NCBI RefSeq assembly: GCF_014904745.1
Contig: NZ_JACZCS010000034.1
Span: forward strand, 1-43,296
DNA from: Oricola nitratireducens
Lineage (GTDB): Bacteria; Pseudomonadota; Alphaproteobacteria; Rhizobiales; Rhizobiaceae
Reading direction: 5' to 3'
Length of the DNA stretch: 43,296 nucleotides
Part shown: positions 1 to 43,296 of the stretch, one piece after another
Layout: every line of letters starts with the position of its first letter
How positions within the stretch are numbered: the first letter of the stretch is position 1
The notes under the pieces: model-generated
What the model was told of the DNA's origin: nothing
Seen by the model: only the letters and a program-made list of their open reading frames with translations
Databases searched by the model: none
Made by a program: the position numbers and the translations under genes

Positions 1-1
1 T

Positions 2-139
2 GGCAACGGCATTTCCGAGGAATTCCAGGTGTTCCGGCACATGGCCAATCTCGAGACCGTCAACACCTATGAGGGCACGCATGACGTGCACGCGCTGATC
101 CTCGGCCGCGCGCAGACCGGATTGCAGGCGTTCTTCTGA
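2..139 (+). CDS. gcdH: glutaryl-CoA dehydrogenase, C-terminal end (partial)
   Basis: Only the last 45 codons are in the window, and the 5' part lies upstream. The translated tail contains [20 protein letters not shown] followed by [11 protein letters not shown]. This matches the C-terminal signature of glutaryl-CoA dehydrogenase ([21 protein letters not shown] in family members), an FAD enzyme that oxidises and decarboxylates glutaryl-CoA to crotonyl-CoA in lysine/tryptophan breakdown. Other acyl-CoA dehydrogenases share the YEGT part, so a related dehydrogenase is possible but less likely. The stop (137-139) is one base from the next ATG (141), so translation is probably coupled to the downstream E1 gene. 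Confidence 0.85.
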
Positions 140-140
140 G

Positions 141-2351
141 ATGACGGCGGACCGGGCAGAGCACGTCCACCGGCGCTTTCTCGAGCGGGTCGCCGCCGGT
201 GATTTCCCCAAGGCCGACCTGCCGCATGACCTGCCGCTTAACGCCGAGCGGGCCGTCGGCATCTTCCGCTCGCAATGCATCTCGCGCCATCTCGACCGGA
301 TGGCGCGCCGGATGCAGAAGGCGGGGCAGGGCTACTACACGATCGGTTCGTCCGGGCACGAGGGCATGGCCGCCGTCGCCGCGGCGCTGCGCCCGACGGA
401 CATGGCCTTCCTGCACTACCGTGACGGCGCGTTCCAGGTCGAGCGCGCGGGCCAGGTCGACGGCCAGAACCCGATCCGCGACATGCTGCTGAGCTTCGCC
501 TGTTCGACCGACGATCCGGTCTCCGGCGGGCGTCACAAGGTGCTGGGCTCGAAGGCGCTGACGATCCCGCCGCAGACCTCGACCATCGCCAGCCATCTGC
601 CGAAGGCGGTGGGCGCGGCCTATTCGATCGGGCTGGCGAAACGTATGCGGCCCGAACACGCGGCGCTCGAACCCGATTCCATCGTCATGTGTTCCTTCGG
701 CGATGCCTCGGCCAATCATTCGACGGCGCAAGGTGCCTTCAACACGGCCTGCTGGACGGCCTATCAGGGCGTTCCGTTGCCGCTGATGTTCGTCTGCGAG
801 GACAATGGCATCGGCATTTCGGTGAAGACCCCGCCCGGCTGGATCGAGGCGAATTTCTCCGACCGGCGGGGGCTCGCCTGGTTCGCGTGCGACGGGCTCG
901 ACATCTTCGAGACCTATGCCACAGCGCTTGAGGCGGCGGAGTTCGCGCGGCGCAATCGCCAGCCGGTGTTCCTGCATGTGAAGACGGTGCGGCTCTTCGG
1001 TCATGCCGGCTCGGACGTGGAAGCGGCCTACCGGCCGAAGGCCGAGATCGCGCAGTCGGAGGAGGCCGATCCGCTGGTGCGCACGGCGGGGCTGCTCGCA
1101 AGGGCAGGCTATCTTTCGCCCGCTGACGCGATCGATATCTATGAAGGCATCGAGAAGGCCTGCGAGGCCGAGATGGAATTCGCCGTCGACCGGCCGCGGC
1201 TGAAGCGCGCGCGCGATGTGATGGCGAGCCTGATCCCGCCGAAACGCGCATGCAAGCGCAGGAACGGACCGTCGCAGGACGAGCGGACGCAGGCGTTCGG
1301 CGGCGACGAAAAGGCGTTCGACCAGCCGCAGCCGATGGCGAAGCTCATCAACTGGGCGTTGACCGACCTGATGCTGGAGCACCGCGAGATCGTGCTTGCC
1401 GGCGAGGATGTCGGCGTGAAGGGCGGCGTCTACGGCGTGACGCAGAAGCTTTGCGAGCGGTTCGGCCGCCACCGCGTCATCGACACGCTGCTGGACGAGC
1501 AGTCGATCCTCGGCCTTGCCATCGGCATGGCGCATAACGGGTTCGTGCCGATCCCGGAAATCCAGTTCCTTGCCTATCTGCACAATGCCGAGGACCAGTT
1601 GCGCGGCGAGGCGGCGACGCTGCCGTTCTTCTCCAACGGGCAATATGCCAATCCGATGGTCGTGCGCATCGCCGGGCTCGGCTACCAGAGGGGCTTCGGC
1701 GGGCATTTCCACAACGACAATTCGCTCGCTGTGCTGCGCGACATTCCGGGCATCGTGATTGCCTGTCCGTCGAATGGCGCGGACGCCGCGATGATGTTGC
1801 GCGAATGCGTGCGGCTGGCGCGCGAGGAACAGCGCGTCTCGGTCTTTGTCGAGCCGATCGCGCTCTATCCGATGCGCGACCTGCATGCCGAAAAGGACGG
1901 CCTGTGGATGCGCCACTATCCCGCGCCGGACAAACGGATTGCGCTCGGCGACATCGCGGTGGAGGGCCATGGCGACCATCTCGCCATCGTCACCTATGGC
2001 AATGGCTGCTACCTGGCGCACCAGGCGGTCGAGAAGCTGATCGAGGCGCACGGAATCGAAAGCCGCATCATCGACATGCGCTGGCTCGCGCCCTTGCCGG
2101 AACAGGCGATCCTCGAGGCAGTCTCGGGCTGCAGGCACGTGCTGATCGTCGACGAATGCCGGCGTACCGGCTCGCAGTCCGAGGCGCTGATGGCGCTGAT
2201 GGCGGAAAACGGCGTGAAATCGTTTGCCCGGATAACCGCCGAGGACTGTTTCATCGCCACCGGGCCTGCCTATGCGGCGACACTGCCGTCAACGGCGGGC
2301 ATCGTCGATGCCGCGGTGGCGCTGGCGAAAGGCGCCCGGAAAGACGGCTAG
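141..2351 (+). CDS. fused alpha-beta E1 component of a 2-oxoacid dehydrogenase
   Basis: A 736-residue thiamine diphosphate enzyme that joins the usually separate E1-alpha and E1-beta chains. The alpha half (about 1-370) has the GDAS...N ThDP/Mg motif from residue 187 and conserved stretches such as GSSGHEGMAAV. A basic, Gln/Arg-rich linker (about 370-395) leads to the beta half (about 399-736), with LAGEDVGVKGGVYGVT and FGGHFHNDNS. E1 enzymes decarboxylate a 2-oxoacid and pass the acyl group to an E2 lipoyl protein. No E2 or E3 gene is in view, so this protein must borrow them or find them elsewhere. The position one base after the glutaryl-CoA dehydrogenase stop hints at 2-oxoadipate or a related lysine/tryptophan catabolite as substrate. 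That is inference, and branched-chain 2-oxoacids are the main alternative. Confidence 0.85.
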   Translation: MTADRAEHVHRRFLERVAAGDFPKADLPHDLPLNAERAVGIFRSQCISRHLDRMARRMQKAGQGYYTIGSSGHEGMAAVAAALRPTDMAFLHYRDGAFQVERAGQVDGQNPIRDMLLSFACSTDDPVSGGRHKVLGSKALTIPPQTSTIASHLPKAVGAAYSIGLAKRMRPEHAALEPDSIVMCSFGDASANHSTAQGAFNTACWTAYQGVPLPLMFVCEDNGIGISVKTPPGWIEANFSDRRGLAWFACDGLDIFETYATALEAAEFARRNRQPVFLHVKTVRLFGHAGSDVEAAYRPKAEIAQSEEADPLVRTAGLLARAGYLSPADAIDIYEGIEKACEAEMEFAVDRPRLKRARDVMASLIPPKRACKRRNGPSQDERTQAFGGDEKAFDQPQPMAKLINWALTDLMLEHREIVLAGEDVGVKGGVYGVTQKLCERFGRHRVIDTLLDEQSILGLAIGMAHNGFVPIPEIQFLAYLHNAEDQLRGEAATLPFFSNGQYANPMVVRIAGLGYQRGFGGHFHNDNSLAVLRDIPGIVIACPSNGADAAMMLRECVRLAREEQRVSVFVEPIALYPMRDLHAEKDGLWMRHYPAPDKRIALGDIAVEGHGDHLAIVTYGNGCYLAHQAVEKLIEAHGIESRIIDMRWLAPLPEQAILEAVSGCRHVLIVDECRRTGSQSEALMALMAENGVKSFARITAEDCFIATGPAYAATLPSTAGIVDAAVALAKGARKDG

Positions 2352-2426
2352 CGCTTCCGGTTTTCCCGGAACGAAACGGTGCCGGCAGCATTGTCTTTGC
2401 GCGCGCAAGCTGGCAATGAAAACCGG

Positions 2427-3074
2427 ATGGCGGACACAGAACAAACAAAAAAAACGTCAGCGCCAAGACGCAGGCGACGCCGGAAAGAGGCGCGTCCGGC
2501 CGAACTGATCGAAGCCGGGTTGCAGGAGTTCGCCGAAAAAGGCTTCGCGGCGACCCGGCTCGAGGACGTCGCGGCGCGCGCCGGTGTCGTCAAGGGCACC
2601 ATCTATCTCTATTTCGAGAACAAGGAAGCGCTGTTCCGCGCCGCGATCCATTCCAGGACCGCTCCGGCCATCGCCGATGTCCAGGGGATCGTCGACACCT
2701 TTCCGGGCGACACCGAAAGCCTGCTTCGTCTCGTCTTCCACACTATGTACGAGAAGCTCGTGAAGGGCGACGTGCGGATCATCCTGCGCATCATGATTTC
2801 GGAAGGGCACCGGTTTCCCGAAATTCTGGAATATTACCACGCCAACACGATCTGCATCGCCAAGCAATTGCTCACCAGGATCCTGCGACGCGGCATCGAG
2901 CGCGGCGAGTTTCGCGCCGACATTCCGATCGATTATCCCGTGGTCGTAGCGGCGCCCGCGATAACGGCGGCAATGTGGATGATGACTTTCCAGCAGTACG
3001 ATCCGCTCGACATCGATGCCTATGCCGCCGCCCATGTTGACATCGTTCTCAATGGGCTGTTGAGCCGCGCTTGA
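2427..3074 (+). CDS. TetR/AcrR-family transcriptional regulator
   Basis: A 215-residue regulator. After a very basic start (a run of Arg/Lys at residues 13-20), the N-terminal helix-turn-helix of TetR proteins is clear: LIEAGLQEFAEKGF, then TRLEDVAARAGVVKGTIYLY and FENKEALF. The C-terminal ligand/dimer domain is not specific enough to predict an effector. The ATG at 2427 is preferred over an upstream CTG/TTG-type start because the family domain begins soon after it. The ribosome-binding site is weak. The gene lies 75 bp after the E1 gene and reads the same way, so it may control the upstream acyl-CoA/E1 genes or the hydrolase that follows. No operator was identified. Confidence 0.9.
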   Translation: MADTEQTKKTSAPRRRRRRKEARPAELIEAGLQEFAEKGFAATRLEDVAARAGVVKGTIYLYFENKEALFRAAIHSRTAPAIADVQGIVDTFPGDTESLLRLVFHTMYEKLVKGDVRIILRIMISEGHRFPEILEYYHANTICIAKQLLTRILRRGIERGEFRADIPIDYPVVVAAPAITAAMWMMTFQQYDPLDIDAYAAAHVDIVLNGLLSRA

Positions 3075-3141
3075 GGATACTCCATAACCGCCCGATCAAT
3101 CCCGGCCGCGACGCAGCGGCCGCAACGAGGTCTGACAAAAC

Positions 3142-4155
3142 ATGAAACTTGCCACATTGAAGAACGATACGCGCGACGGGCGTCTCGTCGTCGTCTCCCG
3201 GGACCTCACGCAGTGTTCGGATGTCGCCCATATTGCGCCGACGCTGCAGGCGGCGCTGGACGACTGGCATGCGGCCGCGCCGCGGCTGGAGCGGGTCGCC
3301 GAGGGTATCGAGACGGGCGCGCAGCCGACGGAGCGGTTCCACGAACACGAAGCCATGTCGCCCTTGCCGCGCGCCTATCAGTGGGCCGACGGCTCGGCCT
3401 ATGTGAACCATGTCGAACTGGTCAGGAAGGCGCGCAATGCGGAGATGCCGGCGACGTTCTGGACCGATCCGCTGATGTATCAGGGCGGTTCCGACAGTTT
3501 CCTCGGGCCGCGCGATGCTGTCGTGATGGCCGACGAGGCCTGGGGCATCGACTTCGAAGGCGAGGTGGCGGTGATCGTCGACGACGTGCCCACGGGCGCG
3601 AGCGCCGAACAGGCGCGTGACGCGATCCGCCTTGTCATGCTGGTCAATGACGTCAGCCTGCGCGGGCTTATCCCGGGCGAGCTTGCCAAGGGGTTCGGCT
3701 TCTTCCAGTCGAAGCCGTCGAGCGCGTTCTCGCCGGTCGCCGTGACGCCCGATGAACTGGGCGATGCCTGGGACGGCGGCAAGGTGACCTTGCCGCTTTG
3801 CGTCGATTTCAACGGCGCGGCTTTCGGCCGGGCGAATGCCGGCGTCGACATGACCTTCGATTTCGGCGAACTGGTCGCCCATGCGGCCAAGACCCGGCCG
3901 CTCGGCGCCGGCGCGATCATCGGATCGGGCACGGTGTCGAACAAGCTCGACGGCGGGCCCGGCAAACCGGTCTCCGAGGGCGGGGCGGGCTATTCCTGCA
4001 TCGCCGAAATCCGGATGATCGAGACGATCAACAACGGCACGGCCTCGACGGCGTTCATGAAATTCGGCGACACGGTCCGCATCGAGATGAAGGACGCCGA
4101 CGGCCATTCGATCTTCGGAGCGATCGAGCAGACGGTCGAAAAATACGGCGGCTGA
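3142..4155 (+). CDS. fumarylacetoacetate hydrolase family protein
   Basis: A 337-residue protein of the FAH superfamily, which hydrolyses C-C bonds of beta-diketone-like acids using a divalent metal. The metal-ligand strand GIDFEGEVAVIVDDV lies around residues 134-148, and the fold's signature GTVSNKLDGGPGKPVSEGG follows near residues 255-275. Length and N-terminal extension fit the short bacterial fumarylacetoacetases, which convert 4-fumarylacetoacetate to fumarate and acetoacetate at the end of the homogentisate route. No homogentisate dioxygenase is in the window, so the substrate is not proven. It is followed 88 bp later by a DUF2783 gene, with a strong hairpin between them. A ribosome-binding sequence (gaggt) precedes the ATG. 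Confidence 0.88.
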   Translation: MKLATLKNDTRDGRLVVVSRDLTQCSDVAHIAPTLQAALDDWHAAAPRLERVAEGIETGAQPTERFHEHEAMSPLPRAYQWADGSAYVNHVELVRKARNAEMPATFWTDPLMYQGGSDSFLGPRDAVVMADEAWGIDFEGEVAVIVDDVPTGASAEQARDAIRLVMLVNDVSLRGLIPGELAKGFGFFQSKPSSAFSPVAVTPDELGDAWDGGKVTLPLCVDFNGAAFGRANAGVDMTFDFGELVAHAAKTRPLGAGAIIGSGTVSNKLDGGPGKPVSEGGAGYSCIAEIRMIETINNGTASTAFMKFGDTVRIEMKDADGHSIFGAIEQTVEKYGG

Positions 4156-4172
4156 ACGGTTTTTGCCCAAGG

Positions 4173-4205
4173 CCCATTCACCGTTTCCGTAAAACGGTGA
4201 ATGGG
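4173..4205. repeat. perfect 14-bp inverted repeat (hairpin)
   Basis: CCCATTCACCGTTT (4173-4186) and AAACGGTGAATGGG (4192-4205) are perfectly complementary around a 5-nt loop. No T-tract follows, so it is not a standard intrinsic terminator. It sits between the FAH-family gene and the DUF2783 gene. It could stabilise the upstream mRNA end, or be a copy of a dispersed palindromic element. Confidence 0.75.
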
Positions 4206-4243
4206 TCTAGGCTTGGCCGGCCGCAGATGACCGCGGAGGTCCA

Positions 4244-4450
4244 ATGACCGGGAAAAATGATCTTGCGAAAGACCGGCTCGGCCGCAATGCGGAGGCGTTC
4301 TACGAGGCTTTGCTCGACGCGCATGAAGGGCTGACCTTCGAGCAATGCGTGCGCATGGACACCCGCCTGATCCTGATCCTCGCCAGCCAGATCGGCGATC
4401 CCGAGCTTCTGGCGGCCGCGCTGGCCGCCGCGCGCAAGGGCGCGAAATAG
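4244..4450 (+). CDS. DUF2783 domain-containing small protein
   Basis: A 68-residue protein resembling the DUF2783 family of alphaproteobacteria: FYEALLDAHEGLTFEQC, then RLILILASQIGDPELLAAAL, then a short basic tail. It looks all-helical and soluble, with no signal peptide. Members are often found beside aromatic-ring flavoprotein hydroxylases and FAH-type hydrolases. The preceding FAH-family gene fits that pattern, but no hydroxylase is present here. The function is unknown. The ATG at 4244 is preceded by a ribosome-binding sequence (ggaggt, about 4235-4240). The family call is from memory of the sequence pattern. Confidence 0.75.
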   Translation: MTGKNDLAKDRLGRNAEAFYEALLDAHEGLTFEQCVRMDTRLILILASQIGDPELLAAALAAARKGAK

Positions 4451-4747
4451 GCACTTCCCGCACTTCCCGTCTGCCGCTAGGGCAGATGGAAGGTCTTAAT
4501 ATGCCAAATCCGGAATATTGCCTAAATAGTGGGCGGTAATTCCGTATGCGCGATTTTTGCCCATATTTCAGGCTTCCTGCCATTTCACGCAGCAAGCGAC
4601 TCGCGTGTTTTCCGGTTGGCGCGGCGAGTCCGTTTTCGGGCGCAAGGCGCTGAAAAACAACATGAAAGATCTCTGTCTACTGCGAAATATTGGGGTTGGC
4701 ACGGCGATTGCTGGATAGCCGAGGTCACCAACTGTCAGGAGCCTCCC
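4451..4747 (+). promoter_or_regulatory. upstream control region of urtA (5' intergenic)
   Basis: A gene-free stretch of 297 bp between the DUF2783 gene and urtA. It holds the sigma-54 promoter at 4697-4712 (listed separately). A poor NtrC-like dyad, TGCGCGATTTTTGCCCA (4547-4563), matches about 7 of 12 consensus half-site positions and lies about 134 bp upstream of the promoter, a normal enhancer distance. An interrupted CGGAAT (4511-4516) / ATTCCG (4539-4544) repeat is also present. Only the promoter is strongly supported. Confidence 0.4.
4697..4712 (+). promoter_or_regulatory. sigma-54 (RpoN) promoter of the urt operon
   Basis: TGGCACGGCGATTGCT matches the sigma-54 consensus TGGCACG-N4-TTGCW exactly. 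The invariant GG (4698-4699) and GC (4710-4711) are separated by 10 bases. The predicted transcription start is near 4723, about 25 bp before the urtA ATG. This implies activation by an enhancer-binding protein, most simply NtrC under nitrogen limitation, and fits the usual nitrogen control of urea uptake. Confidence 0.88.
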
Positions 4748-6037
4748 ATGAATTTCATTCGCAAAACCATGGCTGGTGTCTTCGCAAGCGCTGCGCTCGC
4801 CGCAGCTACGCTTGTACCGAGCGCGCAGGCGCAGGAAGACACCATCAAGGTCGGCGTTCTCCACTCGCTTTCGGGAACGATGGCGATTTCCGAAACCACG
4901 TTGAAAGACGTGATGCTGATGCTCATCGACGAGCAGAACAAGAAGGGCGGCCTTCTCGGCAAGAAGCTCGAAGCCGTGGTCGTCGACCCGGCGTCGGACT
5001 GGCCGCTCTTCGCCGAAAAGGCGCGTGAACTGATCACGGCCGACAAGGTCGCGGCCGTCTTCGGCTGCTGGACGTCCGTATCGCGCAAGTCCGTGCTGCC
5101 GGTCTTCGAGGAACTGGACTCGATCCTGTTCTACCCCGTGCAGTACGAGGGCGAGGAAAGCCAGCGCAACGTGTTCTACACGGGTGCGGCGCCGAACCAG
5201 CAGGCGATCCCGGCCGTCGACTATCTGATGAATGAAGAAGGCGTCGAGCGCTGGGTTCTCGCCGGCACCGACTATGTCTATCCGCGCACGACCAACAAGA
5301 TCCTCGAAGCCTATCTGAAGGCCAAGGGCGTGGCTCCGGACGACATCATGATCAACTACACGCCGTTCGGTCATTCCGACTGGCAGACGATCGTCTCCGA
5401 CATCAAGGCCTTCGGTTCGGCCGGCAAGAAGACCGCCGTGGTTTCCACCATCAATGGCGACGCCAACGTTCCCTTCTACAAGGAACTCGGCAACCAGGGC
5501 ATCTCGGCGTCCGACATTCCGGTCGTCGCCTTCTCGGTCGGCGAGGAAGAGCTTGCCGGTCTCGACACCGCGCCGCTGGTCGGCCATCTCGCCGCATGGA
5601 ACTACTTCCAGTCGGTCGATACGCCGGAAAACGCCGCCTTCATCAAGGAATGGAAGGCGCGAATGGGCGAGAACCGCGTGACCAACGACCCGATGGAAGC
5701 GCATTACATTGGCTTCAACATGTGGGTCAAAGCGGTCGAGAAGGCCGGCACCACGGACGCCGACGCCGTCATCGCCGCCCTGCCGGGCATCCAGGCGCCG
5801 AACCTGACCGGCGGCATGTCCACCATGCTTCCGAACCACCACATCACCAAGCCGGTGCTGATCGGTGAAATCCAGGACGACGGCCAGTTCGAAGTGGTCT
5901 CCGAGACCGAAGACCTGGTTCCGGGCGACGCATGGTCGGACTACCTGCCGGAATCCAAGCCGCTGAAGTCCGACTGGGTCGAGCTGAATTGCGGCAACTA
6001 CAATACCGAGACCAAGACCTGCCTCGGCGGTTCGTAG
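4748..6037 (+). CDS. urtA: urea ABC transporter substrate-binding protein
   Basis: A 429-residue periplasmic urea receptor. The signal peptide runs from Met1 to about Ala28 (PSAQA before QED). The mature protein has the amino-acid/urea-type type-1 binding fold with DTIKVGVLHSLSGTMAISE at its start and VFGCWTSVSRKSVLPV, typical of UrtA. The frame extends far upstream, but the ATG at 4748 is chosen because it starts the signal peptide, follows an AGGAG ribosome-binding site and lies just after the sigma-54 promoter. It is the first gene of urtABCD-hydrolase-urtE. A 9-bp hairpin (6053-6076) follows the stop and may raise urtA mRNA levels relative to the membrane genes. Confidence 0.95.
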   Translation: MNFIRKTMAGVFASAALAAATLVPSAQAQEDTIKVGVLHSLSGTMAISETTLKDVMLMLIDEQNKKGGLLGKKLEAVVVDPASDWPLFAEKARELITADKVAAVFGCWTSVSRKSVLPVFEELDSILFYPVQYEGEESQRNVFYTGAAPNQQAIPAVDYLMNEEGVERWVLAGTDYVYPRTTNKILEAYLKAKGVAPDDIMINYTPFGHSDWQTIVSDIKAFGSAGKKTAVVSTINGDANVPFYKELGNQGISASDIPVVAFSVGEEELAGLDTAPLVGHLAAWNYFQSVDTPENAAFIKEWKARMGENRVTNDPMEAHYIGFNMWVKAVEKAGTTDADAVIAALPGIQAPNLTGGMSTMLPNHHITKPVLIGEIQDDGQFEVVSETEDLVPGDAWSDYLPESKPLKSDWVELNCGNYNTETKTCLGGS

Positions 6038-6052
6038 GATCTCCAACTGTCA

Positions 6053-6076
6053 GGGGAGCCGATTGTCCGGCTCCCC
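6053..6076 (+). repeat. intercistronic hairpin between urtA and urtB
   Basis: GGGGAGCCG (6053-6061) and CGGCTCCCC (6068-6076) form a perfect GC-rich 9-bp stem with a 6-nt loop, 15 bp after the urtA stop. No T-run follows. Such structures after binding-protein genes commonly protect the 3' end of the upstream message or cause partial termination. Confidence 0.6.
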
Positions 6077-6120
6077 GCCCATGTCCCTGAAACACTTTGC
6101 TAGGCGCGGCTGACCAACCC

Positions 6121-7740
6121 ATGCGGCTGATCATTCTCCTTTCCGGGCTGCTGGCCCTCATTCTGGCCGCCACCATGCCCGTATCCGCCGACGAAGCCGA
6201 ACTGCGCGCCGTCATCGCCAAGTTCTCCGAGGCGAAGAAATTCTCCCAGACCGAAGCCGTCATCGAAGAGTTGCAGGCACTCGGCGACACCGATGCCGTC
6301 CCGACGCTGAACGCCTTGTCCGACGGGCTTTTGCAGGTGCGCGAAAGCGACGGCGCGGTGTTCATCATCAAGGGCGACGGCGAGACCGTCGACCTGCTCG
6401 ATCCGCTCACGCGCGAGGCCGCAGGCACGGCCCCCGGGGCCGATCTGCGCAAGGTCAAGGTCAAGAACTCCATCCGGCGCCTGATCGCCGATGTCGTCTC
6501 TGGTCTGACGCTGCGCGCCAGGAACTCGGCCGTGCGGCTCGAGGCGGCGGAGACGATGTTCTCGCGGCCCGATCCCGCGATGATCGCGACGCTCGACGGC
6601 GTCATCGCGGAAGAAACCGACGCCGGCGTGAAAACCGCCTTCATGCAGGCGCGTGCCGCGGCCGTTCTGCAATCCGACCTGCCGGAAGCCGACAAGCTCG
6701 ATGCGATCGCGCTCATGCGCGACCGCGGCGGCCGCGACGTGCTGCCGATCCTGACCGCAATCGGCGCCAGCACCCAATCCGACGCGATCCGTGCCGCAAG
6801 CCGCGAGGCGATCGCGTCGATCGAGGAATCGATGATGTTCTGGGATGCCGGCCAGAACATCCTCTACGGCGTCTCGCTCGGCTCGGTGCTGCTGCTCGCC
6901 GCCATCGGCCTCGCCATCACCTTCGGCGTCATGGGCGTCATCAACATGGCGCATGGCGAAATGGTCATGCTCGGCGCCTACACGACCTTCGTCGTGCAGG
7001 AATTCATCCGCACATCCGCACCCTGGGCCTTCGACTATTCGCTGGCCATCGCGCTGCCGCTCGCCTTCTGCGTCTCCGGCGCCGCCGGGCTGGTGATGGA
7101 GCGCGGCATCATCCGTTTCCTCTACGGGCGGCCGCTCGAAACGCTGCTTGCGACATGGGGCGTGTCGCTGATCCTGCAGCAGGCGGTGCGCACGATCTTC
7201 GGCCCGACCAACCGCGAGGTCGGCAACCCGTCCTGGATGTCGGGATCGTTCGAGGTCGGCGAATTGCTGATCACCACCAACCGGCTGTGGATCGTCGTCT
7301 TCTCCGGCGTCGTCTTCGCGATCCTGCTGCTCGTGCTCAAACGCACGCGCTTCGGGCTGCAGATGCGCGCCGTGACGCAGAACCGCCCGATGGCCTCGTC
7401 GATGGGCATCGCGACGCCCTGGGTCGACGCGTTTACCTTCGCGCTCGGCTCGGGCATCGCCGGCATCGCCGGCGTCGCGCTCTCGCAGATCGACAACGTG
7501 TCGCCCAATCTCGGGCAGGGCTACATCATCGACAGTTTCATGGTCGTCGTCTTCGGCGGAGTCGGCAATCTCTGGGGCACGCTGGTCGGCGCGATGACGC
7601 TCGGCATCGCCAACAAGTTCCTCGAACCCTATGCCGGGGCCGTGCTGGCGAAGATCTTCATCCTCGTCCTGATCATCCTGTTCATCCAGAAACGTCCGCG
7701 CGGCCTGTTCGCGCTCAAGGGAAGGTCGGTGGAGGCATGA
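6121..7740 (+). CDS. urtB: urea ABC transporter permease UrtB
   Basis: A 539-residue protein with a signal-like start (LIILLSGLLALILAATMPVSA), an extracytoplasmic region of about 215 residues, and then the LIV-type permease from about residue 240 (SVLLLAAIGLAITFGVMGVI, then NMAHGEMVMLGAY). The extra N-terminal domain is characteristic of UrtB and separates it from LivH. ATG 6121 is preferred over an in-frame TTG at 6097. With UrtC it forms the membrane channel for urea. The last codon overlaps the urtC start (ATGA at 7737-7740), so the two are translationally coupled. Confidence 0.94.
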   Translation: MRLIILLSGLLALILAATMPVSADEAELRAVIAKFSEAKKFSQTEAVIEELQALGDTDAVPTLNALSDGLLQVRESDGAVFIIKGDGETVDLLDPLTREAAGTAPGADLRKVKVKNSIRRLIADVVSGLTLRARNSAVRLEAAETMFSRPDPAMIATLDGVIAEETDAGVKTAFMQARAAAVLQSDLPEADKLDAIALMRDRGGRDVLPILTAIGASTQSDAIRAASREAIASIEESMMFWDAGQNILYGVSLGSVLLLAAIGLAITFGVMGVINMAHGEMVMLGAYTTFVVQEFIRTSAPWAFDYSLAIALPLAFCVSGAAGLVMERGIIRFLYGRPLETLLATWGVSLILQQAVRTIFGPTNREVGNPSWMSGSFEVGELLITTNRLWIVVFSGVVFAILLLVLKRTRFGLQMRAVTQNRPMASSMGIATPWVDAFTFALGSGIAGIAGVALSQIDNVSPNLGQGYIIDSFMVVVFGGVGNLWGTLVGAMTLGIANKFLEPYAGAVLAKIFILVLIILFIQKRPRGLFALKGRSVEA

Positions 7741-8891
7741 TCACCGGTTTCCTGTTCAGGGCGCTGGACCGCAAGGCGATCCTGGTCGCGCTGGCGCTCA
7801 TGGCGATCGCGCTGCTGGTGCCGCTGTCGAACCTTTATCTGCCGGCCTCGCATCCGCTGCATGTGCCGACGCATATCCTCAGCCTGTCGGGCAAGTACCT
7901 CACTTACGCGCTGCTGGCGCTCGCCCTCGATCTGGTCTGGGGCTATTGCGGCATCCTTTCGCTCGGCCACGGCGCGTTCTTCGCGCTCGGCGGCTATGCG
8001 ATGGGCATGTATCTGATGCGCCAGATCGGCACGCGCGGCGTCTACGGCAATCCGGTCCTGCCTGATTTCATGGTGTTCCTGAACTGGAAGGAACTGCCCT
8101 GGTACTGGTACGGCTTCGACCAGTTCTGGTTTGCCGCGCTGATGGTCGTCGCCGTGCCCGGCGCGCTCGCCTTCGTGTTCGGCTGGTTCGCCTTCCGCAG
8201 CCGCGTCTCCGGCGTCTATCTGTCGATCATCACCCAGGCGCTGACCTACGCGCTGCTGCTCGCCTTCTTCCGCAACGAGATGGGCTTCGGCGGCAATAAC
8301 GGCCTGACCGACTTCAAGGACATTCTCGGCTATTCGGTGCAGGCGCGCGAAACCCGCGCGGCGCTGTTCGCCGCGACCGCCATCGCGCTGGCGCTCGCCT
8401 TCGTCATCTGTTCCGGTATCGTCAATTCGCGCTACGGCAAGGTGCTGGTCTGCGTGCGCGACGCGGAAAGCCGGACCCGCTTCATCGGCTACCGGGTCGA
8501 GCACATCAAGCTGTTCGCCTTCGTCGTCTCGGCGATGATGGCGGGGATCGCCGGCGCGCTCTACGTGCCGCAGGTCGGCATCATCAATCCGGGCGAATTC
8601 GCGCCGGCCAACTCCATCGAGGTGGTCATCTGGACGGCTGTCGGCGGGCGCGGCACGCTGGTCGGGCCGATCATCGGCGCCATCGCGGTCAATGGCGGCA
8701 AGAGCTACTTCACCGCGGCGTTCCCGGAATTCTGGCTGTTCGCGCTCGGCGCGCTGTTCGTCGCGACCACGCTGTTCCTGCCGAAGGGCATCGTCGGCCT
8801 CGTCAGTGGCGGGGTCGCGCGCCTCAGGACGGGCCGCGAGGCCGACCGCATCGAGGAAACCCTGCAGCCGGAAGCGGGAGCGGCGGAATGA
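7737..8891 (+). CDS. urtC: urea ABC transporter permease UrtC
   Basis: A 384-residue multi-spanning permease of the LivM/UrtC type. Landmarks are ALDLVWGYCGILSLGHGAFFA near the N-terminus, FGGNNGLTDF in the middle and SRTRFIGYRVEHIKLFAFVV in the cytoplasmic coupling region. It pairs with UrtB. The ATG at 7737 overlaps the urtB stop, and its own end overlaps the urtD start (8888). The C-terminus is charged and cytoplasmic. Confidence 0.94.
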   Translation: MITGFLFRALDRKAILVALALMAIALLVPLSNLYLPASHPLHVPTHILSLSGKYLTYALLALALDLVWGYCGILSLGHGAFFALGGYAMGMYLMRQIGTRGVYGNPVLPDFMVFLNWKELPWYWYGFDQFWFAALMVVAVPGALAFVFGWFAFRSRVSGVYLSIITQALTYALLLAFFRNEMGFGGNNGLTDFKDILGYSVQARETRAALFAATAIALALAFVICSGIVNSRYGKVLVCVRDAESRTRFIGYRVEHIKLFAFVVSAMMAGIAGALYVPQVGIINPGEFAPANSIEVVIWTAVGGRGTLVGPIIGAIAVNGGKSYFTAAFPEFWLFALGALFVATTLFLPKGIVGLVSGGVARLRTGREADRIEETLQPEAGAAE

Positions 8892-9640
8892 ACGAGAGGC
8901 TGACCAGGTCGCTGCTCTATCTCGACGGCGTGTCCGTTTCCTTCGACGGATTCAAGGCGATCAACGAATTGTCGCTGACCGTCGAGCCCGGCGAGATGCG
9001 CGCCATCATCGGGCCGAACGGCGCCGGCAAGACGACGATGATGGACATCATCACCGGCAAGACCCGGCCCGACACGGGCACGGTCCTGTTCGAAGGCTCG
9101 GTCGACCTGACGAAGCATGACGAGGCGGCGATCGCGCAGCTCGGCATCGGCCGCAAGTTCCAGAAGCCGACGGTGTTCGAGAGCCACACCGTCGAGGACA
9201 ATCTGGAACTGGCGCTGAAGCGCGATCACGGCATCGTCGCGACGCTGTTCAACAGCACGTCGGCCGACCAGAAAACGCGCATCGAGGAAATCCTCGACAC
9301 CATCCGCCTGACGCATCGCCGCGCCGAGCGCGCGGCCGACCTCTCGCACGGCCAGAAGCAATGGCTCGAGATCGGCATGCTGCTGGCGCAGGACCCGAAA
9401 CTGCTGCTCGTCGACGAGCCGGTCGCCGGGATGACCGACGCCGAGACCGTCGAGACGGCGAAGCTCTTGCGCGGCATCGCGGGCGAGAAGGCCGTGATCG
9501 TCGTCGAGCACGACATGACCTTCATCCGCGACCTCGACGTCAAGGTGACCGTGCTGGCCGAAGGCTCGGTGCTCGCCGAAGGCTCGCTCGACCATGTCAG
9601 CGCCGACGAGCGCGTGATCGAAAGCTATCTGGGGCGGTAA
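8888..9640 (+). CDS. urtD: urea ABC transporter ATP-binding protein UrtD
   Basis: A 250-residue ABC ATPase of the LivG type. Walker A GPNGAGKT is at residues 42-49, the ABC signature LSHGQ is near 152 (LSHGQ rather than LSGGQ is usual for UrtD) and Walker B LLLVDEP is near 172. It powers urea import with UrtE. The ATG overlaps the end of urtC. The next gene is not urtE but an alpha/beta hydrolase, an unusual interruption of an otherwise standard order. Confidence 0.94.
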   Translation: MNERLTRSLLYLDGVSVSFDGFKAINELSLTVEPGEMRAIIGPNGAGKTTMMDIITGKTRPDTGTVLFEGSVDLTKHDEAAIAQLGIGRKFQKPTVFESHTVEDNLELALKRDHGIVATLFNSTSADQKTRIEEILDTIRLTHRRAERAADLSHGQKQWLEIGMLLAQDPKLLLVDEPVAGMTDAETVETAKLLRGIAGEKAVIVVEHDMTFIRDLDVKVTVLAEGSVLAEGSLDHVSADERVIESYLGR

Positions 9641-9724
9641 TTCGTGATGTTGTCCTCGGTCAATGCGATTGCAGGCGGTTCGAGTATTCTTCCCGCGGAC
9701 ATGTCCGTCACGGAGGGATTGGCG

Positions 9725-10699
9725 ATGCTGCGACGCAGGACGCTGTTGGGGCTGGGGGTCGCCGCCGGCGCGCTTGTCGCCGGCGGCGGATTGACCGCAT
9801 CCGCCTATCGCCGCGCGATGGCGCAGGCGCGCACGCGGATCTCGCCGGAACGCAGCACGCTGGTCGCGAGCCGGTTCGGCGATCTCGAATATGCCGAGGC
9901 CGGAACCGGGACGCCGTTCCTGATGGTTCACGGAACGGGTGGCGGCTTCGACCAGGGGCTGGCGTTCGCCGCACCACTGGTCAGGGCCGGCTACCGCGTC
10001 ATCGCCCCGTCGCGCTTCGGCTATCTGCGCTCGGCCTTTCCCGACGATCCGTCGTCGGCCAACCAGGCGGACGCTTTCGCCGATCTGCTGGACGCGCTGG
10101 GCATCGACAGGATCGCCATCGCCGGCGGATCGGCCGGTGCGCTGTCGGCAATGCAATTCGCCATCCGCCATCCAGACCGCTGTGCCGCATTGCTGCCGAT
10201 CGTTCCGGCCAGCTACGCACCCGACCGGCCGCCGGCGCGTCCCTGGTCGCCGTTTCAGCAATCGGTCGCGGAAAGCGTGTTGCGGTCGGACTTCCTGTTC
10301 TGGGCGGCCATCGTCACCATGCGCGAGACGATGATCGAAACCCTGCTCGCGACGGACGCCGCCGTCTACGAAGCGGCCAGCGCCCCGGAAAAGGCGCGCG
10401 CGGACGAAATTCTGCGGGGCATCCTGCCGGTCAGCGCGCGCGCCGACGGGCTTCTCAACGATGCGAGGCTTTCCGGCAATCCGGCGCCGATGGACCTGCA
10501 GAAGGTCTTAGCGCCGACACTGGCCATTTCGGTCGAGGACGACCGGTTCCTGACGGCGGACGCGGCGCGCCATATCGCGGCAAGCGTGCCGGGCGCGCGT
10601 CTCGTCACCTATCCGAGCGGCGGCCATATCTGGCTCGGCCACGATCGCGAACTATTCGGCGAAATCGACATGTTCCTGAAGGGGATCGGCTACGCATGA
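9725..10699 (+). CDS. alpha/beta hydrolase with N-terminal Tat-like or anchor segment, inside the urt operon
   Basis: A 324-residue alpha/beta-hydrolase. The nucleophile elbow GGSAG places the catalytic Ser at 136. The oxyanion-side loop is HGTGGGFD (about residues 69-76), the acid is probably in VEDDRFL near residue 280, and the His is in GGHIWLG near 300. The N-terminus MLRRRTLLGLGVAAGALVAG looks like a twin-arginine signal or membrane anchor, suggesting an envelope location. The ATG at 9725 is chosen because GGAGG lies 8 bases upstream; earlier in-frame ATGs (9647, 9701) lack this. The stop overlaps the urtE start (ATGA), so the gene is built into the operon. A role in urea-amide or ester hydrolysis is only a guess. 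Confidence 0.85.
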   Translation: MLRRRTLLGLGVAAGALVAGGGLTASAYRRAMAQARTRISPERSTLVASRFGDLEYAEAGTGTPFLMVHGTGGGFDQGLAFAAPLVRAGYRVIAPSRFGYLRSAFPDDPSSANQADAFADLLDALGIDRIAIAGGSAGALSAMQFAIRHPDRCAALLPIVPASYAPDRPPARPWSPFQQSVAESVLRSDFLFWAAIVTMRETMIETLLATDAAVYEAASAPEKARADEILRGILPVSARADGLLNDARLSGNPAPMDLQKVLAPTLAISVEDDRFLTADAARHIAASVPGARLVTYPSGGHIWLGHDRELFGEIDMFLKGIGYA

Positions 10700-11394
10700 C
10701 CGCACTTACCGTTTCCGGGATCGATCTCTATTACGGCGCCGCGCAGGCGCTGCGCGGCGTTTCGGTGACCGCCGGGTCCGGCAAGATCACCTGCGTGCTC
10801 GGCCGCAACGGCGTCGGCAAGTCGTCGCTGCTGCGCGCCGTGATGGGGCACCAGCCGATCCGCAAGGGCGAGATCGCGCTGGACGAGGAGACGCTTTCCG
10901 GAGCGCCGCATGCGCGGGCGGGCAGGGGGCTCGCCTATGTGCCGCAGGGCCGCGAGATCTTTCCGCTGCTGACGGTCAGGGAGAACCTCGAAACCGGCTA
11001 TGCGCGGCTGCCGCGCAAGGACCGCAATGTGCCGGGCGACGTGTTCGAACTGTTCCCGGTCTTGAAAACCATGCTGTCGCGGCGCGGCGGCGACCTGTCC
11101 GGCGGCCAGCAGCAGCAACTGGCCATCGGCCGGGCGCTGGTGACACGCCCGAAGGTGCTCGTCCTCGACGAGCCGACCGAGGGCATCCAGCCCTCGATCA
11201 TCAAGGATATCGGCCGGGCGCTGCAATATCTGCGCGACGAAAAGGGCATATCGATCCTGCTGGTCGAGCAATATCTCGATTTCTGCCGCGAACTGGCCGA
11301 CCAGGTCTACATCATGGACCGCGGCGAGATCGTCCATGAAGGCGCGGCGGACACGCTGGATGACCCGGCGGTGCGGCGGCATCTGACGGTGTAG
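10696..11394 (+). CDS. urtE: urea ABC transporter ATP-binding protein UrtE
   Basis: A 232-residue ABC ATPase of the LivF/UrtE type. Walker A GRNGVGKS is at residues 36-43, the signature LSGGQQQQLAIGRAL starts near 134 and Walker B VLVLDEP is near 154-160, followed by TEGIQPSII, a pattern typical of UrtE. It completes the urea importer. Its start overlaps the hydrolase stop. No urease genes follow. Instead the sequence character changes at about 11,400. Confidence 0.94.
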   Translation: MTALTVSGIDLYYGAAQALRGVSVTAGSGKITCVLGRNGVGKSSLLRAVMGHQPIRKGEIALDEETLSGAPHARAGRGLAYVPQGREIFPLLTVRENLETGYARLPRKDRNVPGDVFELFPVLKTMLSRRGGDLSGGQQQQLAIGRALVTRPKVLVLDEPTEGIQPSIIKDIGRALQYLRDEKGISILLVEQYLDFCRELADQVYIMDRGEIVHEGAADTLDDPAVRRHLTV

Positions 11395-11701
11395 GCTGCG
11401 CCGGCTGACCGAATGGGATTTAAGGGCTGTTTCGAGCCCTTTGTGACGGTTCTGCGGTGCAATCGAACGCCTTCTATCGCGCTACAGAGGCGATCGCCTT
11501 TTTCGCTACAAGGCAATAACTCATGGGTATTTGTGCCTCGCGACCCGCGTAAATATCGTATTCCGGTGCGCGATTGGGCGTATAGGTTTTGATCAATGAG
11601 TATTGGTATTGACAAGGGGCTCGCTTCGCCAATCTATTTGGATCATCTCGCCTTGGCGATAGTTATGAGCGCATAATTACGCAGCATCCCAAATGGAGTG
11701 A
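11395..11701. other. intergenic region at the left edge of the autotransporter islet
   Basis: A gene-free stretch of 307 bp. After urtE there is a 7-bp hairpin, AAGGGCT (11422-11428) / AGCCCTT (11435-11441), without a convincing T-tract. A 12-bp perfect palindrome AGGCGATCGCCT (11488-11499) is followed by Ts. Near the AraC gene, TTGACA (11609-11614) with TCTATT (11633-11638) is a possible sigma-70 promoter with an 18-bp spacer. It overlaps an inverted repeat TCGCCAA (11626-11632) / TTGGCGA (11653-11659). These are suggestive sites only. Confidence 0.35.
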
Positions 11702-12706
11702 TTGAATTTGACGGCGGGGGGCTTTTATCGAGTGGCGGCTGCGGCTGCTGGGCCATGTGAAACGGACAAGCTGATGGAGGTCATCGAACCGTACCTCACC
11801 TTTGCCATAGACCGGCACGCAGATGAGCGACTGGCTTTGGATTTTTCGCTACGCGTTTTGCCGGGCGCATTTGTCAGTTCCCAATGGCTGTCAGGTGCCG
11901 CTGTATCGCGCCGGAAAAAACACGCCACAATGGACGGAAATGACGATCTGTGTCTGCTGGTTCCCCGCGGAGGGGGAACGATCCAGATGCGTTTTCCTGA
12001 CCGGCGTCACGGGCTGGATGACGTTGTCTTACATGCAGGAGGGTACGCCCAACTGTGGGGAAATGAGGAAAGTTATCACTCCTGGTCGCTGGGGAGCGAC
12101 AATCAGGTCATCTGCGTCCCGCGCGCAGAAGTCTCCGATTCTGTCAACGACCTCGATGATGCCCTTTATCGCGGCGTGCCACAATCCGCCGCGCTCAACC
12201 TCTTGTGCGGTTATGCGAAGACGCTGGCGAGCAACATCGGGCCGCTCGACAAAGGGACGCTCCTCCAGGCTAGGAAGACGCTGACCGATCTCTTCATCCT
12301 CGCGCTCGGCCCCACCCGCGATGCGGCCGAAGTGGCAAAGGATAGCGCGCGGGCAGCACAGTTCGCACGGATCAAGGCCGATATCGAGGAAAATCTCGAC
12401 AATCCGGATCTCTCTCTTGGCTGGTTGGCACGACGGCATGGCCGGCGCCCTCGCGCCATCCGCGATCTGTTTTACGCTTTCGGTACAAATTTCACCGATC
12501 ACGTGCTTGCCACAAAACTCGGGCGAGCCAACAAGATGCTCTCCGACCCCCGATTGTGTGAACTCACAATAACGGCAATCGCTTTCAGAGCTGGTTTCAG
12601 TGACCTGTCGTGGTTCAATCAGGCATTTCGCCGCCGCTACGGAATGACGCCATCTGATCAGCGCAGGATCTCGCAGGAAAAGCACTCGGCCTCGACAATC
12701 CGATAG
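11702..12706 (+). CDS. AraC-family transcriptional regulator
   Basis: A 334-residue protein if read from TTG 11702, or 310 from ATG 11774; the start is not settled. An in-frame stop sits directly before the TTG. The C-terminal 100 residues carry the double helix-turn-helix of AraC/XylS proteins: DIEENLDNPDLSLGWLARRH in the first motif, then TAIAFRAGFSDLSWFNQAFR and RRYGMTPSDQR in the second. The N-terminal half resembles the cupin-like sensing domain of the AraC_binding_2 type (RGGGTIQMRFPDRRHG). It is immediately upstream of the autotransporter gene in the same direction, so local control of that gene is a reasonable inference. Base usage is more AT-rich than in the flanking operons. Confidence 0.88.
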   Translation: MNLTAGGFYRVAAAAAGPCETDKLMEVIEPYLTFAIDRHADERLALDFSLRVLPGAFVSSQWLSGAAVSRRKKHATMDGNDDLCLLVPRGGGTIQMRFPDRRHGLDDVVLHAGGYAQLWGNEESYHSWSLGSDNQVICVPRAEVSDSVNDLDDALYRGVPQSAALNLLCGYAKTLASNIGPLDKGTLLQARKTLTDLFILALGPTRDAAEVAKDSARAAQFARIKADIEENLDNPDLSLGWLARRHGRRPRAIRDLFYAFGTNFTDHVLATKLGRANKMLSDPRLCELTITAIAFRAGFSDLSWFNQAFRRRYGMTPSDQRRISQEKHSASTIR

Positions 12707-12791
12707 CGGCTCTCACCCCTGCCGCATCCCCCAAGTCTGAATATTCGCGACGAGCTATTCCTCATGCCGCGAGGCAAAGCATTGAGGAACC

Positions 12792-15700
12792 ATGTCGATG
12801 ACCAGTGGAAGTTCATTCACCGCCGCAGGTGGAAAGCGCCTGAATATTACATTGGGGGCGCTGTTGACATCGACTGCCTTGGGTCTGTTTGCCAGTCATC
12901 CGGCATATGCGCAGCAGGTCATTGAAGGCGGCGCCAACGAGACTGTCATCGGCGGAGGCGGCGGCACGCGACCGGACCCGTGGAACGTCGGCGATGATCT
13001 GACGATCGGCGATAGCGGCGCGGGCATGTTGACCGTCACCAATGGTGGTGGCGTCGGCAGTGATACAGGGCGTATCGGCATGTTCAGCACCGGCACGGTA
13101 ACGGTCGATGATCCTGGCTCGACATGGGACCTTCTGAATTCCCCGCTCTATGTCGGGGTTGGCGGCGCGGGCAATCTGCATATTACCGATGGCGCGGTGG
13201 TTGAAAATGGTTCCGCCTATATTGGTGATGAGGCTGGTAGCGAGGGCGTTGTCAACGTGAACGGTAACAATGCCACTTGGGACAATAGCGGTGGCCTGAT
13301 TGTCGGAAACGCTGGTGAGGCCACGCTGAATATCACGAATAGCGGCGTTGTGAATAACAGCACGGCGCGCATCGGCGAGCTTGAGGGCAGTCTTGGCCAT
13401 GTCAATGTCGATGGATTCGGATCGACTTGGACAAGTTCGGCCAGCCTCTATGTCGGCGATCACGGGCAGGGCTTGCTGGGCATTTCCAATCAGGGCGCGG
13501 TCAGCAGCAACTCGGGCGTTATTGGCGCTTCAGACACAGGGTTTGGTCAGGTCACCGTGGATGACGCGGCCTGGAATATCGCCAACACCCTCGATGTCGG
13601 TAATGACGGCGCAGGCAGGCTTGATATTTCGGGGGGCGGTGCCGTCACCAACGGCAATGCGATTGTCGGCAGCGCGGCGGATAGCAGCGGCATCGCCAAT
13701 GTGCGTGGTGTGGGGTCTGTCTGGAACAACGCTATTCTGACTATCGGCGAGTCCGGCACCGGCGAAATCAACATTACCAACAGCGGCACGGTGAACAGCA
13801 CCGTGGCCAGGATCGGCGCCGATGCCGATGGTGTCGGGACCGTGAGTGTTGATGCCGCGACCTGGAATAACGCTAATAACTTGCGCGTGGGCAATTGGGG
13901 CGAAGGCACGCTCAATATTACCGGCGGCGGCACGGTCAATAGTTCGGCGGGTTATGTTGCGGCCACGCCGGAAGGCGTCGGTACAGTCAATATTGAGGGC
14001 GCCGGTTCCAATTGGACCACAACCGGCGGAAATTACATCGGGTGGCAGGGCGATGGCACGCTCACGCTCTCCGATGGCGGGGGGGTCGTCGTTGGCTCCG
14101 GCCAGTTGACATTGGCCAATGCCGCAGCGACCACCGGCACACTCAATATCGGTACCGGGGGCGGCGGTGCGGCGGGCGTGGTCGACGCCCTTGTGGTTGA
14201 TGGCGGTTCCGGCACCGCGGTGATCAATTTCAATCATAGCGATGCCGATTACTTCTTTACCAGTAATGGCACGGTGGCTGGCACCAATATCTCCATAACC
14301 GGTTCGACCGTAGTCAATCATATCGGCTCTGGGACAACGGTCTTGCGCGGCCTCAACACCTATACGGGGGGCACCACGGTCTCCAACGGCACATTGCGCA
14401 ATTTGGGTACGATTGGCGATGTACTGGTTACCGGCGGCACGTTTGGCGGCGATGGCACGGCGGGTGCCGTCACCATCAATTCCGGGGGAACGCTGGCGCC
14501 AGGCAATTCCGTTGGCCTTATGACGGCGGCTTCCGCCAATTTCAATGCCGGATCAGTCTTTGAAGTTGAACTCAACAATCCAGGCAATCTTGCAGGCGTC
14601 AATAATGACCTTCTTAACGTCACTGGCATTGCCACCATCAATGGCGGCACGGTATTTGTAACGCCGGAAAATATCGGCGAAGACGGCAGTACCTACACGC
14701 CCGGCACCACCTATACCATTCTGGCTGCGGGCGGCGGGGTAACCGGAGAGTTCGACGCCGTGAGCGATGCGTATGCCTTCCTCGATTTCGCGCTCTCTTA
14801 CGACCCAGGCAATGTCTTTTTGACTTCGTCGGAAGCGACCAGCTTCTGCCTGGCTGGCATGACGGCCAACCAGTGCGCGACGGGAGATGGTGCCTTCTCG
14901 CTCGGTGCGGGCAACAGTGTTTTCAACGCCGTGCTTGCGCTATCCGATACTGAAGCCCCCGGTGCGTTCGACCGGCTTTCGGGTGAGATCCACGCCAGTG
15001 CGAAGACGGTGCTGGTTGAGGACAGCCGCTTTGCCCGCGAGGCGGCGCTGGAGCGGTTGCGCGTGGCACTCGGTGGGACGCGCAGCAATGCCGGTCAGGC
15101 GGTACGGGAGACTCCTGAAGGCACCAATATCTGGGCGCAAGGCTTCGGCTCGTGGAGCCAGTGGGGTGGCGATGGCAATGCGGCAACCCTCAACCGCTCT
15201 ATCGGTGGGGTGTTCATGGGAGCGGACGCCGAGATCGCTGATGATATCACCCTCGGCCTGATGGGTGGCTATTCCCGTTCCGGTGTCAGTGTCGCGGACC
15301 GCATGTCTTCGGGCATTGTGGACAGCTACACACTTGGGACCTATGCGGGCGGGAGCTGGAATGCCTTCTCGTTGAAGGGCGGTGCAGCCTATGGCTGGAA
15401 CGCTCTCAGCACGTCCCGCTCGGTGGCCTTCACCGGCTTTTCCGACAGCCTGTCGGCGTCCTACAATGCCCGCACCTTCCAGGCCTATACCGAGGCGGCC
15501 TACACTATTGATGTCGGCAATGCCCGCATCGAACCCTTCGCCAATCTTGCCTATGTGAACCTCAACGCCGACGGTTACACCGAGACCGGCGGCGCGGCAG
15601 CACTCACCGTGGCGTCCAACACCGTCGATGCGACCTTCACCACCCTTGGCTTGAGGGCCGATACCGATGTGTCGCTCAGCGGCATGGATGCCACGCTACG

Positions 15701-15941
15701 CGGGGTGGTGGGCTGGCGGCATGCGTTCGGCGGCACTCCAACCTCGCAGATGCGCTTCGCCTCGGGCGGCAATGCCTTCACCATCGCGGGCGTGCCGCTG
15801 GCGCAGGACACCCTGGTGCTTGATGCCGGGTTCGACGTGAACCTGACCGACAGTGCCACGCTGGGCCTTGCCTATGGCGGCCTGTTCGGCTCGGGGGTGG
15901 CGGACCATTCCGCCAATCTCAGTCTGAACGTGCGGTTCTGA
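12792..15941 (+). CDS. autotransporter (type Va secretion) with T5SS/PEP-CTERM-type repeats
   Basis: A 1,049-residue outer-membrane autotransporter. An N-terminal signal ends near AYA (residue 40). The passenger carries about eight units of roughly 48 residues (about 68-455) of the form L-x-V/I-G-x-x-G-x-G-x-L-x-I-x-x-x-G-x-V...I-G...G-x-V-x-V...W. This is the pattern of the T5SS/PEP-CTERM-associated repeat, which folds as a beta-helix. An autotransporter-associated strand segment (GLNTYTGGTTVSNGTLRNLG) follows near residue 520. The translocator barrel starts near NIWAQGFGSW (about 777) and ends in the usual terminal Phe (SLNVRF). No protease or lipase motif was seen, so adhesion or surface coating is more likely. 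GAGGAA lies upstream of the ATG. Confidence 0.93.
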   Translation: MSMTSGSSFTAAGGKRLNITLGALLTSTALGLFASHPAYAQQVIEGGANETVIGGGGGTRPDPWNVGDDLTIGDSGAGMLTVTNGGGVGSDTGRIGMFSTGTVTVDDPGSTWDLLNSPLYVGVGGAGNLHITDGAVVENGSAYIGDEAGSEGVVNVNGNNATWDNSGGLIVGNAGEATLNITNSGVVNNSTARIGELEGSLGHVNVDGFGSTWTSSASLYVGDHGQGLLGISNQGAVSSNSGVIGASDTGFGQVTVDDAAWNIANTLDVGNDGAGRLDISGGGAVTNGNAIVGSAADSSGIANVRGVGSVWNNAILTIGESGTGEINITNSGTVNSTVARIGADADGVGTVSVDAATWNNANNLRVGNWGEGTLNITGGGTVNSSAGYVAATPEGVGTVNIEGAGSNWTTTGGNYIGWQGDGTLTLSDGGGVVVGSGQLTLANAAATTGTLNIGTGGGGAAGVVDALVVDGGSGTAVINFNHSDADYFFTSNGTVAGTNISITGSTVVNHIGSGTTVLRGLNTYTGGTTVSNGTLRNLGTIGDVLVTGGTFGGDGTAGAVTINSGGTLAPGNSVGLMTAASANFNAGSVFEVELNNPGNLAGVNNDLLNVTGIATINGGTVFVTPENIGEDGSTYTPGTTYTILAAGGGVTGEFDAVSDAYAFLDFALSYDPGNVFLTSSEATSFCLAGMTANQCATGDGAFSLGAGNSVFNAVLALSDTEAPGAFDRLSGEIHASAKTVLVEDSRFAREAALERLRVALGGTRSNAGQAVRETPEGTNIWAQGFGSWSQWGGDGNAATLNRSIGGVFMGADAEIADDITLGLMGGYSRSGVSVADRMSSGIVDSYTLGTYAGGSWNAFSLKGGAAYGWNALSTSRSVAFTGFSDSLSASYNARTFQAYTEAAYTIDVGNARIEPFANLAYVNLNADGYTETGGAAALTVASNTVDATFTTLGLRADTDVSLSGMDATLRGVVGWRHAFGGTPTSQMRFASGGNAFTIAGVPLAQDTLVLDAGFDVNLTDSATLGLAYGGLFGSGVADHSANLSLNVRF
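12993..14156 (+). repeat. eight tandem degenerate passenger repeats within the autotransporter gene
   Basis: The translated repeats of about 48 residues (about 145 bp) begin at DDLTIGDSGAG, PLYVGVGGAG, GLIVGNAGEA, SLYVGDHGQG, TLDVGNDGAG, LTIGESGTG, LRVGNWGEG and NYIGWQGDG. The period is clear in protein but the DNA copies have diverged. This points to old duplications under selection for structure rather than recent slippage. Confidence 0.8.
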
Positions 15942-16189
15942 GTGCCGGCAGAGTCTCGCGCGCACTCACGCAAGACCTGCGCCCGCCGGCCCAATTGTTG
16001 AGGCGGCTGGCGTCTTTCCTTCTAGACATGAAGATCATACCCATGCCCGGCACAAGGTTCGGCCTTACCGCCGGTGCCGCTCGCACCCTCTCCGCTTCGA
16101 GATCCTTCGCCCAGGAGATAGGCGTGCCCGGCAACGCCTCCCACCTGCGCGAGGGCCATGGCGACTGGCGGATAGCCTGCACGGCATTG
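15942..16189. other. unassigned stretch after the autotransporter
   Basis: No convincing gene was found on either strand. Short open frames exist but have no family features. No terminator hairpin with a T-run was found directly after the autotransporter stop. The sequence leads into an IS6-type transposase remnant and may be debris from past insertion or deletion. Confidence 0.4.
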
Positions 16190-16320
16190 TCACATAAAAT
16201 ATGGCTGCCCTTTCCGCTGAGCTTCCGCGATGTGGAAGACCTGCTCGCAGAGCGCGGCATTGACATTTCCTATGACACCGTCACGCGCGGGTCTTTGAAG
16301 TTCGGGCAGGTGGGCATCCG
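16190..16320 (+). pseudogene. IS6-family transposase remnant
   Basis: The frame here encodes WLPFPLSFRDVEDLLAERG followed by IDISYDTVTRGSLKFG. This closely matches the N-terminal helix-turn-helix region of IS6-family transposases (FPLSxRDVEDLLAERGIxVSYxTVxRWxLKFG). The start of the transposase and the whole DDE catalytic domain are missing, and the conserved RRW is altered to TRG. It is a fragment, not a functional element. No terminal inverted repeats were recognised around it. It marks the right part of the autotransporter islet as a former mobile-element landing site. Confidence 0.8.
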
Positions 16321-16870
16321 CTTTTGGTCTACGTTTCGCCTGTCGAGGATGGCCGCAATGAGGGCACGAAGCAGCCATTCGAACGCTCGTTTCATCACGA
16401 TACTCGGGTAAAGCGCGAATCCGGCCTTTCACCGCATTTCGGCATCTCCTGTCGATAATCAATGCTATTTCGTTGCATAAACCGAATCAGCCTTTCCCCT
16501 AAGCGCATTGATTTCAAATCATTTCTGCCCGCCCGTCCGGTTTGCATATCCAACGCCTCCAATCCTCCCCTATCCTTTCCCGCGTCCTCTCGAAGGAAGC
16601 CCGGATGCGCACCGGCAACGGGGAGCGGGCCGGTGCCTGGCTGGCTGCGGGAGCGTGCCGCGGTCTGGTGATGAGCCCCAAGCCAGGGCGGAAGGCGTCC
16701 CTCGAAGACGGGATCGCAACCGCAAGACCACCGAGCGGGCGGTCGAAGGACCGCACATACACATTAGACAGAGCGATCCTCCGACCGCCCGTCTTCCTGT
16801 TGTTTGACAATCCGGTCTCGAAAACGAGGTGCGGCGATGTTGATGCGTGGCCTTTCCCTCCCGCGGTAAT
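16321..16870. other. gene-poor, strongly self-complementary region (possible structured RNA at 16600-16800)
   Basis: No supported coding sequence. 16609-16796 is rich in complementary pairs. GCACCGGC (16609-16616) pairs with GCCGGTGC (16629-16636), and CCTGGCT (16636-16642) with AGCCAGG (16681-16687). GGATCGC (16711-16717) pairs with GCGATCC (16773-16779), and GAAGACGGG (16704-16712) with CCCGTCTTC (16788-16796). GGGCGGTCG (16737-16745) pairs with CGACCGCCC (16782-16790), and GCGGTC/GACCGC encloses a GAAG loop (16739-16754). Some pairings exclude each other, giving a branched or switching rod. It could be a small RNA on either strand. It was not recognised as tmRNA, RNase P RNA or SRP RNA. 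Confidence 0.35.
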
Positions 16871-16878
16871 GATACCGC

Positions 16879-16909
16879 TTGACCTTCCAGTTACTGGAAG
16901 CCCTATCTA
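16879..16909 (+). promoter_or_regulatory. CueR-type copper promoter and operator of the ATPase gene
   Basis: The -35 is TTGACC (16879-16884) and the -10 is TATCTA (16904-16909), with a 19-bp spacer. The over-long spacer is the hallmark of MerR-family promoters, which are untwisted by the metal-bound regulator. The spacer contains the dyad CTTCCAG (16884-16890) TTA CTGGAAG (16894-16900), which fits copper-responsive CueR/HmrR boxes (ACCTTCC...GGAAGG). A third half-site-like CTGGAAGG (16923-16930) lies in the leader and doubles as the ribosome-binding site. Confidence 0.9.
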
Positions 16910-16938
16910 GGGGTTACAAAGACTGGAAGGTTTGACCC

Positions 16939-19320
16939 ATGGGCACACACGATCATTCGCATCACGAGCACAAGAGCGACGGCAGTTGCTGCGGTTCGGC
17001 GAAAGCCGGGGGCGCGGCGCCTGCGGGCGAGACCGCGATCGATCCCGTCTGCGGGATGACGGTGAAGCTCGGCATTGGAAAGCCGTCGCTGACCTACAAG
17101 GGCACCGAGTACCATTTCTGCAATCCGAAGTGCCACGACCGCTTCGAGGCGGACCCGTATTTCTATTTGTCGGGCAACAACAGGAAAAAGAAAAAGGCGG
17201 CGCCGAAAAACGCGCTCTACACCTGCCCGATGGACCCGGAAATCGTCCAGGAGGGGCCCGGAACCTGCCCGATCTGCGGCATGGCGCTGGAGCCGATGAG
17301 CGGCGTTTCCGACGAGCCGAACCACGAGCTGATCGACTTCACGCGCCGGCTGTGGGTGAGCGCCGGCGCGGCGATCCCGCTGCTGATCCTGACGATGGGC
17401 CCGATGATCGGCCTGCCGGTGCGCGAATGGATCGGCGAGCGGATCGCCGTCTACCTGGAATTCCTGCTGGCGACGCCGGTCGTGCTGTGGGCGGCGCGAC
17501 CGTTCTTCCATCGCGGCTGGACGTCGCTGAAGACGCGCAATTTCAACATGTGGACGCTGATCATGCTCGGCGTCGCGGCGGCCTATGCCTACAGCGTGGT
17601 CGGCACCTTCATGCCGGAACTGTTCCCGGCGCGGATGCTGATGGAAGGCGGCCATGTGCCGGTCTATTTCGAGGCGTCGGTGGTGATCATCGCGCTCGTC
17701 TTCGTCGGCCAGGTGCTGGAATTGCGCGCCCGTGAACGCACCGGCGACGCGATCAAGGCGCTGCTCGATCTGGCGCCGAAGACGGCGCGGCGGATCACGC
17801 CCGACGGCGACGAATATGACGTGCCGCTCGAAAACATCATCGAGGGCGACCTGATGCGGGTCCGGCCGGGCGAAAGCGTGCCCGTCGACGCGGTCGTGCG
17901 CGAAGGCCATTCGTCCGTCGACGAGAGCATGCTCACCGGCGAGCCGCTGCCGGTCGAAAAGGAAGAAGGCGATAACGTCACCGGCGGCACGCTAAACAAG
18001 AACGGTACGCTCGTCATCGAGGCGGCCAAGGTCGGCGAAGACACCATGCTGGCGCATATCGTCGAGATGGTCGCCGCGGCGCAGCGCTCGCGCGCGCCGA
18101 TCCAGGGGCTGGCCGACCGCGTGGCGTCGTATTTCGTGCCGACGGTGGTTGCGGTCGCGATCATCGCCTTCATCTCATGGATGGTGTGGGGCCCGCAGCC
18201 GGCCTTCGTCTTCGCCATCGTCTCGGCGGTCTCGGTGCTGATCATCGCCTGTCCCTGCGCCCTCGGGCTGGCGACGCCGATGTCGATCATGACGGCGACC
18301 GGGCGCGGCGCGCAGGCGGGCGTCCTCGTCAAGGAGGCCGGCGCTCTGGAACGCATGGCGAAAGTCGACACGGTGGTCGTCGACAAGACCGGCACGCTGA
18401 CCGAGGGCCGGCCGAAGCTGACCGACGTGGTGGCGCTCGGCGATGCGAGCGAAGACGACGTGCTGGCCTTCGCCGCGGCGCTGGAGAAGGGCTCCGAGCA
18501 CCCGCTCGCCGAGGCGATCGTCGCCGGGGCGGAAGAGCGGGGGATCAAGCTCGAGGCCGCTTCCGGTTTCGAGGCGGTCACCGGCCGAGGCGTCAAGGGC
18601 ACGGTTGGCGGCAAGGCGGTCGCGCTCGGTAACGGCGCGATGATGCAGGCCGAGGAGATCGAAGCCGGCGCCGCGACGGAGCGCGCGGACGCGTTGCGGA
18701 CCGAGGGCAAGACGGCGATGTTCGTTGCCGTCGACGGAGCGGTCGCCGGCATCGTGGCGGTCGCCGACCCGGTGAAGGAAACCACTGCCGATGCGATCAG
18801 GGCGCTGCACGACGCCGGCCTGCGCATCATCATGGCGACCGGCGACAACGAGCGCACGGCAAAAGCCGTCGCCGCCCATCTCGGCATCGACGAGGTGCGC
18901 GCCGGCGTGCTGCCGGAGGACAAGAAGGCGCTGGTCGACGCACTGCACGCCAGGGGCGCCAGGGTCGCCATGGCCGGCGACGGCGTCAACGACGCGCCGG
19001 CGCTGGCGGCGGCCGATGTCGGCATCGCGATGGGCACCGGCGCCGACGTCGCGGTCGAAAGCGCCGGCATCACGCTTCTCAAGGGCGATCTGCAAGGCAT
19101 CGTCAAGGCGAGGAAACTGGCGCAATCGACGCTTGCCAACATCAAGCAGAATCTGTTCTTCGCCTTCGCCTACAACTCGATCGGGGTCCCGGTCGCGGCC
19201 GGCATCCTCTATCCGCTGACCGGCACGCTGCTGTCGCCGATGATCGCGGCGGTGGCGATGAGCCTGTCGTCGGTCTCGGTCATCTCCAACGCGCTGCGCC
19301 TGCGCTCGCTGAAGCTTTGA
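16939..19320 (+). CDS. copA: Cu(I)-exporting P1B-type ATPase with His-rich, YHS and metal-binding N-terminal domains
   Basis: A 793-residue inner-membrane pump that drives Cu(I) out of the cytoplasm with ATP. The N-terminus has HDHSHHEHK, then a YHS domain (DPVCGM from residue 35, [12 protein letters not shown]) and a heavy-metal-binding motif YTCPMDPE...CPICGMAL (from about 94). The usual HMA domain with a CxxC motif is absent. The core has the CPC transport motif at 438-440, the phosphorylation site DKTGT (Asp482), HP motif SEHPLAEA and GDGVNDAP near 680. The late helices contain YNSIGVP and [15 protein letters not shown], the P1B-1 pattern for Cu(I)/Ag(I). Silver export is the alternative. 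It is transcribed with the CueR-type gene 10 bp downstream. Confidence 0.93.
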
Positions 19321-19330
19321 GGAGGACGGC

Positions 19331-19723
19331 ATGAATATCGGAACGGCCGCCGAACAGGCGAACCTGCCACCCAAGACGATCCGCTACTACGAGGAGATCG
19401 GGCTGTTGTCGCCGGGACGGGCGGAGAACGGTTACCGCGACTATTCGGACAAGGACGTCCACCGCCTGCGCTTCCTGCAGCGTTCGCGCAGCCTCGGCTT
19501 CACGATCGACGAATGCCGGCTGCTGCTGTCGCTCTATGACGACAAGAACCGGGCTAGCGCCGACGTGAAGGCCGTGGCGCTGGAAAAGGTCGCCGAGATC
19601 GACCGCAAGATCGCGGAGCTGCAATCGCTGCGCGACACGCTCGCGACATTGGCGAAGCACTGCCACGGCGACGGCCGGCCGGATTGCCCGATCATCGACG
19701 ATCTCGCGGGGGAGCACGCCTGA
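19331..19723 (+). CDS. cueR: CueR/HmrR-type MerR-family copper-responsive regulator
   Basis: A 130-residue MerR-family activator. The N-terminal winged helix is MNIGTAAEQANLPPKTIRYY, followed by EEIGLLSPGRAENGYRDYS. A dimerisation helix and a metal loop follow, with Cys111 and Cys119 (CHGDGRPDC), the same 8-residue spacing as Cys112/Cys120 in E. coli CueR. Ser76 lies where monovalent-metal sensors have Ser rather than Cys. These features indicate a Cu(I)/Ag(I) sensor. It is expected to act on the 19-bp-spacer promoter at 16879-16909, so it sits at the end of its own regulated operon. The rhizobial name hmrR is equally usable. The gene ends 7 bp from the convergent creatininase-family gene. 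Confidence 0.93.
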   Translation: MNIGTAAEQANLPPKTIRYYEEIGLLSPGRAENGYRDYSDKDVHRLRFLQRSRSLGFTIDECRLLLSLYDDKNRASADVKAVALEKVAEIDRKIAELQSLRDTLATLAKHCHGDGRPDCPIIDDLAGEHA

Positions 19724-19730
19724 GGAGGCG

Positions 19731-20531
19731 TCAGCCGGCCAGCCACTCGGCGAGTTTCGCCTTGCGCATGTCGGCGAGGAGTTTGACGAAGCCGCGCGCC
19801 TGGTGTTCGGCTGTGAGTTTTCCCTTCTCGGCGGTCGCCTTGGCGGCTTCCCCGACCGCGCCGCCTGGGTTTACGTCCTGCGCGATCCAGGCGAAGGCGT
19901 GGGTGCCGGTATGGGCGATATGGCTGAATGTCTCCTGCGCGTCGGCAACGCGCGAGGGGAAATTTTCCGCCTTGTCCATCTTCACGGTTTCGGGCCGGAA
20001 ATGCAGCATCAGCGAGGTTTCGACGTCGCCGCCATGGATGCCGTATTTGCGCTCGTAATCGCCATAGAGCCCGTCCGGGACGCCGAAGCGCATCCAGGAC
20101 GTCTTGGCGACCAGCATGTCATGGCGCACCCGCAATTCGCGCGCGACGATGCCCATGATCTCCTCGTTGCCGCCATGCGAGTTGACGATCACCAGCTTGC
20201 GGATGCCGGCGCGGGCGACGGATGCGCCGAGGTCGCACCAGTGGTCGATCAGCGTGGTCGCCGAGATCGTCAGGGTGCCGGGCGAACGGATGTGTTCGTT
20301 CGACTTGCCGACGGCCTGGATCGGCAGGACGCGGACATCGAGATCGTCCGGGACGAGCGGCGAGACGGTCTCCAGCATGCCGGCCATGATCGTGTGGTCG
20401 GTCGAGACCGGCAGATGCGGGCCGTGCTGCTCGGTCGCGGCGATCGGCAGGACCGCGACGACCGCGTCCGGGTCGAGGCCCTCGAAGTCGCGCGTGGTGC
20501 GGTCGCTCCACCAGAAATGTCGGCTCATCAT
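19731..20531 (-). CDS. creatininase-family (creatinine amidohydrolase-like) metal hydrolase
   Basis: A 266-residue protein of the creatininase superfamily, metal-dependent enzymes that open small cyclic amides or remove formyl groups. Conserved ligand motifs are TEQHGPHLPVSTDH (Glu34, His36, His39, Asp45), VNSHGGNEE near residue 118, and the GGDVETSL glutamate near 185. Creatininase itself is only one member; others act on formamidopyrimidines, peptides or ring amides, so the substrate is open. Its ATG overlaps the RidA-like stop (ATGA at 20531-20528), giving a two-gene leftward operon. It faces away from the ABC-importer/amidohydrolase arm and probably belongs to the same pathway. AAGGAG precedes the start. 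Confidence 0.88.
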   Translation of the reverse strand: MMSRHFWWSDRTTRDFEGLDPDAVVAVLPIAATEQHGPHLPVSTDHTIMAGMLETVSPLVPDDLDVRVLPIQAVGKSNEHIRSPGTLTISATTLIDHWCDLGASVARAGIRKLVIVNSHGGNEEIMGIVARELRVRHDMLVAKTSWMRFGVPDGLYGDYERKYGIHGGDVETSLMLHFRPETVKMDKAENFPSRVADAQETFSHIAHTGTHAFAWIAQDVNPGGAVGEAAKATAEKGKLTAEHQARGFVKLLADMRKAKLAEWLAG

Positions 20532-20926
20532 GCGCTCCTTGCCGGTGCGGCCGCGACCGCCTCGATCTCGACCGTGAATTCCTCGCGGGCAAAGCCCGAG
20601 ACGATCATCAGCGTCGAGGCCGGGGCGGGTTCGGAAAACAGTTCGTCACGCACGGCCATATAGGGTTTCAGATGTTCGCGTCCGGTGACATAGGCGTTGA
20701 TGCGCACGATGTTATCCAACGTCATCCCGGCTTCCGTTAGAATTGCCTCGATATTGGCGAAACACAATCGTGCCTGGGCTTCGGTGCCGGCGGGAATCGC
20801 GTCGTCGGGGCCGATGCCCAGCTGGCCGGAACACAAGACCAGCCGCATGCCTTCGGAAACCTCGACGCCATGGCTGTATTTGGCGAAGGGCGGCCGGATC
20901 GACGCCGGCGTCAGATGGGTGAACAA
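20528..20926 (-). CDS. RidA/YjgF-family protein
   Basis: A 132-residue Rid-family protein if started at TTG 20926, which has GGAG 9 bases upstream and gives the normal family length (about 130). A longer in-frame reading to 21187 runs across the sigma-54 promoter and lacks family similarity. Rid proteins hydrolyse reactive enamines/imines to ketones or act as ring-opening helpers (as RutC in pyrimidine breakdown). Family landmarks are LVLCSGQLGIGPDD, QARLCFANIEAILTEAGMTL and FTVEIEAV. The segment PAPASTLMIV appears to lack the conserved Arg of PARS in canonical RidA, so it may belong to a non-archetypal Rid group. It is coupled by overlap to the creatininase-family gene. Confidence 0.85.
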   Translation of the reverse strand: MFTHLTPASIRPPFAKYSHGVEVSEGMRLVLCSGQLGIGPDDAIPAGTEAQARLCFANIEAILTEAGMTLDNIVRINAYVTGREHLKPYMAVRDELFSEPAPASTLMIVSGFAREEFTVEIEAVAAAPARSA

Positions 20927-20956
20927 GGGGGCACTCCGCTTCGGATTTGACGCCCC

Positions 20957-20984
20957 ATAATGCAAAGCGCGTGGGCAAAGACAA
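20957..20984 (-). promoter_or_regulatory. possible promoter of the RidA/creatininase operon
   Basis: On the minus strand, TTGTCT (20984-20979) and CATTAT (20962-20957) are 16 bp apart and about 31 bp upstream of the RidA TTG start, a plausible sigma-70 promoter. TGCAAAGCGCGTGGGCA (20961-20977), a weak NtrC-like dyad (8 of 12 half-site positions), overlaps its spacer. A regulator bound there could act on both divergent operons. Confidence 0.3.
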
Positions 20985-21086
20985 GCGTGCTGCATTTTTG
21001 GGCAACTTGCGATAAAACTGTGCTTGCTGCGAGGAGGTAACGCCGCGATCACATGGAATATTCGGCCGCCAACATGCCGGCATGGC

Positions 21087-21102
21087 TGGCATATCTCTTG
21101 CA
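21087..21102 (+). promoter_or_regulatory. sigma-54 (RpoN) promoter of the NMT1-type ABC/amidohydrolase operon
   Basis: TGGCATATCTCTTGCA has the invariant GG (21088-21089) and GC (21100-21101) exactly 10 bases apart and the TTGCA of the -12 element. Transcription would start near 21113, about 53 bp before the binding-protein ATG. This is the second sigma-54 promoter in the window. It implies that this operon also answers to an enhancer-binding protein such as NtrC. Confidence 0.78.
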
Positions 21103-21165
21103 TTGCATTCCGAGGAACAGAAGCATGGCAAATCGCCCATGCCCCCAGCAAACAGAGGTGTGAAC

Positions 21166-22161
21166 ATGAAACGGATCCTACTGGCAACTACGGCCGTCCT
21201 CGCGGTGCTGTCCACGCAGGCCACCGCGGCCGAGAAGGTGGTCTTCGGCACGAACTGGCTCGCCGAACCGGAGCACGGCGGCTACTACCAGTCGGTTGCC
21301 GACGGCACCTACGCCGCATGCGGCCTCGACGTCGAGATCATGCAGGGTGGGCCGCAGGTTTCCGGCCGGCCGCTGCTTCTGGCAGGCAAGATCGATTTCT
21401 ACATGGGCGGCAACATGCTGCAGGCCTTCTCGGCCGTCGAGCAGGACATTCCGCTGAAGGTCGTCGCCGCCGATTTCCAGAAGGATCCGCAGGTCCTGAT
21501 GTCGCATCCCGGTCAGGGGCTCGACACCTGGGAAGACCTGAAGAAGGCCGACCAGTTCATCCTCGGTGACGAGGGCAACCAGACCTTCTTCCAGTGGATG
21601 GTCGCGGAATTCGGCTTCGACGCGTCCAAGCGCGTTCCCTACACCTTCAACCCGGCGCCCTTCATCGCCAATCCGAAATCCGTCCAGCAGGGCTACGTCA
21701 CGTCGGAGCCGTTCGCCGTCGAACGCGAAGGCGGCTTCAAGCCCAATGTGTTCCTGCTCGCCGACAATGGCTGGAGCACCTACGCCACGACGATCGAGAC
21801 GATGCAGAAGACGATCGACGAACGTCCGGAAGTGGTCAAATGCTTCGTCGAAGGCTCGGCCAAGGGCTGGTACAATTATCTCTACGGCGACAACACGGCC
21901 GCCAACGAGATGATCAAGAAGGACAATCCGGACATGACGGATGAACAGATCGCCTTCTCGATCAAGCAGTTGAAGGATTTCGGCATCGTCGATTCCGGCG
22001 AGACGGAGACCATGGGCATCGGCGCCATGAACGACGAGCGCATGGCCGACTACTATGCCAAGCTGGTCAAGGCGGGCGCCATCGGCGACGGCCTCGACAT
22101 CAAGAAGGCCTATACGCTGGACTTCGTGAACCAGGGCGTCGGGCTCGACCTGAAAAAGTAA
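21166..22161 (+). CDS. NMT1/THI5-type ABC transporter substrate-binding protein
   Basis: A 331-residue periplasmic binding protein. The signal peptide MKRILLATTAVLAVLSTQAT ends at about AA-EKV (residue 22). The mature part has the NMT1/THI5-SsuA fold seen in binding proteins for pyrimidines, sulfonates and nitrate-like compounds: VVFGTNWLAEPEHGGYYQSV near the start and AGKIDFYMGGNMLQAFSAV near residue 85. The pyrimidine-precursor branch seems closest, but the ligand is unknown. The ATG at 21166 is chosen because it starts the signal peptide and follows gaggtg; the open frame extends upstream through the promoter. It is the first gene of the rightward arm. Confidence 0.9.
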   Translation: MKRILLATTAVLAVLSTQATAAEKVVFGTNWLAEPEHGGYYQSVADGTYAACGLDVEIMQGGPQVSGRPLLLAGKIDFYMGGNMLQAFSAVEQDIPLKVVAADFQKDPQVLMSHPGQGLDTWEDLKKADQFILGDEGNQTFFQWMVAEFGFDASKRVPYTFNPAPFIANPKSVQQGYVTSEPFAVEREGGFKPNVFLLADNGWSTYATTIETMQKTIDERPEVVKCFVEGSAKGWYNYLYGDNTAANEMIKKDNPDMTDEQIAFSIKQLKDFGIVDSGETETMGIGAMNDERMADYYAKLVKAGAIGDGLDIKKAYTLDFVNQGVGLDLKK

Positions 22162-22182
22162 CGCTGCGACAGGTAGTTACGC

Positions 22183-23004
22183 GTGGATGTACGAATGGCC
22201 CAAGCGGCAGCCACTGACGGACCGCAGTTGATCCTGCGGTCCGTCGGCAAGACTTTCGGAAATGACGTCGTGGCGCTGCGCGACGTCAACATGACCATCA
22301 ATCACGGCGATTTCCTGAGCCTGCTCGGACCGTCGGGCTGCGGCAAGTCGACGGCGCTGCGGCTGGTGGCCGGGCTGTCCTCGCCGACCTCCGGCCTGCT
22401 CGACTGGCGCGGCCCGCCGATGGGCAAGAGCGATGTCGGCTTCGTCTTCCAGGAGCCGACGCTGATGCCGTGGGCGACGGTGTTCGAGAATGTCTGGCTG
22501 CCGCTGAGGCTGCAGGGCGTTTCGCGCGCCGAGGCGACGCCGCAGGTGAGCGAAGTGCTGGCGCAGGTCAACCTGACCGGCTTCGAGAATGCGGTGCCGC
22601 GCGAATTGTCGGGCGGCATGAAAATGCGCGTCTCGATCGCGCGCGGCCTCGTCACGCGGCCGCGTCTCCTGCTGATGGACGAGCCCTTCGCCGCTCTCGA
22701 CGAGATCACGCGTTTCCAGCTCAACAGCGATCTTCTGGCCTTGTGGGAGCAGGAGCGCTTCACCGTCATCTTCGTGACGCACAGCGTGTTCGAGAGCGTG
22801 TTCCTGTCGAACCGCATCGTGGTCATGGCGGCACATCCGGGCCGCGTTTACGGTGAGATGGAGGTCGACGCACCTTATCCGCGCGACGAGCAGTTCAGAA
22901 CGTCGGAGGATTACGCCCATCTGACCCGCAAGGCGTCGTCGATCCTTCGGGCGGCGATGGGCATCGAAGACGGCGAGGGGGCGCATCCCGATGTCCTTCA
23001 CTGA
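22183..23004 (+). CDS. ABC transporter ATP-binding protein (SsuB/TauB-like)
   Basis: A 273-residue ATPase of the nitrate/sulfonate/pyrimidine import type. It has Walker A GPSGCGKST (about residues 48-56), the Q-loop VFQEPTLMPW, signature LSGGMKMRVSIARGL and Walker B LLMDEPFAALD. LSGGM in place of LSGGQ is common in this subfamily. The GTG at 22183 is used because AGG lies 9 bases upstream; ATG 22195 is an alternative start four codons later. The 3' end overlaps the permease start at 22991. Together the three proteins form one importer for the cluster's substrate. Confidence 0.9.
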   Translation: MDVRMAQAAATDGPQLILRSVGKTFGNDVVALRDVNMTINHGDFLSLLGPSGCGKSTALRLVAGLSSPTSGLLDWRGPPMGKSDVGFVFQEPTLMPWATVFENVWLPLRLQGVSRAEATPQVSEVLAQVNLTGFENAVPRELSGGMKMRVSIARGLVTRPRLLLMDEPFAALDEITRFQLNSDLLALWEQERFTVIFVTHSVFESVFLSNRIVVMAAHPGRVYGEMEVDAPYPRDEQFRTSEDYAHLTRKASSILRAAMGIEDGEGAHPDVLH

Positions 23005-23860
23005 CACGCGGTCGCATGCGGCGCATGAAGAGGTGCCTATCGACGCCGAGGAGGCGCGGCGTGCCCGCGCGCGCAGGCTGGAGAAGACCGGCCGGTGGCT
23101 GTTTCCGATGCTGATCATGGTTCTGGCGATCATCATGTGGGACCGGATCTGCGTCTGGAACGAGATCCCGCGCTACATCCTGCCGCGCCCGGGCGAGGTG
23201 CTGGCGACGCTGATCACGGACCGGGGGCTTTTGTTCTCCTCGCTTCTGACGACACTGAAGATCACCTTCCTGTCGCTTCTTCTGGCGGTGCTGGGCGGGG
23301 TTGGGCTGTCGGTGCTGTTCACCCAGTCGAAATGGGTGGAGATGAGCTTTTTTCCCTTCGCCGTCATTTTGCAGGTAACGCCGATCGTGGCGATCTTTCC
23401 GCTGATCAACATCTATGTCGACAACCAGACGGCGAAGCTTCTGCTGTGCGCGTGGATCGTCGCCTTCTTCCCGATCCTGTCGAACACGACGCTGGGGCTG
23501 AACTCGGTCGATCGCAACCTGCTCGACCTGTTCAAGCTGAACGGCGCGTCCCGCTGGCAGACATTGTGGCACCTGCGCCTGCCGGCATCGATGCCGTATT
23601 TTCTCGGCGGGCTGAAAATCGCCGGCGGTCTGGCGCTGATCGGCGCCGTCGTGGCGGAATTCGTGGCCGGCACGTCGGGTCAATCCTCGGGCCTCGCGAG
23701 CCGGATCATCGAGGCCGGTTACCGGCTGAACGCGCCGCGGCTTTTTGCGGCTTTGATCCTGATATCGTTCACCGGCATCCTCATCTTCCTCGTGCTGACC
23801 TGGATTTCCAACCGGATCCTGCGCCGCTGGCACGAAAGCGCGCTGAAACAGGAGCATTGA
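22991..23860 (+). CDS. ABC transporter permease (SsuC/ThiX-like)
   Basis: A 289-residue inner-membrane permease with about six helices after a charged 35-residue N-terminal tail. The cytoplasmic coupling loop has the EAA-like sequence LLDLFKLNGASRWQTLWHLR followed by LPASMPYFLGGLKIA, typical of BPD permeases for nitrate, sulfonate or pyrimidine-type substrates. It probably works as a homodimer, since only one permease gene is present. Its start overlaps the ATPase gene by 14 bp and its stop overlaps the amidohydrolase start (TGATG), showing tight coupling of uptake and catabolism. Confidence 0.9.
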   Translation: MSFTDTRSHAAHEEVPIDAEEARRARARRLEKTGRWLFPMLIMVLAIIMWDRICVWNEIPRYILPRPGEVLATLITDRGLLFSSLLTTLKITFLSLLLAVLGGVGLSVLFTQSKWVEMSFFPFAVILQVTPIVAIFPLINIYVDNQTAKLLLCAWIVAFFPILSNTTLGLNSVDRNLLDLFKLNGASRWQTLWHLRLPASMPYFLGGLKIAGGLALIGAVVAEFVAGTSGQSSGLASRIIEAGYRLNAPRLFAALILISFTGILIFLVLTWISNRILRRWHESALKQEH

Positions 23861-25173
23861 TGTCTGGTGGTCCGATCGTTTCCAGCGGCAAGGGTTTCAC
23901 GCTGCATCGCGTACATCTGCATTCGTCCTGGGTCGATGGCGGCGCCGCGCGCCACGACAGCGAGGGTTTCGGCCTTTACGACCTGACCGTCGCCGATGGG
24001 CGCATCGCGGCGATCGCGCCGTCGACGGATGACAGCGCCGGCGCGGAAAACGACATGCGCCGCCGGGTCGTCATGCCGGCCTTCATCGATTGCCACACCC
24101 ATCTCGACAAGGGCCATATCTGGCCGCGCAAGCCCAATCCGGACGGTTCCTTTCCCGGTGCGCTGGAGGCGGTCGGGGCGGACCGCATGACCAATTGGTC
24201 GGCCGCCGATGTCGAGGCGCGCATGGAGTTCGCGCTGAAATGCGCCTGGGCCTACGGCACCAGGGCGATCCGCACCCATCTCGATTCGTTGCCGCCGCAG
24301 GAGACGATTTCGTGGCCGGTCTTCGAGATGATGCGCGAGCGCTGGGCCGGCCGGATCGACCTGCAGGCGGCGTGCCTGTTCGGGATCGACTCGGCGCGCG
24401 ACGAAGCATGGTTCGACAATCTGGTCGCGCGGGTGAAGGCGGCGGGCGGCGTGCTCGGCGCCGTCACCTACATGGTGCCGGACCTCGACGAATTGCTCGA
24501 CCGGATGTTCCGGGCCGCGCTCGATCACGGGCTGGAACTTGATTTCCATGCAGACGAGACGGACGCTGTCGAGGCGGTGTCGCTGCGCAGGATCGCCGAA
24601 GCGGCGGCGCGGCACGGCTATGACGGCCGTATCCTGATCGGCCATTGCTGCTCGCTGGCGCGCCAGCCCGACGCGGAAGTTTTGCGCACGCTCGATGCGG
24701 TCGCCGCCAGGAACATCTCGGTCGTCTCGCTGCCGATGTGCAACATGTACCTGCAGGACCGTAGGTCCGACGGCGCGACGCCGCGCTGGCGCGGGGTGAC
24801 GCTACTGCACGAGATGAAGGCGCGCGGCATCAATGTCTGCGTCGCCTCGGACAATACGCGCGATCCGTTCTACGCCTATGGCGATCTCGACATGATCGAG
24901 GTCTACCGCATGGCGACGCGCACCATCCATTTCGATCATCCTGTCGCCGACTGGCCGAAGACGGTTCTCGCCAATCCGGCGCGAGCGATGGGACTGGACG
25001 ACAGCTACGGCAAGCTTGCGGAAGGCGGACCGGCGGATTTCGTGATCTGCGAGGGACGCTCCTGGACGGAAGTGCTGTCGCGGCCGGAAAGCGGGCGCAT
25101 CGTCGTGCGCAACGGGGCGGTCGTCGACCGCGCGCTGCCCGCCTACGAGGAACTTGACCGTTTAATGGAGTAG
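23860..25173 (+). CDS. cytosine-deaminase-like amidohydrolase (CodA family)
   Basis: A 437-residue metal-dependent amidohydrolase. Ligand residues fit the CodA layout: His79 and His81 (DCHTHLDKGH), His230 with Glu233 (DFHADE), His262 (IGHCC) and Asp331 (ASDNTRD). CodA deaminates cytosine to uracil; relatives act on isocytosine, creatinine, cyanuric-type rings and other cyclic amidines. With all catalytic positions kept, the protein should be active on an N-heterocycle. The linkage to a creatininase-family hydrolase, a RidA-like protein and oxidoreductases argues for a substrate other than plain cytosine. The ATG overlaps the permease stop (TGATG) and the gene is followed 3 bp later by the FAD oxidoreductase. 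Confidence 0.87.
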   Translation: MSGGPIVSSGKGFTLHRVHLHSSWVDGGAARHDSEGFGLYDLTVADGRIAAIAPSTDDSAGAENDMRRRVVMPAFIDCHTHLDKGHIWPRKPNPDGSFPGALEAVGADRMTNWSAADVEARMEFALKCAWAYGTRAIRTHLDSLPPQETISWPVFEMMRERWAGRIDLQAACLFGIDSARDEAWFDNLVARVKAAGGVLGAVTYMVPDLDELLDRMFRAALDHGLELDFHADETDAVEAVSLRRIAEAAARHGYDGRILIGHCCSLARQPDAEVLRTLDAVAARNISVVSLPMCNMYLQDRRSDGATPRWRGVTLLHEMKARGINVCVASDNTRDPFYAYGDLDMIEVYRMATRTIHFDHPVADWPKTVLANPARAMGLDDSYGKLAEGGPADFVICEGRSWTEVLSRPESGRIVVRNGAVVDRALPAYEELDRLME

Positions 25174-25176
25174 GAC

Positions 25177-26583
25177 ATGGCCGATTTGCAGGCGCTGAGA
25201 GCGGATATCGAAGGCATCAGGATCGAGGACAACGAGAAGATCGTCCAGCAGAAGAGCCGGGACTTCTACTGGTATTCGCCGGTGCTAAAGGAGCGCCTCG
25301 AAGCCGTGACCGGCGATCTCGTCGTCTCGCCCAAAACAGAAGCCGAATTGATCCGCGTCCTGAAGGCCTGCTACAGGCACGGTGTGCCGGTGACGCCGCG
25401 CGGCACGGGAACCGGAAATTACGGCCAGGCGATGCCGCTGTCCGGCGGCGTGGTTTTGTCGCTCGCCGACATGAACGAGATCCGTGAAATCGCGCCGGGC
25501 AGGGCGGTTGTCGGTCCCGGGGTGATCTGCTCCGACCTCGACAAGGCGGCTCGTTTCGAGTCCGGCCAGGAGATGCGGATGCATCCTTCCACGGCGCATA
25601 CGGCGACGGTCGGCGGTTTCATCGCCGGCGGCTCGGGCGGCGTCGGGTCGACGCGCTGGGGCGGCTTGCGCGACTTCGGCAATGTCATCCGGTTGCGCGT
25701 CGTCACGATGGAAGAGGAGCCGCGCGCCCTCGAGCTGACCGGCGAGGACCTGCACAAGGTCACGCACGCCTACGGCACCAACGGCATCATCACCGAGGTC
25801 GAACTGCCGCTGACGGCGGCCTATGACTGGGTCGACGTGATCGTCGCCTTCGACGATTTCATGGAGGCGGCGACCTACGCCAATGCGCTCGGCCGCCAGG
25901 ACGGCATCCTGTTGAAGCTGAACACGGTCGTCGCGGCGCCGGCGCCGTTCGACTATTTCAAGCGGCATCAGAAATTCCTCAAGGAAGGCGAGAACACCGT
26001 CATCTGCATGGTGGCGCCGCAATCGCTCGATGCGTTCCTTGCCTTCACGCGCCGCGAGGGCGGACGTATCGCCTTCAACCGGTCGGAACTGGCCGAAGAG
26101 GACCTTCGCGGCCTGCCCGTCGCCTACGAGCTCGCGTGGAACCACACGACGCTGCGCGGCCTGCGCGTCGACCCGGCGATCACCTATCTGCAGGTGCTCT
26201 ATCCGTTCCCGGACCAGCTCGCGCTGGTCTCGAAGCTGCACGAAATGTTCGAGGGCGAGGTGATCGATCATCTCGAATTCGTGCGCTTCGACGGCGACAT
26301 CACCTGTTTCGGTCTGCCGATGGTGCGGTATTCCACGGAGGAACGGCTCGACGAGATCATCGAGACGTTCAATCGCGAAGGCGCGCCGATCTTCAATCCG
26401 CATCGCTACACGCTGGAAGAGGGCGGCATGAAGCAGACGGACGAGATCCAGCTTGCCTTCAAGCGCGAGGCGGACCCCAGGGGATTGCTCAATCCGGGCA
26501 AGATGATCGCCTGGGAAAATCCGGATTACGACTTCGACAGCGGCGCCGTCTGGCTGTTCAAGGGACTGCAGAAAGCGGGTTGA
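25177..26583 (+). CDS. FAD-binding oxidoreductase (GlcD/VAO-type)
   Basis: A 468-residue flavoprotein of the vanillyl-alcohol-oxidase/GlcD superfamily. The FAD-binding PP-loop is at about residues 70-90 (VTPRGTGTGNYGQAMPLSGG), with the second pyrophosphate-binding segment HTATVGGFIAGGSGGVGSTR near 143-162. The C-terminal cap ends with FNPHRYTLEEGG and LLNPGKMI, as in the D-lactate/glycolate dehydrogenase group. It lacks an Fe-S domain. In this operon it is probably the oxidation step that prepares the imported ring compound, or it oxidises a 2-hydroxy acid released later. The substrate cannot be read. The gene starts 3 bp after the amidohydrolase stop. Confidence 0.87.
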   Translation: MADLQALRADIEGIRIEDNEKIVQQKSRDFYWYSPVLKERLEAVTGDLVVSPKTEAELIRVLKACYRHGVPVTPRGTGTGNYGQAMPLSGGVVLSLADMNEIREIAPGRAVVGPGVICSDLDKAARFESGQEMRMHPSTAHTATVGGFIAGGSGGVGSTRWGGLRDFGNVIRLRVVTMEEEPRALELTGEDLHKVTHAYGTNGIITEVELPLTAAYDWVDVIVAFDDFMEAATYANALGRQDGILLKLNTVVAAPAPFDYFKRHQKFLKEGENTVICMVAPQSLDAFLAFTRREGGRIAFNRSELAEEDLRGLPVAYELAWNHTTLRGLRVDPAITYLQVLYPFPDQLALVSKLHEMFEGEVIDHLEFVRFDGDITCFGLPMVRYSTEERLDEIIETFNREGAPIFNPHRYTLEEGGMKQTDEIQLAFKREADPRGLLNPGKMIAWENPDYDFDSGAVWLFKGLQKAG

Positions 26584-26587
26584 GACC

Positions 26588-27169
26588 ATGCGCATCCTCG
26601 TGCTTCACGCGCATCCGGTCGCCGAAAGCTATAACGGGTCCCTGCATCGCCTGATCGTCGAGCGCCTGACGGCCAACGGCCACAAGGTGGACGATTGCGA
26701 TCTCTATGCCGAAGGTTTCGATCCGCGCCTGACCCGCGATGAGCGGCTGAACTATCACGATATCGGGCCGAACATCGAGCCGGTGAGGGTCTATGTCGAG
26801 CGGCTGCGTGCGGCGGAAGCGCTGGTGATGAGCTATCCGGTCTGGAACTTCGGCTACCCGGCAATGCTGAAGGGCTTCTTCGACCGCGTGTTTCTGCCCG
26901 GCGTGTCGTTCAAGATGGTCGACGGCAAGGCGACCCCGTGCCTGCACAACATCCGCAAGGTCAACGTCGTCACGACCTATGGCGGTACGCGCACCCGCGC
27001 TTTCCTCGTCGGTGACCCGCCGCGCAAGGCGGTCAACCGGGTGCTGCGGGTGATCGTCAAGCCAGGCGCGCCGTTCAAGTATCTCGCGCATTACGACATG
27101 AACCGCTCGACCGACACGACGCGCAAACGGTTCATCGGGCGTGTCGAGCAGGCGATGGATGCCTTCTGA
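26588..27169 (+). CDS. flavodoxin-fold NAD(P)H oxidoreductase, first copy
   Basis: A 193-residue member of the flavodoxin_2 (NQO1/MdaB/KefF-like) family. The nucleotide-binding start is RILVLHAHPVAESYNGSLH, then DLYAEGFDPRL, and the FMN/FAD-contact segment is YPVWNFGYPAMLKGFFDRV (about residues 80-98). Such enzymes reduce quinones, azo or nitro groups, or free flavin, using NAD(P)H. Here it may reduce a ring intermediate or supply electrons. It begins 4 bp after the FAD oxidoreductase and its stop overlaps the next start (TGATG). It is clearly paralogous to the following gene. Confidence 0.88.
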   Translation: MRILVLHAHPVAESYNGSLHRLIVERLTANGHKVDDCDLYAEGFDPRLTRDERLNYHDIGPNIEPVRVYVERLRAAEALVMSYPVWNFGYPAMLKGFFDRVFLPGVSFKMVDGKATPCLHNIRKVNVVTTYGGTRTRAFLVGDPPRKAVNRVLRVIVKPGAPFKYLAHYDMNRSTDTTRKRFIGRVEQAMDAF

Positions 27170-27756
27170 TGCGCATCCTTGTCATTTTCTGCCATCCTGT
27201 GCCCGAAAGTTACGGTACGGCACTGCGCGACACGGTGATGAAGGGGCTGGCCGAGGGGGGAAACGAGACGCGGCTGATCGATCTCTATGCCGAGAAGTTC
27301 GATCCTGTCATGGGCTGCGAGGAGCGGCGCACCTATAACGACATGAAAAGCCATCAGCATCCGGTGCCCGACCATGCGGCGCACCTGGCCTGGGCGGAGG
27401 GGCTGGTGTTCGTTTATCCGACCTGGTGGTATGGCTTGCCGGCGATGCTGAAGGGGTGGCTCGACCGGGTCTGGACGCCGGAAATCACGTTCTCGATTGC
27501 GCCCGACACCAAGCGGATCCGGCCGCTGATGACGCATATTCGCAAGCTCGGGGTCGTGACCACCTGCGGCGCGCCGCGCTGGTGGTCCTATCTCGTCGGT
27601 CATCCCGGCAAGCGCACGATCATGCGCGGCATGCGGGCGCTGTTCGCCAGGCGCTGCAAGACGGTCTTTCTCGCCCACTATCTGATGGATGTGTCGACGC
27701 CACAATCACGAGCCGCGTTTCTCGGCAGGGTCGAGCGTGAGATGCGCCGGTTCTGA
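27169..27756 (+). CDS. flavodoxin-fold NAD(P)H oxidoreductase, second copy
   Basis: A 195-residue paralogue of the previous gene with matching landmarks: RILVIFCHPVPESYGTALRD, DLYAEKFDPVMGCEERR, YPTWWYGLPAMLKGWLDRVW and VVTTCGAPRWWSYLVGHPG. The active-site segment WWYGLP differs from WNFGYP in the first copy, so the two may act on successive intermediates or form a heterodimer. The gene ends 6 bp before the convergent LacI-type gene, closing the catabolic operon. Confidence 0.88.
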   Translation: MRILVIFCHPVPESYGTALRDTVMKGLAEGGNETRLIDLYAEKFDPVMGCEERRTYNDMKSHQHPVPDHAAHLAWAEGLVFVYPTWWYGLPAMLKGWLDRVWTPEITFSIAPDTKRIRPLMTHIRKLGVVTTCGAPRWWSYLVGHPGKRTIMRGMRALFARRCKTVFLAHYLMDVSTPQSRAAFLGRVEREMRRF

Positions 27757-27762
27757 CGCCGG

Positions 27763-28857
27763 TCAGACCGCCACGGGCGGTTTCGTCTCTTCGGCACGGT
27801 TTTCGATCGGCGGCGTTTTGCCGCCGTCCCCGTCCGGATATGACAGAAACTGCAGCTCCGTTGGCGGAACGCCCTGAATCGAGCGGATGACGCAGGTCGC
27901 CAGATCGCGCCCGCCGAGGCGCACGTCCTCGTTGATGACCTCGATATCCTCGCGGAAGCGCCTGAGGATATTGGTGTGCTGCTTGGAGACGATCAGAACG
28001 TCACGGCCGACGCGCAGCCCGGCCTGCTCGATCCCTGCGACCGCCGCGATCGCCGCGCCACCGCTGCCGCAGACGATGCCGTCCGGGCGATCCGGCGACT
28101 GCATGACCTCGAAGACGCCGGCCTGGATCGTATCGAGATTGTCGTCGACGGTGATCGTGTCAAGCGGAACCCGGCGCAGGCCGCATTCGCGCAGTCCCGT
28201 CGTGAACCCGGCCTTCATGTGGCGCGAATAGGTCAGGATGTCGGGCGGAGCGATCAGGGCGAGGCGTCTGGCCCCGCGTTCGGCGAGACGTTTCACTGCG
28301 TCATAGGCAAAGCGTTCGTTATCGAAATCGTGCCACGGATGCTCGATGCCCATCTCGGTGCGCCCATGGGTTGCGAAGGGCATGCCGTTTTCGGTCAGGT
28401 AGCGCACGCGCCGGTCCTGCAATTCCGTGCGTGACAGGATGATCCCGTCGGCGGAACCGGTTTCGACGATGTATCGCACCGGCTCCATGGGATCGTTCTG
28501 GTGCGCATAAGGCGTCACGACGAGATGGTATGGCGTATCGCGCAGCACCTCGGAAATGCCGTAGACCATCTGCGACGTCAGGCCCATGACCTCTTCCTCG
28601 GTGTTGAGAACGAGGCTGATGACATTGGTCTTGCCGGTGCGCAGGCGCACGCCGGCACGGTTGGGCCGGTAACCGATCTGCTGGGCGACGAGACGGACGC
28701 GCTGCTTGGTCTCCATGCCGATATCGGGCGCGTCCTTGAGCGCGCGCGAAACCGCCGTCACCGAATAACCTGTCATGTAGGCGATGGTTTTCAGGGTCGG
28801 AGGCCCGGCAGTCGGGACCGTCGTGTCCGGCCGATCAGTTCTTTTTCTTTTTGTCAT
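27763..28857 (-). CDS. LacI-family transcriptional regulator of the glycan locus
   Basis: A 364-residue LacI/GalR regulator with a 20-residue basic N-terminal extension. The helix-turn-helix is TLKTIAYMTGYSVTAVSRAL (residues 21-40), followed by the hinge YRPNRAGVRLRTGKTNVISL. The remaining 290 residues are a type-1 periplasmic-binding-like sensor that probably binds a sugar made by or imported into this locus. It is divergent from the sugar ABC operon. Two matching AACGTTAAAGT sites lie in the shared 308-bp space, one near each gene, so control of the ABC operon plus self-control is likely. The inducer is unknown. Confidence 0.9.
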   Translation of the reverse strand: MTKRKRTDRPDTTVPTAGPPTLKTIAYMTGYSVTAVSRALKDAPDIGMETKQRVRLVAQQIGYRPNRAGVRLRTGKTNVISLVLNTEEEVMGLTSQMVYGISEVLRDTPYHLVVTPYAHQNDPMEPVRYIVETGSADGIILSRTELQDRRVRYLTENGMPFATHGRTEMGIEHPWHDFDNERFAYDAVKRLAERGARRLALIAPPDILTYSRHMKAGFTTGLRECGLRRVPLDTITVDDNLDTIQAGVFEVMQSPDRPDGIVCGSGGAAIAAVAGIEQAGLRVGRDVLIVSKQHTNILRRFREDIEVINEDVRLGGRDLATCVIRSIQGVPPTELQFLSYPDGDGGKTPPIENRAEETKPPVAV

Positions 28858-28934
28858 GTTCCCGGCCCCTGAATGCCGCCGGAATATAGGCTGGCGGGGA
28901 TGAGGGTTTCAACCAGTGCGACGCTTTTTCCGCA

Positions 28935-28945
28935 AACGTTAAAGT
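28935..28945. promoter_or_regulatory. candidate LacI-family operator, regulator-proximal
   Basis: AACGTTAAAGT is identical over 11 bases to the site at 29139-29149. It contains the AACGTT palindrome core typical of LacI-family sites. It lies about 78 bp upstream of the LacI-type start codon, where it could mediate self-control or DNA looping with the distal site 204 bp away. Confidence 0.5.
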
Positions 28946-29101
28946 ATTTTGCGTTGCGGCAATTCATTTTGCGGTGCCGAAGTGCAGATTGATGCGCGCT
29001 TGATCGAGGTTCTATAACTCGCTGAATTTTATACGTTAATTGCTCAATTTTCGATGTCTGTCCGATTTTCTTCACAGCTCGAATTATTTTTTCCGAACCT
29101 G

Positions 29102-29130
29102 TTGCGCGACAAATTGCCTTGCCATACAGT
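29102..29130 (+). promoter_or_regulatory. candidate sigma-70 promoter of the sugar ABC operon
   Basis: TTGCGC (29102-29107) and TACAGT (29125-29130) are 17 bp apart and sit directly upstream of the operator-like site at 29139-29149. A repressor bound there would cover the transcription start. Confidence 0.45.
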
Positions 29131-29138
29131 TTCACTGC

Positions 29139-29149
29139 AACGTTAAAGT
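29139..29149. promoter_or_regulatory. candidate LacI-family operator, operon-proximal
   Basis: AACGTTAAAGT lies 8 bp after the predicted -10 element and 16 bp before the binding-protein ATG, matching the site at 28935-28945. Placement over the start of transcription fits repression by the divergent LacI-type protein. Confidence 0.55.
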
Positions 29150-29165
29150 TTCCAGGGAGGAATAC

Positions 29166-30407
29166 ATGCGTCTTCGTACAATGATTGCGGCACTGGCGGC
29201 GTCCGCCGTCCTGCCGATCACCGGCGCCCAGGCGACCGATCTCGAGGTCACCCACTGGTGGACTTCGGGCGGTGAAGCCGCCGCGGTCGCCGAATTCGCC
29301 AAGGCGTTCGATAATGACGGAGCCGGCGACCACTGGGTCGACGGCGCCATTGCCGGGTCCGGCGGTGTCGCGCGTCCGATCATGATCAGCCGGATCACCG
29401 GCGGTGATCCGATGGGCGCCACGCAATTCAACCATGGCCGCCAGGCGGAGGAACTGGTCCAGGCCGGGTTGATGCGCGATCTTACCGATCTCGCGGACAA
29501 GGAAGGCTGGCGCGATGCGATCGGCGATCCGAAGCTGCTCGATTCCTGCACACTGGACGGCAAGGTCTATTGCGTGCCGGTTAATATCCACTCCTGGCAG
29601 TGGCTGTGGCTGAACCGTCACGTCTACGAAGACAACGGCTTGGCCGTGCCGACCAATTGGGAAGAATTCGTTTCGACCGCTCCGGCGCTGCGCGAAAAGG
29701 GTATCATCCCTCTCGCCATGGGCAACCAGCCCTGGCAGTCCTCCGGCGCTTTCAATGTGATGGCGATCGCGCTGACCGGTGTCGATAACTTCCTTGCCGT
29801 CAACCGCGACAAGGATGCCGAGGTGGCGGCCGGTCCGGCTTATGCACGCTTGTTCAAGGCCGCGGCTGACGCCCGCGATTTGCGCCAGGGTTCGAACGTT
29901 CAGGACTGGAACCAGGCAACCAGCATGGTCATCACCGGCAAGGCCGCCGGCCAGATCATGGGCGACTGGGCCCAGGGCGAATTCGCTGTGGCCGGCAAGG
30001 TCGCCGGCGTCGACTACGACTGCCTGCCGGGCCTCGGCACGAACCCGATCGTGTCCACGGACGGCGACGCGTTCTACTTCCCGAAACTTGACGATCCCGA
30101 CAAGTCGGCGGCCCAGTTGCGGCTGGCCTCGGTGATGTTCTCCAAGGAGGCGCAGGTCGCGTTCAACCTGAAGAAGGGATCGATGCCGATTCGCACCGAC
30201 GTCGACCTGGCGCAGGCCAATGCCTGCATGAAAAAGGGTATCGCCCTGCTCAAGGAAGGCAAGATCGCTCCGTCTACCAACCAGCTCCTCAGCCCGGACA
30301 CTTCCGGTCAGATCGAGGATCTGATGACCGAGTTCTGGTCGAGCGACTCGATGAGCGCCGAAGATGCACAGAAGCGTTACGCGGAAATCATCGCGAACGC
30401 CGACTGA
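29166..30407 (+). CDS. sugar ABC transporter substrate-binding protein (family 1)
   Basis: A 413-residue periplasmic sugar or oligosaccharide receptor. The signal peptide runs to about AQA-TDL (residue 22). The mature start LEVTHWWTSGGEAAAVAEFA is the usual opening of CUT1 binding proteins. Later landmarks are VYCVPVNIHSWQWLWLNR and AAGQIMGDWAQGEFAVAGK. ATG 29166 is chosen for the signal peptide and the strong GGGAGG just upstream; the open frame extends further back without support. With the enzymes downstream, manno- or xylo-oligosaccharides are likely ligands, by inference. Two hairpins follow the stop. Confidence 0.93.
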   Translation: MRLRTMIAALAASAVLPITGAQATDLEVTHWWTSGGEAAAVAEFAKAFDNDGAGDHWVDGAIAGSGGVARPIMISRITGGDPMGATQFNHGRQAEELVQAGLMRDLTDLADKEGWRDAIGDPKLLDSCTLDGKVYCVPVNIHSWQWLWLNRHVYEDNGLAVPTNWEEFVSTAPALREKGIIPLAMGNQPWQSSGAFNVMAIALTGVDNFLAVNRDKDAEVAAGPAYARLFKAAADARDLRQGSNVQDWNQATSMVITGKAAGQIMGDWAQGEFAVAGKVAGVDYDCLPGLGTNPIVSTDGDAFYFPKLDDPDKSAAQLRLASVMFSKEAQVAFNLKKGSMPIRTDVDLAQANACMKKGIALLKEGKIAPSTNQLLSPDTSGQIEDLMTEFWSSDSMSAEDAQKRYAEIIANAD

Positions 30408-30415
30408 TCTCCTCC

Positions 30416-30463
30416 CGGGCATGCAATGCCCGCCGTCGGCCTGCGATCTCGCAGGTCGGCGGC
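30416..30463 (+). repeat. double hairpin between binding-protein and permease genes
   Basis: CGGGCAT (30416-30422) and ATGCCCG (30426-30432) form a 7-bp stem around GCA. Directly after it, GCCGTCGGCCTGCGA (30432-30446) pairs almost completely with TCGCAGGTCGGCGGC (30449-30463). No T-run follows. Such structures after binding-protein genes usually keep that message in excess over the permease part of the operon. Confidence 0.65.
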
Positions 30464-30508
30464 ATCTTCGACACTTTGAGCCAGCCGGTCTGCCGGTAGG
30501 GGGTGACA

Positions 30509-31402
30509 ATGGCGCAATATCCGCGCCCCGTACAACTGTTCCGGAATCTGAACGCGAAGATCGCCGCGATTCCGATGATCGTAACCGCGGTCGTGATATT
30601 TGCTGGCGGTACGATCTGGACCGTCGTCTATTCGTTCACGAACTCCAAACTGCTGCCACGGGTGAAATGGGTTGGACTGGACCAGTATGAACGGCTCTGG
30701 TCGACCAGCCGCTGGCTGATCTCCATCGAGAATTTGATGATCTACGGCGTGTGTTCGCTGATCTTTTCGCTGGTCATCGGGTTCATGCTCGCCGCGCTGC
30801 TCGATCAGAAGATCCGGTTCGAAAACACGTTCCGCTCCATCTTTCTTTTTCCGTTTGCGCTCAGCTTCATCGTCACCGGGCTGGTGTGGCAGTGGATACT
30901 CAATCCGGATTTCGGCGTTCAGAGCGTGATCCGCGAGCTGGGATGGGAGAGCTTCTCCTTCGATCCGCTCTACAACCCGAACATCGTCATCTATGGAATC
31001 CTGATTGCCGGCCTGTGGCAGGGAACCGGGCTCATCATGTGCCTGATGCTGGCTGGTCTGCGCGGCATCGACGAGGACGTGTGGAAGGCGGCGCGCGTCG
31101 ACGGCATCCCGGTCTGGAAGACCTATCTCTTCATCATCATTCCGATGATGCGGCCGGTGTTCATCACGACGCTGGTCATCATCGCCTCGGGCATCGTACG
31201 CGTCTACGACCTCGTCGTCGCCCAGACGAGCGGCGGACCGGGCATCGCCTCCGAAGTGCCGGCGAAATATGTCTACGACAAGATGTTTCTCGGCCAGAAC
31301 CTCGCCCAGGGCTTCGCCGGCTCGACGATGATGCTGCTGTCGGTGCTGATCGTCCTGATCCCCTGGGCCTATCTCGAATTCGGGGGCAAGAAACGTGTCT
31401 AA
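30509..31402 (+). CDS. sugar ABC transporter permease (MalF/UgpA-like)
   Basis: A 297-residue CUT1 permease with about six helices. The ATPase-coupling EAA loop reads DEDVWKAARVDGIPVWKTYL followed by FIIIPMMRP (about residues 190-220). ATG 30509 follows a TAGGGGG ribosome-binding sequence; GTG 30503 is an alternative. It pairs with the next permease; their genes overlap by 8 bp. Confidence 0.92.
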   Translation: MAQYPRPVQLFRNLNAKIAAIPMIVTAVVIFAGGTIWTVVYSFTNSKLLPRVKWVGLDQYERLWSTSRWLISIENLMIYGVCSLIFSLVIGFMLAALLDQKIRFENTFRSIFLFPFALSFIVTGLVWQWILNPDFGVQSVIRELGWESFSFDPLYNPNIVIYGILIAGLWQGTGLIMCLMLAGLRGIDEDVWKAARVDGIPVWKTYLFIIIPMMRPVFITTLVIIASGIVRVYDLVVAQTSGGPGIASEVPAKYVYDKMFLGQNLAQGFAGSTMMLLSVLIVLIPWAYLEFGGKKRV

Positions 31403-32339
31403 TCCCGCTACCATCAGTATTGCCGTGGCAGGCATGGATCCCGTCCGGAATCGTGTTGACGGAGGGCCGAGCGGGCCCAGGCCGCGCCGCCGCTTCTCGC
31501 GCCGCAACATCTTCATCTACGGCACGCTCTTCGTCGTCGCGGTCTACTATCTGCTGCCGCTCTACGTGATGATCGTGACGTCGCTGAAGGGCATGCCTGA
31601 GATCCGGCTGGGCAATATCTTCTCGCCGCCGGTGGAGATCACCTTCGAGCCATGGGTGAAAGCCTGGGCGGAAGCCTGCACCGGGCTCAACTGCGACGGC
31701 CTCAGCCGCGGATTCTGGAATTCGGTGCGGATCACGGTTCCCTCGGTGTTCCTGTCGATCGCGGTCGCCTCGGTCAACGGCTACGCGCTTGCCAACTGGC
31801 GGTTCCGCGGCGCCGACATCTTCTTCACGATCCTGATTTTCGGGGCGTTCATTCCCTATCAGGTGATGCTGTATCCGATCGTCATCATCCTGCGCGAAAT
31901 CGGTCTTTACGGGACGCTGTGGGGGCTGGTGCTGGTGCACACGATCTTCGGCATGCCGATCCTGACGCTTCTTTTCCGCAACTACTTCACCTCGTTGCCG
32001 GAGGAACTGTTCAAGGCGGCGCGCGTCGACGGGGCGGGGTTCTGGGGGATCTATTTCCGGATCATGCTGCCGATGAGCCTGCCGATCTTCGTCGTGGCGA
32101 TCATCCTGCAGGTGACCGGCATCTGGAACGACTTCCTGTTCGGCGTGATCTACACCAAACCGGACCTCTACCCGATGACCGTGCAGCTCAACAACATCGT
32201 CAATTCCGTCCAGGGCGTGAAAGAGTACAACGTGAACATGGCCGCAACGCTGCTGACCGGGCTGGTTCCACTCGTCATCTATTTCATTTCCGGAAAACTC
32301 TTCGTCCGTGGCATCGCTGCTGGCGCCGTGAAAGGCTGA
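31395..32339 (+). CDS. sugar ABC transporter permease (MalG/UgpE-like)
   Basis: A 314-residue CUT1 permease. After a basic cytoplasmic tail of about 35 residues (RPRRRFSRRN) come six helices and the EAA loop PEELFKAARVDGAGFWGIYF, then RIMLPMSLPIF. The GTG at 31395 overlaps the upstream gene and keeps coupling; an ATG at 31434 would give a shorter tail. It forms the membrane channel with the preceding permease. The ATPase gene starts 6 bp after its stop. Confidence 0.91.
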   Translation: MSNPATISIAVAGMDPVRNRVDGGPSGPRPRRRFSRRNIFIYGTLFVVAVYYLLPLYVMIVTSLKGMPEIRLGNIFSPPVEITFEPWVKAWAEACTGLNCDGLSRGFWNSVRITVPSVFLSIAVASVNGYALANWRFRGADIFFTILIFGAFIPYQVMLYPIVIILREIGLYGTLWGLVLVHTIFGMPILTLLFRNYFTSLPEELFKAARVDGAGFWGIYFRIMLPMSLPIFVVAIILQVTGIWNDFLFGVIYTKPDLYPMTVQLNNIVNSVQGVKEYNVNMAATLLTGLVPLVIYFISGKLFVRGIAAGAVKG

Positions 32340-32345
32340 TTATCC

Positions 32346-33437
32346 ATGGAAAGCGTATCCATCCGCGACGTGAGCCTGAATTTCGGGGCTGTCCGCGTCC
32401 TGGAAAAACTCAATCTTGATGTCATGGAGGGGGAATTCCTCGTCCTGCTCGGACCGTCCGGCTGCGGGAAATCGACCTTGCTCAATTGTATCGCCGGCCT
32501 TCTCGACGTCAGCGACGGGCAGATCATCATCAAGGAACGCAACGTGACCTGGCAGGAGCCGAAGGACCGCGGCATCGGCATGGTGTTCCAGTCCTACGCG
32601 CTCTATCCGCAGATGACGGTGGAGGGCAATCTGAGCTTCGGCCTGAAGAACCAGGGCATGCCGCGCGACCAGATCAGGGAACGCATCGAGCGGGCCGCGA
32701 AAATCCTGCAGATCGAGCCGCTGCTCGCCCGCAAGCCGGCGCAACTGTCGGGCGGCCAGCGCCAGCGCGTGGCAATCGGCCGTGCGCTGGTGCGCGATGT
32801 CGACGTGTTCCTGTTCGACGAGCCGCTGTCGAACCTCGACGCCAAGCTGCGCTCGGAGCTGCGCGTCGAGATCAAGCGGCTGCACCAGAAGCTGACCAAC
32901 ACGATGATCTATGTCACGCATGACCAGATCGAGGCGCTGACGCTGGCGGACCGGATCGCGGTGATGAAGGGCGGGGTCATCCAGCAGCTCGACGAACCGC
33001 ATACGATCTACAACCGGCCGCGCAACCTGTTCGTCGCGGGCTTCATCGGCTCGCCGCCCATGAGCTTCCTCGATGGCGAGGTCATGGCGAAGGGGAACGG
33101 TTTTTCGTTCCGGCTGGGCGAGCATGAAGTCCCGCTTGCGGGGTATGTCGCCGAAACCGAACTCGCTCCCAAGCAAGCCGCCATATTCGGCGTGCGGCCG
33201 GAACATGTCGAGATCCATCACGAGGGCGATGTTCCGGAAACGGCGCTCTATCCGGCCACGGTCGATCTGGAGGAGCCGATGGGGGCCGACAGCCTGGTAT
33301 GGGTGTCGCTCGGCGGCCATACACTGTCGGCGCGCGTCGATTCCTCCCAGCGCTTCCGCCGCGGGGACAAGGTGCGGATCGGCTTCAACCTGTCGATGGC
33401 CTCGATCTTCGACCAGGAAACAGAAATCCGCTTATAA
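32346..33437 (+). CDS. sugar ABC transporter ATP-binding protein (UgpC/MsmX type)
   Basis: A 363-residue CUT1 ATPase. Walker A GPSGCGKST is at about residues 36-44, signature LSGGQRQRVAIGRAL near 134, and Walker B VFLFDEPLSNLDAKLR near 154. The switch His is in VTHDQIEA. The C-terminal 120 residues form the MalK-type OB/TOBE regulatory domain (FGVRPEHVEI). It energises the import system and may serve other sugar importers too, as MsmX-type ATPases do. Its stop lies 15 bp before the beta-mannosidase gene, so import and hydrolysis are one transcription unit. Confidence 0.93.
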   Translation: MESVSIRDVSLNFGAVRVLEKLNLDVMEGEFLVLLGPSGCGKSTLLNCIAGLLDVSDGQIIIKERNVTWQEPKDRGIGMVFQSYALYPQMTVEGNLSFGLKNQGMPRDQIRERIERAAKILQIEPLLARKPAQLSGGQRQRVAIGRALVRDVDVFLFDEPLSNLDAKLRSELRVEIKRLHQKLTNTMIYVTHDQIEALTLADRIAVMKGGVIQQLDEPHTIYNRPRNLFVAGFIGSPPMSFLDGEVMAKGNGFSFRLGEHEVPLAGYVAETELAPKQAAIFGVRPEHVEIHHEGDVPETALYPATVDLEEPMGADSLVWVSLGGHTLSARVDSSQRFRRGDKVRIGFNLSMASIFDQETEIRL

Positions 33438-33452
33438 GGCACACGATCTCCC

Positions 33453-35891
33453 ATGAACGTCCTGCAAACATCTGCGGCAAAGTCCTTCGCGACTCCAACC
33501 GGCGCGTTCGATCTCGCCGGAACATGGTCGCTCGCCGACAGCGAGGGCGGCCACGCGGCTGAGATCGCGCTGCCGGGGGACGTGCATTCGGCGCTGTTTG
33601 CGGCGGGCCTCATTCGCGATCCCTATTTCGGGCGCAACGAATACGACGTGCGCTGGGTGGCGGAGCGCGACTGGGTCCTGACGCGGGAATTCACGCTCGA
33701 CGACCCTGACGTCGAACTGGTGGTCTCCGGGCTCGATACGATCGCCGAAGTCCGGGTCAACGATCAATCCGTGCTGCAGGGCGCAAACAGCTTCCGGACC
33801 TGGCGCGCGGACCTGTCGCCGGCCGCCATTGCCGGGACGAACCGGATCGAGATCGTCATCCGGTCGAGTATCGCCGAGGGCGCGCGACTGCAGGCGGCCC
33901 AGCCGTTCCATGTGCCGTGGAACAAGGACAACTGCCCGATTCCGAACGGCAACATGCTGCGCAAGCCGCAATGCGATTTCGGCTGGGACTGGAACATCGC
34001 GCTCGCGCCGCTCGGCGTGCATGGCGACATCCGCCTCGAGCCAAAACGCGCCGGGCGGCTTGCCGATATTCAGGTGCGGCAGCGGCATGACGGTTCGAAG
34101 GTTACGCTCAACCTGATTGCGAAGATCGAAGGCGAGTCGGCTGAAAAGGGAATCGAATTCCTGTTCGGCGGGTCGCTTGTCGAAGTGCCGGTGCGAAATG
34201 GCGAGGCGCATGCCGAAATCGTTGTCGACAATCCGGAATTGTGGTGGCCGGCCGGTCTCGGCGAACAGACCCTGCACGATCTCGAGGTGCGTTTCGGCGA
34301 ACAGGTCCTTCGCAGGCGCATCGGGTTGCGCTCCCTCGACCTCATGGTCGAAGAGGATGGCGGATTCAAATTCCGCGTCAACGGGCGCGATGTCTTTGCG
34401 CGTGGCGCCAACTGGATCCCGGCGGATGCGCTGCCCGGCCGGGTCACGCCGGAAAAGACGCGGGACCTGCTGCAATCGGCCGTCGACGCGAACTTGAACA
34501 TGCTGCGGGTCTGGGGCGGCGGGCGCTACGAGCCGGACTGGTTCTACGACCTGTGCGACGAGCTCGGCCTGATGGTCTGGCAGGACTTCATGTTCGCCTG
34601 CCATCTCTATCCGTCGACGCCGGAATTCCTGGCCGAAATCGACCGGGAGGTGCGCGAAGTCGTTGCGCGGATCGATTATCATGCCTGCATCGCGCTGTGG
34701 TGCGGCGACAACGAACTGATCGGCGCGCTGACGTGGTTCGAGGAAAGCCGTAACAATCGCGACCGCTATCTCGTCGCCTATGACCGGTTGAACCGCACGA
34801 TCGAAGGCGCATTGAAGGAAACCGCGCCGGAGGCGAACTGGTGGCCGTCGTCGCCATCGCCAGGCTATCTGAAATTCGGCGATGCCTGGCATGACGACAG
34901 TTCGGGCGACATGCATTTCTGGTCAGTCTGGCACGAGGGCCGCGATTTCGAGCATTACCGGGACGTCTCGCCGCGTTTCTGCTCCGAGTTCGGCTTCCAG
35001 TCCTATCCGTCGATGCAAACGATCCGGACCTTCGCAGAACCGAAGGACTTCAATATCGCCGCGCCGGTGCTCGAAAGCCACCAGAAGAATGCCGGCGGCA
35101 ATGCGCGCATCGCCGAAACGATGTTCCGCTATTTCCGCTTTCCGACGGATTTCGGGAATTTCGTTTACCTGTCGCAGGTCCAGCAGGGACTGGCGATCAA
35201 GACCGCCGTCACGCATTGGCGCAGCCTGAAACCGCATTGCATGGGCACCCTCTACTGGCAGTTGAACGATACATGGCCGGTGGCCAGCTGGTCGTCGCTG
35301 GATTACGGCGGCGGCTGGAAGCTGATGCATCACATGGCGCGCGGTTTCTTCGCGCCGGTGATCGTCAGCGTTGTGCCGGAGGAGGGCGGTTTCGCCTTCA
35401 AGGGCGTGAACGACACGCTGACGGGCGTTTCGATCGATCTGGAGGTCTTCGCCGCGAAGATGACGGGCGAGGTCCGCAGCCTCGGCGCGGTCAGGGGCGA
35501 CGTGTCTCCCGACGCAGCGGCGCGCCTGCTCGATATCGGCACCGATGCGGTTGGCGATGGCGAATTTCTCGCCTGGCGCTGGATTGCCTCCGACGGCAGC
35601 GCCGGCGGCGACATCTTCACGCCGAAGCCGTTCAAGGCCTACGACCTGCTTGCGCCGCAGGTCACGGTCGCGGCGCGCGAGGACGGGTCGATATGGCGGC
35701 TCAGGCTGAGCGCGGAAAAACCGGCCTTTTTCGTTGCCGTCGAGGCGGATATCGCGGGCCGTTTTTCTGACAATGCCTTCACGCTGTTTCCCGGACACGA
35801 TACGGAAATCACCTTCACGCCGAGGGACCGCGATTCCACGCCGTCTTTCGTCATCCGCGATCTCCACTCAGCAACATACGGTCCATCATGA
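33453..35891 (+). CDS. beta-mannosidase (glycoside hydrolase family 2)
   Basis: An 812-residue GH2 enzyme without a signal peptide, so it acts in the cytoplasm on imported oligosaccharides, releasing terminal beta-D-mannose. The N-terminal jelly-roll (about 15-190) contains the GH2 mannosidase landmark CDFGWDWN (WD near 177-178). The barrel has the acid/base Glu421 in WCGDNEL and the nucleophile Glu512 in SEFGFQSYPS. The YWQLNDTWPVASW motif near 600 is typical of beta-mannosidase rather than beta-galactosidase. The next gene, a mannose-handling isomerase, overlaps its stop (ATGA), in line with mannose as product. Confidence 0.92.
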   Translation: MNVLQTSAAKSFATPTGAFDLAGTWSLADSEGGHAAEIALPGDVHSALFAAGLIRDPYFGRNEYDVRWVAERDWVLTREFTLDDPDVELVVSGLDTIAEVRVNDQSVLQGANSFRTWRADLSPAAIAGTNRIEIVIRSSIAEGARLQAAQPFHVPWNKDNCPIPNGNMLRKPQCDFGWDWNIALAPLGVHGDIRLEPKRAGRLADIQVRQRHDGSKVTLNLIAKIEGESAEKGIEFLFGGSLVEVPVRNGEAHAEIVVDNPELWWPAGLGEQTLHDLEVRFGEQVLRRRIGLRSLDLMVEEDGGFKFRVNGRDVFARGANWIPADALPGRVTPEKTRDLLQSAVDANLNMLRVWGGGRYEPDWFYDLCDELGLMVWQDFMFACHLYPSTPEFLAEIDREVREVVARIDYHACIALWCGDNELIGALTWFEESRNNRDRYLVAYDRLNRTIEGALKETAPEANWWPSSPSPGYLKFGDAWHDDSSGDMHFWSVWHEGRDFEHYRDVSPRFCSEFGFQSYPSMQTIRTFAEPKDFNIAAPVLESHQKNAGGNARIAETMFRYFRFPTDFGNFVYLSQVQQGLAIKTAVTHWRSLKPHCMGTLYWQLNDTWPVASWSSLDYGGGWKLMHHMARGFFAPVIVSVVPEEGGFAFKGVNDTLTGVSIDLEVFAAKMTGEVRSLGAVRGDVSPDAAARLLDIGTDAVGDGEFLAWRWIASDGSAGGDIFTPKPFKAYDLLAPQVTVAAREDGSIWRLRLSAEKPAFFVAVEADIAGRFSDNAFTLFPGHDTEITFTPRDRDSTPSFVIRDLHSATYGPS

Positions 35892-36577
35892 AACGCTCTG
35901 TCATCAACGACATCATCCGCGAAAGCGACGCCTTCATCCGCTCCTTCGGCTACATCATGCCGCCCTTTGCCTATTGGCCTCCGGCCGAACTGAAGCGGCA
36001 TACGGAAACCGACAGCGCGCGCATCCGCGACCACCGGCTCGGCTGGGACATCACCGATTATGGCCAGGGCAAGTTCGAGGAGCTGGGCCTGTTCCTGTTC
36101 ACGGTGCGCAACGGCAACAACGCCAATGTCGAGAAGGGCAGGGGCATGCTCTATGCCGAGAAGATCATGATCTCGGGCGAAAACCAGATTTCGCCGATGC
36201 ACCGGCACAATCTCAAGACCGAGGACATCATCAACAAGGGTGGCGGCACGCTGGTGCTGGAGCTGTTCAAGGCCAATCCGGACGGCTCGATCGACCAGAA
36301 CGCCGAGGTGAATGTGCTGACCGATGGCACCCGGCGCAGCCTTCCGGCGGGCGGCCTCCTGAAGCTCGCGCCCGGCGAGAGCGTGACGCTGGAGCCCGAC
36401 TGCTGGCACGCCTTCTGGGGCGAGGGCGGCAAGGTGCTGATCGGCGAGGTCTCCAACGTCAACGACGATCTCACCGACAACATCTTCCGCGATCCGATCG
36501 GGCGGTTCTCGCAGGTCGAGGAAGACACCGACCCGCTGCACCTGCTTGTTTCCGACTACGACACCTGGCTCCGCTGA
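35888..36577 (+). CDS. D-lyxose/D-mannose ketol-isomerase (cupin)
   Basis: A 229-residue cupin sugar isomerase of the D-lyxose isomerase family. The metal-binding cupin motif is MHRHNLKTED, giving His105, His107 and Glu112 as ligands, with His174 (DCWHAFWGE) as the fourth. Family members interconvert D-lyxose and D-xylulose, and D-mannose and D-fructose. Directly behind a beta-mannosidase, the mannose-to-fructose reaction is the expected role, letting mannose enter metabolism without a mannose-6-phosphate isomerase. Start overlaps the mannosidase stop by 4 bp. The next gene starts 21 bp after the stop. Confidence 0.9.
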   Translation: MKRSVINDIIRESDAFIRSFGYIMPPFAYWPPAELKRHTETDSARIRDHRLGWDITDYGQGKFEELGLFLFTVRNGNNANVEKGRGMLYAEKIMISGENQISPMHRHNLKTEDIINKGGGTLVLELFKANPDGSIDQNAEVNVLTDGTRRSLPAGGLLKLAPGESVTLEPDCWHAFWGEGGKVLIGEVSNVNDDLTDNIFRDPIGRFSQVEEDTDPLHLLVSDYDTWLR

Positions 36578-36598
36578 GCCCATTTCGAGGATGTATCC

Positions 36599-37354
36599 AT
36601 GACCGAGTTTTCCTATCAGCTCTACAGTTCACGCAATTTCCCGCCGCTTTCGGAGACGCTGAAAATGCTCGGGTCGCTCGGATACACACAGGTCGAAGGC
36701 TATGGCGGACTGTTCGCCGATCTCGATGCGGTCGACGAACTGAAGGCGGACCTCGCCGGTAACGGCCTGTCCATGCCGACCGGCCATTTCGGTCTCGACA
36801 TGGTGCAAAACCAGCCCGACCGCGTGCTCGATATCGCCGGGGCGCTCGGCATCGAGGCGGTTTTCGTGCCGGCGGTACCGGCGGAGGAGCGCAAAAAGGA
36901 CGCGGCCGGCTGGCGCGCGCTCGGCGAGCAGCTCGCGGCGGCGGCCGAACCGTACCGGAAGGCCGGGCTCATCTTCGGCTGGCACAACCATGCCTTCGAA
37001 TTCGTCGAAACCGAAACCGGTGAAATGCCGCTCGACCTGATCATGGCGGGCGATCCGAAGCTGGCGCTGGAGTTCGACGTGGCCTGGGCCGTGAAGGGCG
37101 GCCAGGATCCGATCGCCTGGATCGAAAGATATTCGAAGCGGATCGCCGCGGCCCATATCAAGGACATCGCGCCCGAGGGCGAATGCGCCGACGAGGACGG
37201 CTGGGCCGATGTCGGCCACGGCGTCATGGACTGGATCGGGATCATGGCGGCGCTGCGCGACACCACGGCGCGCTGGTTCGTGATGGAGCACGACAATCCG
37301 AACGACCATGCCCGCTTCGCCCGCCGGTCGATCGAAACCGCACGCACTCTCTGA
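36599..37354 (+). CDS. sugar phosphate isomerase/epimerase (xylose isomerase-like TIM barrel)
   Basis: A 251-residue AP-endonuclease-2-type TIM barrel, common in sugar operons as isomerase, epimerase or 3-keto-sugar enzyme. Landmarks are FGWHNHAFEFV (near residue 125, metal ligands His and Glu), ALEFDVAWAVKGGQD (Asp ligand) and AAHIKDIAPEGE. Pairing with the Gfo/Idh/MocA dehydrogenase that follows is frequent; together such pairs can oxidise and rearrange a sugar through a 3-keto intermediate. The exact reaction is not visible. Confidence 0.87.
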   Translation: MTEFSYQLYSSRNFPPLSETLKMLGSLGYTQVEGYGGLFADLDAVDELKADLAGNGLSMPTGHFGLDMVQNQPDRVLDIAGALGIEAVFVPAVPAEERKKDAAGWRALGEQLAAAAEPYRKAGLIFGWHNHAFEFVETETGEMPLDLIMAGDPKLALEFDVAWAVKGGQDPIAWIERYSKRIAAAHIKDIAPEGECADEDGWADVGHGVMDWIGIMAALRDTTARWFVMEHDNPNDHARFARRSIETARTL

Positions 37355-37365
37355 GGATTGGAAAC

Positions 37366-38499
37366 ATGAACAAGCTCGGTGTCGGCATCATCGGATGCGG
37401 CAACATCTCGGCCGCCTATCTGCGGCTCGGCCCGCTGTTCAAGGCGCTGGAAATGCGCGCGGTCGCCGACGTCAACATGGACGCGGCCAGGGCGCGGGCC
37501 GATGAATTCGGTGTCCGCGCGACGAGCGTCGAGGACCTTCTGGCGTCCAGAGACATCGACGTTGTCGTGAACCTGACAATCCCGGATGCGCATTTCATGG
37601 TGACCAAGGCGATCCTGGAGGCGGGCAAGCACGCCTATTCGGAAAAGCCGCTCGTTCTTTCGCTGGCCGAAGGCGAACAGTTGCGCGGTCTGGCGGACGG
37701 TAGGGGGCTGCGCGTCGGATCGGCCCCGGACACTTTCCTCGGCGGTGCGCACCAGCTGGCCCGCGCCAGGATCGACGAGGGGCTGATCGGCGACGTCGTC
37801 GCAGGGACCTGCCACGTCATGTCGCACGGCATGGAGCACTGGCATCCCAATCCCGACTTCTTCTTCCTGCCCGGTGCAGGTCCGGTGCTCGATGTCGGGC
37901 CGTATTATATCACCAACCTGATCCAGCTGATCGGGCCGGTGAAGCGGGTCGCGTCGCTGACCTCCTCGGCGACGTCGACCCGCACGATTTCGACCGAGGG
38001 GCCGCGCAAGGGCGAGGTGATTCCGGTCAAGACGCCGACCAACATCCACGCGCTGCTGGACTTCGAGAACGGCGCGACGATCACGCTGTCGGCAAGCTGG
38101 GACGTGTGGGCGCACCGCCATGCCAACATGGAGCTCTACGGCAGGGAAGGTTCGCTGTTCGTGCCCGATCCGAACTTCTTCGGCGGGACGGTCGAACATG
38201 CGGGCCGCGACGGCAAGATCGCGCCGCTGCCGGAATGGGATCATCCGTTCGGCGTGGCCAACCAGGAACATCCGGCCGGAGCCAGGGCCAATTACCGCAC
38301 GGCGGGACTTGCCGACATGGCGCAGGCCATCGTCGAGGAGAGGCCGCACCGCTGCTCGCTGGAACTGGCGATCCATGCCGTCGACGTGATGACGTCGATC
38401 CTGAAGTCGGGCGAGACCGGCACCTTCGTCGAACTGATGACGAGTTGCGAGCGTCCGGCGGCCTTGTCGCCCGACGCGGCCCGCAAGCTGATGGGCTGA
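37366..38499 (+). CDS. Gfo/Idh/MocA-family NAD(P)-dependent sugar oxidoreductase
   Basis: A 377-residue two-domain dehydrogenase. The N-terminal Rossmann motif is GVGIIGCGNIS (residues 5-15) and the catalytic-lysine motif is YSEKPLVL (Lys near 94). The C-terminal substrate domain contains GAGPVLDVGPYYITNLIQLI, with the usual D-x-G-x-H/Y position read as Asp/Tyr. It probably oxidises a sugar hydroxyl. ATG 37366 is used because it starts the Rossmann strand. A 14-bp GC palindrome sits in the 65-bp space before the next gene. Confidence 0.9.
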   Translation: MNKLGVGIIGCGNISAAYLRLGPLFKALEMRAVADVNMDAARARADEFGVRATSVEDLLASRDIDVVVNLTIPDAHFMVTKAILEAGKHAYSEKPLVLSLAEGEQLRGLADGRGLRVGSAPDTFLGGAHQLARARIDEGLIGDVVAGTCHVMSHGMEHWHPNPDFFFLPGAGPVLDVGPYYITNLIQLIGPVKRVASLTSSATSTRTISTEGPRKGEVIPVKTPTNIHALLDFENGATITLSASWDVWAHRHANMELYGREGSLFVPDPNFFGGTVEHAGRDGKIAPLPEWDHPFGVANQEHPAGARANYRTAGLADMAQAIVEERPHRCSLELAIHAVDVMTSILKSGETGTFVELMTSCERPAALSPDAARKLMG

Positions 38500-38520
38500 C
38501 TGTTGGCCAGCGTGCAATTC

Positions 38521-38534
38521 GCCGGCGCGCCGGC
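38521..38534. repeat. 14-bp perfect GC palindrome
   Basis: GCCGGCGCGCCGGC lies in the 65-bp gap between the Gfo/Idh/MocA and aldo/keto reductase genes. It could form a short hairpin or just be a base-composition effect in high-GC DNA. There is no T-run. Confidence 0.35.
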
Positions 38535-38564
38535 CTCATATCGATACGAATGAAAGGGTAAGCC

Positions 38565-39614
38565 ATGACCTATGTGCCTGCAGAAAGCCGCTACGAGAAG
38601 ATGGTCTATCGCCGTTGCGGGAAGTCCGGGCTCGATCTGCCGGCGATCTCTCTCGGCCTGTGGCACAATTTCGGCTACGACACGCCGCACGACACCAAGC
38701 GCGCGATCGTCCAGGCGGCATTCGACCACGGCATCACGCATTTCGATCTCGCCAACAATTACGGTCCGCCGGCGGGCAGCGCGGAGGAAGCCTTCGGCGA
38801 AATCCTGCGCACCGACCTGAGAGGCTATCGCGACGAGATCATCGTGTCGTCGAAGGCCGGCTACATGATGTGGCCCGGGCCTTACGGCGAGTGGGGCAGC
38901 CGCAAATACCTGATCTCGTCCTGCGACCAGTCGCTGAAGCGCCTCGGCCTCGACTATGTCGATATCTTCTATTCGCACCGCTTCGATCCGGATACGCCGC
39001 TGGAGGAGACGATGGGCGCGCTCGACCAGATCGTGCGTTCGGGCAAGGCGCTTTATGCCGGCATCTCGTCCTATAATTCGGAGCGCACGCGCGAGGCGGT
39101 GAAAATCCTCAACGACCTCGGCACGCCGTGCCTGATCCACCAGCCGTCATACAACATGCTCAATCGCTGGGTGGAGCGCGACGGGTTGAAGGACACGCTG
39201 AAGGAACTCGGCATCGGTTCCATCGCGTTTACGCCGCTCGCGCAGGGTATGCTGACCAACAAATATCTGAAGGGCATTCCCGAAGACAGCCGCGCCGCGC
39301 AGGGCAAGTCGCTGAAGAAGGAATTCCTCAACGAGGATGCGATCGAACATATCAACAAGCTCAACGACATCGCCAAACGGCGGGGCCAGTCGCTCGCCCA
39401 GATGGCGCTGGCGTGGGTGCTGCGCGAGGGCGGCATCACCACGGCGCTGATCGGCGCATCGCGGCCAAGCCAGGTGATCGATTGCGTCGGCGCCGTCGGC
39501 AATCTCGATTTCACGGCCGAGGAGCTCGCCGAAATCGACAAATATGCCGACGAGGAGAACATCAATTTGTGGGCGCAGTCTGCCGAACAGAAGAAGGGGG
39601 CGGCGCAGAGATGA
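38565..39614 (+). CDS. aldo/keto reductase (YghZ/GAP-reductase-like)
   Basis: A 349-residue NADPH-dependent reductase of the AKR superfamily with the intact catalytic tetrad Asp61, Tyr66 (DLANNYGPP), Lys97 (SSKAGYM) and His138 (SHRFD). Length and the segments WGSRKYLISSCDQSLKRLG and QPSYNMLNRWVERDGL match the YghZ (L-glyceraldehyde 3-phosphate reductase) branch. In this operon it may reduce a sugar or aldehyde intermediate. AAAGGG precedes the ATG. The stop overlaps the GH43 start (ATGA). Confidence 0.9.
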   Translation: MTYVPAESRYEKMVYRRCGKSGLDLPAISLGLWHNFGYDTPHDTKRAIVQAAFDHGITHFDLANNYGPPAGSAEEAFGEILRTDLRGYRDEIIVSSKAGYMMWPGPYGEWGSRKYLISSCDQSLKRLGLDYVDIFYSHRFDPDTPLEETMGALDQIVRSGKALYAGISSYNSERTREAVKILNDLGTPCLIHQPSYNMLNRWVERDGLKDTLKELGIGSIAFTPLAQGMLTNKYLKGIPEDSRAAQGKSLKKEFLNEDAIEHINKLNDIAKRRGQSLAQMALAWVLREGGITTALIGASRPSQVIDCVGAVGNLDFTAEELAEIDKYADEENINLWAQSAEQKKGAAQR

Positions 39615-41221
39615 TCCGCAATCCGATCCTTCCCGGCTTCAATCCCGACCCGTCCTTCTGCTGTGTCGGCGAGGACTACTACATCGCCACCTCGACCTTC
39701 GAGTGGTATCCGGGCGTCCAGATCCACCATTCGCGCGATCTCGTGAACTGGATGCTGGTGTCGCGGCCGCTCGCGCGCAAGGCGCTGCTCGACATGCGCG
39801 GCAACCCCGACAGTTGCGGCATCTGGGCACCGTGCTTGTCGCATGCGGACGGGAAATTCTGGCTCGTTTATACCGACGTCAAGCGCTACGACGGCAATTT
39901 CAAGGACGCGCCGAACTACATCACGACCTGCGAGACCATCGACGGCGAATGGTCCGATCCGTGGTATGTCAATTCGTCCGGCTTCGACCCGTCGCTGTTC
40001 CACGACGATGACGGGCGCAAGTGGTTCATGAACATGCAGTGGAACCATCGCGGGCCGGGCACCGGCGGCAACCCGAAACACGCTTCCTTCGATGGCATCC
40101 TGCTGCAGCAATGGGATCCGGAGAACGGCCTGACGGGTCCGGTGACCAATATCTACCCCGGCACCGACCGCGGGCTGACCGAGGCGCCGCATATCTTCAA
40201 GCGCCATGGCTGGTACTATCTGACGACGGCGGAAGGCGGCACCGGCTACAACCATGCGGTAACCATGGCGCGGTCTCGGTCGATCACAGGTCCCTACGAG
40301 GACCATCCGGACAAGCACCTGATCTGCGCCGCCGATGCGCCGGATCACCCGATCCAGCGGACGGGCCACGGCCAGTATGTCGAGACGCATTGGGGCGACA
40401 TCTACCACACCTTCCTGATGGGTCGGCCGATATACGGACCTGACGGCACGGGCCGGTTCTGCCCGCTCGGGCGCGAAACCGGGATCGAGCGCTGTGTGTG
40501 GGGCGAAGACGACTGGCTCTATCTCGAAGAGGGCGGGCTGTTGCCGCGCGTGGAGGTGCCGTCTCCGACCGATGCCGAGCCATTCGCGCCGGAACCGGTG
40601 CGCCGGACATTCGACGGCGCGGCGTTGCCCGAGGAGTTCCAGTGGCTCAGAACGCCGGACACGGGCCGCATTTTCCGCATCGGCGACGGCGCGCTGACGC
40701 TGACCGGGCGCGAGAGTGCCGGCAGCTGGTTCGAGCAGGCGCTCGTCGCCCGCCGGCAGGAGCACCTTGCCTATGCGGCCGAAACGGAGGTTTTTTTCGA
40801 TCCCGTCACCTATCAGCAGGCGGCGGGGCTGACGACCTATTACAATCGCCACAAGTTCCATGCCTTGCTGGTCTCGCACGAGCCAGGAATCGGGCGCGCG
40901 CTGGTGATCCTGTCGTGCAATGGCGACTGGCCGAATGGCGCGCTCACGAAACCGCTCGACGTACCGGTCGCCGTGGGCGAGGGGCCGGTCGAAATGCGGG
41001 TGGAGGTCGACCACGCCGTGCAGCGGTTTTTCTGGCGGCAGGGCGGCGGCGCCTGGACCGTGATCGGACCCGTGCTGGACGCATCAGTGATTTCCGATGA
41101 GGGCGGGCGCGGCGAGCACGGCTCGTTCACCGGCGCCTTCGTCGGCATGCTCGCTTTCGACATCACCGGGCAGGGCAGGGAAGCCCGGTTCCCTCGGTTC
41201 GATTACGTGCCGGGTGAATGA
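39611..41221 (+). CDS. GH43 glycosidase (beta-xylosidase/arabinofuranosidase type)
   Basis: A 536-residue enzyme with an N-terminal five-bladed GH43 propeller and a C-terminal beta-sandwich from about residue 335. The general base is Asp13 (FNPDPSF), the pKa-modulating Asp is Asp126 (GFDPSLF) and the general acid Glu191 (LTEAPHIF). The opening [13 protein letters not shown] followed by [19 protein letters not shown] is typical of beta-xylosidases that cut xylo-oligosaccharides, some with arabinosidase activity. No signal peptide, so it acts in the cytoplasm. Its presence beside a beta-mannosidase suggests mixed hemicellulose fragments as food. Confidence 0.92.
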
Positions 41222-42054
41222 TGCGCAGCGAACTTGCGATCCATGATCTTTCGACCGGACAGATCGAGACGGTGCTGCAAACCGAGCGGCTGATCGAGGC
41301 GCCGAACTGGACGCCTGACGGGCAGGCGCTGATCGTCAATGGCGACGGAAGGCTGTTTCGCGTCGCGCTCGACGGTTCGCCGAATCTCGTCGAGATCGAT
41401 ACCGGTTTTGCGACGAGGCTCAACAACGATCACGGCATTTCGCCGGACGGAAAGACGCTGGCGATCAGCGATTCGACCGAGGAGGGGAAAAGCTGCGTCT
41501 ACACGCTGCCGATTGCTGGCGGCGCGCCGATGCGGATAACGGCGCATGTGCCGTCCTACTGGCATGGCTGGTCGCCGGACGGGACAATGCTCGCCTATGT
41601 CGGCAAGCGTGATGCCGGTTTCGATATTTATGTCTGTCCGGCGTCAGGCGGCGAGGAAACTCGCCTGACATCCGGCTTCGAGCATTGCGACGGGCCGGAC
41701 TACACGCCCGATGGCGAATGGATCTGGTTCAACGGCAAGCAGGATGGCCGGATGCAGCTTTGGCGGATGCGTCCGGACGGAAGTGCGCTCGAGCGGATGA
41801 CAGACGACGAGCGCGTGAACTGGTTTCCGCATCCGTCGCCCGATGGCCGGACGATCCTCTATCTCGCCTATGAGAACGGCGTGGAAGGGCATCCGCGCGA
41901 CCACGACGTCGAACTCAGGGCGATGCCGGCAAGCGGCGGCCTGCCGGAGGTTCTGCTCGGCCTGTATGGCGGGCAGGGGTCGATCAACGTGCCGTGCTGG
42001 GCGCCGGATTCCGGCCGCTTCGCCTTCGTGCGCTATGCGCGCACGGCCGGATAA
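41218..42054 (+). CDS. cytosolic TolB-like beta-propeller protein
   Basis: A 278-residue protein made of WD40-like/PD40 blades: [73 protein letters not shown] and [14 protein letters not shown]. No signal peptide is present, so this is not the periplasmic TolB of the Tol-Pal system. Similar propellers occur at the end of sugar operons, and oligogalacturonate lyases share this fold, so an enzymatic role on oligosaccharides is possible but unproven. Start overlaps the GH43 stop (ATGA). It is the last gene of the glycan operon. Confidence 0.82.
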
Positions 42055-42245
42055 TCCGAAAACAGTCGAGTCGATTCAGCCTGTTGGCGGCCGGAGTTGA
42101 TGCACGCAGTCAGCCAATTGTAATGTTCGATTTTATAGCACGGTTTCCGCGGCAATCATTCGCCAAGGGTGCGCTGCACAAACGAATCCCGGTTGACGGA
42201 TGGGTAGCCGTACCGCATTTTGGCGCGACATATAGGGAAAACGCT
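42055..42245 (+). promoter_or_regulatory. hemA upstream region
   Basis: A 191-bp gap between the glycan operon and hemA. TTGACG (42193-42198) is a fair -35 element, but the matching -10 is poor (CATTTT, 42216-42221). No clear Fnr-type TTGAT-N4-ATCAA site and no strong terminator were seen. Confidence 0.3.
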
Positions 42246-43296
42246 ATGCATTTTGACGAGTTCTTCGCCGATCGTCTTTCGTCGCTGCGCGATGACGGCA
42301 ATTACCGGGTATTTGCGGATCTGGAACGTCATGCGGGCCAGTTCCCGAAGGCGACGCGCTACCGGGAAGACGGGTCGACGCAGGACGTCACGGTGTGGTG
42401 CTCGAACGACTATCTCGGCATGGGCCAGAACGAGAAGGTCGTTTCCGCCATGCATGCGGCGATCGACAAATGCGGCACCGGGGCGGGCGGCACGCGCAAT
42501 ATTTCGGGCACCAACCACTACCATGTCATGCTGGAGCGCGAGCTGGCCGATCTGCACGGCAAGCAAGCTGCGCTGATCTTCACCTCCGGCTATGTCTCCA
42601 ACTGGGCGGCGCTCGGCACGCTGGCCGCGAAGATCCCCGGCGTCATCGTCTATTCCGACGCCTTGAACCACGCCTCGATGATCGAGGGCATCCGGCACTC
42701 GCGCTGCGAGAAGCGGGTGTTCAGGCACAATGACTGGAAAGACCTCGACCGGCTGATGAGCCAGGACGACCCGGCGGCGCCGAAGCTGGTCGCCTTCGAG
42801 AGCGTCTATTCGATGGATGGCGACATCGCGCCGATCAAGGAGATCTGCGACGTCGCCGACAGGCACAATGCGATGACTTATCTCGACGAGGTGCATGCGG
42901 TCGGCATGTACGGCCCGCGCGGCGGCGGCGTCGCCGAACGCGAGGGGCTGATGGACCGGCTCACCGTGATCGAGGGTACGCTCGGCAAGGCCTTTGGCGT
43001 GATGGGCGGCTACATCACCGGCTCGTCCAACCTGATCGACTTCGTGCGCTCGTTTGCGTCGGGCTTCATCTTTACCACCGCGCTGCCGCCGTCGCTTGCC
43101 GCCGGCGCGACGGCCTCGATCCGGCACCTGAAAGACAGCCAGGCCGAGCGCCAGATGCATCAGGCCAATGTCGCCCGGGTGCGCGCGGCGCTCGATGCGC
43201 GCGGTATCCCGCACATGCCGAACCCGAGCCACATCGTTCCGGTGCTGGTGGGCGACGCGAAGAAGTGCAAGTGGATCTCGGACATCCTGCTCGACC
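42246..43296 (+). CDS. hemA: 5-aminolevulinate synthase (partial, 3' end beyond window)
   Basis: The first 350 codons of ALA synthase, the PLP enzyme that condenses glycine and succinyl-CoA to 5-aminolevulinate, the first step of haem synthesis in alphaproteobacteria. Clear landmarks are [55 protein letters not shown] and the PLP-binding Lys248 in EGTLGKAFG, the same number as in the Rhodobacter enzyme. Full length should be about 405 residues, so roughly 55 are missing off the right edge. It is transcribed from its own region and seems unrelated to the glycan operon. Confidence 0.97.

Follow-up and report, generated by a model that had tools for sequence, protein, structure and literature searches.

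A candidate gene cluster for the uptake and oxidative catabolism of pterins in Oricola nitratireducens

Layout and borders of the locus

The window, the whole stretch of 43,296 nucleotides from Oricola nitratireducens that was analysed, contains nine genes in two divergent arms between positions 19731 and 27756 (Table 1), the right arm being preceded by a sigma-54 box. Profile scans with Pfam and NCBIfam confirmed the gene families and the two-arm arrangement given in an initial annotation made from the DNA letters. Its description of overlapping starts and stops in each arm holds for four junctions (start of the creatininase gene and stop of the RidA gene, 4 bases; ATPase/permease, 14; permease/CodA, 1; reductase/reductase, 1) and fails for three, which have gaps (solute-binding protein (SBP)/ATPase, 33 bases; CodA/FAD, 3; FAD/reductase, 4).

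On its left flank the cluster meets a CueR gene; its right-hand neighbours are a LacI-type regulator and a group of genes for sugar uptake. The copper ATPase/CueR pair was considered as part of the cluster and left out, because homologues lie near the cluster in just 4 of 111 loci; the LacI-type gene was also left out, since it adjoins the sugar importer and would seem to belong with it. Copper-efflux genes adjoin the cluster in the window, in three loci of the same genus (L103-L105) and, on the opposite side, in L065.

Table 1. Genes and promoter element of the cluster, with positions in the window.
Feature	Position	Strand	Evidence or proposed role
Creatininase-family hydrolase, 266 aa	19731..20531	-	PF02633 E 4.6e-69; proposed ring-opening amide/ring hydrolase
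RidA-family imine/enamine deaminase, 132 aa, TTG start assumed	20528..20926	-	PF01042 E 1.9e-21
Sigma-54 -24/-12 box TGGCATATCTCTTGCA	21087..21102	+	Strict-pattern match and conservation in relatives
NMT1/THI5-type SBP, proposed pterin receptor	21166..22161	+	PF09084
ABC transporter ATPase	22195..23004	+	PF00005
ABC transporter permease (BPD)	22991..23860	+	PF00528
CodA-like amidohydrolase, proposed pterin deaminase	23860..25173	+	NF005759 611 bits (cut-off 403)
VAO-type FAD enzyme (FAD_binding_4), proposed folate/pterin-catabolism flavin oxygenase	25177..26583	+	PDB 6v42/6v43 homology
Flavodoxin-fold NAD(P)H reductase A (Flavodoxin_2)	26588..27169	+	PF02525 E 3.5e-29
Flavodoxin-fold NAD(P)H reductase B (Flavodoxin_2)	27169..27756	+	PF02525 E 3.1e-31

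Conservation of the genes and of the promoter

All eight functions were found in 74 of 88 loci, which were picked via the FAD protein and whose gene counts rest on tblastn; a creatininase homologue is present in 80 of these loci and, with a wider query set, a RidA homologue in 83. The FAD gene was found in 20 of 61 related genomes, 19 of which also carry the CodA-like gene; no CodA-like gene was found in the other 41. Wherever both are present, they are no more than about 70 bases apart. A homologous cluster is carried on pRL12 of Rhizobium johnstonii 3841 (L013). A creatininase gene is found in 46 of the 61 genomes at E 1e-40, so that alone it is not diagnostic of the cluster. The initial annotation had named a lack of co-occurrence as grounds for rejecting its proposal; the genes do co-occur, and the proposal is not refuted on this count. 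The cluster is very probably one functional unit for the uptake and the hydrolytic and oxidative breakdown of a small N-heterocycle.

The flavodoxin-fold reductase is a non-universal member of the cluster: of 20 further loci, eight, for the most part distant ones, gave no flavodoxin-fold match, and just one of the eight (L122) has a PDR/VanB match. Where this reductase was not found, a PDR/VanB-type reductase occurs in L015, L016 and L122, and a 2Fe-2S protein in L123, replacements that are weakly suggestive of a role in electron supply. Paralogous CodA/FAD modules are present in two genomes (G002 and G004) and CodA-like genes without a FAD match in two loci (L124 and L125), which suggests that related modules may use other heterocycles. 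Reductases A and B of the window are NQO-like. This feature, together with the copper-efflux genes adjoining the cluster in the window, L103-L105 and L065, could point to detoxification and not nutrition, with reductases and hydrolases neutralising quinone-like redox-active heterocycles. Such a function is very improbable, given the dedicated importer within the same operon and the scarcity of copper ATPase and CueR homologues near the cluster across loci.

The sigma-54 box TGGCATATCTCTTGCA lies 63 bases ahead of the ATG of the SBP gene. The strict pattern TGGCAYRNNNNTTGCW has two sites in the window, where shuffles give 0.01 expected, and the box is present in 36 of the 37 close loci (SBP at least 71% identical, the window counted among them), with 0.06 expected across all 99 loci examined when relatedness is ignored. 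A cruder pattern allowing up to two mismatches matched 15 sites against 16.5 expected, no excess over chance, and it is therefore the strict form and its conservation that bear the sigma-54 claim. Since the promoter alignment was centred on the box and included box-bearing loci only, conservation rests on the count of 36 in 37 instead. On these grounds the sigma-54 promoter first proposed for the right arm is borne out. Transcription of this arm would involve RNA polymerase with sigma-54 and an enhancer-binding protein; no such protein was found among the 40 ORFs of the window scanned with Pfam, eight of which had no match and are probably wrong-frame readings. Expression from sigma-54 would fit the use of the substrate as a nitrogen source.

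Relatives of the encoded proteins and candidate substrates

A number of arguments bear on the nature of the substrate. First, the FAD enzyme has the same fold as PDB 6V42, with which it shares 77% identity along almost the entire protein (Foldseek), and matches 6v42/6v43 with a phmmer E of 8e-254; in its own genome, the query matches only itself at E 1e-20. The title of the 6V42 entry reads 'flavin oxygenase ... involved in folate catabolism'. The deposited protein differs from that of the window, and its folate role is the one named in the entry title. No paper on 6V42 was found in one open-access library, and the DNA of the Klebsiella FAD gene gave no match in E. coli genomes.

Second, the CodA-like protein exceeds the cut-off of NF005759, a model named cytosine deaminase, and the cluster CodA proteins of Klebsiella and Alloyangia fall under it (230 and 329 bits). 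If the name of the model were right, the protein would be a genuine cytosine deaminase, serving a cluster that scavenges cytosine or uracil, which we consider exceedingly unlikely. Alignment to E. coli CodA places both proteins in the amidohydrolase family and shows that the metal-site motifs are retained; however, the second Asp of the DD pair of cytosine deaminase is Asn in the window's protein, and DN replaces DD in all 88 cluster CodA proteins. We take this pair to be Asp313/Asp314 in cytosine deaminase numbering, with a role in that enzyme. The nearest cytosine deaminase of solved structure is a remote relative (4.7e-29, 105 bits), and AtzC is not much further from the protein (5.2e-21, 78 bits). 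None of the ten proteins scanned scored above the cut-off of a Rut model (among the best 25 families in the case of the ATPase and CodA), the RidA protein scoring 23.7 against the RutC equivalog, whose cut-off is 169.1. The creatininase-family protein shares PF02633 with creatininase and MftE, but it is far under both equivalog cut-offs (93.7 bits against TIGR04448, cut-off 235; 105.7 against TIGR03964, cut-off 172). The cytosine, Rut and creatinine readings were rejected on these results, and the members of the cluster thus fall short of the creatininase and Rut pathway models, in agreement with the initial annotation.

Third, the CodA-like protein appears to group with pterin/folate deaminases, through a proxy that is about 35% identical. 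According to the accessible parts of its description, the PDA of Variovorax sp. F1 is a protein of 399 aa that acts as a deaminase on both folate and pteroate, shares 37% identity with Arad3529 (A. radiobacter K84), and is close to 'predicted cytosine and creatine amidases', with a conserved endoribonuclease gene downstream (PMC9513972). 'Endoribonuclease L-PSP' is the Pfam name of the RidA family, and the likeness of PDA/Arad3529 to our cluster lies in this neighbour and, by the paper's account, in their closeness to predicted cytosine deaminases. The CodA-like protein of L120, a locus from the same phylum, served as proxy for Arad3529 and PDA, with a like length (400 aa if read from an internal ATG, 436 if read from the first start) and a RidA neighbour: its gene is directly 5' of the RidA gene, with genes for the FAD enzyme, SBP, permease, ATPase, creatininase and reductase alongside. 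Of the three CodA paralogues in the genome of L099 (R. rhizogenes), the one in the cluster is closest to the L120 protein (35%; the others 30% and 27%). RidA is not a constant neighbour of L120-type CodA, being matched in 10 of 25 loci with about 1.5 kb of flank, which weakens the link. The published Variovorax primer, extended by guessed bases and used as a search pattern, had no match in 299 genomes; the protein search used in its place matched 31 of 250. The accessible text of PMC9513972 deals with the deaminase and a carboxypeptidase G; an importer, a flavin oxygenase and a creatininase, all encoded in the cluster, do not feature in it. Two other papers (PMC1557990, PMC11406972) are, in their accessible parts, about other genes.

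Fourth, the AF2 model of the SBP (pLDDT 92) has its best fold matches in two NMT1-type receptors, the thiamin-bound 4nmy and the formylaminopyrimidine-binding 3ix1, although they are just 19-21% identical to it; sulfonate, taurine and nitrate receptors match the fold too, ranked lower. The closest folds to this model bind aza-aromatic vitamins or cofactors, which we count in favour of a pterin ligand. The SBP had no match in PHROGs.

The candidates listed earlier were pyrimidines, purines, hydantoins, lactams and flavin-ring fragments; pterins, absent from that list, are better supported, by 6V42 and by the deaminase link. Another amino-substituted fused or single N-ring, e.g., 8-oxoguanine, isoguanine or 5-hydroxypyrimidine, could undergo the same chemistry. 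In L046 and L071 a gene of the 8-oxoguanine deaminase family (NF006055, 646 bits each, cut-off 532) stands beside RidA and creatininase was not found; with weaker matches in L015 and L077, such genes occur in 4 of the 88 loci. A TetR-type regulator in L020, with relatives in L018, L119, L120 and L123, scores 151 bits against RutR TIGR03613 (under the cut-off of 368), and in the Klebsiella locus L102 a PRK12393-type amidohydrolase (81-aa fragment) and a 2OG-Fe(II) oxygenase adjoin the cluster. We nevertheless find such a substrate unlikely, because both the title of 6V42 and the link to pterin deaminases speak against it, and enzymes of the 8-oxoguanine deaminase type may take pterins as well.

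A proposed pathway and its implications

Taken together, these homologies suggest that the cluster is probably a unit for the uptake and oxidative catabolism of pterins, the ring system of folate. Gene content, co-occurrence, homology and the conserved box were seen directly, and from them we infer the substrate, the order of steps, the electron donor and the induction. The process would involve 1) entry of pterins by the ABC importer; 2) removal of the 2-amino group by the CodA-like amidohydrolase, giving lumazine and ammonia; 3) oxidation of the deaminated ring by the FAD flavin oxygenase, for which the flavodoxin-fold reductases are the likely NAD(P)H-dependent electron source; 4) cleavage by the creatininase-family hydrolase of the lactam or amide ring formed by flavin oxygenation; and 5) hydrolysis by RidA of the imine or enamine arising from ring opening. 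Against this reading, no folate-splitting gene was seen within the cluster. The description of the cluster as undescribed therefore stands in part: no paper on the whole pathway was found in one open-access library, whereas two of its proteins have relatives linked to folate or pterin breakdown. The closeness of the FAD enzyme to a crystallised folate-breakdown enzyme implies that the pathway is real but not wholly unknown.

The mechanism of folic acid degradation in the environment is, in the accessible parts of PMC9513972, not fully elucidated and followed as far as deaminopteroate, which was hardly degraded by Variovorax F1 extract, a finding that speaks against the proposed pathway. For the steps that would follow, namely oxidation and opening of the ring and hydrolysis of the imine, the cluster offers one candidate gene each, and it adds an importer; among its hosts are tractable rhizobia. 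We tentatively suggest, with somewhat less than even confidence, a complete and widespread aerobic opening of the pterin bicycle by importer, deaminase, flavin oxygenase, creatininase-family ring hydrolase and RidA, in which pterins would serve as a nitrogen source, one clade would use sigma-54 control, and the functions of the creatininase-family and RidA proteins would be new. The assignment to pterins would also correct the label 'cytosine deaminase' on many plasmid records.

Gene content and conservation

The nine genes lie side by side, as two divergent arms, where the initial annotation had placed them (Table). Its description of overlapping starts and stops in each arm holds for four junctions (overlaps of 1 to 14 bases) but not for three others, which have gaps of 3, 4, and 33 bases.

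Table. Features of the cluster and its surroundings in the window
Feature	Coordinates	Strand	Remarks
Second strict sigma-54 box, TGGCACGGCGATTGCT	4697-4712		35 bases before ATG at 4748
Autotransporter, 1049 residues	12792-15941
Heavy-metal P-type ATPase, HMBD and YHS domains	16939-19320		left of cluster; followed by CueR
CueR gene	19331-19723		left border of cluster
Creatininase family, RidA		minus	left arm
Strict sigma-54 box of the cluster	21087-21102		before SBP gene
NMT1-type solute-binding protein (SBP), ATPase, permease, CodA-like amidohydrolase, VAO-type FAD enzyme, two flavodoxin-fold reductases		plus	right arm
LacI-type regulator	27763-28857		right border; sugar importer and glycosidases follow
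LacI regulator, sugar ABC importer, GH2 mannosidase-like, D-lyxose isomerase, GFO/IDH, aldo/keto reductase, GH43	27763-42054		looks like a plant-polysaccharide sugar cluster

Of 111 other loci, four have the copper-type ATPase/CueR pair (16939-19723) next to the cluster: L103-L105, from the same genus, and L065, where it stands on the opposite side, after the reductase.

The comparison covered 88 loci, on 8 plasmid regions and 80 genome contigs; contig ends truncate several of them. Since the loci were picked for their similarity to the FAD protein, all locus counts are conditional on it. The window proteins, used as tblastn queries, matched as follows: FAD 88, CodA 88, permease 86, ATPase 83, SBP 83, RidA 81, creatininase 80, reductase A 76, and reductase B 46. 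With a wider query set, all eight functions were present in 74/88 loci and in 67 of the 75 spanning at least 19 kb; absent from the latter were creatininase (L046, L068, L071, L088), RidA (L096, L099), and the flavodoxin-fold reductase (L015, L016). Co-occurrence was tested with less bias in 61 genomes, that of the window and those of 60 relatives: 20 carry the FAD gene and 19 the CodA-like gene (E 1e-60), each of the 19 being among the 20 (Fisher p 7e-15, without regard to relatedness), in keeping with the initial reading of these genes as one cluster; G048 is the sole genome with the FAD gene and no CodA-like match at this threshold. By their coordinates, the two genes are at most ~70 bases apart in 19/19 genomes having both. 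The pair is found in 4/6 genomes of the genus and is accessory within it. Creatininase genes are widespread (46/61), and their presence by itself is little proof.

The sigma-54 promoter

The strict sigma-54 pattern (TGGCAYRNNNNTTGCW) has two sites in the window, at 21087 and 4697, where 0.01 are expected. Among 99 sequences upstream of the SBP gene, window included (10/109 were left out, having no SBP match or fewer than 300 upstream bases), 37 carry it, with 0.06 expected in total from shuffles that ignore relatedness, many of these sequences being Mesorhizobium. Where the SBP is at least 71% identical, the box is kept in 36/37 loci, window included (the exception is L045), 70 to 101 bases upstream of the aligned start; among the remaining 62 sequences only L071 has it, and Rhizobium-type clusters do not. 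Because of this distribution, the right-arm promoter claimed from the outset is well supported as real but as the trait of one clade. The DNA flanking the box is mostly diverged in an alignment of 19 box-bearing loci, and a GGGCA...TGCC-like inverted repeat, seen by eye upstream of the box in many of them, is a possible enhancer site. No enhancer-binding protein gene was found among the part of the window's genes that was scanned; a LysR homologue occurs in 34/88 loci. The second box of the window precedes a Peripla_BP_5 receptor gene, which we take to be of the urea/amide type; permease and ATPase genes of the branched-chain type come next.

Clues to the substrate

The main clue to the cluster's substrate is the FAD enzyme. 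It matches PDB 6v42/6v43 (phmmer, E 8e-254), and 6v42 is the top Foldseek match of its AlphaFold2 model (pLDDT 79), at 77% identity. The folate role of 6v42 is taken here from its entry title ('Crystal structure of the flavin oxygenase with cofactor bound involved in folate catabolism'); no mention of either code was found in the open-access papers searched.

The CodA-like proteins share metal-site motifs with cytosine deaminase, retained in 87 or 88 of 88, whereas the DD pair of that enzyme is replaced by DN in 88/88, which sets them apart from an ordinary cytosine deaminase. A report on Variovorax sp. F1 gives its pterin deaminase 399 residues and describes deamination of both folate (Km 0.28 mM) and pteroate; the enzyme shares 37% identity with Arad3529 of A. 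radiobacter K84 and is close to 'predicted cytosine and creatine amidases'; in V. paradoxus, a conserved endoribonuclease-annotated gene lies downstream of such deaminase genes (PMC9513972). Pfam describes the RidA family as 'Endoribonuclease L-PSP'. The 2013 Arad3529 paper reportedly proposed an undescribed pterin degradation pathway. As a proxy for the Arad3529 and Variovorax sequences we used the CodA-like protein of L120, from a same-phylum genome: it has 400 residues from an internal ATG, is directly followed by a RidA gene, and clusters with FAD, SBP, permease, ATPase, creatininase, and reductase genes. A RidA match lies within the ~1.5 kb flank in 10/25 loci of its family (L126 being the same gene). 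L099 comes from a Rhizobium rhizogenes genome with three CodA paralogues, of which the one in the cluster matches this proxy best (35%; others 30% and 27%).

The SBP model (pLDDT 92) is closest in fold to 4nmy, which has thiamin bound, and 3ix1, which binds formylaminopyrimidine; Thi5 and the PQQ-binding PqqT come next, and receptors for sulfonate, taurine, and nitrate rank lower. The modelled fold would fit a pterin ligand without proving it. Two observations speak against a pterin and could point to oxidised purines or pyrimidines as substrates: L046 and L071, two loci in which no creatininase was found, have 8-oxoguanine-deaminase family genes next to RidA, and a RutR-like regulator occurs in L020 (151 bits, cut-off 368), with relatives in L018, L119, L120, and L123.

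Proposed route and related modules

What the analysis shows is the parts and their conservation. With a pterin as the substrate, which we favour, the order of steps that we infer would be 1) substrate uptake; 2) hydrolytic 2-deamination to a lumazine; 3) oxygenation by the flavin enzyme; 4) hydrolysis by the creatininase-family enzyme of the cyclic amide formed by oxygenation; and 5) hydrolysis of imine intermediates by RidA. The flavodoxin-fold reductases would plausibly supply electrons. Where they were not found, a PDR/VanB-type reductase (L015, L016, L122) or a 2Fe-2S protein (L123) is present in four cases; this replacement argument is weak, because both reductase types are unmatched in eight loci, where the search covered these two types: L035, at a contig end, and L108, L109, L112, L114, L115, L117, and L118, mostly distant. 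On the Klebsiella pneumoniae plasmid of L015/L102, the module comes with a PDR/VanB reductase; a second receptor gene lies divergently to it, together with genes for a PRK12393-type amidohydrolase and a 2OG-Fe(II) oxygenase.

Against the proposed route, the Variovorax report describes minimal further degradation of deaminopteroate by extract, although its cultures used more folate than the products explained (PMC9513972). Two genomes carry second, diverged and paralogous CodA/FAD pairs (G002:C43:182215-186437 and G004:C18:739539-742691; CodA 54% and FAD 45-46% identical), with creatininase between the pair in G002, and CodA-like genes stand without a FAD match within the stretches L124 and L125; the module family is therefore wider than a single substrate. 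More distant FAD/CodA/creatininase homologues occur in L116 (5398-17857), L113, and L114, beside ORFs that by eye resemble Rieske oxygenases, isochorismatase-type hydrolases, and amidases.

The one open-access library searched yielded neither the downstream half of the pathway nor an account of the whole cluster. To call it undescribed was half right: this may hold for the whole, but for key members there are relatives, either characterised or deposited, that are tied to folate and pterin breakdown.
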